From Candidatus Peribacteria bacterium RIFCSPHIGHO2_01_FULL_55_13 (GTDB taxonomy: Bacteria; Patescibacteriota; Gracilibacteria; Peribacterales; Peribacteraceae), in assembly GCA_001788925.1 (NCBI GenBank), contig MFXS01000001.1, positions 2,842-48,506 on the forward strand: 45,665 bases of DNA. The letters run 5' to 3'. The first letter of the stretch is position 1, and each line of letters opens with the position of its first letter. The notes below the pieces were generated by a model that ran no database searches, had not been told where the DNA came from, and saw nothing but the letters and a program-made list of their open reading frames with translations. The translations under genes and the position numbers were made by a program. Positions 1-45,665 of this stretch are shown in pieces.

Positions 1-401
1 CCCCGTGCGTATTCCCCAAAGGGAATCCCATAGGACTTCGCCCAAAGATCTACATTGATCATTCGATCATCCAATCGAATCTTCATATATTGATGCGGAG
101 AAATACCCCAGAGGAGTGTCCAACAAATTTTGATGTCGTTCTCTTTGAATTGACCACTCTCCAGAAGAAGTGCTCTCAGAAGACGATTGAAATTGGTGCA
201 GTGCAAAAATCCGTCACGCTGCCACATTGCTTGCGGACTGCGCGGCGCCAACTCATAAATGCGCGTCAGAGTTTTCAAGCGGTTGCCGTAATATTTTTGC
301 GTGAGGATGTCATAGGCCTTCCGCAGACACTCTTCTTTTGATCTGATATTGGAAAGAAAGTCGACTGATTGTTGCCAACCAAGAGATGGAGACATGCTCA
401 T
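1..401 (-). CDS. Transglutaminase-like protein, partial (3' end outside window)
   Basis: Open reading frame on the minus strand running off the left edge, about 133 residues visible. It starts MSMSPSLGWQQ and shows a Cys in 'LHCTNFNRLLRALLLESG', a His in 'ISPHQYMKI' and an Asp in 'INVDLWAKSYG'. This C...H...D spacing, with the helix after the Cys, matches the transglutaminase/papain-like core fold (family knowledge), so a cysteine-type transferase or peptidase-like role is possible. The ATG is 4 bp after the stop of the epimerase gene, so the two are probably co-transcribed. No signal peptide or membrane segment is seen in the visible part. The rest of the protein is missing, and the substrate cannot be inferred. 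Confidence 0.6.
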   Translation of the reverse strand, partial: MSMSPSLGWQQSVDFLSNIRSKEECLRKAYDILTQKYYGNRLKTLTRIYELAPRSPQAMWQRDGFLHCTNFNRLLRALLLESGQFKENDIKICWTLLWGISPHQYMKIRLDDRMINVDLWAKSYGIPFGEYAR

Positions 402-405
402 ATTG

Positions 406-1446
406 TTACTTATAGAACCCCTGCAGCATCGCCTTATTGTCTGTGAGCCACTGATGGAGTTTCTTGAGTCCGTCGCGAACATTGGTCTTCGCCTGCCATC
501 CGCTATCCGCTTCAAACTTCCCGTTATCGGCAATGAAGAGCGGCTGATCGCCCGGGCGCTCGGGAGAATGCGCCGGCGAAAGCTTCTGCCCGAAATCTTC
601 TTCGAGGATGGAGAAGAATTCCATGAGTGATAATGCATTTTCGGGTCCGCCTCCCAAGTTATAGACCTGACCCGAACATTTATCGATATGCGCGACGGCC
701 TGCACGTAGGCTTCGACGAGATCATCGACGAAGAGAAGATCACGCACTTGCTTGCCATTGCCGTAGAGCGTCACCGGGCGCTTGAACATCGCCGCGATCA
801 TGAACCACGCTACCCAACCCTGGTCTTCGATGCCAAGTTGCCGGTGACCGTAAATGCACGACTGTCGGAAGACGACAGTTTTGAGTCCGTAGAGGCGGCT
901 GTAGTCACGCACGTATTGATCTGCCGCGCCTTTGCTGCAGCCATACGGCGAATGGAAATCGAGCGGCTGGTTCTCATCGACGGCCCGAAGTCCTCCACCA
1001 AGCGCATATTTGTTTTCCTGTTCGATGACGGAAAGATGCTCCAGCGATCCGTAGACTTTGTTTGTGGAGGCGTAGATCATGATCGGCTTCTTCGTGCTGG
1101 CGCGCACTGCTTCCAGAACGTTGAACGTGCCGAGCGCATTGATGTCGAAGTCTGTGCGAGGATCGGTGACGGACGTGGTGACCGCAACCTGGGCCGCAAG
1201 ATGCAATACAACGTCGGCCGTATCGCAGAGCTTTTCGAGGAGATCGTGATCGGTGCGAACGTCACCGCGGTGGATGGCAAGATTCTTGGATGCCGGAAGC
1301 GCCTTCAGATACTGCTCGTTGAGTTCCACTCCCTTTCTCGAGAAGTTATCGAAGATGTCGACGCTCCAGCCATCTTTCAAAAACCGCTCCGCGGCATTCA
1401 CGCCGATGAAGCCGACGCCGCCTGTGATGAGGATCCTTTTGTTCAC
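406..1446 (-). CDS. CDP-paratose 2-epimerase-like NAD-dependent epimerase
   Basis: Extended short-chain dehydrogenase of about 346 residues. It has an N-terminal NAD motif GGVGFIG, 'DNFSRKG' after beta-2, a 'YASTNKVYG' strand, and 'DFHSPYGCSKGAADQY' with the catalytic Tyr and Lys. The 'STNKVYG...LDFHSPYGCSKGAADQY' block with 'GNGKQVRDLLFVDDL' is characteristic of CDP-tyvelose (CDP-paratose) 2-epimerase RfbE/TyvA, which turns CDP-paratose into CDP-tyvelose. The other CDP-dideoxyhexose genes are not in view and may lie to the left. Start: either TTG at 1452 or GTG at 1446. I prefer GTG, because a TAGGCT hexamer lies 6 nt before it, the spacing seen at other starts here. The family call is firm; the exact substrate is an inference. 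Confidence 0.8.
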   Translation of the reverse strand: MNKRILITGGVGFIGVNAAERFLKDGWSVDIFDNFSRKGVELNEQYLKALPASKNLAIHRGDVRTDHDLLEKLCDTADVVLHLAAQVAVTTSVTDPRTDFDINALGTFNVLEAVRASTKKPIMIYASTNKVYGSLEHLSVIEQENKYALGGGLRAVDENQPLDFHSPYGCSKGAADQYVRDYSRLYGLKTVVFRQSCIYGHRQLGIEDQGWVAWFMIAAMFKRPVTLYGNGKQVRDLLFVDDLVEAYVQAVAHIDKCSGQVYNLGGGPENALSLMEFFSILEEDFGQKLSPAHSPERPGDQPLFIADNGKFEADSGWQAKTNVRDGLKKLHQWLTDNKAMLQGFYK

Positions 1447-1452
1447 GGACAA

Positions 1453-1572
1453 AGCCTAGACCAGAAGAAAGAACGAAGAAACAAGATATAAGAGACAAAT
1501 AAGACACAAGAAACAAATGCTGAATAATAGAGAAGATGGTGCTGCGCTGCCCGTGAGTGCTATCGTCAGTGT
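1453..1572. promoter_or_regulatory. Divergent intergenic region with purine-rich tract
   Basis: 120 bp between the minus-strand epimerase and the plus-strand NeuB1. On the plus strand about 1460-1516 is very A/G-rich with repeated AAGA, AGACA and AAACAA words. Similar words recur at 45416-45434 and, inverted, at 45492-45510. A TATCGT hexamer at 1561-1566 ends 6 nt before the NeuB1 ATG. No coding sequence is seen here. Confidence 0.45.
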
Positions 1573-2565
1573 ATGTACGTTATCGCTGAAATGGCCTGTT
1601 CACATGAGGGGGATCCTGCGCTTGCGCGGGTGATCATCGATGGAGCGGGACGCGCCGGGGCAAACGCGATCCAATTTCAGATATGGCGCCTGGAGCGCGC
1701 GTCGGCCCCGAGCCTGCCGAACTACACCGTGCTTCAGAAGCTCGAGATGCCATTGGATGTGTGGCGCGACCTGTACGACCACAGCAAAAAGCAGTATCCC
1801 GGGATGGAGATCATCGCATGCGTCAGCGAGAGCGAGAGTCTGGCTTTCTGCGAAACACTTCCCGTGGATGCCTACAAGATCCATTCGAGTGATCTCGAGA
1901 ATCCATCATTCATTCGTACCGTCGCAGCCACGGGCAAGCGCATCGATCTTGCTGTCGGCGCATCGACGAAGGAAGAAATTACACGCGCGATCGGATGGAT
2001 TCGTGAGAGTTCGAAAAGTCCCATCTGGCTGTTGTATGGGTATCAGAATTTTCCCACACGGACTGATGACGTGCATCTGCGTCACATGCTGCAGTTGCAG
2101 GAAGATTTTGATGTGCCGGTGGGCTATCAGGATCATAGCGACGCACAGACGCCGGCAGCATTCTGGCTTCCAGCTGCGGCACTCGGCATGGGAATCGACA
2201 TCCAGGAAAAACACATCACGCATGACCGGTCCAAAAAAGGCATCGATCATGAGGCGGCGCTCAATCCTGATGAGTTCGCGGCATTCGTGACAATGTGTCG
2301 GCAGGTGGAAGCGGCGAGAGGATCGAAGGAATGGAAGCTGTTTTCCCAAGACCAGGAAAAGTACCGCGCATATGCGCGCAAGAGCATTGTGGCCGGGCGT
2401 GATCTTCCCGCCGGAACCGTGCTAGCAGAGGCTGATCTGCTGGCGATGCGCGCATCCCCGCCAGGGCTGCCCCCTACCGATCTGCCACGATTCCTGGGGA
2501 AAACCCTCCGACAGAAAAAGTGCCGCTACGAGCAACTGATACTCGATGATGTCGGTGGAGACTGA
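1573..2565 (+). CDS. NeuB-family synthase 1 (divergent, SAF-containing)
   Basis: 330 residues: NeuB TIM barrel (about 1-250) then a C-terminal SAF/antifreeze-like domain (about 265-325, 'SIVAGRDLPAGTVLAEADLLAMR'). Family members condense PEP with an N-acylated sugar to give a nonulosonic acid. The barrel keeps 'VIAEMACSHEG', Lys102 (AYKIHSSD) and the metal-type His188 and His214. Three motifs differ from the other NeuBs here: AVKFQ is AIQFQ (Gln34), STGM is AVGA (127-130), and YSDH is YQDH (Gln186). 'GYQNFPT' replaces the usual 'LHC...YP'. It may therefore be a distinct subfamily or use another substrate. First gene of a plus-strand operon with an SDR, NeuA and GNAT. No in-frame start lies upstream before a stop. 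Confidence 0.8.
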   Translation: MYVIAEMACSHEGDPALARVIIDGAGRAGANAIQFQIWRLERASAPSLPNYTVLQKLEMPLDVWRDLYDHSKKQYPGMEIIACVSESESLAFCETLPVDAYKIHSSDLENPSFIRTVAATGKRIDLAVGASTKEEITRAIGWIRESSKSPIWLLYGYQNFPTRTDDVHLRHMLQLQEDFDVPVGYQDHSDAQTPAAFWLPAAALGMGIDIQEKHITHDRSKKGIDHEAALNPDEFAAFVTMCRQVEAARGSKEWKLFSQDQEKYRAYARKSIVAGRDLPAGTVLAEADLLAMRASPPGLPPTDLPRFLGKTLRQKKCRYEQLILDDVGGD

Positions 2566-2601
2566 GCGTTCCTTCGGTATACTCCGCCTCGCTAAGCAGC
2601 C

Positions 2602-3429
2602 ATGTCCGACCTCTTCTCCCTCTCCGGCAAAACCGCACTCGTCATCGGTGGACGCGGCTATTTGGGGCAGCGGTTTTGCGCAGTGCTACGCGATGCCGGC
2701 GCCACCGTCTTTTCCGCGGATCTCCCGAAGCAATCGACAGCCGCGAAGAAGGCGGGCAAAAGCGCAGACACGAAGGGGGTACATCAGAAAGATATCGATG
2801 TACGGGATGAAGAGTCCGTAAAGTCGTTGATACAAGAGATAAAGAAGGAAACTGGGAAGATCGATGTGCTCGTGTACGGGGCCACCGCGAAGCTCAAGGA
2901 TTTCTTCTCACCGTTTACCGAATGCTCGCTCGAAGGATGGAAGACAGTCCTTAGCGCGGAGCTCGACGGCGCGTTTCTCGTGACGCAACAGGTGGGAAAG
3001 CTTATGGAGAAGCAAAAATCCGGATCCGTTATTTTTCTCTCTTCCATCTACGGCATCGTGGGCAATGACCAAAGGATCTACGAAGGATCCAACCTGGCGG
3101 ACCTTTATGCGAATAATACGGAGATGAAGGGGAAAATTTTTTCCCATGGTGCGTACAACACCGCGAAAGGAGGAATCATCGCATTCACCCGCTACCTTGC
3201 CGCGTACTGGGGACATCTTGGCATCCGCGTGAACTGCATCAGCCCCGGAGGGATGTGGCATCCCGGCGAGAACGAAGAGTTTGTCCGCAAGTACTCGCAG
3301 AAAGTCCCGATGGGCCGTAAGGGAAAAGTGGAAGAGCTTGATGGCGCCCTCCTCTACCTCGCCTCGGACGCGTCCGGCTATGTCACCGGCCACAATCTCG
3401 TCGTCGATGGCGGGTGGACCGCCTGGTAA
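2602..3429 (+). CDS. SDR-family oxidoreductase 1
   Basis: 275 residues, classical SDR: 'LVIGGRGYLGQRF' nucleotide motif at about 13-25, 'LVYGATAK' in place of NNAG, catalytic 'YNTAKGG', and C-terminal 'GALLYLASDASGYVTGHNLVVDGGW'. In other nonulosonate loci such SDRs (PtmA-like) sit beside NeuB and CMP-transferases; their exact reaction is poorly known, so I infer a redox step on the sugar precursor or product. It lies 36 bp after NeuB1 and 11 bp before NeuA1. The first codons share a 29-nt identical stretch (from TCCGACCTC) with SDR 2 at 41286, showing common descent. A TATACT hexamer at 2578-2583 could be a -10 with a short leader. Confidence 0.85.
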   Translation: MSDLFSLSGKTALVIGGRGYLGQRFCAVLRDAGATVFSADLPKQSTAAKKAGKSADTKGVHQKDIDVRDEESVKSLIQEIKKETGKIDVLVYGATAKLKDFFSPFTECSLEGWKTVLSAELDGAFLVTQQVGKLMEKQKSGSVIFLSSIYGIVGNDQRIYEGSNLADLYANNTEMKGKIFSHGAYNTAKGGIIAFTRYLAAYWGHLGIRVNCISPGGMWHPGENEEFVRKYSQKVPMGRKGKVEELDGALLYLASDASGYVTGHNLVVDGGWTAW

Positions 3430-3440
3430 TCCCCTCCTCT

Positions 3441-4160
3441 ATGAATCTTCTCATTACCATCTGTGCCCGCGGCGGGTCCAAGGGCATTCCGGGTAAAAAT
3501 GTCCGTCTGGTGAACGGAACGCCGCTCATCGTGTACACGGTTCGCCACGCTCTGGAATATGCGAAGAAAACGGGAGCAGATGTGGAGCTCTCTACCGATG
3601 ACGACACGATCAGGAATGTTGCCGCAAAAGCAGGGCTCACGACGGACTACGCGCGACCCGCGGAGCTTTCGACGGATACGGCAGGAAAGCTCGAAACTAT
3701 ACAGGGTGCCGTGCTGCATGCCGAACGGAAGCACGGAAAACGCTATGACTACGTGCTCGACCTCGATGTGACTTCCCCGCTCCGCACGATGGAAGATCTG
3801 GACAAGGCATTCCGGATGCTCGATGGAAATCCCGCCGCACGTAACCTCTTCTCCGTGAGCTTCCCCAAGCACAATCCCTATTTCGACATGGTGGAAGAGA
3901 AGGAAGACGGATTTGTGGATCTGGTAAAAAAACCTGCCACGCAGATGGTAGCGCGCCAGCAGGGGCCGCGCGTGTATGAGGTGAACGCATCCTTTTATTT
4001 TTACCGCCGCTCCTTTTTTGACGAGCATCCGCTCATTATCATCAAAAACACTCTCGCGTACTTCACGCCGCACATGTGCTTCGAGCTCGACGAGATGATC
4101 GACTATTCGTTCTTGGAATTCCTCCTCTCGCAGGGCAGGCTGGATTTTGATTTCCGGTAA
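3441..4160 (+). CDS. CMP-nonulosonate cytidylyltransferase 1 (NeuA/LegF-like)
   Basis: 239 residues. The N-terminal 'ICARGGSKGIPGKN' is the CTP-binding signature of the CMP-NeuAc synthetase family. 'ELSTDDDTI', 'LDLDVTSPLRTMEDL' and C-terminal 'YEVNASFYFYRRSFF' complete the Rossmann-like fold. It activates a nonulosonic acid as the CMP-sugar. The ATG at 3441 is chosen over an upstream ATG inside the SDR gene because the signature begins right after it. It sits in an operon between SDR 1 and GNAT, 11 bp and 4 bp away. One of three NeuA-type proteins in the window. Confidence 0.9.
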   Translation: MNLLITICARGGSKGIPGKNVRLVNGTPLIVYTVRHALEYAKKTGADVELSTDDDTIRNVAAKAGLTTDYARPAELSTDTAGKLETIQGAVLHAERKHGKRYDYVLDLDVTSPLRTMEDLDKAFRMLDGNPAARNLFSVSFPKHNPYFDMVEEKEDGFVDLVKKPATQMVARQQGPRVYEVNASFYFYRRSFFDEHPLIIIKNTLAYFTPHMCFELDEMIDYSFLEFLLSQGRLDFDFR

Positions 4161-4164
4161 TATC

Positions 4165-4701
4165 ATGGATTATTCCGACGCCAAATTTTCCTTCGAGGGG
4201 CCCCGAGTGACGCTTCGTATCATGGAGGACGGTGATGCGACGGAACGCTACGCCGGATGGATCAATGATCCGGAAGTGAACCGCTTCCTCGGTACCAAGC
4301 ACACGACCGTACAGGGACTCCGGGACTATATCGCGCAGAAAAATCTTCAGAAGGACGCGCTATTTTTCGGCATTTTCCTGAAGGACGGCACGCACATCGG
4401 CACGGTGAAGCTGGAGCCGATCGAGCATGAAAAAAATTGCGCGACCATCGCGGTGATGATCGGAGATAAAACCTGCTGGGGAAAGGGATACGCGGCGGAA
4501 GCCATGCAACTGCTGATCGACTGGTGCTTTCAGGAACTGAAATTCGATGAAGTGAATTTGGGCGTGATTGCGAAGAACGCCGCGGCGATCCGAGCATACG
4601 AGAAGATGGGATTTGTGGAGACGAAGCGGGAAATGGCATACGTGCAGTACGGAGACGAGGTGCACGACCACGTGTTGATGGCGCTGAAAAAAGGCTCGTA
4701 A
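4165..4701 (+). CDS. GNAT N-acetyltransferase (RimJ/PseH/LegH-like)
   Basis: 178 residues, GNAT fold of the acetyltransf_3 type: 'VTLRIMEDGDATERYAGWIND', acetyl-CoA motif A 'TCWGKGYAAEAMQLLIDWCF', then 'VIAKNAAAIRAYEKMGF'. In pseudaminic and legionaminic pathways a GNAT (PseH, LegH) N-acetylates the 4-amino sugar nucleotide formed by the DegT aminotransferase, here plausibly the product of 17535-18662. Start: an ATG at 4147 overlaps neuA. I prefer 4165, which leaves a 4-bp gap and begins just ahead of the domain. A ribosomal-protein acetyltransferase is possible but unlikely in this context. Confidence 0.82.
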   Translation: MDYSDAKFSFEGPRVTLRIMEDGDATERYAGWINDPEVNRFLGTKHTTVQGLRDYIAQKNLQKDALFFGIFLKDGTHIGTVKLEPIEHEKNCATIAVMIGDKTCWGKGYAAEAMQLLIDWCFQELKFDEVNLGVIAKNAAAIRAYEKMGFVETKREMAYVQYGDEVHDHVLMALKKGS

Positions 4702-4739
4702 TCTTGCTTTGCGCCGCGGGTCGGGCAACATACAGCCCT

Positions 4740-5885
4740 ATGCGCCGCTGCTCCAAATGCGTGATTCTTGAGACACAGGACATGATCAGTTTTGACGAGC
4801 AGGGCGTGTGTTCTATTTGCAGGCAGGTGGAGTACAAGCAGACGAAGATCGACTGGGCTGCCCGTGACCGGGAATTCCACGAAATCCTGGACCAGTACCG
4901 GGGCAAGGGTTCCTACGACTGCATCGTCCCCTTCTCCGGCGGCAAGGATTCCACGTTCACGGCGTGGTCCTTGGTAAAGCAATTCAACCTCAAGCCGCTC
5001 ATCGTTTCCTTTGACCACGGCTTCTACCGTCCGGGGGTCCTTGAGAACAACGAACGGACGGTGAAAAAGCTGGGTGTGGATTACATGAAGTTCAAATCCG
5101 ACTGGCAGACCGTGAAGAAGCTCATGCGCGAGTCGCTGATCCGCAAGGGTGACATCATGTGGCACTCCCACTGCGGCATCTTTGCCTTCCCCATGCACAT
5201 GGCCGTGAAACTGAAGGTCCCGCTGGTCATCTGGGGAGAGCCGACCTCCGAGTACACCAGCTACTACAGCTATGAGGAGAACGAACAGGTGGACGAAAAG
5301 CGCTTCAACCGGGTAGTGAACCTGGGAATCAACGCCGAGGATATGGTCGGCATGCTGGATGGAACGGTGACGCTTCGCGATCTGGAGCCCTATACATATC
5401 CGAAGATCGCAGACTTGCGAGCCATCGGGTACCGCTCCATTTGCCTGGGGACCTACATCCCGTGGGATACGCGCAAGCAGGCCGAGATTAATAAGACGGA
5501 ACTCGGGTGGCAGGGCGACCAGGTGGAAGGCATCCCTTTTGAACGCTACTGGTACGAAAAGATTGAGGACGCGTTCCAGGGAATCCAGGATTATCTCAAA
5601 TGGCTCAAGCGCGGGATGTCGCGGATGACGCACCTCGCATCGATTGATATACGAAACGGTCGCATGACGCGCGAGGAGGGGCTGAAGATGGTCGAGACGT
5701 ATGAAGGCTACCGCCCGGCGAGTCTGGATGTTTTTTTGAAGGCGATCGATATGAGCGACGAGGAATTCCATAGGATCGCGGCATTGCACGTCGTGGCGCC
5801 CCACGTGATGCCCGACTGGAAAAAGCTCCAGCGGGGGCCGGAGCTACCCGATCAGAAGGACTGGACGATCAATATTGATCTCTAG
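4740..5885 (+). CDS. N-acetyl sugar amidotransferase (PseA/PtmG/WbpG family)
   Basis: 381 residues. The N-terminal zinc-ribbon-like Cys pairs (Cys4/Cys7 and Cys24/Cys27) precede an ATP-PPase loop 'FSGGKDS' (66-71). 'DHGFYRPGVLENNE', 'WGEPTSEY' and 'LGTYIPWDTRKQ' follow. This family uses ATP and ammonia to turn an N-acetyl group on a sugar into an acetamidino (amidine) group: PseA on pseudaminate, PtmG on legionaminate, WbpG in P. aeruginosa O-antigen. Ammonia is supplied by a HisH-like glutaminase through a HisF-like barrel, and both follow directly. The ATG at 4740 is just ahead of the first Cys pair. An earlier ATG (4704) is in frame but not supported by the family. Confidence 0.9.
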   Translation: MRRCSKCVILETQDMISFDEQGVCSICRQVEYKQTKIDWAARDREFHEILDQYRGKGSYDCIVPFSGGKDSTFTAWSLVKQFNLKPLIVSFDHGFYRPGVLENNERTVKKLGVDYMKFKSDWQTVKKLMRESLIRKGDIMWHSHCGIFAFPMHMAVKLKVPLVIWGEPTSEYTSYYSYEENEQVDEKRFNRVVNLGINAEDMVGMLDGTVTLRDLEPYTYPKIADLRAIGYRSICLGTYIPWDTRKQAEINKTELGWQGDQVEGIPFERYWYEKIEDAFQGIQDYLKWLKRGMSRMTHLASIDIRNGRMTREEGLKMVETYEGYRPASLDVFLKAIDMSDEEFHRIAALHVVAPHVMPDWKKLQRGPELPDQKDWTINIDL

Positions 5886-5913
5886 CAGCGTCATGCTTGG
5901 CGAGGTAATGCTC

Positions 5914-5945
5914 TACCACGGCATTCGCGAACGCCGTGGTATAGT
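5914..5945 (+). promoter_or_regulatory. Near-perfect palindrome fused to a -10 element before hisH
   Basis: Arms TACCACGGC (5914-5922) and GCCGTGGTA (5933-5941) flank TTCGCGAA, itself a palindrome; only one A/C mismatch breaks the 28-bp symmetry. The right end runs into TATAGT (5940-5945), which ends 6 nt before the hisH ATG. No T-run follows, so it is not a simple terminator. It looks like an operator overlapping a promoter, or a hairpin between amidotransferase and hisH. Confidence 0.55.
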
Positions 5946-5951
5946 CGCCGC

Positions 5952-6569
5952 ATGATCGTCATCGTCGATTACGGCTTGGGGAACCTGTTCTCCGTGCAAA
6001 AAGCATTTGAAATGCTCGGCGCGGAAGTAAAGGTTTCCGGTGCGGCGGAGGACATCTGTGCCGCAGACCGGATCGTGCTTCCCGGCGTCGGTGCCTTCGG
6101 AGATGGAATGGATTTCCTCCGTGAAAAAGGATTGGATAGTGCGCTGACAGAGGAAGTGATGGGAAAGAAGAAACCCTTCCTGGGGATATGCCTGGGGCTC
6201 CAGTTTCTCGCAGAGACCGGTGAGGAACATGGAGAACATACGGGCCTCGGATGGATCAAAGGCCGCATCCGGAAACTCGACGTGGAAAAGCAGGGCCTCA
6301 AGATCCCCCATATTGGATGGAATGACCTGACAATGGTACGCAAAAGCCCCCTCTTCGCCGGCATCAACCCCGACGCGGATTTCTATTTCGTCCACAGTTA
6401 CCAGCTGGATTGCGGCGACCCGGCCGATCTCGTCGCCACCGCCACCTACGGGGAAACCATCACGGCCGCCATCCAGCACGGGAATATCTTCGCCACGCAG
6501 TTCCATCCGGAAAAGAGTCAGGATAACGGGCTCAAACTCCTCGAGAATTTTATCCGCTGGAAACCCTGA
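5952..6569 (+). CDS. HisH-like glutamine amidotransferase subunit (HisH2/WbpH type)
   Basis: 205 residues, class I glutaminase. The nucleophile Cys80 is in 'LGICLGLQ', the triad His185 and Glu187 are in 'QFHPEKS', and 'PGVGAFGDGM' is near residue 44. All catalytic residues are present, so it should hydrolyse glutamine to ammonia. Canonical HisH works in histidine synthesis, but no other his gene is in the window. Its place between a sugar amidotransferase and a non-canonical HisF indicates the surface-sugar paralogue. It ends 2 bp before hisF. Confidence 0.9.
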   Translation: MIVIVDYGLGNLFSVQKAFEMLGAEVKVSGAAEDICAADRIVLPGVGAFGDGMDFLREKGLDSALTEEVMGKKKPFLGICLGLQFLAETGEEHGEHTGLGWIKGRIRKLDVEKQGLKIPHIGWNDLTMVRKSPLFAGINPDADFYFVHSYQLDCGDPADLVATATYGETITAAIQHGNIFATQFHPEKSQDNGLKLLENFIRWKP

Positions 6570-6571
6570 TC

Positions 6572-7330
6572 ATGCTGAAAGTCCGCCTCATCCCCACGAT
6601 CCTCCTGAAAGACGGCCGCATGATAAAAACACGGCAGTTTGGAGAGTACAGAGACGTGGGCAACCCCCGCACCGTCGCCAAAGTCTACGACGCCCAACGC
6701 GCCGATGAGCTGATTTTTCTGGATATCACGGCAACCACGGAGAACCGGCACCTCCTCTTCGACATCATCAGTGCCGTCGCCGAGGAATGTTTCATGCCGC
6801 TCACGGTGGGCGGCGGTATCCGCACAGTGGAGCAGGCACGGGAGATGTTAACGCATGGCGCGGACAAAGTGGCGATCAATACAGCCGCCGTGGAGCGTCC
6901 CGCGTTCATCACGGAGTTTTCTAAGAAATTTGGTGCGTCAACCGTTGTCGTGTCGATTGATTACAAGAAAAACAGAGAGGGCAAGAACGAAGTCTTCACG
7001 CACCGCGGTACGAAAGCTACGGGACTCGATCCGGTGGCATGGGCGAAAGAGGCTGAGCGGCTCGGCGCCGGGGAAATTCTCCTCACCTGTGTGGACCGCG
7101 AAGGAATGATGACGGGGTATGATCTCGAGATGTTGAAGCAAGTAACCTCCGCGGTCTCCATTCCCGTGATCGCCTCCGGTGGCGTAGGGACGATCCAGGA
7201 TCTTGTGGACGGGATCCTCATTGGGGGCGCTTCCGCCGTGGGAGCCGCAAGTATCTTCCATTTCACCGATCAGAGCATTTTCAAGGCGCATTCGCACATG
7301 AAGCAGAAGGGGCTTTCGGTGCGAAAGTAA
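6572..7330 (+). CDS. HisF-like barrel subunit lacking the first catalytic Asp
   Basis: 252 residues, (beta/alpha)8 barrel of the HisA/HisF family: 'RLIPTILLKDGRMIK', 'FLDITATTENR', 'LTVGGGIRT', 'VVSIDYKK', 'IASGGVGTIQDL', 'GAASIFHF'. In true HisF residue 11 is Asp in 'P-C-L-D-V-K-D-G'; here that position is Leu11. The second catalytic Asp (in 'SIDYKK') remains. Loss of Asp11 argues against imidazole glycerol phosphate synthesis and supports a role as an ammonia conduit for the amidotransferase, as in WbpG/HisH2/HisF2 systems. It sits 2 bp after hisH. Confidence 0.88.
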   Translation: MLKVRLIPTILLKDGRMIKTRQFGEYRDVGNPRTVAKVYDAQRADELIFLDITATTENRHLLFDIISAVAEECFMPLTVGGGIRTVEQAREMLTHGADKVAINTAAVERPAFITEFSKKFGASTVVVSIDYKKNREGKNEVFTHRGTKATGLDPVAWAKEAERLGAGEILLTCVDREGMMTGYDLEMLKQVTSAVSIPVIASGGVGTIQDLVDGILIGGASAVGAASIFHFTDQSIFKAHSHMKQKGLSVRK

Positions 7331-7360
7331 GGTGACTTCTTGTTGAAGTTTGTTTACTAT

Positions 7361-7488
7361 TCGGCTGTACCCAACGTCGCAGGTTTCTTGTCGTAGTTTT
7401 CCTACGAGCAGAGCAAAAAGGGGCATCTTGCCTCGGTCAGCGCTCTGCTGCGATAGGGAAACCTATGCGACAACGTTGGGTACGCCGA
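7361..7488. repeat. Long imperfect palindrome (about 128 bp) in the hisF-GT intergenic gap
   Basis: The left arm TCGGC-T-GTACCCAACG...TCGCA..GGTTTC pairs with GAAACCTATGCGACAACGTTGGGTACGCCGA read in reverse, with small insertions. An inner pair GCAGAGC/GCTCTGC extends the stem. The 200-bp gap (7331-7530) has no convincing gene: ORFs through it change frame against the arms. It resembles a palindromic extragenic repeat unit or a structured RNA at the edge of the AT-rich island. Confidence 0.6.
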
Positions 7489-7530
7489 GCAGGGTGCCCT
7501 TTCTTGGGTGTTCTGCTCTCCCCCGACCCA

Positions 7531-9117
7531 ATGAGCAGCCCGCCATCATACCATCGGCTAGTGCACGTCGATTGGAGTGGTGGAGGGATTCTAAGAATCT
7601 TAACAATTATGTTTTTAATTCTTCTCTGTCTGATTTCGTTACTTTGTCTCTATCTCGAACTTCGCATTAGTATTCTACACCCTTCAAATGATGTCTATAT
7701 TTTTCAAACAGTGGCGAGAGGCATTTTGAATGGGCTTATTCCCTATCAAGATCTACTTGAAACAAAACCTCCTGGTATTTTTTTACTGAATGCAATGTCG
7801 CTCTTTCTCTTTGAAGATCGAACTTTATTGTCGGTTTTGAATATCATTTTCAGCATTGTTTTCGTCATGATTTCGCTTATCACTAGTCTTTACTATTCTC
7901 GTGAACTCCCGTTCTGGCAATCCATGAATGTGTTAAGTGGCGGGCTGCTCGTTGGAATGATTACGGCTATTTGGCATGCAACTCGTGGTGGAATGCCAGA
8001 TTTTTACGCAACAGTTTTGTGCAGCCTTTACGCATTGTCGCTGACCGTACCCGTCTCGTGGAAAGTCAGATTTCCATTAGGAAGTATTTGTATGTTTGGC
8101 GTCGTGTTCCTACGCGAACCACTGGTCCCAGTTTTCCTAGCAACGGCGCTATTACTTACCCCACTCAACTGGAAAGCACTGATTAGAAATGTGGCTCTTC
8201 CTGGGGTCGTAGGGTCGACCATCTGGGCTGCAGTCATGTGGTTTTTGGGATACCTCGGTCCCTATATTTATATTTATTTACCAACTGTGCTCATACGGAG
8301 TGACAGTGATCCACTTACTAGGTGGGGCTCGGCGTTCGTAGGCATGGTTGCCAGTCTTTGGCACATTTCACCATTTTTCGTTCCAGCTATCGGCGGAATG
8401 ATAGCATTCGTCCTTTTACCCCAGACTAAGCAGAATTGGAAACAGTCGGTTGGTTTCTTGTTGTATTTTATTGTCGCTTTATTTTTCACAATGATGGCTG
8501 TGCATCCGCTGGATGACTCAGGTGGATATCACGCATTTGCCATACCCTTCTACAGCGCTATCTCAATTCTTTGGCTGCGTAAATTTAGAATCGCGTTAAT
8601 ACAAAGTCAGCTTTGGGGTTCTGCTATTTCCTATGGGATAACTGTATTGCTGATGCTCACGGTTTTAACCTACCCGCTACTACATTACACTGAGCTGGCA
8701 GAGAGTGGACGAATCAACAAGGATATTTCAACGCAATGGCGAATCGCTCAGCAAATTGATGCAATTCTTGATGACTGTGGTCAAGACAGATATCTGCACC
8801 TTGGACCGATAGATCAATTTTTTACTGGACTCACACGACACTCTCCTTATGGTCCTGGCTTTTTTTTGGGTGAAAATTTAACGAGAAAGGACATTATCGG
8901 ACGCGGTCTTGTGGAAAACATCTATCGAACAAATATTGCCTTAGTGTGGAAGACCGGCATTGTGATAGAGAATGGTGCGGCGCCATATATTCTTGATTCC
9001 ACTACAGAACTGCAACGGAATTTCCAAATCGAACCGTGGTCGTGTGTGCGGCACGACTTCACTAATGATCTATATGTTCTGCTTTTTCGTAAGACTCCTC
9101 TCCTCCGGACCCAATGA
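7531..9117 (+). CDS. GT-C-type membrane glycosyltransferase-like protein, copy 1
   Basis: 528 residues, polytopic. The first membrane segment (about 26-46) is followed by 'HPSNDVYIFQTVARGILNGLIPYQDL..TKPPG', the first-loop pattern of PMT/ArnT-like GT-C enzymes, which move sugar from a polyprenyl-phosphate donor; the Asp after 'SN' is the likely catalytic one. Many further helices lead to a soluble tail of about 120 residues with 'LHLGPIDQFFTGLTRHSPYGPGFFLG'. I start at 7531 because this gives the same length and N-terminus as copy 2. The stop overlaps the ATG of copy 2 by 4 bp (ATGA). Base composition is clearly AT-richer than the flanking sugar genes, suggesting transfer. Acceptor and donor are unknown. 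Confidence 0.75.
   Translation: MSSPPSYHRLVHVDWSGGGILRILTIMFLILLCLISLLCLYLELRISILHPSNDVYIFQTVARGILNGLIPYQDLLETKPPGIFLLNAMSLFLFEDRTLLSVLNIIFSIVFVMISLITSLYYSRELPFWQSMNVLSGGLLVGMITAIWHATRGGMPDFYATVLCSLYALSLTVPVSWKVRFPLGSICMFGVVFLREPLVPVFLATALLLTPLNWKALIRNVALPGVVGSTIWAAVMWFLGYLGPYIYIYLPTVLIRSDSDPLTRWGSAFVGMVASLWHISPFFVPAIGGMIAFVLLPQTKQNWKQSVGFLLYFIVALFFTMMAVHPLDDSGGYHAFAIPFYSAISILWLRKFRIALIQSQLWGSAISYGITVLLMLTVLTYPLLHYTELAESGRINKDISTQWRIAQQIDAILDDCGQDRYLHLGPIDQFFTGLTRHSPYGPGFFLGENLTRKDIIGRGLVENIYRTNIALVWKTGIVIENGAAPYILDSTTELQRNFQIEPWSCVRHDFTNDLYVLLFRKTPLLRTQ
7587..7693 (+). repeat. Direct repeat unit A (5' part of GT-C copy 1)
   Basis: 107-bp tract matching 9170-9276 at all positions but one (C/T at 7630). 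It codes for the first membrane segment. The flanks back to the shared ATG are similar but carry several changes. Confidence 0.85.
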
Positions 9118-10700
9118 GCAGATTGCCATCATACCATCGGCTAATGCGCACTGATGGGAGTGGTGGAGAGATTCTAAGAATCTTAACAATTATGTTTTTA
9201 ATTCTTCTCTGTTTGATTTCGTTACTTTGTCTCTATCTCGAACTTCGCATTAGTATTCTACACCCTTCAAATGATGCCTACATTTTACAAGCGGTTGGAC
9301 GCGGAATTTTAAATGGCCTCATGCCATATCAGGAAATATTCGATCCCAAGCCTCCGGGTATTTTCCTGCTTAATACAATTTCGCTCTTTCTTTTTGGAGA
9401 TCGTACTTTAATGACTATTTTGATTTATGCCTTAAGCATTGTATTCGTCGTGATTGCATTGATAGCTAGTTGGCACCACGCCCATCGGCTCCCTTTTTGG
9501 CAGTTCATTTTCATTTTAAGTGGTGGACTACTTGTGGGAATGATTTTGGCTATCTGGCACGCAAAACGTGCGTATTGGCCAGACTTTCATGCAACAATTT
9601 TTTGCTTGTTTTATGCCTTATCGCTGGTCATCCCTATGCCACAGAAAACTAGAATTTTCTTGGGGGGCATCTGCATTTTTTTAGTCGCGTTCTTGCGAGA
9701 ACCTCTAATATTAGTATTTCTCTCCATTGGACTGCTTTTTACAGCACCAAGTTGGCAATCATTTACTACAACTTTAATTTTACCAGGAAGCATAGGATTG
9801 GTTCTGTGGATTGCGGTGATGTGGCTTCTTGGATATCTCGGTCCGTATCTTGATATTTATTTACCAACCATAATGATACGCCGCGGTAGTGAGCAGTTTA
9901 TTGTGTGGGGTCTTGCATTAGAAGAGATGATTCTAAGCCTTTGGTATATTTCACCATTTTTCGTTCCTGCTATTGGTGGAATGACAACGGTCGTGCTCTT
10001 ACATTCTCATAAGCCGAAGATCAGCCGAACCTGGAAGCTGCTGATGGGACACTGGCTTCGTTTTTTCATCGCATTATTAATGACAATGATTGCAGTATAT
10101 CCATTTGATATTGGACCGGCATACACTGGCTTTGCCATTCCATTCTACAGCGCAATCTCGTTTCTCTGGCTTCGAGAATTGAGGATCGCAATACTGCAAA
10201 AAAGACTTTGGGTTATTCAGATTTCTTATGGAATAGTTGGTGCGTTGGCCCTCACGGTAGTAACTTATCCTCTGTTACATCAAACTGAATTAAAAGAAAT
10301 TAATCGCACTAATGAAACTTTACCCGTGCAAGAAAAAATCGCTATGGAACTCGACGCGATTCTTGATGAGTGCGGTCAAGAAAGGTACATGTACTTTGGT
10401 CCGATGGATCAGTTTTTCACGGGACTTACGCGGCATTCTCCATATGGACCTGCATTCTTCCTTGGTGTTAATTTAATAAGAAAGGACTTTCATGGTCGCG
10501 GTATTTTGGAAAATGCACGTCGCACGAATATAGCTTTGGTATGGAAAAATGGTATTGTAATAGAGAAAGATGCAGAGCCCTACATCCTAGATGCCACCGC
10601 AGAACTTAGACAGAATTTCCAAATTAAACCGTGGTCATGCATGCGGCACGACTTTACTGATGATTTGTATGTGCTGCTATTTCGTAAGATTCCTATCTGA
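9114..10700 (+). CDS. GT-C-type membrane glycosyltransferase-like protein, copy 2
   Basis: 528 residues, exactly the length of copy 1 and similar along its whole length, roughly 60% identical by eye. It keeps 'HPSNDAYILQAVGRGILNGLMPYQEIFDPKPPG' and the tail 'YFGPMDQFFTGLTRHSPYGPAFFLG'. The first part of the gene is nearly identical in DNA to copy 1: 106 of 107 bases from 9170 to 9276 match 7587-7693. Divergence is much higher afterwards. Tandem duplication followed by divergence, with local gene conversion or constraint at the 5' end, is the simplest reading. Confidence 0.75.
   Translation: MSRLPSYHRLMRTDGSGGEILRILTIMFLILLCLISLLCLYLELRISILHPSNDAYILQAVGRGILNGLMPYQEIFDPKPPGIFLLNTISLFLFGDRTLMTILIYALSIVFVVIALIASWHHAHRLPFWQFIFILSGGLLVGMILAIWHAKRAYWPDFHATIFCLFYALSLVIPMPQKTRIFLGGICIFLVAFLREPLILVFLSIGLLFTAPSWQSFTTTLILPGSIGLVLWIAVMWLLGYLGPYLDIYLPTIMIRRGSEQFIVWGLALEEMILSLWYISPFFVPAIGGMTTVVLLHSHKPKISRTWKLLMGHWLRFFIALLMTMIAVYPFDIGPAYTGFAIPFYSAISFLWLRELRIAILQKRLWVIQISYGIVGALALTVVTYPLLHQTELKEINRTNETLPVQEKIAMELDAILDECGQERYMYFGPMDQFFTGLTRHSPYGPAFFLGVNLIRKDFHGRGILENARRTNIALVWKNGIVIEKDAEPYILDATAELRQNFQIKPWSCMRHDFTDDLYVLLFRKIPI
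9170..9276 (+). repeat. Direct repeat unit B (5' part of GT-C copy 2)
   Basis: Partner of 7587-7693, offset by exactly 1583 bp, the distance between the two start codons. Recombination between the units would delete or duplicate one gene. Confidence 0.85.
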
Positions 10701-10714
10701 GTTCCTCCAATTTT

Positions 10715-11359
10715 ATGAATGCTTCAAAAAACTTGAAGAAATTGATATTCAAATCAATTCTATTGTTGCTTACAGCAACAGGATTGGTGTGTGCCGGTGT
10801 CTATTTTTTTGGTGGACAAGACGGAGCAGTCGCCAACCTTCCCAATGAAGCACAATTTCTTGACGCAACGTGGATCGAAGTAAATGAAAGGGCACGTTCT
10901 GGCGATCCTGAGTCGCAATACCTAGTCGCGCTCGCCTTTCATAACGGATACAGAGTGCAGGTAAACATGCCACGTGCATTCGAATTAGCAAAAGAAGCAG
11001 CTGAGATGGGCATTCCTCATGCGGCGGCACTTGTAGGTGCTATGTACATGCGTGGCGAAGGAGTGCCAGTTAATGAGCAAGAAGCTGAAAAGTGGCTACT
11101 GGAAGGGGCAGAATTTGGAATTCTTGAGGCGCAAATTGATCTTATGTATCTGTACCGCAATCGCAGGAATTCGCTGAACGCCAATATCTGGCATAGTGTC
11201 GCGGAGTCCTACGGAATGAAGCCTGATGGCTACGTAATGCTCTTGCCAACACAAGAAATGCAGAACGCAGTTGACCGAGGTATATCTGAAACTATGCAGC
11301 GGATAGAAGAAACTAGGAGGACGTTCTGTGTGAGCAATCCCTCCTACATCTCTTGCTGA
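10715..11359 (+). CDS. Membrane-anchored Sel1-repeat protein
   Basis: 214 residues. A basic start and hydrophobic stretch (about 12-32) form a signal anchor; there is no true lipobox. From about 54 to 150 there are two clear Sel1-like repeats ('GDPESQYLVALAFHNGYRV', 'GIPHAAALVGAMYMRGEGV') and a weaker third ('GILEAQIDLMYLY'). Sel1 repeats are alpha-solenoid protein-binding modules, so an adaptor role on the outer face of the membrane is likely. Two Cys lie near the C-terminus. It begins 14 bp after GT-C copy 2 and has the same AT-rich composition, so it belongs to the same island and probably the same transcript. Confidence 0.75.
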   Translation: MNASKNLKKLIFKSILLLLTATGLVCAGVYFFGGQDGAVANLPNEAQFLDATWIEVNERARSGDPESQYLVALAFHNGYRVQVNMPRAFELAKEAAEMGIPHAAALVGAMYMRGEGVPVNEQEAEKWLLEGAEFGILEAQIDLMYLYRNRRNSLNANIWHSVAESYGMKPDGYVMLLPTQEMQNAVDRGISETMQRIEETRRTFCVSNPSYISC

Positions 11360-11378
11360 AAAGGAAGGTTGCAACTTA

Positions 11379-11408
11379 TTGGCACTGAAAAAACGGTAAC
11401 GCTATGCT
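11379..11408 (+). promoter_or_regulatory. Predicted promoter of the class III aminotransferase
   Basis: TTGGCA (11379-11384), an 18-bp spacer, then TATGCT (11403-11408). The -10 ends 6 nt before the ATG at 11415, so the transcript would start at or next to the start codon. No Shine-Dalgarno sequence is present. Confidence 0.6.
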
Positions 11409-11414
11409 CTCTGT

Positions 11415-12728
<1,314 letters not shown>

Positions 12729-12729
12729 A

Positions 12730-13794
12730 ATGTCCTTCCTTTTGCCAGAAAATCGAGCCTACATCATCGCCGAGGCGGGGGTGAATCATGATGGCAAGAT
12801 TGCCAAGGCCAGGAAACTCATTGATATCGCTGCTGCCGCCGGTGCCGATGCCGTAAAGTTTCAGATCTTTACGACCGACGAGATCATTTCAAAAAATGCT
12901 CCTCTCGCGGAGTACCAGAAACGCGCCGGGGAACAGTCGCAGTATGCGATGGTGAAGCGCCTGGAGCTTCCCTACGAAGCGTTCCGTGAGCTGAAAATCT
13001 ACGCCGAAGGCAAAGGTCTCGACTTCATCGTCACACCATTCGATGCCGCGTCGGCGGCATTTCTCGCGAGCCTGGGCGTCAAAGCCTTGAAGATCCCGTC
13101 CGGGGAGGTTACCAATATTCCTTTTCTGGAGAACGTCGCCGCACTGAAGATCTTCACGATCATCTCCACGGGAATGTCGACTCTTGAGGAAATTGCGGAT
13201 GCCGTTGCTCCTTTTGAAACTGCAAAGACGCCTTACGCACTTCTCCATTGCGTAAGTTCCTACCCGGCACCCATAGAGCAGATCAACCTGCGGGCAATGA
13301 AGACGCTGGAGGAGGCGTTCCACGTTCCTGTGGGATATTCGGATCACACAAAAGGGATTGATGTCGCCGTGACTGCTGCGAAGCTCGGCGCACGGATCAT
13401 CGAAAAGCATTTCACTCTGAATAAACATGATCCCGGACCGGACCATGCAGCTTCGCTGGAGCCGGATGAGCTCAGGGAAATGATCAGAATCATGAAGGAT
13501 AAGAATGCGCTGCAGAATGCAGGTCTTGCGCAAGAAGCGCTCGGAACAGGCGAGAAGAAATGTCAGCCCTGCGAGGAAAACGTGCGTCTGGTCGCACGAC
13601 GGAGCGTGGTGATGGCTCGCGATGCCGCCGCGGGGACGGTGTTGACGGACGATATGCTTGCAATCAAAAGACCTGGCACCGGGATCGCACCGAAAAGACA
13701 TGGTGATGTTGTTGGCAAAACACTGACAAAGGATCTTGCGGCCGATACGCCGGTCACCGCAGATGTCTTACGCCCTCCTCTGAAGATCACGTGA
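12730..13794 (+). CDS. N-acetylneuraminate/legionaminate synthase, NeuB2
   Basis: 354 residues: NeuB barrel (about 1-275) and SAF domain (about 290-350, 'SVVMARDAAAGTVLTDDMLAIKRPGTG'). All expected motifs are present: 'YIIAEAGVNHDG', 'AVKFQIF', 'ALKIPSGEVTN', 'IISTGMST', 'LHCVSSYPAP', 'GYSDHTKG', 'IIEKHFTLNKHDPGPDH'. It joins PEP to an N-acylated mannosamine-like sugar. It resembles the NnaB/LegI type that makes di-N-acetyl-legionaminate. The ATG is 1 bp after the aminotransferase stop. Its tail overlaps the convergent epimerase gene by 8 bp. Confidence 0.9.
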   Translation: MSFLLPENRAYIIAEAGVNHDGKIAKARKLIDIAAAAGADAVKFQIFTTDEIISKNAPLAEYQKRAGEQSQYAMVKRLELPYEAFRELKIYAEGKGLDFIVTPFDAASAAFLASLGVKALKIPSGEVTNIPFLENVAALKIFTIISTGMSTLEEIADAVAPFETAKTPYALLHCVSSYPAPIEQINLRAMKTLEEAFHVPVGYSDHTKGIDVAVTAAKLGARIIEKHFTLNKHDPGPDHAASLEPDELREMIRIMKDKNALQNAGLAQEALGTGEKKCQPCEENVRLVARRSVVMARDAAAGTVLTDDMLAIKRPGTGIAPKRHGDVVGKTLTKDLAADTPVTADVLRPPLKIT

Positions 13795-14722
13795 GCCGCT
13801 CAAGAATCTTGTCTTCTACCGTGAGATTCAAAGGACATTCCCGCAGCGTCTTCGGATCATATGTCGCATACGTCTGCGCGAATCCTTCTTGAAAAGTGTA
13901 GTGCGGCTTCCAATGGAGTTCGTCCTTGATGAGCGATGTTTGTAACCGACAGGGATGACCCCCGAACGGGAAATAATCGCGGGCATCGTATCCTGCATCA
14001 GTTGCACCGACGGGGAGCCCTGTGTCGCTGGCCCCGCAAATCGCTGCGAGTCTTTGCACGTAATCCTTGAGGGAGACTTGCTCGTCTCCGGCAACGTTAT
14101 AGATGCGTGAACCATCGGCTACATGATCGAGAACAGTCACAAATGCCGACGCGAGATCCTCGATATGGAGAAACTGCACGATCGCCTCTCCGTTGCCCGG
14201 GATGAGCACCGGCCGCCCCCGCAGCGCGCGCTTCCAGATGAAGGTCTCGCGGTCGATGTGGTTTCCGGGGCCGTAGAGGTATGGCGGACGGAGGATTGTG
14301 AGCGGCGGTCCGGTTTGGGAGAGCAGAAAATCATCTGCTTCCGATTTACGCACGCCGTACTCTCCCCAGACCGGCGCACTTCCCGTCGGCGCGGTTTCAT
14401 CAGGGACACAATCAAGATCCGCATAGACCGCAACCGTGCTGAGATGGATCCACCTCTTCGTCCTTGTGGCGCAGGACCGCCATGCAATGTCCGCCTGCGA
14501 CGCGTTGTAGCATGAGAGATCGATGACGGCATCGAATGTTCCCGCTGATGCGACGGCAGTCTCAACGGCATCCGCATCATTGCGATCGGCAATGAGCTGC
14601 CGGGTACCCGGAATGGACCGCGTGCCGCGGTTCAGTACTATGACGGAATCCTTCCGATCGAGCAGCAGCTTGATGAGTGCCGGACCGACGAAGCGCGAGC
14701 CGCCAATGACGAGGATCTGCAT
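13787..14722 (-). CDS. NAD-dependent sugar epimerase/dehydratase (CSP41-like)
   Basis: 311 residues. The N-terminal nucleotide motif is the unusual 'LVIGGSRFVGPAL' (GGSxFxG), as in CSP41b-like and some atypical SDRs. 'VIDLSCYNASQ', 'HLSTVAVY', a 'YGVRKSEADDF' Tyr-Lys pair and 'RPPYLYGPGNHIDRE' follow. It probably epimerises or reduces a nucleotide sugar; the exact reaction cannot be told. Its ATG overlaps the TGA of the PHP/ATP-grasp gene (TGATG), showing translational coupling in a three-gene minus-strand operon with NeuC-like 1. Confidence 0.8.
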   Translation of the reverse strand: MQILVIGGSRFVGPALIKLLLDRKDSVIVLNRGTRSIPGTRQLIADRNDADAVETAVASAGTFDAVIDLSCYNASQADIAWRSCATRTKRWIHLSTVAVYADLDCVPDETAPTGSAPVWGEYGVRKSEADDFLLSQTGPPLTILRPPYLYGPGNHIDRETFIWKRALRGRPVLIPGNGEAIVQFLHIEDLASAFVTVLDHVADGSRIYNVAGDEQVSLKDYVQRLAAICGASDTGLPVGATDAGYDARDYFPFGGHPCRLQTSLIKDELHWKPHYTFQEGFAQTYATYDPKTLRECPLNLTVEDKILERLT

Positions 14723-16389
14723 CAGAAGATATTCAGAATGGAGTGATGTCCCTCCAGATGTCCCTTTGAGAGCGTCTTTACGTCTTCCAAAGGCACGATC
14801 ACCTCATTCCAATAGCGCAACATATACGCGTCGCGGAAAGACAGGCGTCGCAGCGGGCGGTTAAAGAAGATGTTTTGCAGAAGTGCGTTCACGACGTTGA
14901 ATCCGAGAGCGCTTGCCGCACCGGTCGTCCCCGAAAACCGGCAATTGATCTCAAAAATTTTCCACATATCGCCGTCTTTGCGGAGTTGGAAGTTACAAGG
15001 ACCGGTGATCTTGAGTACCGATCCCACTTGCTCAATGAAGTGTTCAAGCTCGGGATGATGCAGAGAAGCAGCCTTGTACGTATCGCCACTGCGCAGCCAT
15101 CGCCTCATGGGAATGACGCCGTAACACTTCCCTTCCCAGAAGAACGCCCCGCACGTGTACTCCTCGTCTTCCTCGGAAAGATATTCCTGCACGATCAGAT
15201 CAGAACGTGACGCAAGGGCTGCGTTGAGCTCCTTCTTGTCATGCACCACTTGAAATCCGATAGAGCGCGCGCCGACGCGGGGCTTCACCGCGAGTGGGAA
15301 ACCCGTATCCTTCACGAGGGCATCAACATCATCGGCCAACGCCGAACGTACGTGCGGAAAACCGTGCGTCTTAAGAAATTCGGTCGTCTTCCATTTGTCA
15401 TCGGCGATAGTGATTGCCTCCGGAGAACTCACGATGATGCGTGTACCGGTTTTCTGTTCGAATTCCTCTCTGTGCCGTGCAAGCACCTCAAGCTCAACAT
15501 CGGTACCGACAAGCAGGAGTTCGACGTTCTCTGCTTTGCAGATCTTCTGCAGCGCCGGGATATACTTCGCATCCTGTGCACCGGGAACGGTGTATGCCGC
15601 ATCACTGCGATACAGCCCTGCGGCGAGCGGCTGCATGTCTACCGCAATGATCCGTGTCTTTACCTTGGAAAGCTTCAACGCCTTGAGGATGCTCTGGCCT
15701 ACGCCCGCGCCCGCGCCCGTAACGAGGACGGTGACGGGTTTTGCCAACGCGAATGCCGCTTCCCCGAGCTCGCTTGCGTGATCGTGCATATCCGTCCCGA
15801 ACGAAAAATGACGGCTGTTGCCTTGCTCCATTTCATGGGTCACGAGTTCCTGAATGGACTGAAGCGCCTGCTTGGCGTTGAACTCGAATTTGATCCCGTT
15901 TTTGACACACAACCGGTAGATCTCCTCAACGTATTCCATCGGCGGATTAAGCTTAAAAAAGCGGTTACACATGCTGAAGGGATGGCCGAGAATGTCGACC
16001 TCCGGACGCTGTGTGATCATTTTGGTGAGTTCATATTCCTTCTCGAGCAGTTCTTCTTTGGTCATCGATTTGATGTTCGTGAAATGATGGACGCTCCCGA
16101 TCACCACTTCCGCCGCGTCGAGGATCTCCTTTGTCGTGTTGAGCGTTCCGTCTTCCACAATCTTCACTTCGCAGCCGATGCGGACGGCGAAGTGCGGATA
16201 CTGCGCGCGCAGTTCTTTGATTTCCTTGCAGTAGGCAGGAAACCAGTCGGTCTTCGTATTTACATGATCCGAGATCGTGAGATCCAGCTGATCGTGGAGG
16301 TGGTTATATTCCAGAATTTCCCCGATGGAATGCTTCCCATCGCTGTAGGTGGAATGCAGATGATGATCTTCGAAAAGAGTGGTGCGCAT
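14722..16389 (-). CDS. PHP-domain/ATP-grasp fusion protein
   Basis: 555 residues, two domains. The PHP hydrolase domain (about 1-215) has a full metal-ligand set: His10-x-His12 and Asp17 in 'DHHLHSTYSDG', His42 in 'SDHVN', Glu74, His101/His102, His136 in 'GHPF', and Asp200-x-His202. A carbamoyl-phosphate-synthase-like ATP-grasp follows (about 218-555): pre-domain 'VLVTGAGAGVGQSILKAL', ATP-binding 'PLAVKPRVGARSIGF', 'IVQEYLSEEDEEYTCG', and Mg-binding 'FEINCRFSGTTGA'. PHP domains are phosphatases or phosphoesterases; ATP-grasp enzymes ligate a carboxylate to an amine or thiol. Together they may trim and then acylate or amidate a sugar acid (inference). The start is 16389; an upstream extension has no homology. 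Confidence 0.82.
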   Translation of the reverse strand: MRTTLFEDHHLHSTYSDGKHSIGEILEYNHLHDQLDLTISDHVNTKTDWFPAYCKEIKELRAQYPHFAVRIGCEVKIVEDGTLNTTKEILDAAEVVIGSVHHFTNIKSMTKEELLEKEYELTKMITQRPEVDILGHPFSMCNRFFKLNPPMEYVEEIYRLCVKNGIKFEFNAKQALQSIQELVTHEMEQGNSRHFSFGTDMHDHASELGEAAFALAKPVTVLVTGAGAGVGQSILKALKLSKVKTRIIAVDMQPLAAGLYRSDAAYTVPGAQDAKYIPALQKICKAENVELLLVGTDVELEVLARHREEFEQKTGTRIIVSSPEAITIADDKWKTTEFLKTHGFPHVRSALADDVDALVKDTGFPLAVKPRVGARSIGFQVVHDKKELNAALASRSDLIVQEYLSEEDEEYTCGAFFWEGKCYGVIPMRRWLRSGDTYKAASLHHPELEHFIEQVGSVLKITGPCNFQLRKDGDMWKIFEINCRFSGTTGAASALGFNVVNALLQNIFFNRPLRRLSFRDAYMLRYWNEVIVPLEDVKTLSKGHLEGHHSILNIF

Positions 16390-16390
16390 A

Positions 16391-17512
16391 TTAAAGAGTC
16401 CGGAGGAATTGCTCGATGGTCTTGGTGATGCGCTCGGCGACGGCCCCTCCTTTATAAGGAGAAGAACGCCGACCAAGGGCTCTATGGAACGCGGACGAAC
16501 TCGCGCGGCGAACAGCGTTCGCGATTGCAACGGCATCGTAGTTCGTGAAGATCACATTAGGGCCGTGCTCGCGGCCGTCCTGGCGCGCGCCGATATTCAC
16601 AAAAGGCACGCGGAGGTATCCCGCCTCCACGAGCCCCGAACTGGTGTTGCCGACAAGTGCTGCACTCTGGAGCATCAACCCGAGGTAATCTTTGCGCTCG
16701 ATATGCCGGTGAAGATGGTAGTGCGGCTTCCTTTGGAATCGTTCAATGGCATGGATGAATGCTTCGCTTCCCGCATCGGAATTGGGATAGAGGATGATTT
16801 TTTCGTCCTGCGGATCGATCTTCTTGAGTGCACCGAGCACGGCATCGATTTGCCTGGTAATGGGCGTATCTTCCAGTGCCGAGGGATGCATGACGACAAG
16901 GTGCCAACGCTTTTTTGGATCGAGACGATATCGGGCCGCGAGATCTTTCCTCTTCGGGAGAATACGAGGATGCAGTCCGTCCAGACCCGCGGACCCCACA
17001 ACATTCGCCCATCGCCGGTCCGCACCGAGGCTGAGAACATTGGATTTACTCTGCGCCGTCTGCACCAGGTGAACGCTCGAGAACAATGTAATGGACTTGC
17101 GGAGATATTCGTCGACCGTTGGGCCGGTGGTGTCGCCCCCGGAAACATGGATGACGGGAATGCCGCGGTGCATCGCGGCGACAGCACCGGCAAACGCCTC
17201 GTCGCGGTCTGCGACGACGAGCACGGCATCCACCAAATGCATGCGCAGGTACTCTCCGATGCCGTCGATTTCTTTCGCGAGTGCAGTAAGGGGATCGTCA
17301 TGTTCCCCGACAGAAACAACATGATCCACATGAACCGCTTTTCTCACGTGCTCAATGGTGTACCCGAAACGGCGTTGCGTATGCATCCCGGTGACGAGAA
17401 CCTGCGTGTGGAATGCGCGGCTTTTTTTGAGGCGGAGAATCGTGGATTCAATGAGCCCCCACTCTGCCCGGGTGCCGGTAATAAAGAGCACCGTCTTCTT
17501 ATGTGCTGTCAT
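16391..17512 (-). CDS. NeuC-like UDP-GlcNAc 2-epimerase family protein 1, active-site variant
   Basis: 373 residues, GT-B-like 2-epimerase fold. 'ITGTRAEWGL' starts the protein and 'GNTSSGLVEAGYLRVPFVNIGARQDGR' is the UDP-binding part. The family normally carries G-D-R-x-E, H-x-E-G-G and R-H-(A/S)-x-T-K. Here these read ADRDE (101-105), HVSGG (Ser124 for Glu) and RKSIT (Lys139 for His). So UDP-sugar binding is probably kept but hydrolysing epimerase chemistry is doubtful. It may be a repurposed enzyme or act on a different sugar nucleotide. First gene of the minus-strand operon, 1 bp before the PHP/ATP-grasp start. TACAGT ends 6 nt before its ATG. Confidence 0.8.
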   Translation of the reverse strand: MTAHKKTVLFITGTRAEWGLIESTILRLKKSRAFHTQVLVTGMHTQRRFGYTIEHVRKAVHVDHVVSVGEHDDPLTALAKEIDGIGEYLRMHLVDAVLVVADRDEAFAGAVAAMHRGIPVIHVSGGDTTGPTVDEYLRKSITLFSSVHLVQTAQSKSNVLSLGADRRWANVVGSAGLDGLHPRILPKRKDLAARYRLDPKKRWHLVVMHPSALEDTPITRQIDAVLGALKKIDPQDEKIILYPNSDAGSEAFIHAIERFQRKPHYHLHRHIERKDYLGLMLQSAALVGNTSSGLVEAGYLRVPFVNIGARQDGREHGPNVIFTNYDAVAIANAVRRASSSAFHRALGRRSSPYKGGAVAERITKTIEQFLRTL

Positions 17513-17534
17513 GGAAATACTGTAGCATTTCCGC
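17513..17534. promoter_or_regulatory. 22-bp bidirectional promoter with overlapping -10 elements
   Basis: Between two divergent ATGs (17512 minus, 17535 plus). Plus strand: TAGCAT (17523-17528), 6 nt before the ATG. Minus strand: TACAGT (complement of 17519-17524), 6 nt before its ATG. The hexamers overlap by 2 bp, so each -35 would lie within the opposite gene and the two transcripts would compete. Confidence 0.5.
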
Positions 17535-18662
17535 ATGTCCGGAAACCCGATTCCCCTCTCTTCTCCCGATATCGGAGAAGACGACATTCGCGCAGTCACA
17601 GACGTCTTAAAGTCCGGTCGCCTGTCTCTAGGGCCGCAATTGCAGGCATTTGAAGCGGCGATGGCGGCTTATACCGGAGCGAAGTACGCGGTGGCCGTGA
17701 GTAGCGGAACGAGCGCGCTGCACCTGTGCATCCGGGCGCTTGGAATCGGCGAAGGCGATGAAGTGATCACCACTCCTTTCAGTTTTATTGCATCCGCCAA
17801 CTGCATGCTCTTTGAAAAGGCGGTCCCCCGCTTTGTCGATATCGAGCCTGCAACATTCTGCATCGATCCGGCTAAAATCGAGCAAGCCATCACCAAAAAA
17901 ACAAAAGCGATCCTCGCTGTGGATGTCTTCGGGTACCTCGCCGACTGGGAGACCCTGGGAAGCATAGCAAAAAAACACGGAATCGCGCTGATCGAGGACA
18001 GCTGCGAATCGCTCGGGTCAGCGCGGGGGGGACGGATGGCAGGCACATTCGGCGACTGCGGCACATTCGCGTTCTACCCAAACAAGCAGATGACCACCGG
18101 CGAAGGCGGGATGATCGTGACAAATCGTGAGGACATCGCCGTGAGCGCGCGCAGGGAGCGAAACCAGGGGCGTGACCCGGAGAATGCCTGGTTGGAGCAC
18201 AAGTCGCTCGGATTCAACTACCGTTTGAGTGACATCCAGTGCGCACTCGGCATCAGCCAACTGAAACGCATGCCGGAGTTCATCCACAAGCGCAGGCAAA
18301 TCGCAGAATGGTACAAGGAAGAATTGGAACCCTTGAACGAACACATCAGGCCGGCGCCTGTGCAGAATGGAGTGGATATCAGCTGGTTTGTATACGTCGC
18401 TCATTTGACTGCCCGGCACGGACAGAAGGCCCGCGATGCTCTCCTCGCGCATCTCCGGGCACACGGTATCGGCTGCAACAATTACTTCCCGCCTCTGCAT
18501 CTGCAGCCGCTCTACCGCACGCAGGGGCATGGCGAAGGAGATTTCCCTGTCACGGAGAAGATTGCGGAGCGCACAGTCGCCTTGCCGTTTTCTTCGCGTC
18601 TTTCGCGCGCAGAGGTTGCGAGTGTGTGTAGAATTGTGAAAGATGGCATTCTTCGCCTCTAA
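17535..18662 (+). CDS. DegT/DnrJ/EryC1-family aminotransferase (LegC/PseC-like)
   Basis: 375 residues, sugar aminotransferase of the AHBA_syn family. 'AVSSGTSALHLCIRALG', 'EVITTPFSFIASANC', Asp155 in 'IEDSCESLG', and Lys184 in 'YPNKQMTTGEGG' (PLP Schiff base). 'NYRLSDIQCALGISQLKR' and 'YFPPLHLQPLYR' are substrate-side motifs. It would convert the 4-keto sugar nucleotide from the neighbouring dehydratase into the 4-amino sugar. The dehydratase starts 10 bp downstream, matching the LegB-LegC pair of legionaminic acid synthesis. A PseC role is less likely given the dehydratase type. Confidence 0.9.
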   Translation: MSGNPIPLSSPDIGEDDIRAVTDVLKSGRLSLGPQLQAFEAAMAAYTGAKYAVAVSSGTSALHLCIRALGIGEGDEVITTPFSFIASANCMLFEKAVPRFVDIEPATFCIDPAKIEQAITKKTKAILAVDVFGYLADWETLGSIAKKHGIALIEDSCESLGSARGGRMAGTFGDCGTFAFYPNKQMTTGEGGMIVTNREDIAVSARRERNQGRDPENAWLEHKSLGFNYRLSDIQCALGISQLKRMPEFIHKRRQIAEWYKEELEPLNEHIRPAPVQNGVDISWFVYVAHLTARHGQKARDALLAHLRAHGIGCNNYFPPLHLQPLYRTQGHGEGDFPVTEKIAERTVALPFSSRLSRAEVASVCRIVKDGILRL

Positions 18663-18672
18663 ACCCGTTCCT

Positions 18673-19728
18673 ATGACTTCCCTGTTCCGTGACAAGACGA
18701 TCCTCGTCACAGGTGCCACCGGCTCGATTGGTTCGGAGATCGTGCGCCAGCTGCTCACGCAGAATCCCAAGACCGTCCGCATCTTCTCCAGAGATGAGCA
18801 CAAGCAGTTCCTTATGCGTCAGAAAATCGGCGACATTGATGCCATCCGCTACCTTCTCGGCGACGTGCGTGATTTTCCGAGACTGCTGCGCGCGATGGAA
18901 GGGGTGGATTTCGTCTTCCACTGCGCCGCGTATAAGCATGTCCCGCTCTGCGAATACAATTCCTTTGAAGCAGTGAAGACCAATGTCATCGGTACCCAGA
19001 ATGTCATCGAGGCAGCGGAGCAGCAGGGCGTGAAGCGCGTGCTTTTCATCAGCACGGACAAGGCGGCCAGCCCGAGTAACGTCATGGGCGCCACAAAACT
19101 GCTCGCGGAACGCCTGATGACTTCGGCGATGTATTCACGCGGTCAGCATCCCATCATTTTCAGTAGTGTCCGCTTTGGAAATGTCCTTGGTTCGCGCGGA
19201 TCCATGATCCCCACATTTTGCTCGCAGATCAAAGACGGCATCCCCGTGACCATCACCGATCCGGAGATGACGCGCTTTATCATGTCGATCCCCGAAGCCG
19301 TCAGTCTCACGTTCTCCGCCATGGAACAGATGCAGGGAGGGGAACTCTTCATTTTGAAAATGCCGGCATTCCGCCTGAGTGACTTTGTCGCTGTCCTTAT
19401 TGAGGAAGTGGCTCCGCTGTATGGGAAAAAACCGGCCTCTGTAACGACCAAATGTATCGGCATTCGCCCGGGGGAAAAAATGCAGGAACTGCTCATGACC
19501 GCGGAAGAGGCACAGCACGCAATGGAAACGGAAACGATGTTCATCGTCCGTTCATCTCTTGACCCCTTCAAAGAGGATCCATCCATCACTCCGCGTATTA
19601 TCCCAAAAGCCTACAGTTCTGCTGAGCTCACTCCGATGGATCGCGAGAGCATGCGCAAGATCATCCGGGAATACTTCGCTGCTACTCCCCTTCCTCTCGT
19701 CATGACAAATGCGGAAGAGAGGGAATAA
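18673..19728 (+). CDS. UDP/GDP-GlcNAc 4,6-dehydratase (LegB/CapD-like)
   Basis: 351 residues, extended SDR of the polysaccharide biosynthesis/CapD group. 'ILVTGATGSIGSEI' (NAD), 'GDVRDFPRL', 'HCAAYKHVPLCEYN', 'FISTDKAASPSNVMGATK' and 'RFGNVLGSRGSMIP'. The active-site block has Thr128-Asp129-Lys130 and Met138-x3-Lys142. The Met in place of Tyr is the PglF/LegB style that keeps the C5 configuration, rather than the PseB style that inverts it, so the product is likely the legionaminic precursor. Start: an ATG at 18643 overlaps the aminotransferase; 18673 begins just ahead of the fold and 10 bp after its stop. Confidence 0.88.
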   Translation: MTSLFRDKTILVTGATGSIGSEIVRQLLTQNPKTVRIFSRDEHKQFLMRQKIGDIDAIRYLLGDVRDFPRLLRAMEGVDFVFHCAAYKHVPLCEYNSFEAVKTNVIGTQNVIEAAEQQGVKRVLFISTDKAASPSNVMGATKLLAERLMTSAMYSRGQHPIIFSSVRFGNVLGSRGSMIPTFCSQIKDGIPVTITDPEMTRFIMSIPEAVSLTFSAMEQMQGGELFILKMPAFRLSDFVAVLIEEVAPLYGKKPASVTTKCIGIRPGEKMQELLMTAEEAQHAMETETMFIVRSSLDPFKEDPSITPRIIPKAYSSAELTPMDRESMRKIIREYFAATPLPLVMTNAEERE

Positions 19729-19752
19729 TAATCGTTCTACCTTGCACTACCG

Positions 19753-21198
19753 ATGTCCGCTCCTCTGAACATCATTCTGAAATCATTTGATGGTCCGCGC
19801 ATCCGACCGATGTTGAAGGCTGCCTTCGCCGGAAGAAACATCGGAACGTGCATCTCCATCGTCAACCGGAATGAACCTGCGCCGGACATTCAGGCTGCAC
19901 GACATGTATGGATGCCGGCAAACCCTTTGCGGGCAGGGCAATATCCAAATGTCGACTGGAATACCATTGCACCGCTCGATGCAGGGCTGATCGAAAGTAT
20001 GGCGCACTGCGAAACGATGTTTTTAGCCATGATCGAGCGCTATGCGCTGAACGACGATATTCCGTATGCGGAGCGCAAGCGTCAGTACTTGGCGCACTTG
20101 CGCTATTGGGACCACTTGCTGCGTACGGAGAAGATCGGGCTGTATCTCCTCAATCATTCACCGCATCAGTGTTTTGATCTGGTGATCTACGATCTCTGCA
20201 AGCTGCGTGGTATCCCCACATATCTCCTGGACCGTTGCTATAACGTCGATGGCGTATTTCTTGTAAAAGATTTTGAGAAATCCGCCGAACAACTGCTGCC
20301 GGCGATGGAAAAACTGCGGGTAGAGTATGCGGATCAGAACAAACAGATCCCTCTGTCTCCTTCCTATGAAGAATTTTATACCGTGCAAACGACACAAATG
20401 ATTCCGGCATGGTCCCCAGGCAAACGAGACGAACATCTGGCAAAAAGAAACTTTTTCGCCAAATGGATGGAGAAATCCTGGGAGCTCCTGCACCGCAACC
20501 CCGTTAAATTTTTGAAGGCAGTCGCTTCTCCGGACGTCTGGACACGTAAATTCAAACAGCACCGTACAGCACGGTTCTACGATGAACACACCGTGGAACC
20601 CGATCTTTCCGTGCCCTACATTTACATGCCGCTCAGCAAACAACCGGAAGATGGCGTACTGCCACGGGGAGGCGCATTCGCCAATCAGGAACTCATGGTC
20701 CAGTTGGTCGCCGCTCATGTACCACCGGGCGTATCCATCTACATCAAGGAACACCCTTCTCAGGGGGAATTGTTCCGGAGTGAAGCGTTTTACCGTTCCA
20801 TACGGGGTTTGCCCTGTGTCCGATTCGTCCCGCGCAATGCTGACTCGCTTCGGCTGATCCATAACGCAAAAGCGATAGCGACCATCACGGGGACAGCCGG
20901 CTTCGAGGCGATTTTCCGTGGCAAGCCGGTGTTGATGTTCGGGCATCGCTTCTGCCAGTACGCCCCGGGAACCTCTATGATCCGCAGTGCAGAGGATTGT
21001 CGTAGTGCCATGGAACGGATTTTCGAAAAAGGCGAGACTCCGTCCCTGCGTGAGGTACGACTCTTCATGAAAGCGGTGGAAGATACGACCGTTCCGTATG
21101 AGGGAGGACAGTTACGACCGGACCAAACTTCGCGCGAAGAGCGCGCACGAGTCATGGGAGAAATGGTCAGCCGCATCCTCGCTCCACTCTTCCAGTAA
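19753..21198 (+). CDS. Capsule-type KpsC/KpsS-like glycosyltransferase 1
   Basis: 481 residues. N-terminal half: 'YDLCKLRGIPTYLL' and a two-helix region. C-terminal half: 'YIYMPLSKQPE', 'YIKEHPSQGE' and 'ITGTAGFEAIFRGKPVLMFGHRF', the pattern of Kps capsule synthesis proteins (KpsC/KpsS) that add Kdo-type sugars, related to GT-B folds. Given the locus, it may transfer a nonulosonic acid from CMP-sugar (inference). No signal peptide or membrane segment, so cytosolic or peripheral. A paralogue lies on the minus strand at 23394-24884. It is followed at 3 bp by a GT4 gene, so they form an operon. Confidence 0.7.
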   Translation: MSAPLNIILKSFDGPRIRPMLKAAFAGRNIGTCISIVNRNEPAPDIQAARHVWMPANPLRAGQYPNVDWNTIAPLDAGLIESMAHCETMFLAMIERYALNDDIPYAERKRQYLAHLRYWDHLLRTEKIGLYLLNHSPHQCFDLVIYDLCKLRGIPTYLLDRCYNVDGVFLVKDFEKSAEQLLPAMEKLRVEYADQNKQIPLSPSYEEFYTVQTTQMIPAWSPGKRDEHLAKRNFFAKWMEKSWELLHRNPVKFLKAVASPDVWTRKFKQHRTARFYDEHTVEPDLSVPYIYMPLSKQPEDGVLPRGGAFANQELMVQLVAAHVPPGVSIYIKEHPSQGELFRSEAFYRSIRGLPCVRFVPRNADSLRLIHNAKAIATITGTAGFEAIFRGKPVLMFGHRFCQYAPGTSMIRSAEDCRSAMERIFEKGETPSLREVRLFMKAVEDTTVPYEGGQLRPDQTSREERARVMGEMVSRILAPLFQ

Positions 21199-21201
21199 AC
21201 C

Positions 21202-22329
21202 ATGCGCGTCGCCCTCTTTTCATCGACGATCGAGCCCAAAGACGGATACGGAAATATCACCTTTGAGCTTTCGCGCGAGCTCCATGCGCAGGGCATCGAT
21301 CTCACATTGTTTCTCCCAAAAAATCAGCAGGAGGCTGCGGCCCGGATGGCGCTTCCCTTCTCCGTGCGGTGCGAATTGCCAAAGTACGTGTACCGGATCT
21401 TCGAAAGAAACGGCCCCGGATATTTCCGCACATTCGATGTCTCTTCGTTTGATGTGGTGCATGATCTCTTCTCCTTCCCGTATTGTATTCCCGCTGCACG
21501 CTCGGCGAAGAAATATGGAAAGCCACTGGTCATGGGCGCCCAGGGAACACACGGCGTACGGCCGCTGACATATAGGCCTGAACGGTGGCTCCTCAAAAAA
21601 TGCTTCAGCCAGGCCAATGCAATCGCCGTACCAAGTGCATATACGAAGAAACGAATCCTCGAAGAGGCGAAGGAAGACTACGCGATCGACATCATTCATA
21701 ACGGCGTCCGCTTCGACCGATTCCAGAAGAAAACCGACACGGAATCGATCAAACATCACTACGCGGGAAAGAAGATGCTCCTGACCGTCGGCGGTTTATG
21801 GGGGCGCAAAGGACACGATCTTGTCCTCCGGGCGCTGCCGGATGTCTTAAAGAAGCATCCGAACGTGATGTATGGCATTGTGGGTGACGGAAACGCGCGT
21901 GCGGACTTGGAAGCGCTGACCAAAGAACTCGGACTGACGGCAAACGTGGACTTTGCAGGACGAAAATCCGACGATGATCTCGTTGCCTACTTCCAGACCT
22001 GCGACATCTATGTCCACACGCCCCGTGTCGTGGATAAAAACAAGTTTGAAGGTTTCGGCATCGTCTATCTGGAGGCAAGCGCCTGCGGCAAACCGATCGT
22101 AGCTACCGACGCTGGGGGCATCCGCGATGCGGTGCTCGACAATGAAACAGGATTGATTGTTCAGGATGGAGACATCCCGGCAATTTCCGCGAAAATCATC
22201 CGGCTGCTGGATGATCAGAATCTGGCGAAGAAACTCGGAGATCGCGGGCGGGAATATGCGAAGGAGAATGATTGGGGGGTGATTGCGGGAAGGTTCGTAT
22301 CGCTCTATACATCAGTTTTGGAGGGCTGA
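21202..22329 (+). CDS. GT4-family glycosyltransferase
   Basis: 375 residues, GT-B retaining transferase. An N-terminal acceptor domain ('GYGNITFELSRELHAQG', 'FDVVHDLFSFPY', 'IHNGVRFDRF') and a C-terminal donor domain ('LLTVGGLWGRKGHDLVLRALP', 'VGDGNARADLEAL', 'DIYVHTPRVV', 'FGIVYLEASACGKPIVATDAGG' with the E-x7-E type motif). It adds a hexose-like unit from a nucleotide sugar to a growing glycan on the cytosolic side. The ATG is 3 bp after the KpsC-like stop. Donor and linkage are unknown. Confidence 0.88.
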   Translation: MRVALFSSTIEPKDGYGNITFELSRELHAQGIDLTLFLPKNQQEAAARMALPFSVRCELPKYVYRIFERNGPGYFRTFDVSSFDVVHDLFSFPYCIPAARSAKKYGKPLVMGAQGTHGVRPLTYRPERWLLKKCFSQANAIAVPSAYTKKRILEEAKEDYAIDIIHNGVRFDRFQKKTDTESIKHHYAGKKMLLTVGGLWGRKGHDLVLRALPDVLKKHPNVMYGIVGDGNARADLEALTKELGLTANVDFAGRKSDDDLVAYFQTCDIYVHTPRVVDKNKFEGFGIVYLEASACGKPIVATDAGGIRDAVLDNETGLIVQDGDIPAISAKIIRLLDDQNLAKKLGDRGREYAKENDWGVIAGRFVSLYTSVLEG

Positions 22330-22395
22330 TTTGGGCGACTATCCCCTGTATATAGTCCCATCTTGAGAAATTAATAGCCGACATAGAAATCTCTA

Positions 22396-22425
22396 TTGCT
22401 TACCTGAAATACAGGACCGTATACT
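22396..22425 (+). promoter_or_regulatory. Predicted promoter of the secreted Cys-rich protein
   Basis: TTGCTT (22396-22401), an 18-bp spacer, then TATACT (22420-22425). It lies in a 158-bp AT-rich gap and would give a leader of about 55 nt, unlike the leaderless starts elsewhere. The rest of the gap shows no gene. Confidence 0.5.
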
Positions 22426-22487
22426 TTTCTTGACCATCTTCCGATCAGGGAACCCTTTTAAACCCCTGCATTCTCCTTATCCTTTTT

Positions 22488-23174
22488 ATGATTAATTTAT
22501 CAAAGATTATAACTGTGGCCCTGTTACTTGTTCTCGTAACCTCTCCCGTTGCAGAAGCAAAGCGATCATCAGATGCCGCACAAAGAAAGATGATGCGCAT
22601 GTCTAACCCCAACAGCGTAATTCAGAAAAAAACTACTTCTAAAAATCCTGTTCGTAGGAGTCCTGTTAAAATTGTTTTAAAGAAAAGCAGTAGTTCTTCT
22701 GCAAGAGTTGGAAATTCTTGCACTCTGGATGCTTGGACATGTGAGCCATGGAATGTTTGCTCCAAAAAGAACTCACAAACTAGAACTTGTACTGTCTCGC
22801 GGTACTCTTGTCAGTTAACCGGAGGCTCACCAAGACCTGCTATGAACCAGTCGTGCTCTTTCTTTGAAGAACTTCCAAAGAGAATGCAAAGCAATATTAA
22901 CTTGTGGGAAGCTCTTCATGCAGAAATGACGCAAGCAGCGAAGACGTTGGTACCACAAGGCGATGCAGGGAAAGCTGGTATCGCAAAAATTGACGCCGTA
23001 GAGATGAAATTTTTGCTGCATTTCGACGAGTATCTTTCTCTCCATGCTGAGGTAAAAAATCTGACCCTCGACTTGCAAAAGGTATGGGACAAAGACGGGC
23101 AGATTACAAACTTGGAAAATAAGATAAAAAAGACAGAAGATGATTTTAGATCAATAGCTAAGGTTTGGTACTAA
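22488..23174 (+). CDS. Secreted protein with thrombospondin-1-like Cys module
   Basis: 228 residues. A signal peptide (about 1-24, cleavage after 'VAEA') is followed by a basic Ser/Lys-rich linker (25-75). Residues 78-123 hold six Cys (78, 85, 91, 101, 108, 123) in 'C..DAWTCEPWNVC...QTRTC', very like a thrombospondin type-1 repeat (W..C..W..C...Q.R.C). The C-terminal 100 residues are helical, ending in a coiled-coil-like 'LENKIKKTEDDF'. TSP1-like modules mediate extracellular binding. Composition is AT-richer than the neighbours. It has its own promoter and terminator, so it is a single-gene unit inserted in the locus. The function is unknown. Confidence 0.75.
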   Translation: MINLSKIITVALLLVLVTSPVAEAKRSSDAAQRKMMRMSNPNSVIQKKTTSKNPVRRSPVKIVLKKSSSSSARVGNSCTLDAWTCEPWNVCSKKNSQTRTCTVSRYSCQLTGGSPRPAMNQSCSFFEELPKRMQSNINLWEALHAEMTQAAKTLVPQGDAGKAGIAKIDAVEMKFLLHFDEYLSLHAEVKNLTLDLQKVWDKDGQITNLENKIKKTEDDFRSIAKVWY

Positions 23175-23177
23175 TTA

Positions 23178-23215
23178 AATAGGGGGCTTATATCAAAAAA
23201 GCCCCCTATTTTTTT
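23178..23215 (+). terminator. Rho-independent terminator
   Basis: A 12-bp perfect stem, AATAGGGGGCTT (23178-23189) with AAGCCCCCTATT (23199-23210), followed by a T-run to 23215. It lies 3 bp after the stop of the secreted protein. It is the only textbook intrinsic terminator I found in the window. Confidence 0.93.
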
Positions 23216-23232
23216 CGCTACATTAAACCTCT

Positions 23233-23333
23233 GCACGAGCTAAGAAAGTATCAAGAAAGACAATGAGGAAGTATGAGGACTTCTCCCTTCAAGGCAACCC
23301 CCTCCTCCTAACCTCCTCCCGCCGGGAGGAGGG
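23233..23333. repeat. Dispersed intergenic repeat, copy 1
   Basis: Shares GCACGAGC, (C/T)AAGAAAGTA(T/C)C, GAGGAA and ATGAGGACTTCTCCC, plus a terminal hairpin, with 41111-41212. The hairpin here is CCTCCTCCCG-C-CGGGAGGAGG (23312-23332). The 23216-23393 gap holds this repeat and no gene I can support. The repeat is not coding: the ATGAGGACTT frame has no continuing gene. Confidence 0.75.
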
Positions 23334-23393
23334 ATTTCTAGATACGCAAGCGATCACAGAGCTTCTGCCTTCTCGTGAAAGCAACCGACGAGC

Positions 23394-24884
23394 CTATTTG
23401 ATATTCATTGCATCCAATTCCTGCAAAATCGCATCGGTGCACTTCCGCACATGCTCCTCTTCCGACAAATGCGTCACTTTGAGTTTCCACGGATCCAGAA
23501 CGGCATGGATGCATGTTTCCTCTATTGCCCTGAGGAAGAGCCTTGATTCAACCAAGGACGGAGTTGCATGATGCATGAAAATTTCCCGCGCGGCCTTCGC
23601 GCAATCTTCCGCTGTGCGAACGCGAAAAACTCCACGTGCATATTGGTAAAACCGGTAACCGAAGAGTAGCACCGGCTTTCCGCGGAATATCGCCTCGAAT
23701 CCCGCCGATCCCGTCACCGTCGCGACAGCCTTGCAGTGCTCGCGCAGGAGAAATGTATCGACATGGCGCGCGATCAGACGGACTTTTTTCATCGCCAGTA
23801 GTTGCGCATAATATCCGGGACTTCGTGTCAGCCATCCTCCGGCACGCGGGTGCTCTTTCACATAGATAAGCACGTCCTCCGGAAGATGCGCATTGAGCAA
23901 ATCAGCGACCAACAACTGATTCGCGTACGTTCCACCCATAGGCACCGTGGATGCTTCGGGCTGGTAGTGCAACGGAAGATACACGAACGGACGCGTGAAA
24001 TCCGGGTTGATGGCATGAGCGTCATAATAGGCATTCGTCCGGCGAACCGCCATCCACCGCTCGCATGTCTTGAGCGCACGACGCAGCCCCGTCGGCGTGC
24101 AGTACGCGACGAGAAACTGGAGAAATAGCAGAGGCTGTGCGGTCAGCATCCGCCGTATGCGTCCCCAATACGTCAATCGTTTGTAGCTCTCAATGGGTGG
24201 CTTCTGGACTGCGGGGGTCGTCAGTGAGGCAAAGCGCTTGTTGAACGATGCGCTGAGTGGGATCTCTTTCCAATCCTTCACGCCTGCGTACTCCCGGAGA
24301 AGCGCTTCGTAGCGCTGCGGAATCTTGGGAGCAGGATCCTCGATAGCGTATTCCGCAAAGGACACATCCCGCATAGTCGTCGTATGAAAATACACCACGG
24401 GAATGCGGCGGAGTTTGCAGAGGTGATAGATGACGATATCCGGAATCTCATGTGGAATCCAAGCGGAAATGTAGAGATTGATACGCTGCCGGATGAGATA
24501 GTCGTTCCAAAACTGGAGATGTCGCAGATACCACTGCTTGCGGACGGCATAGGGAATACTGCGTTTCCACTCAAGACGCATGACCATGTCCATGAAAACC
24601 GTCTCACAACCGCGCATGCGCTCGATGAGCTCTTCATCAAGCGGTGTAACGCGGCTCCAGTCCACCCCCGCATAATCGCATCCGCGCACCTGACTGGAGG
24701 AGAACCACTCCTGACGTTCTTCGGGCACATTCTCAAGTCGCTCCACGGTATCCGAAGAAAGAACCGCGCAAAAATCAAACGGACGCTTGAGGAGCACCTC
24801 TCGGATAGTCTTTTGTGCCACATCACTGGAAAAACGGGCTACGATGGCGCGAATCGGTGTTTGAGAGAAATTGGGAAGCGACAC
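23394..24884 (-). CDS. Capsule-type KpsC/KpsS-like glycosyltransferase 2
   Basis: 496 residues, paralogue of 19753-21198 along its length: 'DWSRVTPLDEELIERMRGCETVFMDMV', 'YHLCKLRRIPVVYF', 'YLPLHYQPEASTVPMGGTYANQ', 'YVKEHPRAGG', 'TVTGSAGFEAIFRGKPVLLFGYRFYQYARG'. Both share the 'GTYANQ/GAFANQ' and 'TGxAGFEAIFRGKPVL' blocks. It likely adds a sugar to the same polymer. The start is GTG at 24884, with GATACT 8 nt upstream. It is divergent from neuB3, whose promoter lies in the 65-bp gap. It converges on no gene; repeat copy 1 lies past its stop. Confidence 0.7.
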   Translation of the reverse strand: MSLPNFSQTPIRAIVARFSSDVAQKTIREVLLKRPFDFCAVLSSDTVERLENVPEERQEWFSSSQVRGCDYAGVDWSRVTPLDEELIERMRGCETVFMDMVMRLEWKRSIPYAVRKQWYLRHLQFWNDYLIRQRINLYISAWIPHEIPDIVIYHLCKLRRIPVVYFHTTTMRDVSFAEYAIEDPAPKIPQRYEALLREYAGVKDWKEIPLSASFNKRFASLTTPAVQKPPIESYKRLTYWGRIRRMLTAQPLLFLQFLVAYCTPTGLRRALKTCERWMAVRRTNAYYDAHAINPDFTRPFVYLPLHYQPEASTVPMGGTYANQLLVADLLNAHLPEDVLIYVKEHPRAGGWLTRSPGYYAQLLAMKKVRLIARHVDTFLLREHCKAVATVTGSAGFEAIFRGKPVLLFGYRFYQYARGVFRVRTAEDCAKAAREIFMHHATPSLVESRLFLRAIEETCIHAVLDPWKLKVTHLSEEEHVRKCTDAILQELDAMNIK

Positions 24885-24913
24885 AGAATGAGTATCAGCC
24901 GGGGATCAAGGGT

Positions 24914-24942
24914 TTCGCAAGTAAGGAGTGCGCGAATATACT
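24914..24942 (+). promoter_or_regulatory. Predicted promoter of neuB3
   Basis: TTCGCA (24914-24919), a 17-bp spacer, then TATACT (24937-24942), ending 7 nt before the ATG at 24950. No Shine-Dalgarno is present between them. This is one of the clearest leaderless-type starts in the window. Confidence 0.6.
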
Positions 24943-24949
24943 CGTAGCG

Positions 24950-26041
24950 ATGGGTTTTCCACGCACCGAAAATACGACTCCGGGGGAAAATGTATTTGTC
25001 ATCGCGGAGATCGGCAAGAACTTCATCCAGACCGAAGCCGACCAGCCGGTGGAGCGATATATCGAAAATGCCAAAACATTGATTGATGCTGCCGCGGATG
25101 CCGGCGCGGATGCGGCAAAATTTCAGACGCATACTGTGGAAGACGAGCAGCTCGATACGCACATCGTCTCTCCGCATTTCCAGGCAAGTGATCGCTATAG
25201 CTGGGTGAAGCGGAACACGGAAGCGACGCCTGAGCGGTTCTGGCGCGAGGTACAGGACCACTGCCATCATCGGGGCATTCTCTTTTGTACGACACCGATG
25301 AGCCGCGGAGCCCTTCGCAAAATCATTCCGTTGAACCCCCCATTTTGGAAAGTATCTTCCGCAGACGTGCAGGACCACATCCTGCTCCATGCAATGCTTG
25401 AAACCCGCAAGCCCGTGATCATCTCCACGGGAATGGTGAGCCTCATTGAACTCGACAGAGTCGTTGCCACGATTGGCAAACAATGCCCACAACTCGGCGT
25501 GCTCTACTGCGTATCGCAGTATCCCTGTCCTCAGGAACAATTCAATCTCGCCTCGATAACGCGGTTTATCCATACATATCCGGATGCAGTCATCGGATTT
25601 TCGGACCATTCTATTGGTCCGGAGGCTTCGCTTGCCGCGGTCAAGCTCGGTGCGCGGATCATTGAAAAGCATTTTTCCCTTTCTCGGGATCTTTGGGGAT
25701 CGGATCACAAAGTATCTATGACTCCCGCTGAAATGCGCAGCATGGTGGATGCCATCCGCAATCGGTCGTTTCAGGACGTGAATGCCTCCCCTTTTCTTGG
25801 CGATCTGAATCGAGAGCTGGAAGGTGCGACGAACGCGTACCGCCCCTATTTCGGAAAAATGCTCGTTGCCGGACGTGACCTCTCCGCGGGAAGCGTGCTT
25901 ACCGAAGATGCGATCTATGCCATGCGCCCCGCTATGGGAGCGAGTGGGATGCGCAGCGATGCACTGCAAAAAGTCCTCGGCAAAAGGATTGCCAAAGCTC
26001 TGCATAAGTACGATCCTATAGCCTCAAACATCCTGCAGTAA
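24950..26041 (+). CDS. Sialic-acid-type synthase, NeuB3
   Basis: 363 residues: NeuB barrel (about 1-270) and SAF domain (about 300-360, 'MLVAGRDLSAGSVLTEDAIYAMRP'). 'FVIAEIGKNF' is followed by a short insert before the usual helix; 'DAAKFQTHTVEDEQL', 'FWKVSSADVQD', 'IISTGMVS', 'YCVSQYPCP', 'GFSDHSIG', 'IIEKHFSLSRDLWGSDHKVSM'. 'KFQTHTVEDE' is close to meningococcal NeuB (KHQTHIVEDE). First gene of a neuB-neuC-neuA set, 1 bp before neuC2. A longer ORF start at 24815 would overlap the divergent gene and is not supported. Confidence 0.9.
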   Translation: MGFPRTENTTPGENVFVIAEIGKNFIQTEADQPVERYIENAKTLIDAAADAGADAAKFQTHTVEDEQLDTHIVSPHFQASDRYSWVKRNTEATPERFWREVQDHCHHRGILFCTTPMSRGALRKIIPLNPPFWKVSSADVQDHILLHAMLETRKPVIISTGMVSLIELDRVVATIGKQCPQLGVLYCVSQYPCPQEQFNLASITRFIHTYPDAVIGFSDHSIGPEASLAAVKLGARIIEKHFSLSRDLWGSDHKVSMTPAEMRSMVDAIRNRSFQDVNASPFLGDLNRELEGATNAYRPYFGKMLVAGRDLSAGSVLTEDAIYAMRPAMGASGMRSDALQKVLGKRIAKALHKYDPIASNILQ

Positions 26042-26042
26042 T

Positions 26043-27203
26043 ATGCTGAAAAAACGCACTGTCTGCTTCGTCATCACCTCACAGATCCACTACGCGAGAA
26101 GCCGCTCGTTGATCCGCGCCATCCGCGCGCATCCCGAACTTGAGCTCAAAATCGCCGTTGCCGCATCGGCGATCCTTCCCCAGTACGGCGACGTGCTCAC
26201 CGCCATGGAGGAAGATGGAATTCGGTGTGATGCCAAAATCGTCATGACACTTGCGGGAGGGAGCACGGTGGCTATGGCGAAGACGACTGGCATCGGCATC
26301 ACGGAGTTCGCAACGGCGTTCGATAATCTGCGACCGGACATCGTGCTCATCCGCGGGGACCGTTATGAGGTGCTTGCGGCGACCGTCGCAGCCGGATACA
26401 TGAATATTCCGATTGCTCATCTCGAAGGCGGAGACCTGAGTGGCAGTATCGATGAAAGCGTGCGTCACGCCGTCACAAAAATCGCACACATCCACTTCAC
26501 CACCAATGAAAAATCTGCAGCCCGCGTGCGGCAGATGGGAGAGGACCCGAAATACGTCTTCGTTTCGGGGTGCCCAGAGCTGGAGCAACTTGCGGAACAC
26601 GACGCGGAGATCACCTCGGCAGAACTCAACCAAAGAGGCGTGGGATCTGATCTCAATCTTCAAAAGCCCCTCCTGATGGTGATGTACCATCCCATCACGA
26701 GTGAGAAGGACAATCGCAAGCATACAGAAACGTTGCTCAATGTTATTCATACCATGGGAATCCAGACTGTGTGGTTCTGGCCGAACGTCGATGCAGGAAC
26801 GGATGACGTCGCGAAGGCGATACGCGTGTTTCGAGAGAAAGTCCGCCCCGCCCACATGCACTTCATCACATACTTCCAGCCAGATAAATTTGTTGCTCTG
26901 CTTAAGAAATCCGCCTGTCTCGTCGGAAACTCTTCCGCTGGCATCAAAGAATGCTCTTATCTCGGCATCCCTGCAGTAAATATCGGACATCGCCAAGACG
27001 GCCGCACGCGCGGACCCAATGTCCAAGACGCTGCCGAGGACGCCGATGCTATTCGCACGGCGATTGAGATGCAGCTCAAGCACGGAAAGTATCCCATGAG
27101 TGACGTGTATTACCGTAAAGACGCATGTGCTTACATCGCAAATATGCTTGCGAAGATCCCTCTCTATACCCAGAAATATTTTCACGAAAGCGACCGTGCC
27201 TAA
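26043..27203 (+). CDS. Hydrolysing UDP-GlcNAc 2-epimerase, NeuC2
   Basis: 386 residues, full set of family motifs: 'RGDRYEVLAATVAA', 'IAHLEGGDLSGSIDESVRHAVTK', 'VSGCPELEQL', 'MYHPITSEKDN', 'GNSSAGIKECSYLGIPAVNIGHRQDGR'. Enzymes of this type convert UDP-GlcNAc (or its 2,4-diacetamido-6-deoxy relative in LegG) to the free ManNAc-type sugar plus UDP, the substrate of NeuB. It overlaps the following neuA2 start by 8 bp. It contrasts with NeuC-like 1 at 16391-17512, which lacks several of these residues. Confidence 0.92.
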   Translation: MLKKRTVCFVITSQIHYARSRSLIRAIRAHPELELKIAVAASAILPQYGDVLTAMEEDGIRCDAKIVMTLAGGSTVAMAKTTGIGITEFATAFDNLRPDIVLIRGDRYEVLAATVAAGYMNIPIAHLEGGDLSGSIDESVRHAVTKIAHIHFTTNEKSAARVRQMGEDPKYVFVSGCPELEQLAEHDAEITSAELNQRGVGSDLNLQKPLLMVMYHPITSEKDNRKHTETLLNVIHTMGIQTVWFWPNVDAGTDDVAKAIRVFREKVRPAHMHFITYFQPDKFVALLKKSACLVGNSSAGIKECSYLGIPAVNIGHRQDGRTRGPNVQDAAEDADAIRTAIEMQLKHGKYPMSDVYYRKDACAYIANMLAKIPLYTQKYFHESDRA

Positions 27204-27903
27204 AGGCATCTCTGTTCTTGGCGTCATTACCGCGCGAGGAGGATCGCAGGGTATACCACGGAAAAATATCGCAGCACTCCTGGGAAAACCACTGATCGCC
27301 TACACCATTGCCGCCGCAAAGGAGAGCAAACTTCTCACGACATGCATCGTCTCGACCGACAATGAGGAAATCGCAAATATGGCAAAAGATCTTGGCGCAG
27401 ATGTACCGTTTCTACGTCCTGCAATGCTTGCAAAAGACTCCAGCAAATCCATCGACGTCATGGCGCATGCGTTGGAATGGATGGAGAAGAACCGCAGCAA
27501 GATATTCGACTACGCCATGATCCTACAACCGACATCTCCGCTGCGCACCGGGGAAGACATTGATGCAACAATCCGCATCGCCGCACAGACTGGTGCCGAT
27601 TCAGTGATGAGTATGGTGGAACTCGTGGATTTTTCCGTTCCGAAACTTAAGCGTATCAAGGACAACTGCATCTTTCCGCTTTTTGAAGAGGAAGGAAAGG
27701 AATCGGCGCATCGCAATACCGGAGAGCCGGTCTTCAAAAGAAATACCGCGATCTATCTGACAAAAACAGAGCTTCTGCGCGCCGGTGACATGTTCGGGAA
27801 AAATTCTCGCGCCTACATCATGCCCAGAGACCGCAGCATTGACATCAATGATGCAGTAGATTTTGCGACGGCTGAATCCCTCCTCCGTTTACACAAAAAT
27901 TGA
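27196..27903 (+). CDS. CMP-nonulosonate cytidylyltransferase 2 (NeuA)
   Basis: 235 residues. 'VITARGGSQGIPRKN', 'CIVSTDNEEIANMAKDLGADV', 'MILQPTSPLRTGEDIDATI', 'RNTAIYLTKTELL' and 'IDINDAVDFATAESLL' are typical of single-domain CMP-sialate synthetases. It activates the product of NeuB3. I choose the GTG at 27196, which overlaps the neuC2 stop. The ATG at 27100 lies far inside neuC2 and adds a segment with no family match. Last gene of the neuB3-neuC2-neuA2 operon; its end faces the deacetylase gene across 19 bp with no terminator. Confidence 0.9.
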   Translation: MPKGISVLGVITARGGSQGIPRKNIAALLGKPLIAYTIAAAKESKLLTTCIVSTDNEEIANMAKDLGADVPFLRPAMLAKDSSKSIDVMAHALEWMEKNRSKIFDYAMILQPTSPLRTGEDIDATIRIAAQTGADSVMSMVELVDFSVPKLKRIKDNCIFPLFEEEGKESAHRNTGEPVFKRNTAIYLTKTELLRAGDMFGKNSRAYIMPRDRSIDINDAVDFATAESLLRLHKN

Positions 27904-27922
27904 GCATAAACGACCGTCCAAT

Positions 27923-28891
27923 TCATGAATTTGGCGCATGCGATGCCACAGGTGGGAAGGCAATTGCGTCATGACGGGGGATATCCAGAGCGTCGCAGGT
28001 GTTCGCATGCGTAAGGAATCGCCGAACGGCGAATGCCATGGAATACCCGCAAGACCGCAGTATGTCCTTCGTGATGTCATTAAAGGTATGTACTCCACCG
28101 TACGGATAACAGAATGGAACATCGATCTGACCGGTGAGATCCCTCGCTGCCGCGATGCCGCCTTCCACTTCCCCCCTCTGCTCTGCGGCATCCAGGCGAG
28201 AGAGTACCCGATGCGTCAGAGTATGGGTGCCCCATGTCATGCCGGCAAGCGCCATCTCCTTGGCTTGCTGCGGTGAAACGTAGAATGTTCGCGCGATTAC
28301 TGCGGGATCCCCCACATGCTCACGGAAAAGCGCATCCAGAAGTTCATCGCAGATATCGTACGGCAATTGGTAGTTGAGAAATGTCTTTACCGCCGCGATG
28401 GAATCGAGATCTTTCGGATACAGCCCCTCACGTTTTTTGGTGTCGAGGACATAACGTTTTGTAATGCGCTGAAGACCACGTTGCACCGAAGCCATAAACG
28501 CCGCGTCGCCGATGGCGGAGAGAATGAGATGGATTTTATGCACATTGAGGAGCACGGCCTTCCCCGTGAACACTCCGTCGCATGCAAAGAAAACACCGCT
28601 AAGACCGCGATCGCGGAGTATGGGAAATACCGTTCTGTAGTGATCTAGGAGTCCGTCATCAAACGTCAACAACGCGGCAGGTTCATTGAACGAATGCTTT
28701 CCCTGAACGGCGGCGACAAATTCATCATAATGGATAATGCGATATCGCTCTGTAAACCAATCAAGTTGGCGCTGAAAATCCATGGTCGATAATGCATAAA
28801 TACCGCGAAAGGGAGAGTCATCGGCATCACGGATGTAGTGATACATGACAACGGCACACGGATACCCGACGGAGATCCTTGGTGCGCTCAC
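27923..28891 (-). CDS. Polysaccharide/sugar deacetylase (NodB/CE4-like), cytosolic
   Basis: 322 residues. 'VVMYHYIRDADDSP', the metal motif 'LTFDDG' (76-80), 'GTHTLTH' (His222, His226) and 'CYPYGG' define the NodB/CE4 deacetylase fold. There is no signal peptide or membrane anchor, so it probably acts in the cytosol on a nucleotide sugar or lipid-linked sugar. The GTG start overlaps the TGA of the formyltransferase by 4 bp (GTGA), so they are translated together. Removal of an acetyl group followed by N-formylation is a reasonable inference. Confidence 0.85.
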   Translation of the reverse strand: MSAPRISVGYPCAVVMYHYIRDADDSPFRGIYALSTMDFQRQLDWFTERYRIIHYDEFVAAVQGKHSFNEPAALLTFDDGLLDHYRTVFPILRDRGLSGVFFACDGVFTGKAVLLNVHKIHLILSAIGDAAFMASVQRGLQRITKRYVLDTKKREGLYPKDLDSIAAVKTFLNYQLPYDICDELLDALFREHVGDPAVIARTFYVSPQQAKEMALAGMTWGTHTLTHRVLSRLDAAEQRGEVEGGIAAARDLTGQIDVPFCYPYGGVHTFNDITKDILRSCGYSMAFAVRRFLTHANTCDALDIPRHDAIAFPPVASHAPNS

Positions 28892-29697
28892 GCGTGCGGC
28901 ACGGGAAGAAGATCCAAAGCACGGTCACGCGCGTCCTTCTCACGCAAGTAATCGAGGATCATGCCACGAGCGAAATTTGCATAGAGCGTCCGGACGGCAT
29001 CCGCGTTGAAGTGCTTTCGGAGGTACAGTTTGCCGATATCCGTACGCTGAGGAGCGGCGTGGATGGTTCTTCGCGCATGCGCGCTGACAACCGCCGGCAA
29101 TGCCTCGACCGCGGCGATGATCGCCGCATTTCCCAGGTCATGCGGACCGCCTTCCGGAGTTATGGTGGGTCGTACATGACAGATGATGTCGCCGCTGTCG
29201 ATTCCGGCATCGAGGTAATGGATGGTTGCGCCTACATACTCCGGTTCGCCATTCACCAGCGGCCAGAAATTCGTTCCCGATCCGCGATAGTAGGGCGAAA
29301 GACCGAGGTGCAGATTGATGATCTTTCCGGCAAACGCTTCGATGATGCCCTCTCGCAGGATGCCGCTGCCGAATACGAGGATGAGTTCGGGCTGCAGTGC
29401 GCGCATCGCCGCAAGTTCACCGGGTGTATTGATAGTGTTGGGCGGCAGGTCATGAACGACCATGTTCCGCGGCAGCTGCTGATCACCCCATTCTTTGAAG
29501 TACTGTTCCTCGGAACGATCGCGTGCGTCAAAATGCTTGGCAATCACTGCACGATCATCGTCGTTGCCCGCATACTCTTCGGGTTTGAATGATTTCTCTT
29601 CACGCCACACGCCGATGACATCGAGCTGTCGGCAGAGGGCGTGGATGAAATACTGATGCCGGAGAAATGTACTGGTAAGAAGGAGGATGCGCGGCAT
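28888..29697 (-). CDS. Formyltransferase-family protein (likely sugar N-formyltransferase)
   Basis: 269 residues. The formyl_trans_N core has 'ILVFGSGILREGIIEAFAGKIINLHLGLSPYYRGSG' with the catalytic Asn128 and His130, and 'GATIHYLDAGIDSGDII' with the acidic residue. It uses 10-formyl-tetrahydrofolate to formylate an amine. It lacks the tRNA-binding C-terminal domain of methionyl-tRNA formyltransferase and sits in a sugar locus beside a deacetylase, so a sugar amine is the likely acceptor. First gene of a two-gene minus operon, divergent from the dehydrogenase. Confidence 0.83.
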   Translation of the reverse strand: MPRILLLTSTFLRHQYFIHALCRQLDVIGVWREEKSFKPEEYAGNDDDRAVIAKHFDARDRSEEQYFKEWGDQQLPRNMVVHDLPPNTINTPGELAAMRALQPELILVFGSGILREGIIEAFAGKIINLHLGLSPYYRGSGTNFWPLVNGEPEYVGATIHYLDAGIDSGDIICHVRPTITPEGGPHDLGNAAIIAAVEALPAVVSAHARRTIHAAPQRTDIGKLYLRKHFNADAVRTLYANFARGMILDYLREKDARDRALDLLPVPHA

Positions 29698-29722
29698 GCG
29701 GCAGCAATGCTATCCTGCCGAT
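29698..29722. promoter_or_regulatory. 25-bp bidirectional promoter region
   Basis: Plus strand: TATCCT (29711-29716), ending 6 nt before a GTG at 29723. Minus strand: TAGCAT (complement of 29707-29712), ending 9 nt before the ATG at 29697. The hexamers overlap by 2 bp, as at 17513-17534. Confidence 0.5.
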
Positions 29723-30679
29723 GTGATAAGACTCAAGATTCTCTGTACTATCGGCAAGGGATTCGCTCCTGAAGGCAAACGGATTCTGGAATCCCTCGGC
29801 AGCGTTGCCTATGCAACACCTAATCAAAAACAGATTACCGGCATGATTGGGAAATATGACATTGTCGTGGCGCAACTTGGCATCACGTTTACCGCCGACA
29901 TCTTGAAACGGGCAAAGAACCTGAAGATTCTCGCGACTCCCGCAACCGGCACGGACCACATTGATCTTGTTGCCGCAAAAGCATTGGGCATCACCGTGCT
30001 CAGCCTTAAACACGAGATTCCTTTCCTCAGGACCATCCCCTCTACGGCGGAACACACTTGGGGGCTGCTCCTTGCGCTGCTGCGCCACATCGTCCCTGCG
30101 GCGAATGACGTCATAGGAGGAATGTGGAACGGGAAACCTTTCGCCGGAACGGAGCTGAAGGGGAAAACGCTCGGCGTTATCGGCGTCGGAAGACTCGGAA
30201 CGATTGTGGCGGGATATGGCAAGGCCTTCGGATTGGATGTCATCGGATGCGATATCAAAAAAATACCGAAATCGGTATGTCGGCAGGTGTCCATGGATAT
30301 CCTGCTACGCACCAGCGATATCGTCTCGCTGCATGTGCACCTCACGGAGAAAACGAAGAATCTGATCGGCGGCGCGGAACTGAAAAAGATGAAACCCTCT
30401 GCGGTGCTGCTCAATACTTCACGGGGTGGAATCCTGGACCAGGATGCGCTCCTCCGTGCGCTCAAGTCCAAGACCATTACCGGCTACGCGGGAGACGTTC
30501 TTGCGGGAGAAATGCAATTCGGCACCGATTGTTCGAAGCATCCTCTGGTGCGGTACGCCAAAACGCATGGGAATGTGCTCCTCACGCCCCATATCGGTGG
30601 ACGCACCTACGAGGCACGCATGAAAACCGACGTGTTTATTGCCGCACGCATGAAGGAAGCACTCTCTTCAAAAAAATAA
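29723..30679 (+). CDS. D-2-hydroxyacid dehydrogenase (phosphoglycerate-dehydrogenase-like)
   Basis: 318 residues, NAD-binding 2-hydroxyacid dehydrogenase. 'ATPATGTDHIDL', 'AEHTWGLLLALLR', 'LGVIGVGRLGTIV' (GxGxxG), 'LNTSRGGILDQDALLRAL' with the catalytic Arg, and 'TPHIGGRT' with the catalytic His. It oxidises or reduces a 2-hydroxyacid. In glycan loci such genes feed unusual acids or lactyl groups, but the substrate here is unknown. The start is placed at GTG 29723, with TATCCT 6 nt upstream; upstream ATGs at 29687 and 29696 would overlap the divergent gene's start. Confidence 0.83.
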   Translation: MIRLKILCTIGKGFAPEGKRILESLGSVAYATPNQKQITGMIGKYDIVVAQLGITFTADILKRAKNLKILATPATGTDHIDLVAAKALGITVLSLKHEIPFLRTIPSTAEHTWGLLLALLRHIVPAANDVIGGMWNGKPFAGTELKGKTLGVIGVGRLGTIVAGYGKAFGLDVIGCDIKKIPKSVCRQVSMDILLRTSDIVSLHVHLTEKTKNLIGGAELKKMKPSAVLLNTSRGGILDQDALLRALKSKTITGYAGDVLAGEMQFGTDCSKHPLVRYAKTHGNVLLTPHIGGRTYEARMKTDVFIAARMKEALSSKK

Positions 30680-30685
30680 CCTCGC

Positions 30686-30691
30686 TATACT
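30686..30691 (+). promoter_or_regulatory. -10 element of the methyltransferase gene
   Basis: TATACT ends 6 nt before the ATG at 30698, with no Shine-Dalgarno between. No good -35 is seen. Confidence 0.45.
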
Positions 30692-30697
30692 GCGCCC

Positions 30698-31378
30698 ATG
30701 GCATTCGACCGTGCCCTTGTAGAACGCATCCCCGGCTGGCTCACGCGCAAAGAGGCATCTTTACTCTACGGTTTGGCACGTCGCTGCACCGGCAAAGGTG
30801 TCATCGTTGAAATTGGTTCCTGGAAGGGAAAATCCACCGCATGTCTCGGGCAAGGATCGCGCGATGGCGCGGGAGTAAAAGTGCACGCAATCGACCCGTT
30901 TACAGGTTCCTCCGAGCACGGTGACGTTTACACGTTCCCCGAATTCCAGAGCAACGTGAAAGCCACGGGGATCGAATCATTGGTCACGCCGCACCCCATG
31001 ACTTCCAAAGATGCTGCCATCGGATGGACAGAGCCCATCGAACTTCTCTGGATCGACGGCGCACATGAATACGAATTTGTGCATCTCGACTACACACTCT
31101 GGGAACCACACCTGGTGCCAGGCGGAGTGATCGCCTTTCATGATTCCACGGATCCCGGTGTATGGCCGGTGATTGATACGTATCTCTTTCGTGGAAAAGG
31201 ATTTCGGCGTGTCCGCTTCATCGACGGCGTGACGTATGCCGTGAAGGGCAAGCCCCTCTTCGGTGCAAACCGGCTGATGATGCTCACGAGAGACATCAAA
31301 TACTTCCTGTGGAAGAAGAAGGACAACTGGAAAAAGCGTAGACGCAGACGCAAGCAGACGGCGTTCGTCGGCTGTTAA
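30698..31378 (+). CDS. Class I SAM-dependent methyltransferase (methyltransf_24-like)
   Basis: 226 residues. 'VIVEIGSWKGKSTACLG' is the SAM-binding loop. 'VHAIDPFTG', 'LLWIDGAHEYEFVHLDY' and 'LVPGGVIAFHDS' match the cephalosporin-hydroxylase/methyltransf_24 group, often found in glycan loci, where they O-methylate sugars. The C-terminus is very basic (a KKRRRRRK run), possibly for membrane contact. It ends by overlapping the end of the convergent ABC transporter gene by 4 bp. Confidence 0.82.
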   Translation: MAFDRALVERIPGWLTRKEASLLYGLARRCTGKGVIVEIGSWKGKSTACLGQGSRDGAGVKVHAIDPFTGSSEHGDVYTFPEFQSNVKATGIESLVTPHPMTSKDAAIGWTEPIELLWIDGAHEYEFVHLDYTLWEPHLVPGGVIAFHDSTDPGVWPVIDTYLFRGKGFRRVRFIDGVTYAVKGKPLFGANRLMMLTRDIKYFLWKKKDNWKKRRRRRKQTAFVGC

Positions 31379-33186
31379 AACTTTTGCTCCTCCCACAACC
31401 GGTGAAAGAGCTCCTTGCGATCCAGAAGTTCCTCGAGCGTGCCCTCTTCCACGCTCTGCCCGTCCTTGAGGACGATGATCTTGTCGGCATGTTTGATAGT
31501 GGAGAGCCGGTGCGCAATAACGATCGCGGTACGGCCGGTGATGGCCTCATCGATGGCTTCCTGAATGAGTTTCTCCGTTCCGCTATCCAGCGAGCTCGTC
31601 GCCTCGTCGAGAATGAGGATCTCCGCGCCCCTAAGAAGCGCCCGGGCGATGGCAACGCGCTGCTTCTCCCCGCCGGAGAGCTTCACGCCGCGATCGCCGA
31701 TGAGTGTTGCGATCCCCTGGGGCAGCCGCTCGATGAATTCCGAGAGACGCGCGCGGCGGAGCACCTCCTGTAGCGCTTCATCGGTGACATCTTCAAGCCC
31801 GTAGAGGATGTTGTTGCGCAGGGAATCATGGAGGAGCAACGTCTCCTGACTGACGATCGCCACATGCGCCAGGTAGGACTCGAGCGTGAAGGAACGGATG
31901 TCTTGCCCGTCAATGAAGATCGACTGCGGGGGGCAATCGTAGTACCGCATCAGGAGATGAATGAGCGTGCTCTTGCCCGCTCCAGAGGGGCCGACGATCG
32001 CCGTCATCTTCCCTTTATCGATGGTGAAGGAAAGATTCTTGAGCACCATGCGTTCGTTGTAGGAGAAGGAAAGATCCCTGCAGGCGATTCCCGTCGTCAT
32101 CCCGGAAAACGGCGTGCTCCCGCCCCGCACGAAGAATTTTCCGGTGTCATCGAAAACAGTGAGCACCGCATCGAGCGGCCCCGCGGTGTGAGCCATCACG
32201 CCGCGGAATCCCGATACCATGCCGAATTTGCTGGTGGCATTGACTACGACGTAGAAGTACACGATGAGCGCCGGCGCGGAGGCGATCTGGCTGCGGCCGA
32301 AGATGAAAAGAGCACCTCCGAAAATGGTCGCGACGACCAGAATCATTACGGTTTCCTGGATCGGCTGGATGAACGAAAGCAGGATGTTGCCACGGAAATC
32401 CAGGCGGGCTTTCTGGTCGCTGATCTGGGTGTAGTGCTGCTGCTCCAGCCGCTGCGTGCAGTACGCTTTCACAAGGGGCATGGTGGAAAGGATCTCGATG
32501 GATTTCTTGTTGAGCGCAGAACCGCGCTCCGTGGTGATGTGGGAGAGGTTTCTGAGCCGCACCACCACCGTCTTCACGAGAATATGGAGGAGGAGGAATG
32601 GCGGAATCGCAATGATGGTGAGTTGCCAGGAAATCAGCAGCATCACAACGAGGTAGGCCGAGAGCGCGAAAAGTGAATTGATGAATTTGTCGATGCCGAT
32701 GAGCGGCTGCAGGGCCTTGCGCGAAAATTCCAGGAGCACCACGCCGTGGTGCCCGATGTTGCTGGTATCGAAGAATAACTTGCCGAAGCTCAGGTAGCGC
32801 GCAAAGAGCTCCTTACGCAGGTGATGGATGGTGCGCTCCGAGAAGTACGACATGCTGATGACGGAGAGAAGCCGCAGGAGGCTTTTGAGGATGTAGATGC
32901 AGATGAAACTGCCGAGAAGCACCGCAAAGAGCAGACGATCATTGGCAAGAACCGCCGGAGGCAGCATCTGCATGATGTCACCGAGCACGGGCGTGTCCGT
33001 CACGAAGGAGAAACTCTGTTTCAGGAATCCGTTCAGGATGGGAACGAGGAGTCCCATGCCCACGCCCTCGAACGTCGCCGCGAGAACCGCAAACGAAATC
33101 GGTATGATGATGTGAATGGGGCGGATGTGAATCCGCCGCAAAAGATAGACCAGTTTCCCGAATGTCGAGGAGGGCTGCAGTTGCAT
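31375..33186 (-). CDS. ABC exporter, MsbA/lipid-flippase-like (TMD-NBD fusion)
   Basis: 603 residues. Six membrane helices (about 20-330) precede a nucleotide-binding domain (about 365-600) with Walker A 'GPSGAGKST' (399-407), signature 'LSGGEKQR' (503-510), Walker B 'ILILDE' (523-528) and an H-loop 'IAHRLST'. Half-transporters of this type dimerise and flip lipid-linked sugars or lipids. In this locus it is the best candidate for moving a glycan-lipid across the membrane; no Wzx or Wzy was seen. The ATG at 33186 is preceded by an AT-rich TATATAT, and it follows the methyltransferase-like gene 33251-34054 in the same direction. Confidence 0.9.
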   Translation of the reverse strand: MQLQPSSTFGKLVYLLRRIHIRPIHIIIPISFAVLAATFEGVGMGLLVPILNGFLKQSFSFVTDTPVLGDIMQMLPPAVLANDRLLFAVLLGSFICIYILKSLLRLLSVISMSYFSERTIHHLRKELFARYLSFGKLFFDTSNIGHHGVVLLEFSRKALQPLIGIDKFINSLFALSAYLVVMLLISWQLTIIAIPPFLLLHILVKTVVVRLRNLSHITTERGSALNKKSIEILSTMPLVKAYCTQRLEQQHYTQISDQKARLDFRGNILLSFIQPIQETVMILVVATIFGGALFIFGRSQIASAPALIVYFYVVVNATSKFGMVSGFRGVMAHTAGPLDAVLTVFDDTGKFFVRGGSTPFSGMTTGIACRDLSFSYNERMVLKNLSFTIDKGKMTAIVGPSGAGKSTLIHLLMRYYDCPPQSIFIDGQDIRSFTLESYLAHVAIVSQETLLLHDSLRNNILYGLEDVTDEALQEVLRRARLSEFIERLPQGIATLIGDRGVKLSGGEKQRVAIARALLRGAEILILDEATSSLDSGTEKLIQEAIDEAITGRTAIVIAHRLSTIKHADKIIVLKDGQSVEEGTLEELLDRKELFHRLWEEQKF

Positions 33187-33250
33187 ATATATACCGATTT
33201 ACGCTATCGCACGGACAGTGCCCGCGCAAGGCAAAGGCACGGACATGCGG

Positions 33251-34054
33251 TTATTTCTTCACCGAAAAAATGACTAGTAGTTGCCACTTTCCTTGAGGAG
33301 GCGACGGAACATCATGCGTGAAGAACACGCGATCGACGTGAGGCGCGAAGAGCGAAAGAATTTCCGCGACCGATTCCAGTCGTTTGATATCGCAGACCTC
33401 ATAACCGCCGGCTATCGCCAGTTCCGCCGCTGTTTCCAGCCGGAATTCCACTCCCACCGCGATCAAGCCGCCGTTGCGCGTAACGCGCACGGCTTCGAGC
33501 GCCGCCTTCGTCGGGGCATGACTGTACGCAAGCACCCATCCCATGGTCACAATCCCGAATGCATTGTCCGCGTACGGCATGGCATGCATGTCGCCCAGAT
33601 CGATCCAGGGCGAGTAGGAAATGAGATCCAGTCCTCGGACATTGCGGAATCCCATACCCATCAAGTTCAAGAGCTCCCCTTCCGAGCGCGGCCCGATGCA
33701 GAGAACGGGAGACGAGCGGCTGATGTGGATCGCGGAGAGAGGATAGGCAAGAAGGCCGGAGCGGTTCCCTCCGAGATGTTTCATCTTCCCCATCTGTAAC
33801 TTATTGTGGAACACCGTATTATGCCCGATGTCTCCTGTGGCAGAATCCAGTGTTCGCAAGCGTCGACGCAGACGGACGTAATACACATAGCGGATGGCGG
33901 TGACAAAAAGCCGTAGGAGATCCACGCGCAGCAGCTGATAGAACGCCTGTTTTACATCATAGGCAAACCACCACGCTTTCTTACGGATCTTTGCCAGGCG
34001 ACTCTTGCGAATCAAAGGGGGAACCGGGGAAGGTATAGGCAAAACGTTGTCCAT
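33251..34054 (-). CDS. SAM-dependent methyltransferase-like protein (type 11)
   Basis: 267 residues. The N-terminal third is basic and aromatic ('AWWFAYDVKQAFYQLLRVD', 'YVYYVRLRRRLR'), perhaps membrane-associated. The C-terminal part has 'VLCIGPRSEGELLNLMGMG', 'GLDLISYS', 'GDMHAMPYADNAFGIVTMGWVLAYS' and 'VTRNGGLIAVGVE', the layout of a methyltransf_11 domain with motif I altered (C-I-G-P-R). The substrate is unknown. Start: ATG 34054 or GTG 34060 (two codons longer). 64 bp before the ABC exporter and on the same strand. Confidence 0.7.
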   Translation of the reverse strand: MDNVLPIPSPVPPLIRKSRLAKIRKKAWWFAYDVKQAFYQLLRVDLLRLFVTAIRYVYYVRLRRRLRTLDSATGDIGHNTVFHNKLQMGKMKHLGGNRSGLLAYPLSAIHISRSSPVLCIGPRSEGELLNLMGMGFRNVRGLDLISYSPWIDLGDMHAMPYADNAFGIVTMGWVLAYSHAPTKAALEAVRVTRNGGLIAVGVEFRLETAAELAIAGGYEVCDIKRLESVAEILSLFAPHVDRVFFTHDVPSPPQGKWQLLVIFSVKK

Positions 34055-34115
34055 AGGCACAGCGGAAAATCCGCAGTCCCAGCACTATACGGAGTTGCTC
34101 CGGGTCAAGCAACCA

Positions 34116-34145
34116 TTGCACTGCGCGATTTCTTTCCACTATAGT
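34116..34145 (+). promoter_or_regulatory. Predicted promoter of the 2OG-oxygenase-like gene
   Basis: TTGCAC (34116-34121), an 18-bp spacer, then TATAGT (34140-34145), ending 6 nt before the ATG at 34152. Leaderless geometry again. Confidence 0.55.
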
Positions 34146-34151
34146 GACCGT

Positions 34152-35087
34152 ATGCTCCCGGTATTGCACGCCTCCGCCGATGCTCTTCTCAAGCGCATCC
34201 GTCGCACGTCGTTCTACTACCAACGGTGGAATAACACGCTCGCGTTCAGCATCAACAATGCGTATGGACGCTACGCTCGCGAATGCGCGGCACGATATGC
34301 GGCAGAGCATGGGACAATGGACCTCCCCCCATCCCCGCTACAGGAAAAAGGTGCCGCCTATTTCCCGCGCATTTTTCCGGCCGACAAAGCTCGTGCGTAC
34401 TCGCAGACCATCACCGAACTCCTAGAGCGTAACGACAGTGTGGTTGAGCGTCCGAAGGAGAGCGATCTCGCCGCTCGCATCCGGGCTCCTCTCCGCACGC
34501 TGGGCACCGATATTCTTGATGCTGTCCGCGCACCGGCTATCCATGATGCTCTGCTCCGTTTTTTCCGCGGTCACTATCGCATTGAATGGATAACCTGCTT
34601 TCGAACATTCCCGGCAAAGCGGGTCGCAGGTTCGTGGCTGTGGCACAGCGATTCCTTCCCTCCGCATACCTGCAAGCTTTTCCTGCATCTCACGCCAGCA
34701 AATGTCGAGACGGGCGCGACGGAATTCATGACCCTTGCCGATACCATGGCCTACCGGCGTGCGGGATATTTCGGTCAGTTCAAGGATGAACGCTTCGCGA
34801 ACCTTGAGGAATTCGCCGCGGCGCACCATCTTCCCTACCGGCCCTTCCATTTTGATGCGGAACCCGGAGATGGAACGCTCTTTGACATGAACTTCTTCCA
34901 CCGCGCCGTACGTCCGGAGCATGCTTTCCGCGACGTCATCCAGTTCTACTTTCTCCCGAGCCCCATCCCGTGGGAACAGCAGTACGAGCGGGATGTCGAG
35001 AAATTGATGGCAGTGACCGGAAATTTCCCGAAGAATCCCCGACCCGGCGCTTCCGTCACGGCGTCATCGCAATCGATGATGATGTGA
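34152..35087 (+). CDS. 2-oxoglutarate/Fe(II) oxygenase-like (phytanoyl-CoA dioxygenase family)
   Basis: 311 residues. 'SWLWHSDSFPPHTCKLFLHL' carries His165-x-Asp167, followed by 'ETGATEFM', and 'FDMNFFHRAVRPEHAFRDVIQF' gives the distal His250 and Arg260. This H-x-D...H plus Arg pattern is the iron- and 2-oxoglutarate-binding core of the PhyH-like double-stranded beta-helix. It would hydroxylate a lipid, sugar or small molecule; the substrate is unknown. An upstream ORF extension to 34005 has no support because the promoter lies in it. Convergent with the GT4 gene at 35104, 16 bp away. Confidence 0.75.
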   Translation: MLPVLHASADALLKRIRRTSFYYQRWNNTLAFSINNAYGRYARECAARYAAEHGTMDLPPSPLQEKGAAYFPRIFPADKARAYSQTITELLERNDSVVERPKESDLAARIRAPLRTLGTDILDAVRAPAIHDALLRFFRGHYRIEWITCFRTFPAKRVAGSWLWHSDSFPPHTCKLFLHLTPANVETGATEFMTLADTMAYRRAGYFGQFKDERFANLEEFAAAHHLPYRPFHFDAEPGDGTLFDMNFFHRAVRPEHAFRDVIQFYFLPSPIPWEQQYERDVEKLMAVTGNFPKNPRPGASVTASSQSMMM

Positions 35088-35103
35088 TGTCCGCCGTCTC
35101 TGT

Positions 35104-36249
35104 TTATGTCGCCTGCCTTACCGCAGCGCGTTTGAGTTGCCCGTAGCACTGCCGGAGAAGATGGGCAGACACTTCAAGTGGGTAATGTTTCAGAACTTCC
35201 GTACGGAAATGCGCACCGCACTGCTTGCGCTCCTGTGCCGGGAGCCGCAGGAACGCGTCGATGCGTCGCACCAGTGCGCCGGTATCGCGTGCGGGCACGA
35301 CGAGCGATGCATCGATCGGCGCAAGGACTTCATGCACTGCCCCCCCGCCGAAGGCAAACGCGGGTCGGCCGCAGGCGAGCGCTTCGATAAGAGATAATCC
35401 GAACCCCTCGTAGAGAGAGGTAGAGATGAGCACGGAGGACCGCTGTACTAGTGAGCGCACTGTCGGCTGATCAACAGTCCCGTGAATCGTCACGCCAGGG
35501 ATGGATCGCAAGATTTCAATCTGCTCGTCGGATCTGCGCCCGACATCCGCGATACGGTACCCCTTCGCAGCAAGTGCACGGTACGCCTCCGTAAGATAAC
35601 GGAATCCTTTGCGTGGATGCATGAACGACCCCAGAGCGATGACATCAAACAGCGGTGCTTCTGTGGAAGGCATAAAGACCGTTCCGTCGACGCCGTTGGG
35701 CACGATGGAGATACGGTCTAGCGGGCAATGATATTCGTTGTTCAACCGATCGGAGATTGTCTTGGAAACCGTCATCACGCGATCGCACGAGGTACACATC
35801 CGCTTTTGCCAGAAAATGAGGAGTGCGTACTTCATGCGCCAAAGGATGCCCTGAACCGAGCCGGATTCTTGAAGAGCAATCTCTCGGTCTGCTGTCACCG
35901 GATGATGGATCGTAAAAAGAACCGGTACGCCGCTCCCCTGCAATCTTCGGAACGCAGGGCCCATGACTTGATTGAGATGCAGGACATCAAACGATTTCCA
36001 GAACGGATCCGATGCCGGATACCGCCGCAGAACGCTTCTGGCAAAAAGCGCATCAGCACATCCGTAGTAGTACGGTCCGATGCGGCCGGGAACCGTAATG
36101 ACGTCGACATTGGCGGGAAGATCGTCTTTCCGGGCTTTGCTCCGATTACAAACAATCGTGAAAGAAACTTCGGACGTTGCCGCAAACAGCGGCAGGTGAT
36201 TTGCCCCTTTATAGGGATCGAGCACGGTTTGGAGAATGCAGACGCGCAT
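35104..36249 (-). CDS. GT4-family glycosyltransferase 2
   Basis: 381 residues, GT-B: 'MRVCILQTVLDPYKGANHLPLF', 'FDVLHLNQVMGPAFRRLQ', 'ISIVPNGVDGTVF', 'VIALGSFMHPRKGFRYLTEAY', 'VLISTSLYEGFGLSLIEALACGRPAFAFGGGA'. The E-x7-E segment near 'EGFGLSLIEALACG' is typical. It adds a sugar to the glycan. I start at 36249, since a TATTCT element at 36262-36267 (minus strand) would put the transcript start between the ATGs at 36261 and 36249. Divergent from the FkbM gene across a 17-bp inverted repeat. Confidence 0.87.
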   Translation of the reverse strand: MRVCILQTVLDPYKGANHLPLFAATSEVSFTIVCNRSKARKDDLPANVDVITVPGRIGPYYYGCADALFARSVLRRYPASDPFWKSFDVLHLNQVMGPAFRRLQGSGVPVLFTIHHPVTADREIALQESGSVQGILWRMKYALLIFWQKRMCTSCDRVMTVSKTISDRLNNEYHCPLDRISIVPNGVDGTVFMPSTEAPLFDVIALGSFMHPRKGFRYLTEAYRALAAKGYRIADVGRRSDEQIEILRSIPGVTIHGTVDQPTVRSLVQRSSVLISTSLYEGFGLSLIEALACGRPAFAFGGGAVHEVLAPIDASLVVPARDTGALVRRIDAFLRLPAQERKQCGAHFRTEVLKHYPLEVSAHLLRQCYGQLKRAAVRQAT

Positions 36250-36260
36250 GAGGTTAGGCA

Positions 36261-36312
36261 TAGAATACTAGAGTACTAGAGGCACGAGGTTTCCAAGTAC
36301 TCTAGTATTCTA
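36261..36312. promoter_or_regulatory. 17-bp perfect inverted repeat carrying a -10 in each arm
   Basis: Arms TAGAATACTAGAGTACT (36261-36277) and its exact reverse complement (36296-36312), with an 18-nt loop. Reading outward, each arm has TATTCT: at 36306-36311 on plus, 9 nt before the FkbM ATG, and at 36267-36262 on minus, 12 nt before the GT4 ATG. It is therefore a symmetrical, probably mirror-copied, divergent promoter or operator. Confidence 0.65.
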
Positions 36313-36320
36313 GCCCTCTC

Positions 36321-37139
36321 ATGCTTCCGCATCGCCTCTACCGCCGCCTGCTCAAATCCCTTTTCTGGATCCGTGGTCTCTTTTTTGCCTTTGTGATCCT
36401 TCCGGTGCCTCAACATCTGAAGTTTCCGCTGATGAATCTGTATCTTTTTGCGCGTCGGGTTCCTTTCATTGAACGCCATGAATATTCTCAAAACGGTGAG
36501 GATGGGATGATCGCTGCGATCTTCGCGATGATTGGTACGAGGAATGCATACTTCGTGGAGTTCGGCGTGGAAGACGGTATCGAGTGCAATACGCGATATC
36601 TCTCCAGGCATAAAAGGTGGAAAGGGCTCCTGATGGATGGCAGCCACGAAAATGCCGTGCTCAATCTCCATAAAGAATTTATCACCGCGGAAAATATTGA
36701 ATCCCTCTTTGCGAAATATGATGTGCCGAAGGAATTCGATCTCCTCTCTATCGACATCGACGGCAACGACTACTGGGTGTGGAAGGCGATCACTCACTAC
36801 TCTCCCCGCGTCGTGATCATCGAATACAACGCCTGCATCCCGTACGAGCCGCCCGTGACGATCCCGTACGCTCCTGCATTCCAATGGGATAAGACGGATT
36901 ACTACGGTGCGAGTCTTTCAGCATTCGTGGGACTCGCAAGAACGAAGGGATACACGCTCGTGGGAACGGACCCGAATGGCGTGAATGCGTTTTTTGTGAG
37001 AGACGATTGTGTCTCGGGAAAATTCCACGTCCAAGATCCCCGGAGGATCTACCGACCTGCAGCATTCAAAGGGAAGCTGGGCAATACGCATCCAAAAGAT
37101 CCGCTCAAGCGCCCCTGGGTCACAGTCGGTACATCGTAA
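36321..37139 (+). CDS. FkbM-like methyltransferase family protein
   Basis: 272 residues. An N-terminal hydrophobic stretch (about 10-28) is followed by 'YSQNGEDGMIAAIFAMIG', 'YFVEFGVEDGIECNTRYL', 'GLLMDGSHEN', 'FDLLSIDIDGNDYWVWKAI' and 'VVIIEYNA', the pattern of FkbM-type SAM methyltransferases found in surface-glycan loci ('SQNGED' group). It probably methylates a glycan. The first helix could be a membrane anchor. Its 3' end overlaps the convergent membrane protein gene by 20 bp. Confidence 0.8.
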   Translation: MLPHRLYRRLLKSLFWIRGLFFAFVILPVPQHLKFPLMNLYLFARRVPFIERHEYSQNGEDGMIAAIFAMIGTRNAYFVEFGVEDGIECNTRYLSRHKRWKGLLMDGSHENAVLNLHKEFITAENIESLFAKYDVPKEFDLLSIDIDGNDYWVWKAITHYSPRVVIIEYNACIPYEPPVTIPYAPAFQWDKTDYYGASLSAFVGLARTKGYTLVGTDPNGVNAFFVRDDCVSGKFHVQDPRRIYRPAAFKGKLGNTHPKDPLKRPWVTVGTS

Positions 37140-38802
37140 ACCGATCATCGGTATAGATGACAGACGCATCGCCGGGAATCCGCGGATTATCCTGCGCCTC
37201 TGTATCGGTAATGGCGTACTTCGCGTGATATTTCTGGAGATAGGCTTCGTACTGTGACTGGATTGCACGGTGCTTGATCATGGCGGACTGGATGAACTGC
37301 TCTCCGCCAAAGAATGTGATGGGCTTCACCTGTCCGCCATATGCATTTTGGTATCGTGCCGCGCGACCCGGTCCCCATCCGGCAACGGAGGTGATGTCGT
37401 CTCGAAGGGTATCTGTGGTAATCGCATCAGCGTTTTGCGTAAGGAATCTTTCCAGAAGCTCGTCGTCGGGAATCACATGGAGAAGCGCCCATCCGTCGAA
37501 GAACACGTAATCATTGGAATAAATGGGGACATAATTGCTGATCAGATTTGGAGCGAGGATGACGCTCACGGGAGGGTCCGCATTCTGCAAAAAAGAAAAT
37601 ATGCGCTGGTAATCCTGTAGCTGCTGCGCTGCAACGGTGTCGAATCGCCACAGGTAGGGCAAGGAATTCCGCACCGTACGGGCGGTTGTGGTGAAGAAAA
37701 AAGCGCAGACCATGATGGCGCTTACCGCGCGCGCAAGACCGATGCTTTTTGTATACGAGGAGAGAAAGACCGCAATGGCGACTGCATTGATGAAGAAGGA
37801 AATCCACAGAGGATGTGAATCGAAATCCATTTCTTTTCCTGTGACGACATTGCTTGTTGCCGCAGCAAGAATGCCGCCCCCGATGAAGAGGAGTGTCAGC
37901 TCGGAAGGAGACAGCGCTCTCCGCGTGCGGACAAAAAGAAGACCCGCAACGAGCAGGATCATGTATTTGAGGTTCAGAAGCGTGATGGGGAGCACCCGAT
38001 GCGTCTCGACCATGCCGCTCCGGAAGTTGAGGGATACCGCAGCAGGATCGGAAAAAAGCTGGATGATATTGAGGATCTGCGGAAGGCATGCGACTGTAAT
38101 GCCGATGCCCATGACGATGAGGTACCGCACGGTTTTTGCATCGCGCATCCGCAGCGCCCGGAGAAACAGAAAACCGATCGCGGCGAATATCGGCATCCAC
38201 AGGTGCGGATACAGGTAAAACGCGAATGCCATGACGAGTCCGAGCCACGCGTATCGTCGCGCCTGATGCGGCTCCTGAAGAACGCTGAGTAGGCAAAGGA
38301 GAAAGAGTGCCAGCGCGGGGTACACCATCTGCAGAACCGGACGGATAAGGAAATTATGGAGGGAAAGAACGCCGATGAGCGCCGTCCCCACAGAAATGAC
38401 CTGGTTTCCCTTTGTAAGCTTAAGACACAGTACATAGAGAAGAACGCCGCCAAGCACGCCATAGAAAATCGTGTTGAAGGCAAACATGCCGTTCACACCA
38501 AGACCGAGAATTCCCGGCACCGCCCCCAGCCACATCGGAAGCACCAGTCCCGGAAAGTGCGCATCCGCATACTCGCGGATAAAGGGATTGCCGATGCTCG
38601 GATGGCCGTCGACCACTTCGCGCATCTGTTTGACGTAGTAGAGTGCATCGGAGGAAACCTGCGGCAAAATTTCCGGGAGCCACGTGCCCATCGTGTATCG
38701 GAAGAGGAAAAACGGCAGTGCCGCAATCAGTGCGGACCCTGCAAAAACCGTAATCCACGGAATCCATGATTTGCCGGGAAACAGAGGTAAGAATGACGTC
38801 AT
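37120..38802 (-). CDS. Polytopic membrane protein, GT-C/YfhO-like
   Basis: 560 residues with about 12 hydrophobic helices. Residues 1-35 hold the first; then comes a periplasmic-type loop, 'SSDALYYVKQMREVVDGHPSIGNPFIRE', resembling the first acidic loop of GT-C glycosyltransferases and YfhO-like proteins. The last 150 residues are soluble. A role in transferring or polymerising sugars on the outer face is an inference. A longer ORF (to 39060) reads through the divergent neuA gene in another frame and is rejected; ATG 38802 begins with the first helix. The end overlaps the FkbM gene by 20 bp. Confidence 0.72.
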   Translation of the reverse strand: MTSFLPLFPGKSWIPWITVFAGSALIAALPFFLFRYTMGTWLPEILPQVSSDALYYVKQMREVVDGHPSIGNPFIREYADAHFPGLVLPMWLGAVPGILGLGVNGMFAFNTIFYGVLGGVLLYVLCLKLTKGNQVISVGTALIGVLSLHNFLIRPVLQMVYPALALFLLCLLSVLQEPHQARRYAWLGLVMAFAFYLYPHLWMPIFAAIGFLFLRALRMRDAKTVRYLIVMGIGITVACLPQILNIIQLFSDPAAVSLNFRSGMVETHRVLPITLLNLKYMILLVAGLLFVRTRRALSPSELTLLFIGGGILAAATSNVVTGKEMDFDSHPLWISFFINAVAIAVFLSSYTKSIGLARAVSAIMVCAFFFTTTARTVRNSLPYLWRFDTVAAQQLQDYQRIFSFLQNADPPVSVILAPNLISNYVPIYSNDYVFFDGWALLHVIPDDELLERFLTQNADAITTDTLRDDITSVAGWGPGRAARYQNAYGGQVKPITFFGGEQFIQSAMIKHRAIQSQYEAYLQKYHAKYAITDTEAQDNPRIPGDASVIYTDDRFTMYRL

Positions 38803-38839
38803 GCGTGCGGACGATGGTACCATAGCCCTTGTTGCATCT

Positions 38840-40030
38840 ATGTCTCCAGTAAAACCCCCCTCCGTCATCGTCATCATTCCCGCCCGCGGAGGCTCCGAGC
38901 GCGTTCCCGGGAAAAATCTTCTGCCGCTTGCGGGTATTCCGCTCGTGGCCCACAGCATTCTGCATGCACGCGGATCGAAGAGTGTGCAGGAAGTGATTGT
39001 CTCCACAGACAATGCGGAGATAGCAAAGGTAGCGAAGGAGTACGGCGCCACCGCGATCAAGCGTCCTCACGAAATCTCAAACGCGAAAGCGACGAGTGAA
39101 TCCGCGCTGATCCACGTACTCGATGAACGCCGCAAAAAAGGCAAAGCCGATCCGGATCTCGTTGTCTTCCTGCAGTGCACGTCTCCCGTACGCAAGCACG
39201 ATGATATTGATAACGCCGTGCGGCAATTGATCGAGGAAGATGCAGATTCCCTCTTCTCCGCAACTCGCAATCACGTGTTGATTTGGAATGCGACTCCCGC
39301 GGGACCGCAATCCCTCAATTACGACTACCACACCCGCAAGCGCGAACAGGACATGGAAGTGCAGCATCGCGAAAACGGATCGATCTATGTGACCAAGACT
39401 GAGGTTCTGCGGCGCGACAGTAATCGGATGGGAGGAAAAATCTCCGTCTATGAAATGGATGAGATGCATTCGTTCCAGGTGGATACGCCCGCCCAGGTGG
39501 ATCTTCTGCGCTGGGTCGTCCGGCGCGAAATCCAGGACTGGCCGAACCACGTGGATCTCGTGGTCTTTGATTTCGACGGCGTCATGACCGATAACACGGT
39601 AGCAACCAAAGCAAACGGCAATGAATCCGTGCGCTGCAACCGCGGCGACGGCCTCGGAATCGCGGCGATGCGCAGAGCTGGAATCCCGATGATTGTCCTT
39701 TCCACGGAAGAACACCCTGTTGTGATGGCACGCTGCCAGAAACTCAAGCTCCCCTGCTACCAGGGACTTTCCGACAAGGCGGCATTCCTGAAGAAGTACG
39801 TGAAGAAAGAAAAGATTGATCTCCAGCATGTCGCCTATCTCGGGAACGACGTGAATGATCTGCCATGTCTGGAACTCGTCGGCTTCCCGGTAGTCACGGC
39901 TGATGCGCACCCCGATGTGATGCACGCCGCGCATGTGGTTCTTTCCACCGCAGGCGGAAAGGGCGCAGTGCGGGAGTTTGCGGATAAATTACTTGCGGCA
40001 AAGAAAAGAAAGAAAAATGTGTCATCCTGA
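38840..40030 (+). CDS. Bifunctional NeuA-type cytidylyltransferase/HAD phosphatase fusion
   Basis: 396 residues. N-terminal NeuA (about 1-230): 'IIPARGGSERVPGKN', 'VIVSTDNAEI', 'FLQCTSPVRKHDDIDNAV', 'RENGSIYVTKTEVL'. C-terminal HAD (about 237-390), of the KDO-8-phosphate phosphatase type: Asp244 and Asp246 in 'DFDGVMTDN', 'VLSTEEH', Lys313 and 'GNDVND' (335-340). All HAD motifs are intact, so it could remove a phosphate and then activate the acid with CTP. The same domain order occurs in animal CMAS, whose HAD part has lost its role; here it looks active. The stop codon falls inside a dispersed palindromic repeat. Confidence 0.88.
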   Translation: MSPVKPPSVIVIIPARGGSERVPGKNLLPLAGIPLVAHSILHARGSKSVQEVIVSTDNAEIAKVAKEYGATAIKRPHEISNAKATSESALIHVLDERRKKGKADPDLVVFLQCTSPVRKHDDIDNAVRQLIEEDADSLFSATRNHVLIWNATPAGPQSLNYDYHTRKREQDMEVQHRENGSIYVTKTEVLRRDSNRMGGKISVYEMDEMHSFQVDTPAQVDLLRWVVRREIQDWPNHVDLVVFDFDGVMTDNTVATKANGNESVRCNRGDGLGIAAMRRAGIPMIVLSTEEHPVVMARCQKLKLPCYQGLSDKAAFLKKYVKKEKIDLQHVAYLGNDVNDLPCLELVGFPVVTADAHPDVMHAAHVVLSTAGGKGAVREFADKLLAAKKRKKNVSS

Positions 40031-40093
40031 GCGTAGTCGAAGGACGACACATTTTTTGACGCATGTCGCGCTTCGACTACGCTCAGCGTGACA
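40020..40093. repeat. Inverted repeat with TCCTGAGCGTAGTCGAAG arms
   Basis: Left arm 40020-40042 and right arm 40071-40093, 23 nt each, pair at 21 of 23 positions, separated by a T-rich loop of 28 nt. It supplies the last codons and the TGA of the NeuA-HAD gene. The word TCATCCTGAGCGTAGTCGAAGGA is a familiar palindromic repeat in many bacterial genomes (general knowledge). It may also act as a transcription end. Confidence 0.8.
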
Positions 40094-40117
40094 TGCTTAG
40101 GTAAGCTTTAGCCTGTC

Positions 40118-40948
40118 ATGATTCACCTAGCCGTCATGCAAGGCCGCCTCAGCCCTCCGGAGGACAACCGCATCCAATGCTTTCCTCGTACTTCGTGGCG
40201 TGATGAATTCCCGCGCGCGGTAGAAGCGGGTATCCCTGCCATCGAATGGATCGATGATACGTACGGAGCAGACATCAATCCGCTTCGAACAAAGGAAGGA
40301 ATCGAAGAATTAAAAGCATTGATGGACCAGCATGGCGTACGCATCCCCTCCATCTGCGCCGATACGTTTATGGAACAGCCGCTCGTGCGCTGTACGGAGC
40401 ATGAGCGTGCCGAGCGTCTGAAACTTCTCGAACATCTCTTCCGTCAGGCGAAGTTTCTCGGCGCTGGTCACCTCGGCATTCCGCTGCTCGATAACTCCGC
40501 GCTGAAAAACGTGGAGGAGATTGAGGTCATGGCTGCTGCGCTTCTCAAAGTAATCCCGATCCTGGAGAAACTACAGATGGAGCTGCACCTGGAAACGTCG
40601 CTCTCTCCGAAAGAATTCCCGATTCTGCTCTGGAAACTCCCCCACCCTCTTATCCGTGTGACCTACGACACCGGCAACAGTGCTTCACTCGGCTACGATC
40701 CGCATGAAGAATTCTCTGCGTACGGCAACCGCATCGGCTCCGTGCACATCAAAGACCGTAAACGTGGTGGCGGAACAGTGAAACTGGGAATGGGTAATAC
40801 GGATTTTGTGGCGGTAGCGGAGGAATTGAAGAGGATTGAGTTTAAGGGGCTATTTACGATGCAGGCGGCGAGAGGAGAGACGGGGAATGAGGTGGAACAG
40901 TTACAGGCATACAAATCTTTTGCGGATAACACTTTTAGTGAAAAGTAG
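40118..40948 (+). CDS. Sugar phosphate isomerase/epimerase-like TIM barrel (xylose-isomerase-like, AP endonuclease 2 fold)
   Basis: 276 residues. 'GIPAIEWIDD' after beta-2, 'IPSICADTFM', 'LGAGHLGIPLL', 'ELHLETSLSP', 'VTYDTGNSASLGYDP' and 'RIGSVHIKDRKRGGG' give the metal-ligand pattern (E, D, H, E) of the xylose-isomerase-like barrel, which isomerises or epimerises keto sugars. In this position between NeuA-HAD and SDR/NeuB4 it may make the aldose or ketose acceptor for NeuB4 (inference). It ends before a long repeat region. Confidence 0.78.
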   Translation: MIHLAVMQGRLSPPEDNRIQCFPRTSWRDEFPRAVEAGIPAIEWIDDTYGADINPLRTKEGIEELKALMDQHGVRIPSICADTFMEQPLVRCTEHERAERLKLLEHLFRQAKFLGAGHLGIPLLDNSALKNVEEIEVMAAALLKVIPILEKLQMELHLETSLSPKEFPILLWKLPHPLIRVTYDTGNSASLGYDPHEEFSAYGNRIGSVHIKDRKRGGGTVKLGMGNTDFVAVAEELKRIEFKGLFTMQAARGETGNEVEQLQAYKSFADNTFSEK

Positions 40949-40950
40949 AT

Positions 40951-41084
40951 GGTCGCATTGGAAAAGCGCCGTCACGGATCCTGTGAGCGGGGCGAATGAA
41001 AACCCGCAGGAAGGAGATATGGGGTGGGCCTCGGGTTTTCCGCCACGCGAGCAGAGATCCGTAGGCGCTTTTCCACAAGCGACC
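40951..41084. repeat. 134-bp imperfect palindrome
   Basis: GGTCGC..TGGAAAAGCGCC with TCACGGATC (40951-40980) pairs with GATCCGTAGGCGCTTTTCC and AAGCGACC (41056-41084). Inner arms GAAAACCCG (40998-41006) and CGGGTTTTC (41032-41040) also pair. It lies 3 bp past the stop of the TIM-barrel gene. It could form a long hairpin RNA or cruciform. The gap 40949-41285 holds no gene; it is a composite of this palindrome, a hairpin and repeat copy 2. Confidence 0.75.
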
Positions 41085-41097
41085 CGTGTTTCTTTGC

Positions 41098-41130
41098 GGT
41101 ACTTTCTTTTGCACGAGCAAAGAAAGTACC
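41098..41130. repeat. 12-bp perfect hairpin
   Basis: GGTACTTTCTTT (41098-41109) and AAAGAAAGTACC (41119-41130), with a 9-nt loop TGCACGAGC. The 3' arm is the start of dispersed repeat copy 2. Confidence 0.85.
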
Positions 41131-41212
41131 AATGAAGATCGTGAGGAAACATGAGGACTTCTCCCTCAAAGGCCACCCCCTCTCCCTGTCCCTCTCCCGC
41201 CGGGAGAGGGAA
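41111..41212. repeat. Dispersed intergenic repeat, copy 2
   Basis: Matches 23233-23333 in GCACGAGC, AAGAAAGTA, GAGGAA and ATGAGGACTTCTCCC, and ends in a hairpin CCCTCTCCCG-C-CGGGAGAGGG (41190-41210). Copy 1 has compensating changes in its hairpin (CCTCCTCCCG/CGGGAGGAGG), so the stem, not the letters, is kept. It lies about 75 bp before the SDR 2 start. Confidence 0.75.
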
Positions 41213-41285
41213 CGACGCTACCCTCATCGGAAACTCCCCCGTTCGCATTGATCCTCTTTCCACTGAAGCGCATCATCGCTCTGCA

Positions 41286-42119
41286 ATGCTCGCATCCGAC
41301 CTCTTCTCCCTCTCCGGCAAAACTGTCTTGATCACCGGAGCCTCCGGCTTTCTTGGTCGCACGATGAGTGAAGCGCTACTCGCAAACGGCGCAAAGGTGA
41401 CGATGCTCGGGAGATCAGACCGACTGCACACCGTCCGAGACGAGCTTGCAGCAAAATATGGAGAGAAGAATGTGACCGCACACGCCGTGGACATGTATGA
41501 CCTCAAAGCATTCAAGAAAACATTAAGTGAGGTGATGAAGGAAATGGGCACAGTAGATGTTCTTATTAATAACGCTCATGAGATGGGACCGGATACGGGC
41601 TTCAATAAACCCGACAGCAAGCTGGAAGATGCACCCCTGGAGTACTTCGAAAAAAATCTGGCGGGTGGAATGTTCTGGCCGGTCCTTGCGATGCAGGCCG
41701 TCTTCCCCGGCATGAAAAAGAAGGGCAAAGGCAGCATCATCAATACCTGCACGATGTACAGCCTCGTCGCTCCGGACCCGGCGCTCTATGCCGGCACAGA
41801 AAAGATGAACCCTGCAGGTTATGGATCTGCAAAGGCGGCTCTGATGCAGCTCACGCGCTACGCCGCTTCCTTCTGGGGACCGCACGGAATCCGCGTGAAC
41901 GCCATCCACCCGGGACCGTTTAGTAATACCCAGGATGAAGGGCCGAATGCAGTGAAGAAGGATGATCCGTTTGTGCAGAAGCTGAAAGATAAGACGTGTC
42001 TAGGGCGGATCGGGAATCCCAAGGAGCTGGTCGGCGCGCTGCTATTCCTCGCTTCGGATGCGAGCAGCTATGTGACGGGACAAGGAATAAGTGTGGATGG
42101 TGGATGGACAGTGCGATGA
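41286..42119 (+). CDS. SDR-family oxidoreductase 2
   Basis: 277 residues, classical SDR. 'VLITGASGFLGRTM' (NAD(P)), 'VDVLINNAHE', 'INTCTMYS', the catalytic 'YGSAKAALMQLTRYAASFWGPHGIRVNAI', and 'VGALLFLASDASSYVTGQGISVDGGW'. It shares 'SDLFSLSGKT' and much of its pattern with SDR 1 at 2602-3429. A redox step on a sugar precursor is likely. Start: an ATG at 41151 lies inside the dispersed repeat and encodes no domain; 41286 begins with the fold. The stop is 19 bp before NeuB4. Confidence 0.85.
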   Translation: MLASDLFSLSGKTVLITGASGFLGRTMSEALLANGAKVTMLGRSDRLHTVRDELAAKYGEKNVTAHAVDMYDLKAFKKTLSEVMKEMGTVDVLINNAHEMGPDTGFNKPDSKLEDAPLEYFEKNLAGGMFWPVLAMQAVFPGMKKKGKGSIINTCTMYSLVAPDPALYAGTEKMNPAGYGSAKAALMQLTRYAASFWGPHGIRVNAIHPGPFSNTQDEGPNAVKKDDPFVQKLKDKTCLGRIGNPKELVGALLFLASDASSYVTGQGISVDGGWTVR

Positions 42120-42138
42120 GATCTGGCACACTCAAGCC

Positions 42139-43011
42139 GTGTCTTCCATCAAACCCGTCAAAGTAGGAAATAAGCTGATCGGCCCTGGTCAGCCGTGCTT
42201 TGTAATCGCGGAAATCGGCATCAACCACAACGGCGACATGGCGGTGTGCAAGAAACTGATCGATGCAGCGGCGGAATCCGGATGTGATGCCGTGAAATTC
42301 CAGAAACGGACGGTGGATGTGGTCTACACGAAGGAAGAGCTGGCACGCCCGCGGGAAAACCCGTTCGGTGCGACCAATGGGGACCTCAAGCGCGGACTCG
42401 AATTCGGCGAGAAGGAGTACCGAGAGATCGATGCGCACTGCAAAGAGAAAGGGATCCAGTGGTTTGCCTCCTGCTGGGATGAAGCGTCCGTGGACTTCAT
42501 GGAGCAATTCAATCCATCGTGTTACAAGATCGCGTCCGCATCGCTCACGGATGACAAACTTCTCCAGTATCACCGCAGCAAGAAACGCCCGATCCTGCTT
42601 TCCACGGGTATGAGCAGTCTCAAAGAGATCGATCACGCCGTGGAGGTTCTCGGAAAAGAAAACCTAGTGGTGCTGCACTGCACGAGCACGTACCCGTCGA
42701 AAATAGAGGAACTAAATCTGAGTGCTATTACCACGTTCATAGACCGCTACGGCGTTCCCATCGGTTACTCCGGACATGAAGTAGGGCTTTCCACGAGTTT
42801 TGCGGCTGCTGTGCTTGGTGCCTGCACGGTAGAACGCCACATCACCCTCGACCGCGCGATGTGGGGATCAGACCAGGCAGCATCGGTGGAACCGCAAGGT
42901 TTTGTTCGCCTCGTGCGCGATATCCGCGTGTGGGAAGAGGCCCGTGGCGACGGCGTAAAGAAGGTCTATGACTCTGAACTTCCCATACGAGACAAACTGC
43001 GAAGAAAGTAG
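42139..43011 (+). CDS. NeuB-family synthase 4, without SAF domain
   Basis: 290 residues, only the NeuB barrel. 'CFVIAEIGINHNGD', 'AVKFQKR', 'CYKIASASLTDD', 'LLSTGMSS', 'LHCTSTYPSK', 'GYSGHEVG', 'VERHITLDRAMWGSDQAASVEP'. Lys, Glu and His residues of the barrel are kept. The usual SAF domain, which in meningococcal NeuB reaches into the partner's active site, is absent. Short NeuB proteins are often found with KDN-like or other ulosonate genes. Together with the NeuA-HAD fusion it may use a phosphorylated or different sugar. GTG start at 42139, 19 bp after SDR 2. Confidence 0.87.
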   Translation: MSSIKPVKVGNKLIGPGQPCFVIAEIGINHNGDMAVCKKLIDAAAESGCDAVKFQKRTVDVVYTKEELARPRENPFGATNGDLKRGLEFGEKEYREIDAHCKEKGIQWFASCWDEASVDFMEQFNPSCYKIASASLTDDKLLQYHRSKKRPILLSTGMSSLKEIDHAVEVLGKENLVVLHCTSTYPSKIEELNLSAITTFIDRYGVPIGYSGHEVGLSTSFAAAVLGACTVERHITLDRAMWGSDQAASVEPQGFVRLVRDIRVWEEARGDGVKKVYDSELPIRDKLRRK

Positions 43012-43014
43012 ATG

Positions 43015-43034
43015 TATAATATTGTTGACAATAT
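43015..43034 (+). promoter_or_regulatory. TATAAT box and 16-bp palindrome after neuB4
   Basis: TATAAT (43015-43020) stands 3 bp past the neuB4 stop. The palindrome ATATTGT-TG-ACAATAT (43019-43034) overlaps it, and TTGACA (43025-43030) lies inside, with a possible GATAGT -10 at 43050-43055. This dense, AT-rich block suggests an operator-controlled promoter for the small gene 43079-43384. Confidence 0.5.
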
Positions 43035-43078
43035 ACAACCATTTGCTTAGATAGTTTTGTATTTTTTCCTCATATTTT

Positions 43079-43384
43079 ATGGATCATGAAAGGATGTTGG
43101 ACCGCCCCGTTGATCTGAGGCAAGTGAAGCCTGCTGATGTAGTACATGCAACAAATGCACTTGTTGGACGTGGAATATTAGATGCGCGCAATAGTGCTCT
43201 GGTTGATAAAGTTCGGTGTCTTTTTGGTGCAGATGGAGCCACTGTCACAAGCGCGGAATTGGATCCACCACAAGCCCGATGCTGCGATGAAGTTGTTGCG
43301 GCAGCCGCTTCGCATTGGCTTTCTTTCAAGGCATTAGCAATGGAAGGAATGCACCAGGTGGATACGTCCATGCAAAGTGCATAG
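43079..43384 (+). CDS. Small hypothetical protein
   Basis: 101 residues, MDHERMLDRPVDLRQ..., no family recognised. No signal peptide or membrane segment. It has three Cys (two adjacent, 'ARCCDE') and a helical, alanine-rich middle. It lies in its own AT-rich promoter zone between NeuB4 and GmhA and is on the same strand. The long open frame and promoter elements support it, but I cannot assign a function. An alternative is a chance ORF in a 430-bp spacer. Confidence 0.45.
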   Translation: MDHERMLDRPVDLRQVKPADVVHATNALVGRGILDARNSALVDKVRCLFGADGATVTSAELDPPQARCCDEVVAAAASHWLSFKALAMEGMHQVDTSMQSA

Positions 43385-43439
43385 ATTTAATCGCTCCTCT
43401 CCTGTTGATCAATGCACCTCTGTAGGCCAGAGTACGTGC

Positions 43440-44033
43440 ATGGAAGATGCCCGCCAAAATACCGTTCACACGCATCTGCAGCGCAGCGTTCGTACGTTTT
43501 CTGCGACAGAAAAAGAGTGTGTACCGACAATCCTAAGGGCTGCAGAGAGTATTGCGGAATCTTTTAAAAATGGCGGAAAACTCCTGATCTGTGGAAACGG
43601 CGGAAGCGCGGCCGACAGTCAGCATATGGCCGCGGAGTTTGTGAGTCGCCTCCGAATTGACCGTCCACGCGCGGCGCTCTCCGCAATCGCACTCACAACA
43701 GATACCTCTTTCCTGACGGCGTATTCCAATGATGAAGGATATGAAGGAGTGTTTGCCCGCCAGGTGGAGGCACATGGAAAAAAGGGCGACGTGCTACTGG
43801 GGATCACCACGAGCGGCACATCAAAAAATATTCTTCGCGCATTTGAAGAGGCAAAAAAGAAAGGAGTCGTGACAATCGCACTCACGGGATCGAAAGGACT
43901 GAAGACTGATGCTGACTGCGTGATCGCGGTGCCCGGAGAAGACCAGCAATGCACGCAAGAGGCGCATCTCGCTGTGGAGCACATCATCTGCGAGCTCGTG
44001 GAAGATGTTTTGTTCCCGCAGAAGCATGGATAA
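43440..44033 (+). CDS. gmhA: Phosphoheptose isomerase GmhA-like (SIS domain)
   Basis: 197 residues. 'LLICGNGGSAADSQHMAAEF' (His62, Glu66) and 'ITTSGTSKNIL', then 'CTQEAHLAVEHIICELVED' with Gln173 and His181, the active-site residues of GmhA. GmhA converts sedoheptulose 7-phosphate to D-glycero-D-manno-heptose 7-phosphate. It could feed a heptose into the glycan, or supply the acceptor sugar for an ulosonate branch. HldE- and GmhB-type genes are not in view. I start at 43440; a longer frame from 43377 adds unmatched residues. Its stop overlaps the next ATG by 8 bp. Confidence 0.88.
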   Translation: MEDARQNTVHTHLQRSVRTFSATEKECVPTILRAAESIAESFKNGGKLLICGNGGSAADSQHMAAEFVSRLRIDRPRAALSAIALTTDTSFLTAYSNDEGYEGVFARQVEAHGKKGDVLLGITTSGTSKNILRAFEEAKKKGVVTIALTGSKGLKTDADCVIAVPGEDQQCTQEAHLAVEHIICELVEDVLFPQKHG

Positions 44034-45417
44034 GAGCAAAGGAACGATTGTATTCCTTCCGCTTTCGAAGGCGAACTTTTTGGAGATGATGCCGATTGCG
44101 AAGGCCTTTAAGGCCGCCGGACATTTCCAGCCGATCTTCTGTCTCGATTCTAAGCGCGCGGGGCTGACTGATCTCACTTGTGCTGAAGGAATGGACGCTG
44201 TCACCCCTGATGGCTTTCCGCGCACGTCTTCTCCGGTAAAGGCTGTAACGGAAGATGATCTTGTAGTCCCCTCTTCCACCGCCAAGAGCAAGACATTTGA
44301 TCTCCTCCCACGTTTTTTCCGATCTCTTAGGGGCATGCAGGTGGAATGCACACGCGTCCGCAAACTCCTGCGACGTTTTCCAGATGTACGCCTGATCGTC
44401 GTCACCGGTGACCGCAACATCGGCATCGAAACAGCGCTCATTGCCGAAGGCAATCGTAAAGGCATTCCGAGTCTTATCGTTCCTTTTGCGATGAGCTTTC
44501 CGGAAGCGGCAGCAGAGCCAAGGTTGCGTATCGGCCGCTTCAAAGAAAAATTCGGCGTGCACACACTCCCGCGCAAGCTGGTACGACGGTGCTTTCCTTC
44601 ATGGGTTCGCGTCCATAAAGGCACTCCCCTGTTCTTTCATCCGGTATGGACCGCGCTTGCGGCCAAGTGTCTTGAGATTATGCCGGAAAAACCCTGGATC
44701 ATCGGCGGAGGCGCAGCAAAGATCATGGCCGCCGAGAGCGAAGCCATCAAGCGGGATCTCATCGAGCAGGGCATGGCCCCGCAGAAGCTCGTGGTGACGG
44801 GGAAACCGGGGCTCGATGCGATCGCGGAGCAGCTCAAAAGTGTTTCATGCGCGGAGAAGCGAAAGGCACTCGGCATTCCGGAACATGCAAAAGTGATTCT
44901 TTGTTCCGTTCCGCAGCTTGCCGAGCATGATCTGCTGCCATGGGACCGTCACAAGCAGGAAATGGAATTCTTGTTCACGACGATGACCAAGACGGGTGCA
45001 TACGTAATCTTGAGCCTGCATCCCAAAAGCGATCGTGTGATTTACCAGCCGCTCGCTGATGCCGCGGGTGCTCACATCAATGACGAGCGCATCTATCAGC
45101 TGCTCCCGGTCTGCGATCTCTTTGTCGCAACGTACTCCAGCATTGTTGCGCAGGCGATTGCGCTACAGAAACCGAGCATCGTCGTCGACTTCTACGAGCT
45201 CGAGTACCCGCTCTATGCCGCTGCCCCGGGAGTGACTGTCCTTCGGAACCGTGAGAAGTTCCTGCCGGCACTCCAGCAACTGCTGACGGATGCTGCGGTG
45301 TATCAAAAGCATGTCGATGCTCAGAAGCTCCATGGAAACGAATGGGCGTTGCTGGATGGAAGAAACACGGAGCGGGTCGTGCACCTCGCTGAACAATTGA
45401 TTGGGGAAAGGACCTAA
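44026..45417 (+). CDS. GT-B-fold glycosyltransferase-like protein
   Basis: 463 residues. The N-terminal domain starts 'TIVFLPLSKANFLEMMPIAKAF', followed by 'VTGDRNIGIETALIAEGNRKGIPSLIVPFA'. The C-terminal domain has 'VVTGKPGLDAI', 'VILSLHPKSDRVIYQPLAD', 'IYQLLPVCDLFVATYSSIVAQAIALQKPSIVVDF', similar to the C-domain of CDP-glycerol/poly-glycerophosphate transferases and UDP-GlcNAc 2-epimerases. No exact family is recognised; a sugar- or polyol-phosphate transferase is my guess. It overlaps gmhA by 8 bp (ATGGATAA) and is likely co-translated. Confidence 0.65.
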   Translation: MDKSKGTIVFLPLSKANFLEMMPIAKAFKAAGHFQPIFCLDSKRAGLTDLTCAEGMDAVTPDGFPRTSSPVKAVTEDDLVVPSSTAKSKTFDLLPRFFRSLRGMQVECTRVRKLLRRFPDVRLIVVTGDRNIGIETALIAEGNRKGIPSLIVPFAMSFPEAAAEPRLRIGRFKEKFGVHTLPRKLVRRCFPSWVRVHKGTPLFFHPVWTALAAKCLEIMPEKPWIIGGGAAKIMAAESEAIKRDLIEQGMAPQKLVVTGKPGLDAIAEQLKSVSCAEKRKALGIPEHAKVILCSVPQLAEHDLLPWDRHKQEMEFLFTTMTKTGAYVILSLHPKSDRVIYQPLADAAGAHINDERIYQLLPVCDLFVATYSSIVAQAIALQKPSIVVDFYELEYPLYAAAPGVTVLRNREKFLPALQQLLTDAAVYQKHVDAQKLHGNEWALLDGRNTERVVHLAEQLIGERT

Positions 45418-45510
45418 GAAACAAAAGACAAATTCATTCCAAATGCCAAGAGCCGAATGTTCGAACATTTGCCCTTAGGTTCTTTGGTCCTAATTTGTCT
45501 CTTGTCTCTT
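45416..45510. repeat. Inverted repeat with nested palindrome downstream of the GT-B gene
   Basis: AAGAAACAAAAGACAAATT (45416-45434) pairs with AATTTGTCTCTTGTCTCTT (45492-45510) at 17 of 19 positions; the left arm begins at the GT-B stop codon. A perfect 14-bp palindrome AATGTTCGAACATT (45456-45469) is in the middle. No T-run, so not a clear terminator. The purine-rich words also occur at 1460-1516. The gap 45418-45539 has no gene. Confidence 0.6.
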
Positions 45511-45539
45511 CGGTCCTTCACTCAAGATACACTATCCCC

Positions 45540-45665
45540 ATGCTTTCCTTGATCATACCGGTATTTAACGAAGAAGGTTCCGTTGAAGACATCATCCGCC
45601 GGTCTCATGCCGTGCTTGAGGCTGCGGATGAAATCATCGTGGTGGATGACGGCAGTACCGATGCA
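45540..45665 (+). CDS. Glycosyltransferase family 2, partial (N-terminus only)
   Basis: 42 codons visible: 'MLSLIIPVFNEEGSVEDIIRR' then 'EIIVVDDGSTDA', the N-terminal GT2/GT-A nucleotide-sugar-binding strand with the DD-G-S-T-D motif. It probably transfers a sugar from UDP- or GDP-sugar to a lipid carrier (dolichyl-phosphate mannose synthase-like). TACACT (45528-45533) ends 6 nt before the ATG, another leaderless-type start. The rest is outside the window. Confidence 0.85.
   Translation, partial: MLSLIIPVFNEEGSVEDIIRRSHAVLEAADEIIVVDDGSTDA

Follow-up and report, generated by a model that had tools for sequence, protein, structure and literature searches.

A PHP phosphoesterase/ATP-grasp fusion protein in sugar gene clusters of candidate-phyla bacteria, and its relatives with separate and exchangeable phosphatases

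The window, the whole 45,665 nucleotide stretch of DNA analyzed here, comes from a draft genome of 1.17 Mb (98% complete) and encodes a 555-residue protein that joins a PHP phosphoesterase domain to an ATP-grasp ligase domain (14722..16389, reverse strand). The preliminary description recognized this protein and both of its domains correctly, without giving the strand. The fusion is present at at least seven loci of candidate-phyla (CPR) genomes, the window included, and the two halves are encoded by adjacent, mostly overlapping genes at a minimum of about 40 loci, many of them from Sinorhizobium. At loci that lack the PHP domain, an unrelated phosphatase, either calcineurin-like or of the HAD type, usually adjoins the same ATP-grasp. 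The parts are of known kinds, and the fusion is, as far as found, a new architecture; the open-access literature searched yielded no account of PHP and ATP-grasp domains fused or paired in glycan clusters. The pairing of the NF009402 ATP-grasp with exchangeable phosphatases also appears to have gone unrecorded so far. Taken together, the fusion and the exchange of the phosphatase beside the same ATP-grasp point to an unrecognized two-step sugar-decorating reaction.

The fused protein and its neighbors

The gene starts with the ATG at 16389. The frame would contain 604 codons if an ATG inside the preceding neuC-like gene were used, but similarity to the relatives begins only at 16389. The PHP domain takes up residues 1-206 (15772..16389, reverse strand), with a domain extent of about residues 8-203 that includes the complete metal site, and the ATP-grasp ligase domain takes up residues 218-535 (14785..15738, reverse strand). 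In Pfam, the PHP profile PF02811 matches residues 8-172 with 47.5 bits (cut-off 26.4), and PylC-like_N (67.4) and ATPgrasp_Ter (48.0) together cover residues 222-506. The NCBIfam model NF009402 (PRK12767.1-1, "carbamoyl phosphate synthase-like") matches residues 219-535 with 343.6 bits versus a cut-off of 218. PF02811 and NF009402 are both above their cut-offs; none of the NCBIfam PHP models attains its own cut-off on this protein.

The preliminary description claimed a full set of metal ligands and an intact ATP-grasp. Residue conservation was read from two separate alignments, one of ATP-grasp rows and one of PHP rows, and agrees with both claims. All nine named ligands (H10, H12, D17, H42, E74, H101, H136, D200, H202) are found in the PHP domain of the window. 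Among 28 aligned PHP sequences, D17, H42, E74, H101, H136, and H202 show no variation, and H12 is conserved in more than 90%; H10 is replaced by Gln and D200 by Asn in some relatives. A Gln at the H10 position also occurs in the aligned PHP domain of Thermus PolX. In the alignment of 41 ATP-grasp sequences, K332, K369, and E410 never vary, and Q468, E480, and N482 do so rarely (K332, K369, Q468, E480, and N482 are kept in 39-41 of up to 41). Judged by these metal and ATP/Mg residues, both active sites are predicted to be intact. An AlphaFold2 model of the full-length protein, made with 41 sequences, is confident (mean pLDDT 92.1, pTM 0.90), as is that of the PHP half modeled alone (pLDDT 94.7). 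The modeled ATP-grasp half is closest to 2pn1 (Z 33.8, rmsd 2.0) and also resembles PylC (Z 27); the modeled PHP half resembles the PHP domain of PolX and the histidinol-phosphate phosphatases (HisK) at Z of about 19, and YcdX at Z 17. Both predicted folds are those of the expected families, and the model gives no indication of misplaced sites.

The fused gene is tightly packed between two others on the reverse strand. The gene for a NeuC-family hydrolyzing UDP-sugar 2-epimerase (16391..17512, reverse strand; 373 aa from the likely ATG) ends 1 bp upstream of the fused gene (16391 versus the start at 16389). The preliminary description had noted this gap correctly and overstated the loss of hallmark residues in the NeuC-like protein, which scores 311.3 bits versus 235.9 on TIGR03568, has 5xvs as its best PDB match, and keeps the DRxE, VDxxLR, and HP motifs. 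GGE is changed to GGD and RH to RK/RN, and the same substitutions recur in relatives that adjoin other fusions. By its sequence it is a genuine member of the NeuC family that carries a few substitutions. On the other side, an extended SDR of the NAD-dependent epimerase/dehydratase family (13787..14722, reverse strand; PF01370, E 1.3e-25) has a start codon that overlaps the stop codon of the fused gene (TGATG). The coupling to an epimerase noted previously holds for the window, but the SDR is a variable partner: it lies next to the ATP-grasp in 27/45 lineages and within three genes in 33/45, and no SDR was found near the fused loci L024 and L027.

Four further genes, all on the forward strand, belong to the neighborhood. 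A convergent NeuB-family synthase (12574..13794; TIGR03569, 410 bits versus a cut-off of 399.65) probably has its true start near 12730. It is preceded by a class III aminotransferase similar to glutamate-1-semialdehyde aminomutase (11415..12728; PF00202, E 3.3e-39), which is also present in the neighborhood maps of L024, L025, and L085. Beyond the NeuC-family gene are a PseC/LegC-like DegT sugar aminotransferase (17535..18662; PF01041, E 1.3e-119), which is the likely source of the amino sugar, and a PseB-like UDP-sugar 4,6-dehydratase (18643..19728; PF02719, E 1.5e-103). They score 337 and 323.9 bits on the PseC and PseB models, below the cut-offs of 423.5 and 407.75, respectively.

Fused, split, and exchanged partners

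A search for the same fusion elsewhere, as suggested in the preliminary description, found six fused relatives and split pairs in many phyla. The six fused relatives are 58-73% identical to the window protein (among the matches listed) and are apparently all from CPR bacteria. Four other assemblies of the window's order carry the fusion at 63-73% identity, and a scan of a genome collection adds loci in Harrisonbacteria (67%) and Yanofskybacteria (59%). Both halves lie in one frame in all six (L024-L029; L028 ends at a contig end), and the fused proteins form a single clade in the ATP-grasp tree (support 100/99). The CPR fusions usually lie behind a NeuC-family epimerase, in nonulosonate clusters. 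A frameshift, an assembly error, or a chance joining of two unrelated genes might be suspected from the two separate genes in most other phyla. This is refuted by the same in-frame fusion at six further loci from different assemblies, and we consider the likelihood of an artefact to be practically nil. Neither a fused nor a paired homolog was found in the viral contigs and phages searched.

In Sinorhizobium, the two halves are adjacent genes on pSymB with a four-base overlap and an overall identity of 37% to the fused protein. The cysD-nodQ-cysQ genes lie ahead of the pair, and an SDR gene comes after it. With just 24% identity to the SDR of the window, the one from Sinorhizobium was dropped as a candidate ortholog. 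The same order of PHP followed by ATP-grasp, usually with overlapping ends, is found in other Rhizobiaceae, Chloroflexota, cyanobacteria, Calditrichota, Bipolaricaulota, Acidobacteriota, Sulfurimonas, Betaproteobacteria, Bacillota, and archaea. The first PHP His is often Gln in the split pairs. The patterns used to scan the genome collection were derived solely from the ATP-grasp part, and phyla beyond CPR are represented through loci already found by the scan. The confirmation by tblastn used the whole fused protein as the query and took the loci from the matches listed, so PHP-bearing loci may be somewhat favored.

Loci without the PHP domain have their phosphatase in several positions. A calcineurin-like gene lies directly before the ATP-grasp at L064, L069, L092, and L104, directly after it at L086 and L090, and one gene further on, beyond an SDR, at L061, L063, L065, L066, L082, and L107. 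At L052, the calcineurin-like domain is the C-terminal part of the next protein, the first 230 residues of which have no Pfam match. HAD hydrolases directly follow the ATP-grasp at L089, L108, L109, and L112, and at L026 one follows a second ATP-grasp. On plasmids, the ATP-grasp is preceded by a metallophosphoesterase gene (Smac51) or followed by a HAD-IA gene (Priestia), by a HAD gene a few genes on (Segatella), or by a HAD-like ORF that was read by eye on an unannotated plasmid (Rhizobium etli). One sugar cluster on E. coli plasmids contains a related ATP-grasp and no phosphatase; this cluster was seen on four plasmids only and thus is not tied to a known O-antigen structure. In Nitrosotalea, a weak metallophosphatase match lies two genes off with an opposite-strand gene between, and was not counted. 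Closest to the fused clade in the tree is a sister group (99/94) in which a calcineurin-like gene sits where PHP would be, so that the phosphatase was exchanged and the ATP-grasp kept. Placing the five phosphatase labels on the ATP-grasp tree takes no fewer than 14 changes; for the calcineurin label by itself, six is the minimum.

A phosphatase is in reach of 50/58 dereplicated ATP-grasp rows, a count that rests on the listed loci and on profiles built from these same proteins. Matches to the same profiles among genes more than three positions away were 0/689, a background that is partly circular because the neighbors behind the calcineurin-like and HAD profiles had first been picked out by eye. 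Pfam agrees on the tested representatives. Two other counts are less selected. Among 380 CPR genomes, five have an ATP-grasp above the NF009402 cut-off and all five have a phosphatase (two PHP fusions, two calcineurin-like, and one HAD). In 34 genomes, 27 of the 30 above-cut-off loci have one, the exceptions being L056, which lies at a contig end, L071, and L085. The pairing (50/58 overall and 5/5 in CPR, against a background of 0/689) argues that the phosphatase is a functional partner of the ATP-grasp.

Cluster context and the proposed reaction

A DegT sugar aminotransferase lies within eight genes of the ATP-grasp in 38/45 lineages. NeuB lies within eight genes in 17/45 and a bacterial sugar transferase is present in 19/45, and the two co-occur in a single lineage of the 45. 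The PHP/ATP-grasp module is not nonulosonate-specific, and the role in a nonulosonate operon proposed at the outset is too narrow. Since lineages with NeuB and those with the sugar transferase are nearly separate, the module serves both nonulosonate and lipid-carrier-started pathways. The element shared by the two types of pathway is the amino sugar, and from this we infer that the favored acceptor is the amine of a nucleotide sugar.

We propose that the fused protein is a bifunctional enzyme that acts in the synthesis of surface sugars, where the ATP-grasp would attach a phosphorylated building block to an amino sugar and the PHP domain would take off the phosphate; in our judgment this reading is about as apt to be right as wrong. 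The ATP-grasp half would use ATP to turn a carboxylate into an acyl phosphate and then couple this to an amine, for which the amino group set on a nucleotide-linked sugar by the nearby DegT aminotransferase is the most likely candidate. One of the ligation partners would bear a phosphate monoester (e.g., a phospho-hydroxy acid, phosphoserine, or a phospho-amine), which the PHP half would then hydrolyze off in a metal-dependent reaction. Most organisms would have the two activities in separate coupled genes, with a PHP, calcineurin-like, or HAD phosphatase, and in CPR they would be fused. HAD, calcineurin-like, and PHP enzymes all perform phosphomonoester hydrolysis, and the exchanged step is thus most likely the removal of phosphate from a small molecule. 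Of the new step that the preliminary description assigned to three genes together, the ligase with phosphate removal is supported by the conserved pairing and by the replacement of the phosphatase. From this pattern we infer that an amide is formed, that the acceptor is an amino sugar, that the building block is phosphorylated, and in which order the steps proceed. ATP-grasp enzymes may also use bicarbonate or act as kinases, which counts against the proposal. Loci without a recognizable phosphatase (L071, L085, and the E. coli plasmid; in Nitrosotalea the match is weak and distant) show that not every member of the wider family uses the phosphate step. A broader version, in which an ATP-grasp attaches a phosphorylated acyl or amino block in a widespread decoration of amino sugars in bacteria and archaea, a dedicated phosphatase drawn time and again from three unrelated superfamilies unmasks it, and the two are fused only in CPR, is possible and somewhat doubtful.

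The phosphatase might instead act on another intermediate of the same pathway, such as a sugar phosphate or a nucleotide by-product, with the fusion balancing expression or channeling and the ATP-grasp ligating an unphosphorylated acid or amino acid. The six loci at which an SDR separates the phosphatase gene from the ATP-grasp would fit this arrangement, as would the ATP-grasp loci that have no phosphatase, and no phosphatase is named for the ATP-grasp locus of C. difficile type B flagellin (PMC5207246). We nevertheless regard it as unlikely, given that the phosphatase mostly adjoins the ATP-grasp whatever its superfamily, is fused to it in one lineage, and is less variable than the remaining genes of the clusters.

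A reaction that involves no phosphate monoester is improbable. Here the PHP half would cleave the phosphoanhydride of an NDP-sugar, or proofread the products of the ATP-grasp by hydrolysis. Calcineurin-like enzymes and NeuC-type steps can hydrolyze NDP-sugars, and the operon in the window begins with a NeuC-family enzyme. However, the nucleotide would already have been removed by NeuC, about 19/45 clusters feed a sugar-phosphate transferase that requires an intact NDP-sugar, and the same place is taken at L089, L108, and L109 and in Priestia and R. etli by HAD enzymes, which are chiefly phosphomonoesterases. More improbable still is a PHP-type phosphatase that is catalytically dead and structural, or that serves a nucleotide housekeeping unrelated to sugar. 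Such a role could explain the Gln and Asn at H10 and D200 in some relatives, and the sulfate-activation genes with the CysQ nucleotidase beside the Sinorhizobium pair. It is opposed by the invariance of the other ligands and the same Gln in Thermus PolX, and the fact that two other phosphatase superfamilies can take the place of PHP favors a catalytic role.

Many capsule, flagellin, and nonulosonate clusters encode enzymes annotated "carbamoyl phosphate synthase-like" to which no reaction is assigned. For these, the fusion and the swap among PHP, calcineurin-like, and HAD phosphatases yield a concrete prediction, namely that a phosphate monoester persists through the ligation and is cleaved off afterward. 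The function can be tested in vitro with one fused protein, and by genetics in Sinorhizobium meliloti, where the halves are separate on pSymB. If true, the proposed route of amino-sugar decoration would supply a missing step for many nonulosonate, flagellin, and exopolysaccharide clusters.

Comparison with known systems

By both score and fold, the ATP-grasp half is a member of the NF009402/2pn1 family, and unlike the window protein, 2pn1 has no fused PHP domain. Split pairs of the Sinorhizobium type have the same two domains in the same order and differ in being separate genes in other clusters (sulfate activation, exopolysaccharide). PylC (3-methylornithine--L-lysine ligase) shares the fold and the PylC-like_N match, but the fused protein scores 32 bits on TIGR03909 versus 248.3. 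The PHP half has the fold, the metal-ligand pattern, and a sequence-profile match in common with HisK and the PHP domain of PolX; its scores lie well below those of the HisJ family TIGR01856 (31 versus 90.2 bits) and the PolX model (48 versus 426).

ATP-grasp enzymes have been implicated in the decoration of flagellin. CDR20291_0245 is needed for the peptidylamido sugar of C. difficile type B flagellin (PMC5207246), and SfmE of S. oneidensis, encoded beside a NeuB-like gene, takes part in flagellin modification (PMC3765264). By their descriptions, both are ATP-grasp proteins required for the full glycan decoration, and they differ from the fused protein in belonging to ATP-grasp_4 (PF13535) and having no PHP domain. 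The type A flagellin cluster of C. difficile was dropped as a precedent, as CD0243 is a predicted methyltransferase and not an ATP-grasp.

The closest precedent is found in the HS:2 capsule of C. jejuni, where serinol-phosphate or ethanolamine-phosphate is ligated to glucuronate by the C-terminal ATP-grasp of Cj1438, after which a separate phosphatase, Cj1435, removes the phosphate (PMC11800379). As proposed for the fused protein, an ATP-grasp ligates a phosphorylated amine in a glycan pathway and the phosphate is then removed. Cj1438 differs in that its TupA-like ATP-grasp is fused to a glycosyltransferase and the sugar that takes part in the amide is a uronic acid rather than an amino sugar. 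The TupA model was not found among the Pfam matches of the fused protein at E values up to 0.1, and on the CarB model TIGR01369 the protein scores 29.7 bits versus a cut-off of 1027, with a single ATP-grasp domain and not two halves. Thus, our claim is that the fused protein may work like these enzymes, not that it is a member of their families.

Nonulosonate genes of the window

Four genes encoding NeuB-family synthases are found within this one 45 kb window, at 1573-2565, 12574-13794, 24815-26041 and 42091-43011. Only the synthase at 12574-13794 scores above the NeuB_NnaB cut-off. The window also contains two NeuC-like genes, at 16391 and 26043. This gene content suggests several distinct nonulosonates.

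Gene neighbors of related ATP-grasp genes

Two ATP-grasp genes lie back to back in one cluster of the Harrisonbacteria fusion locus (L026, 8330-11668); one is followed by a HAD phosphatase and the other is fused to PHP. The Kiritimatiellales label of another fusion locus, L027 (JAIPIN010000001.1), is probably a misnaming or misbinning. In L052, a myxococcal protein (2772-4223) encoded next to the ATP-grasp gene carries a C-terminal metallophosphatase domain, and the ~230 residues preceding this domain have no Pfam match. WbqC-like proteins recur near ATP-grasp genes, in L058 (7086-7778, called from Pfam PF08889) and in L090 (11665-12363) and L092 (12708-13394), both called by eye. PIG-L deacetylases are located near the ATP-grasp genes of L049, L104 and L092.

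On S. meliloti pSymB (L022, 11255-17608), the sulfate-activation genes cysD-nodQ-cysQ are directly followed by the split PHP/ATP-grasp/SDR set. Given this position, the set may be tied to sulfated surface sugars.

Paired genes and the amidotransferase set

Two highly similar predicted membrane proteins of 550 and 528 aa are encoded in tandem (7465-9117 and 9114-10700) with a 4 bp overlap, in a low-GC patch (43%). A protein matching Capsule_synth (19753-21198, forward strand) and its relative (23394-24884, reverse strand) belong to one sequence cluster. At 4704-7330, a gene for an N-acetyl sugar amidotransferase of the WbuX/WbpG type is followed by HisH- and HisF-like genes; the amidotransferase scores 359.9 bits with TIGR03573, above the cut-off of 203.2. 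An N-acetyl sugar amidotransferase with HisH and HisF is a known gene set for acetamidino sugars.
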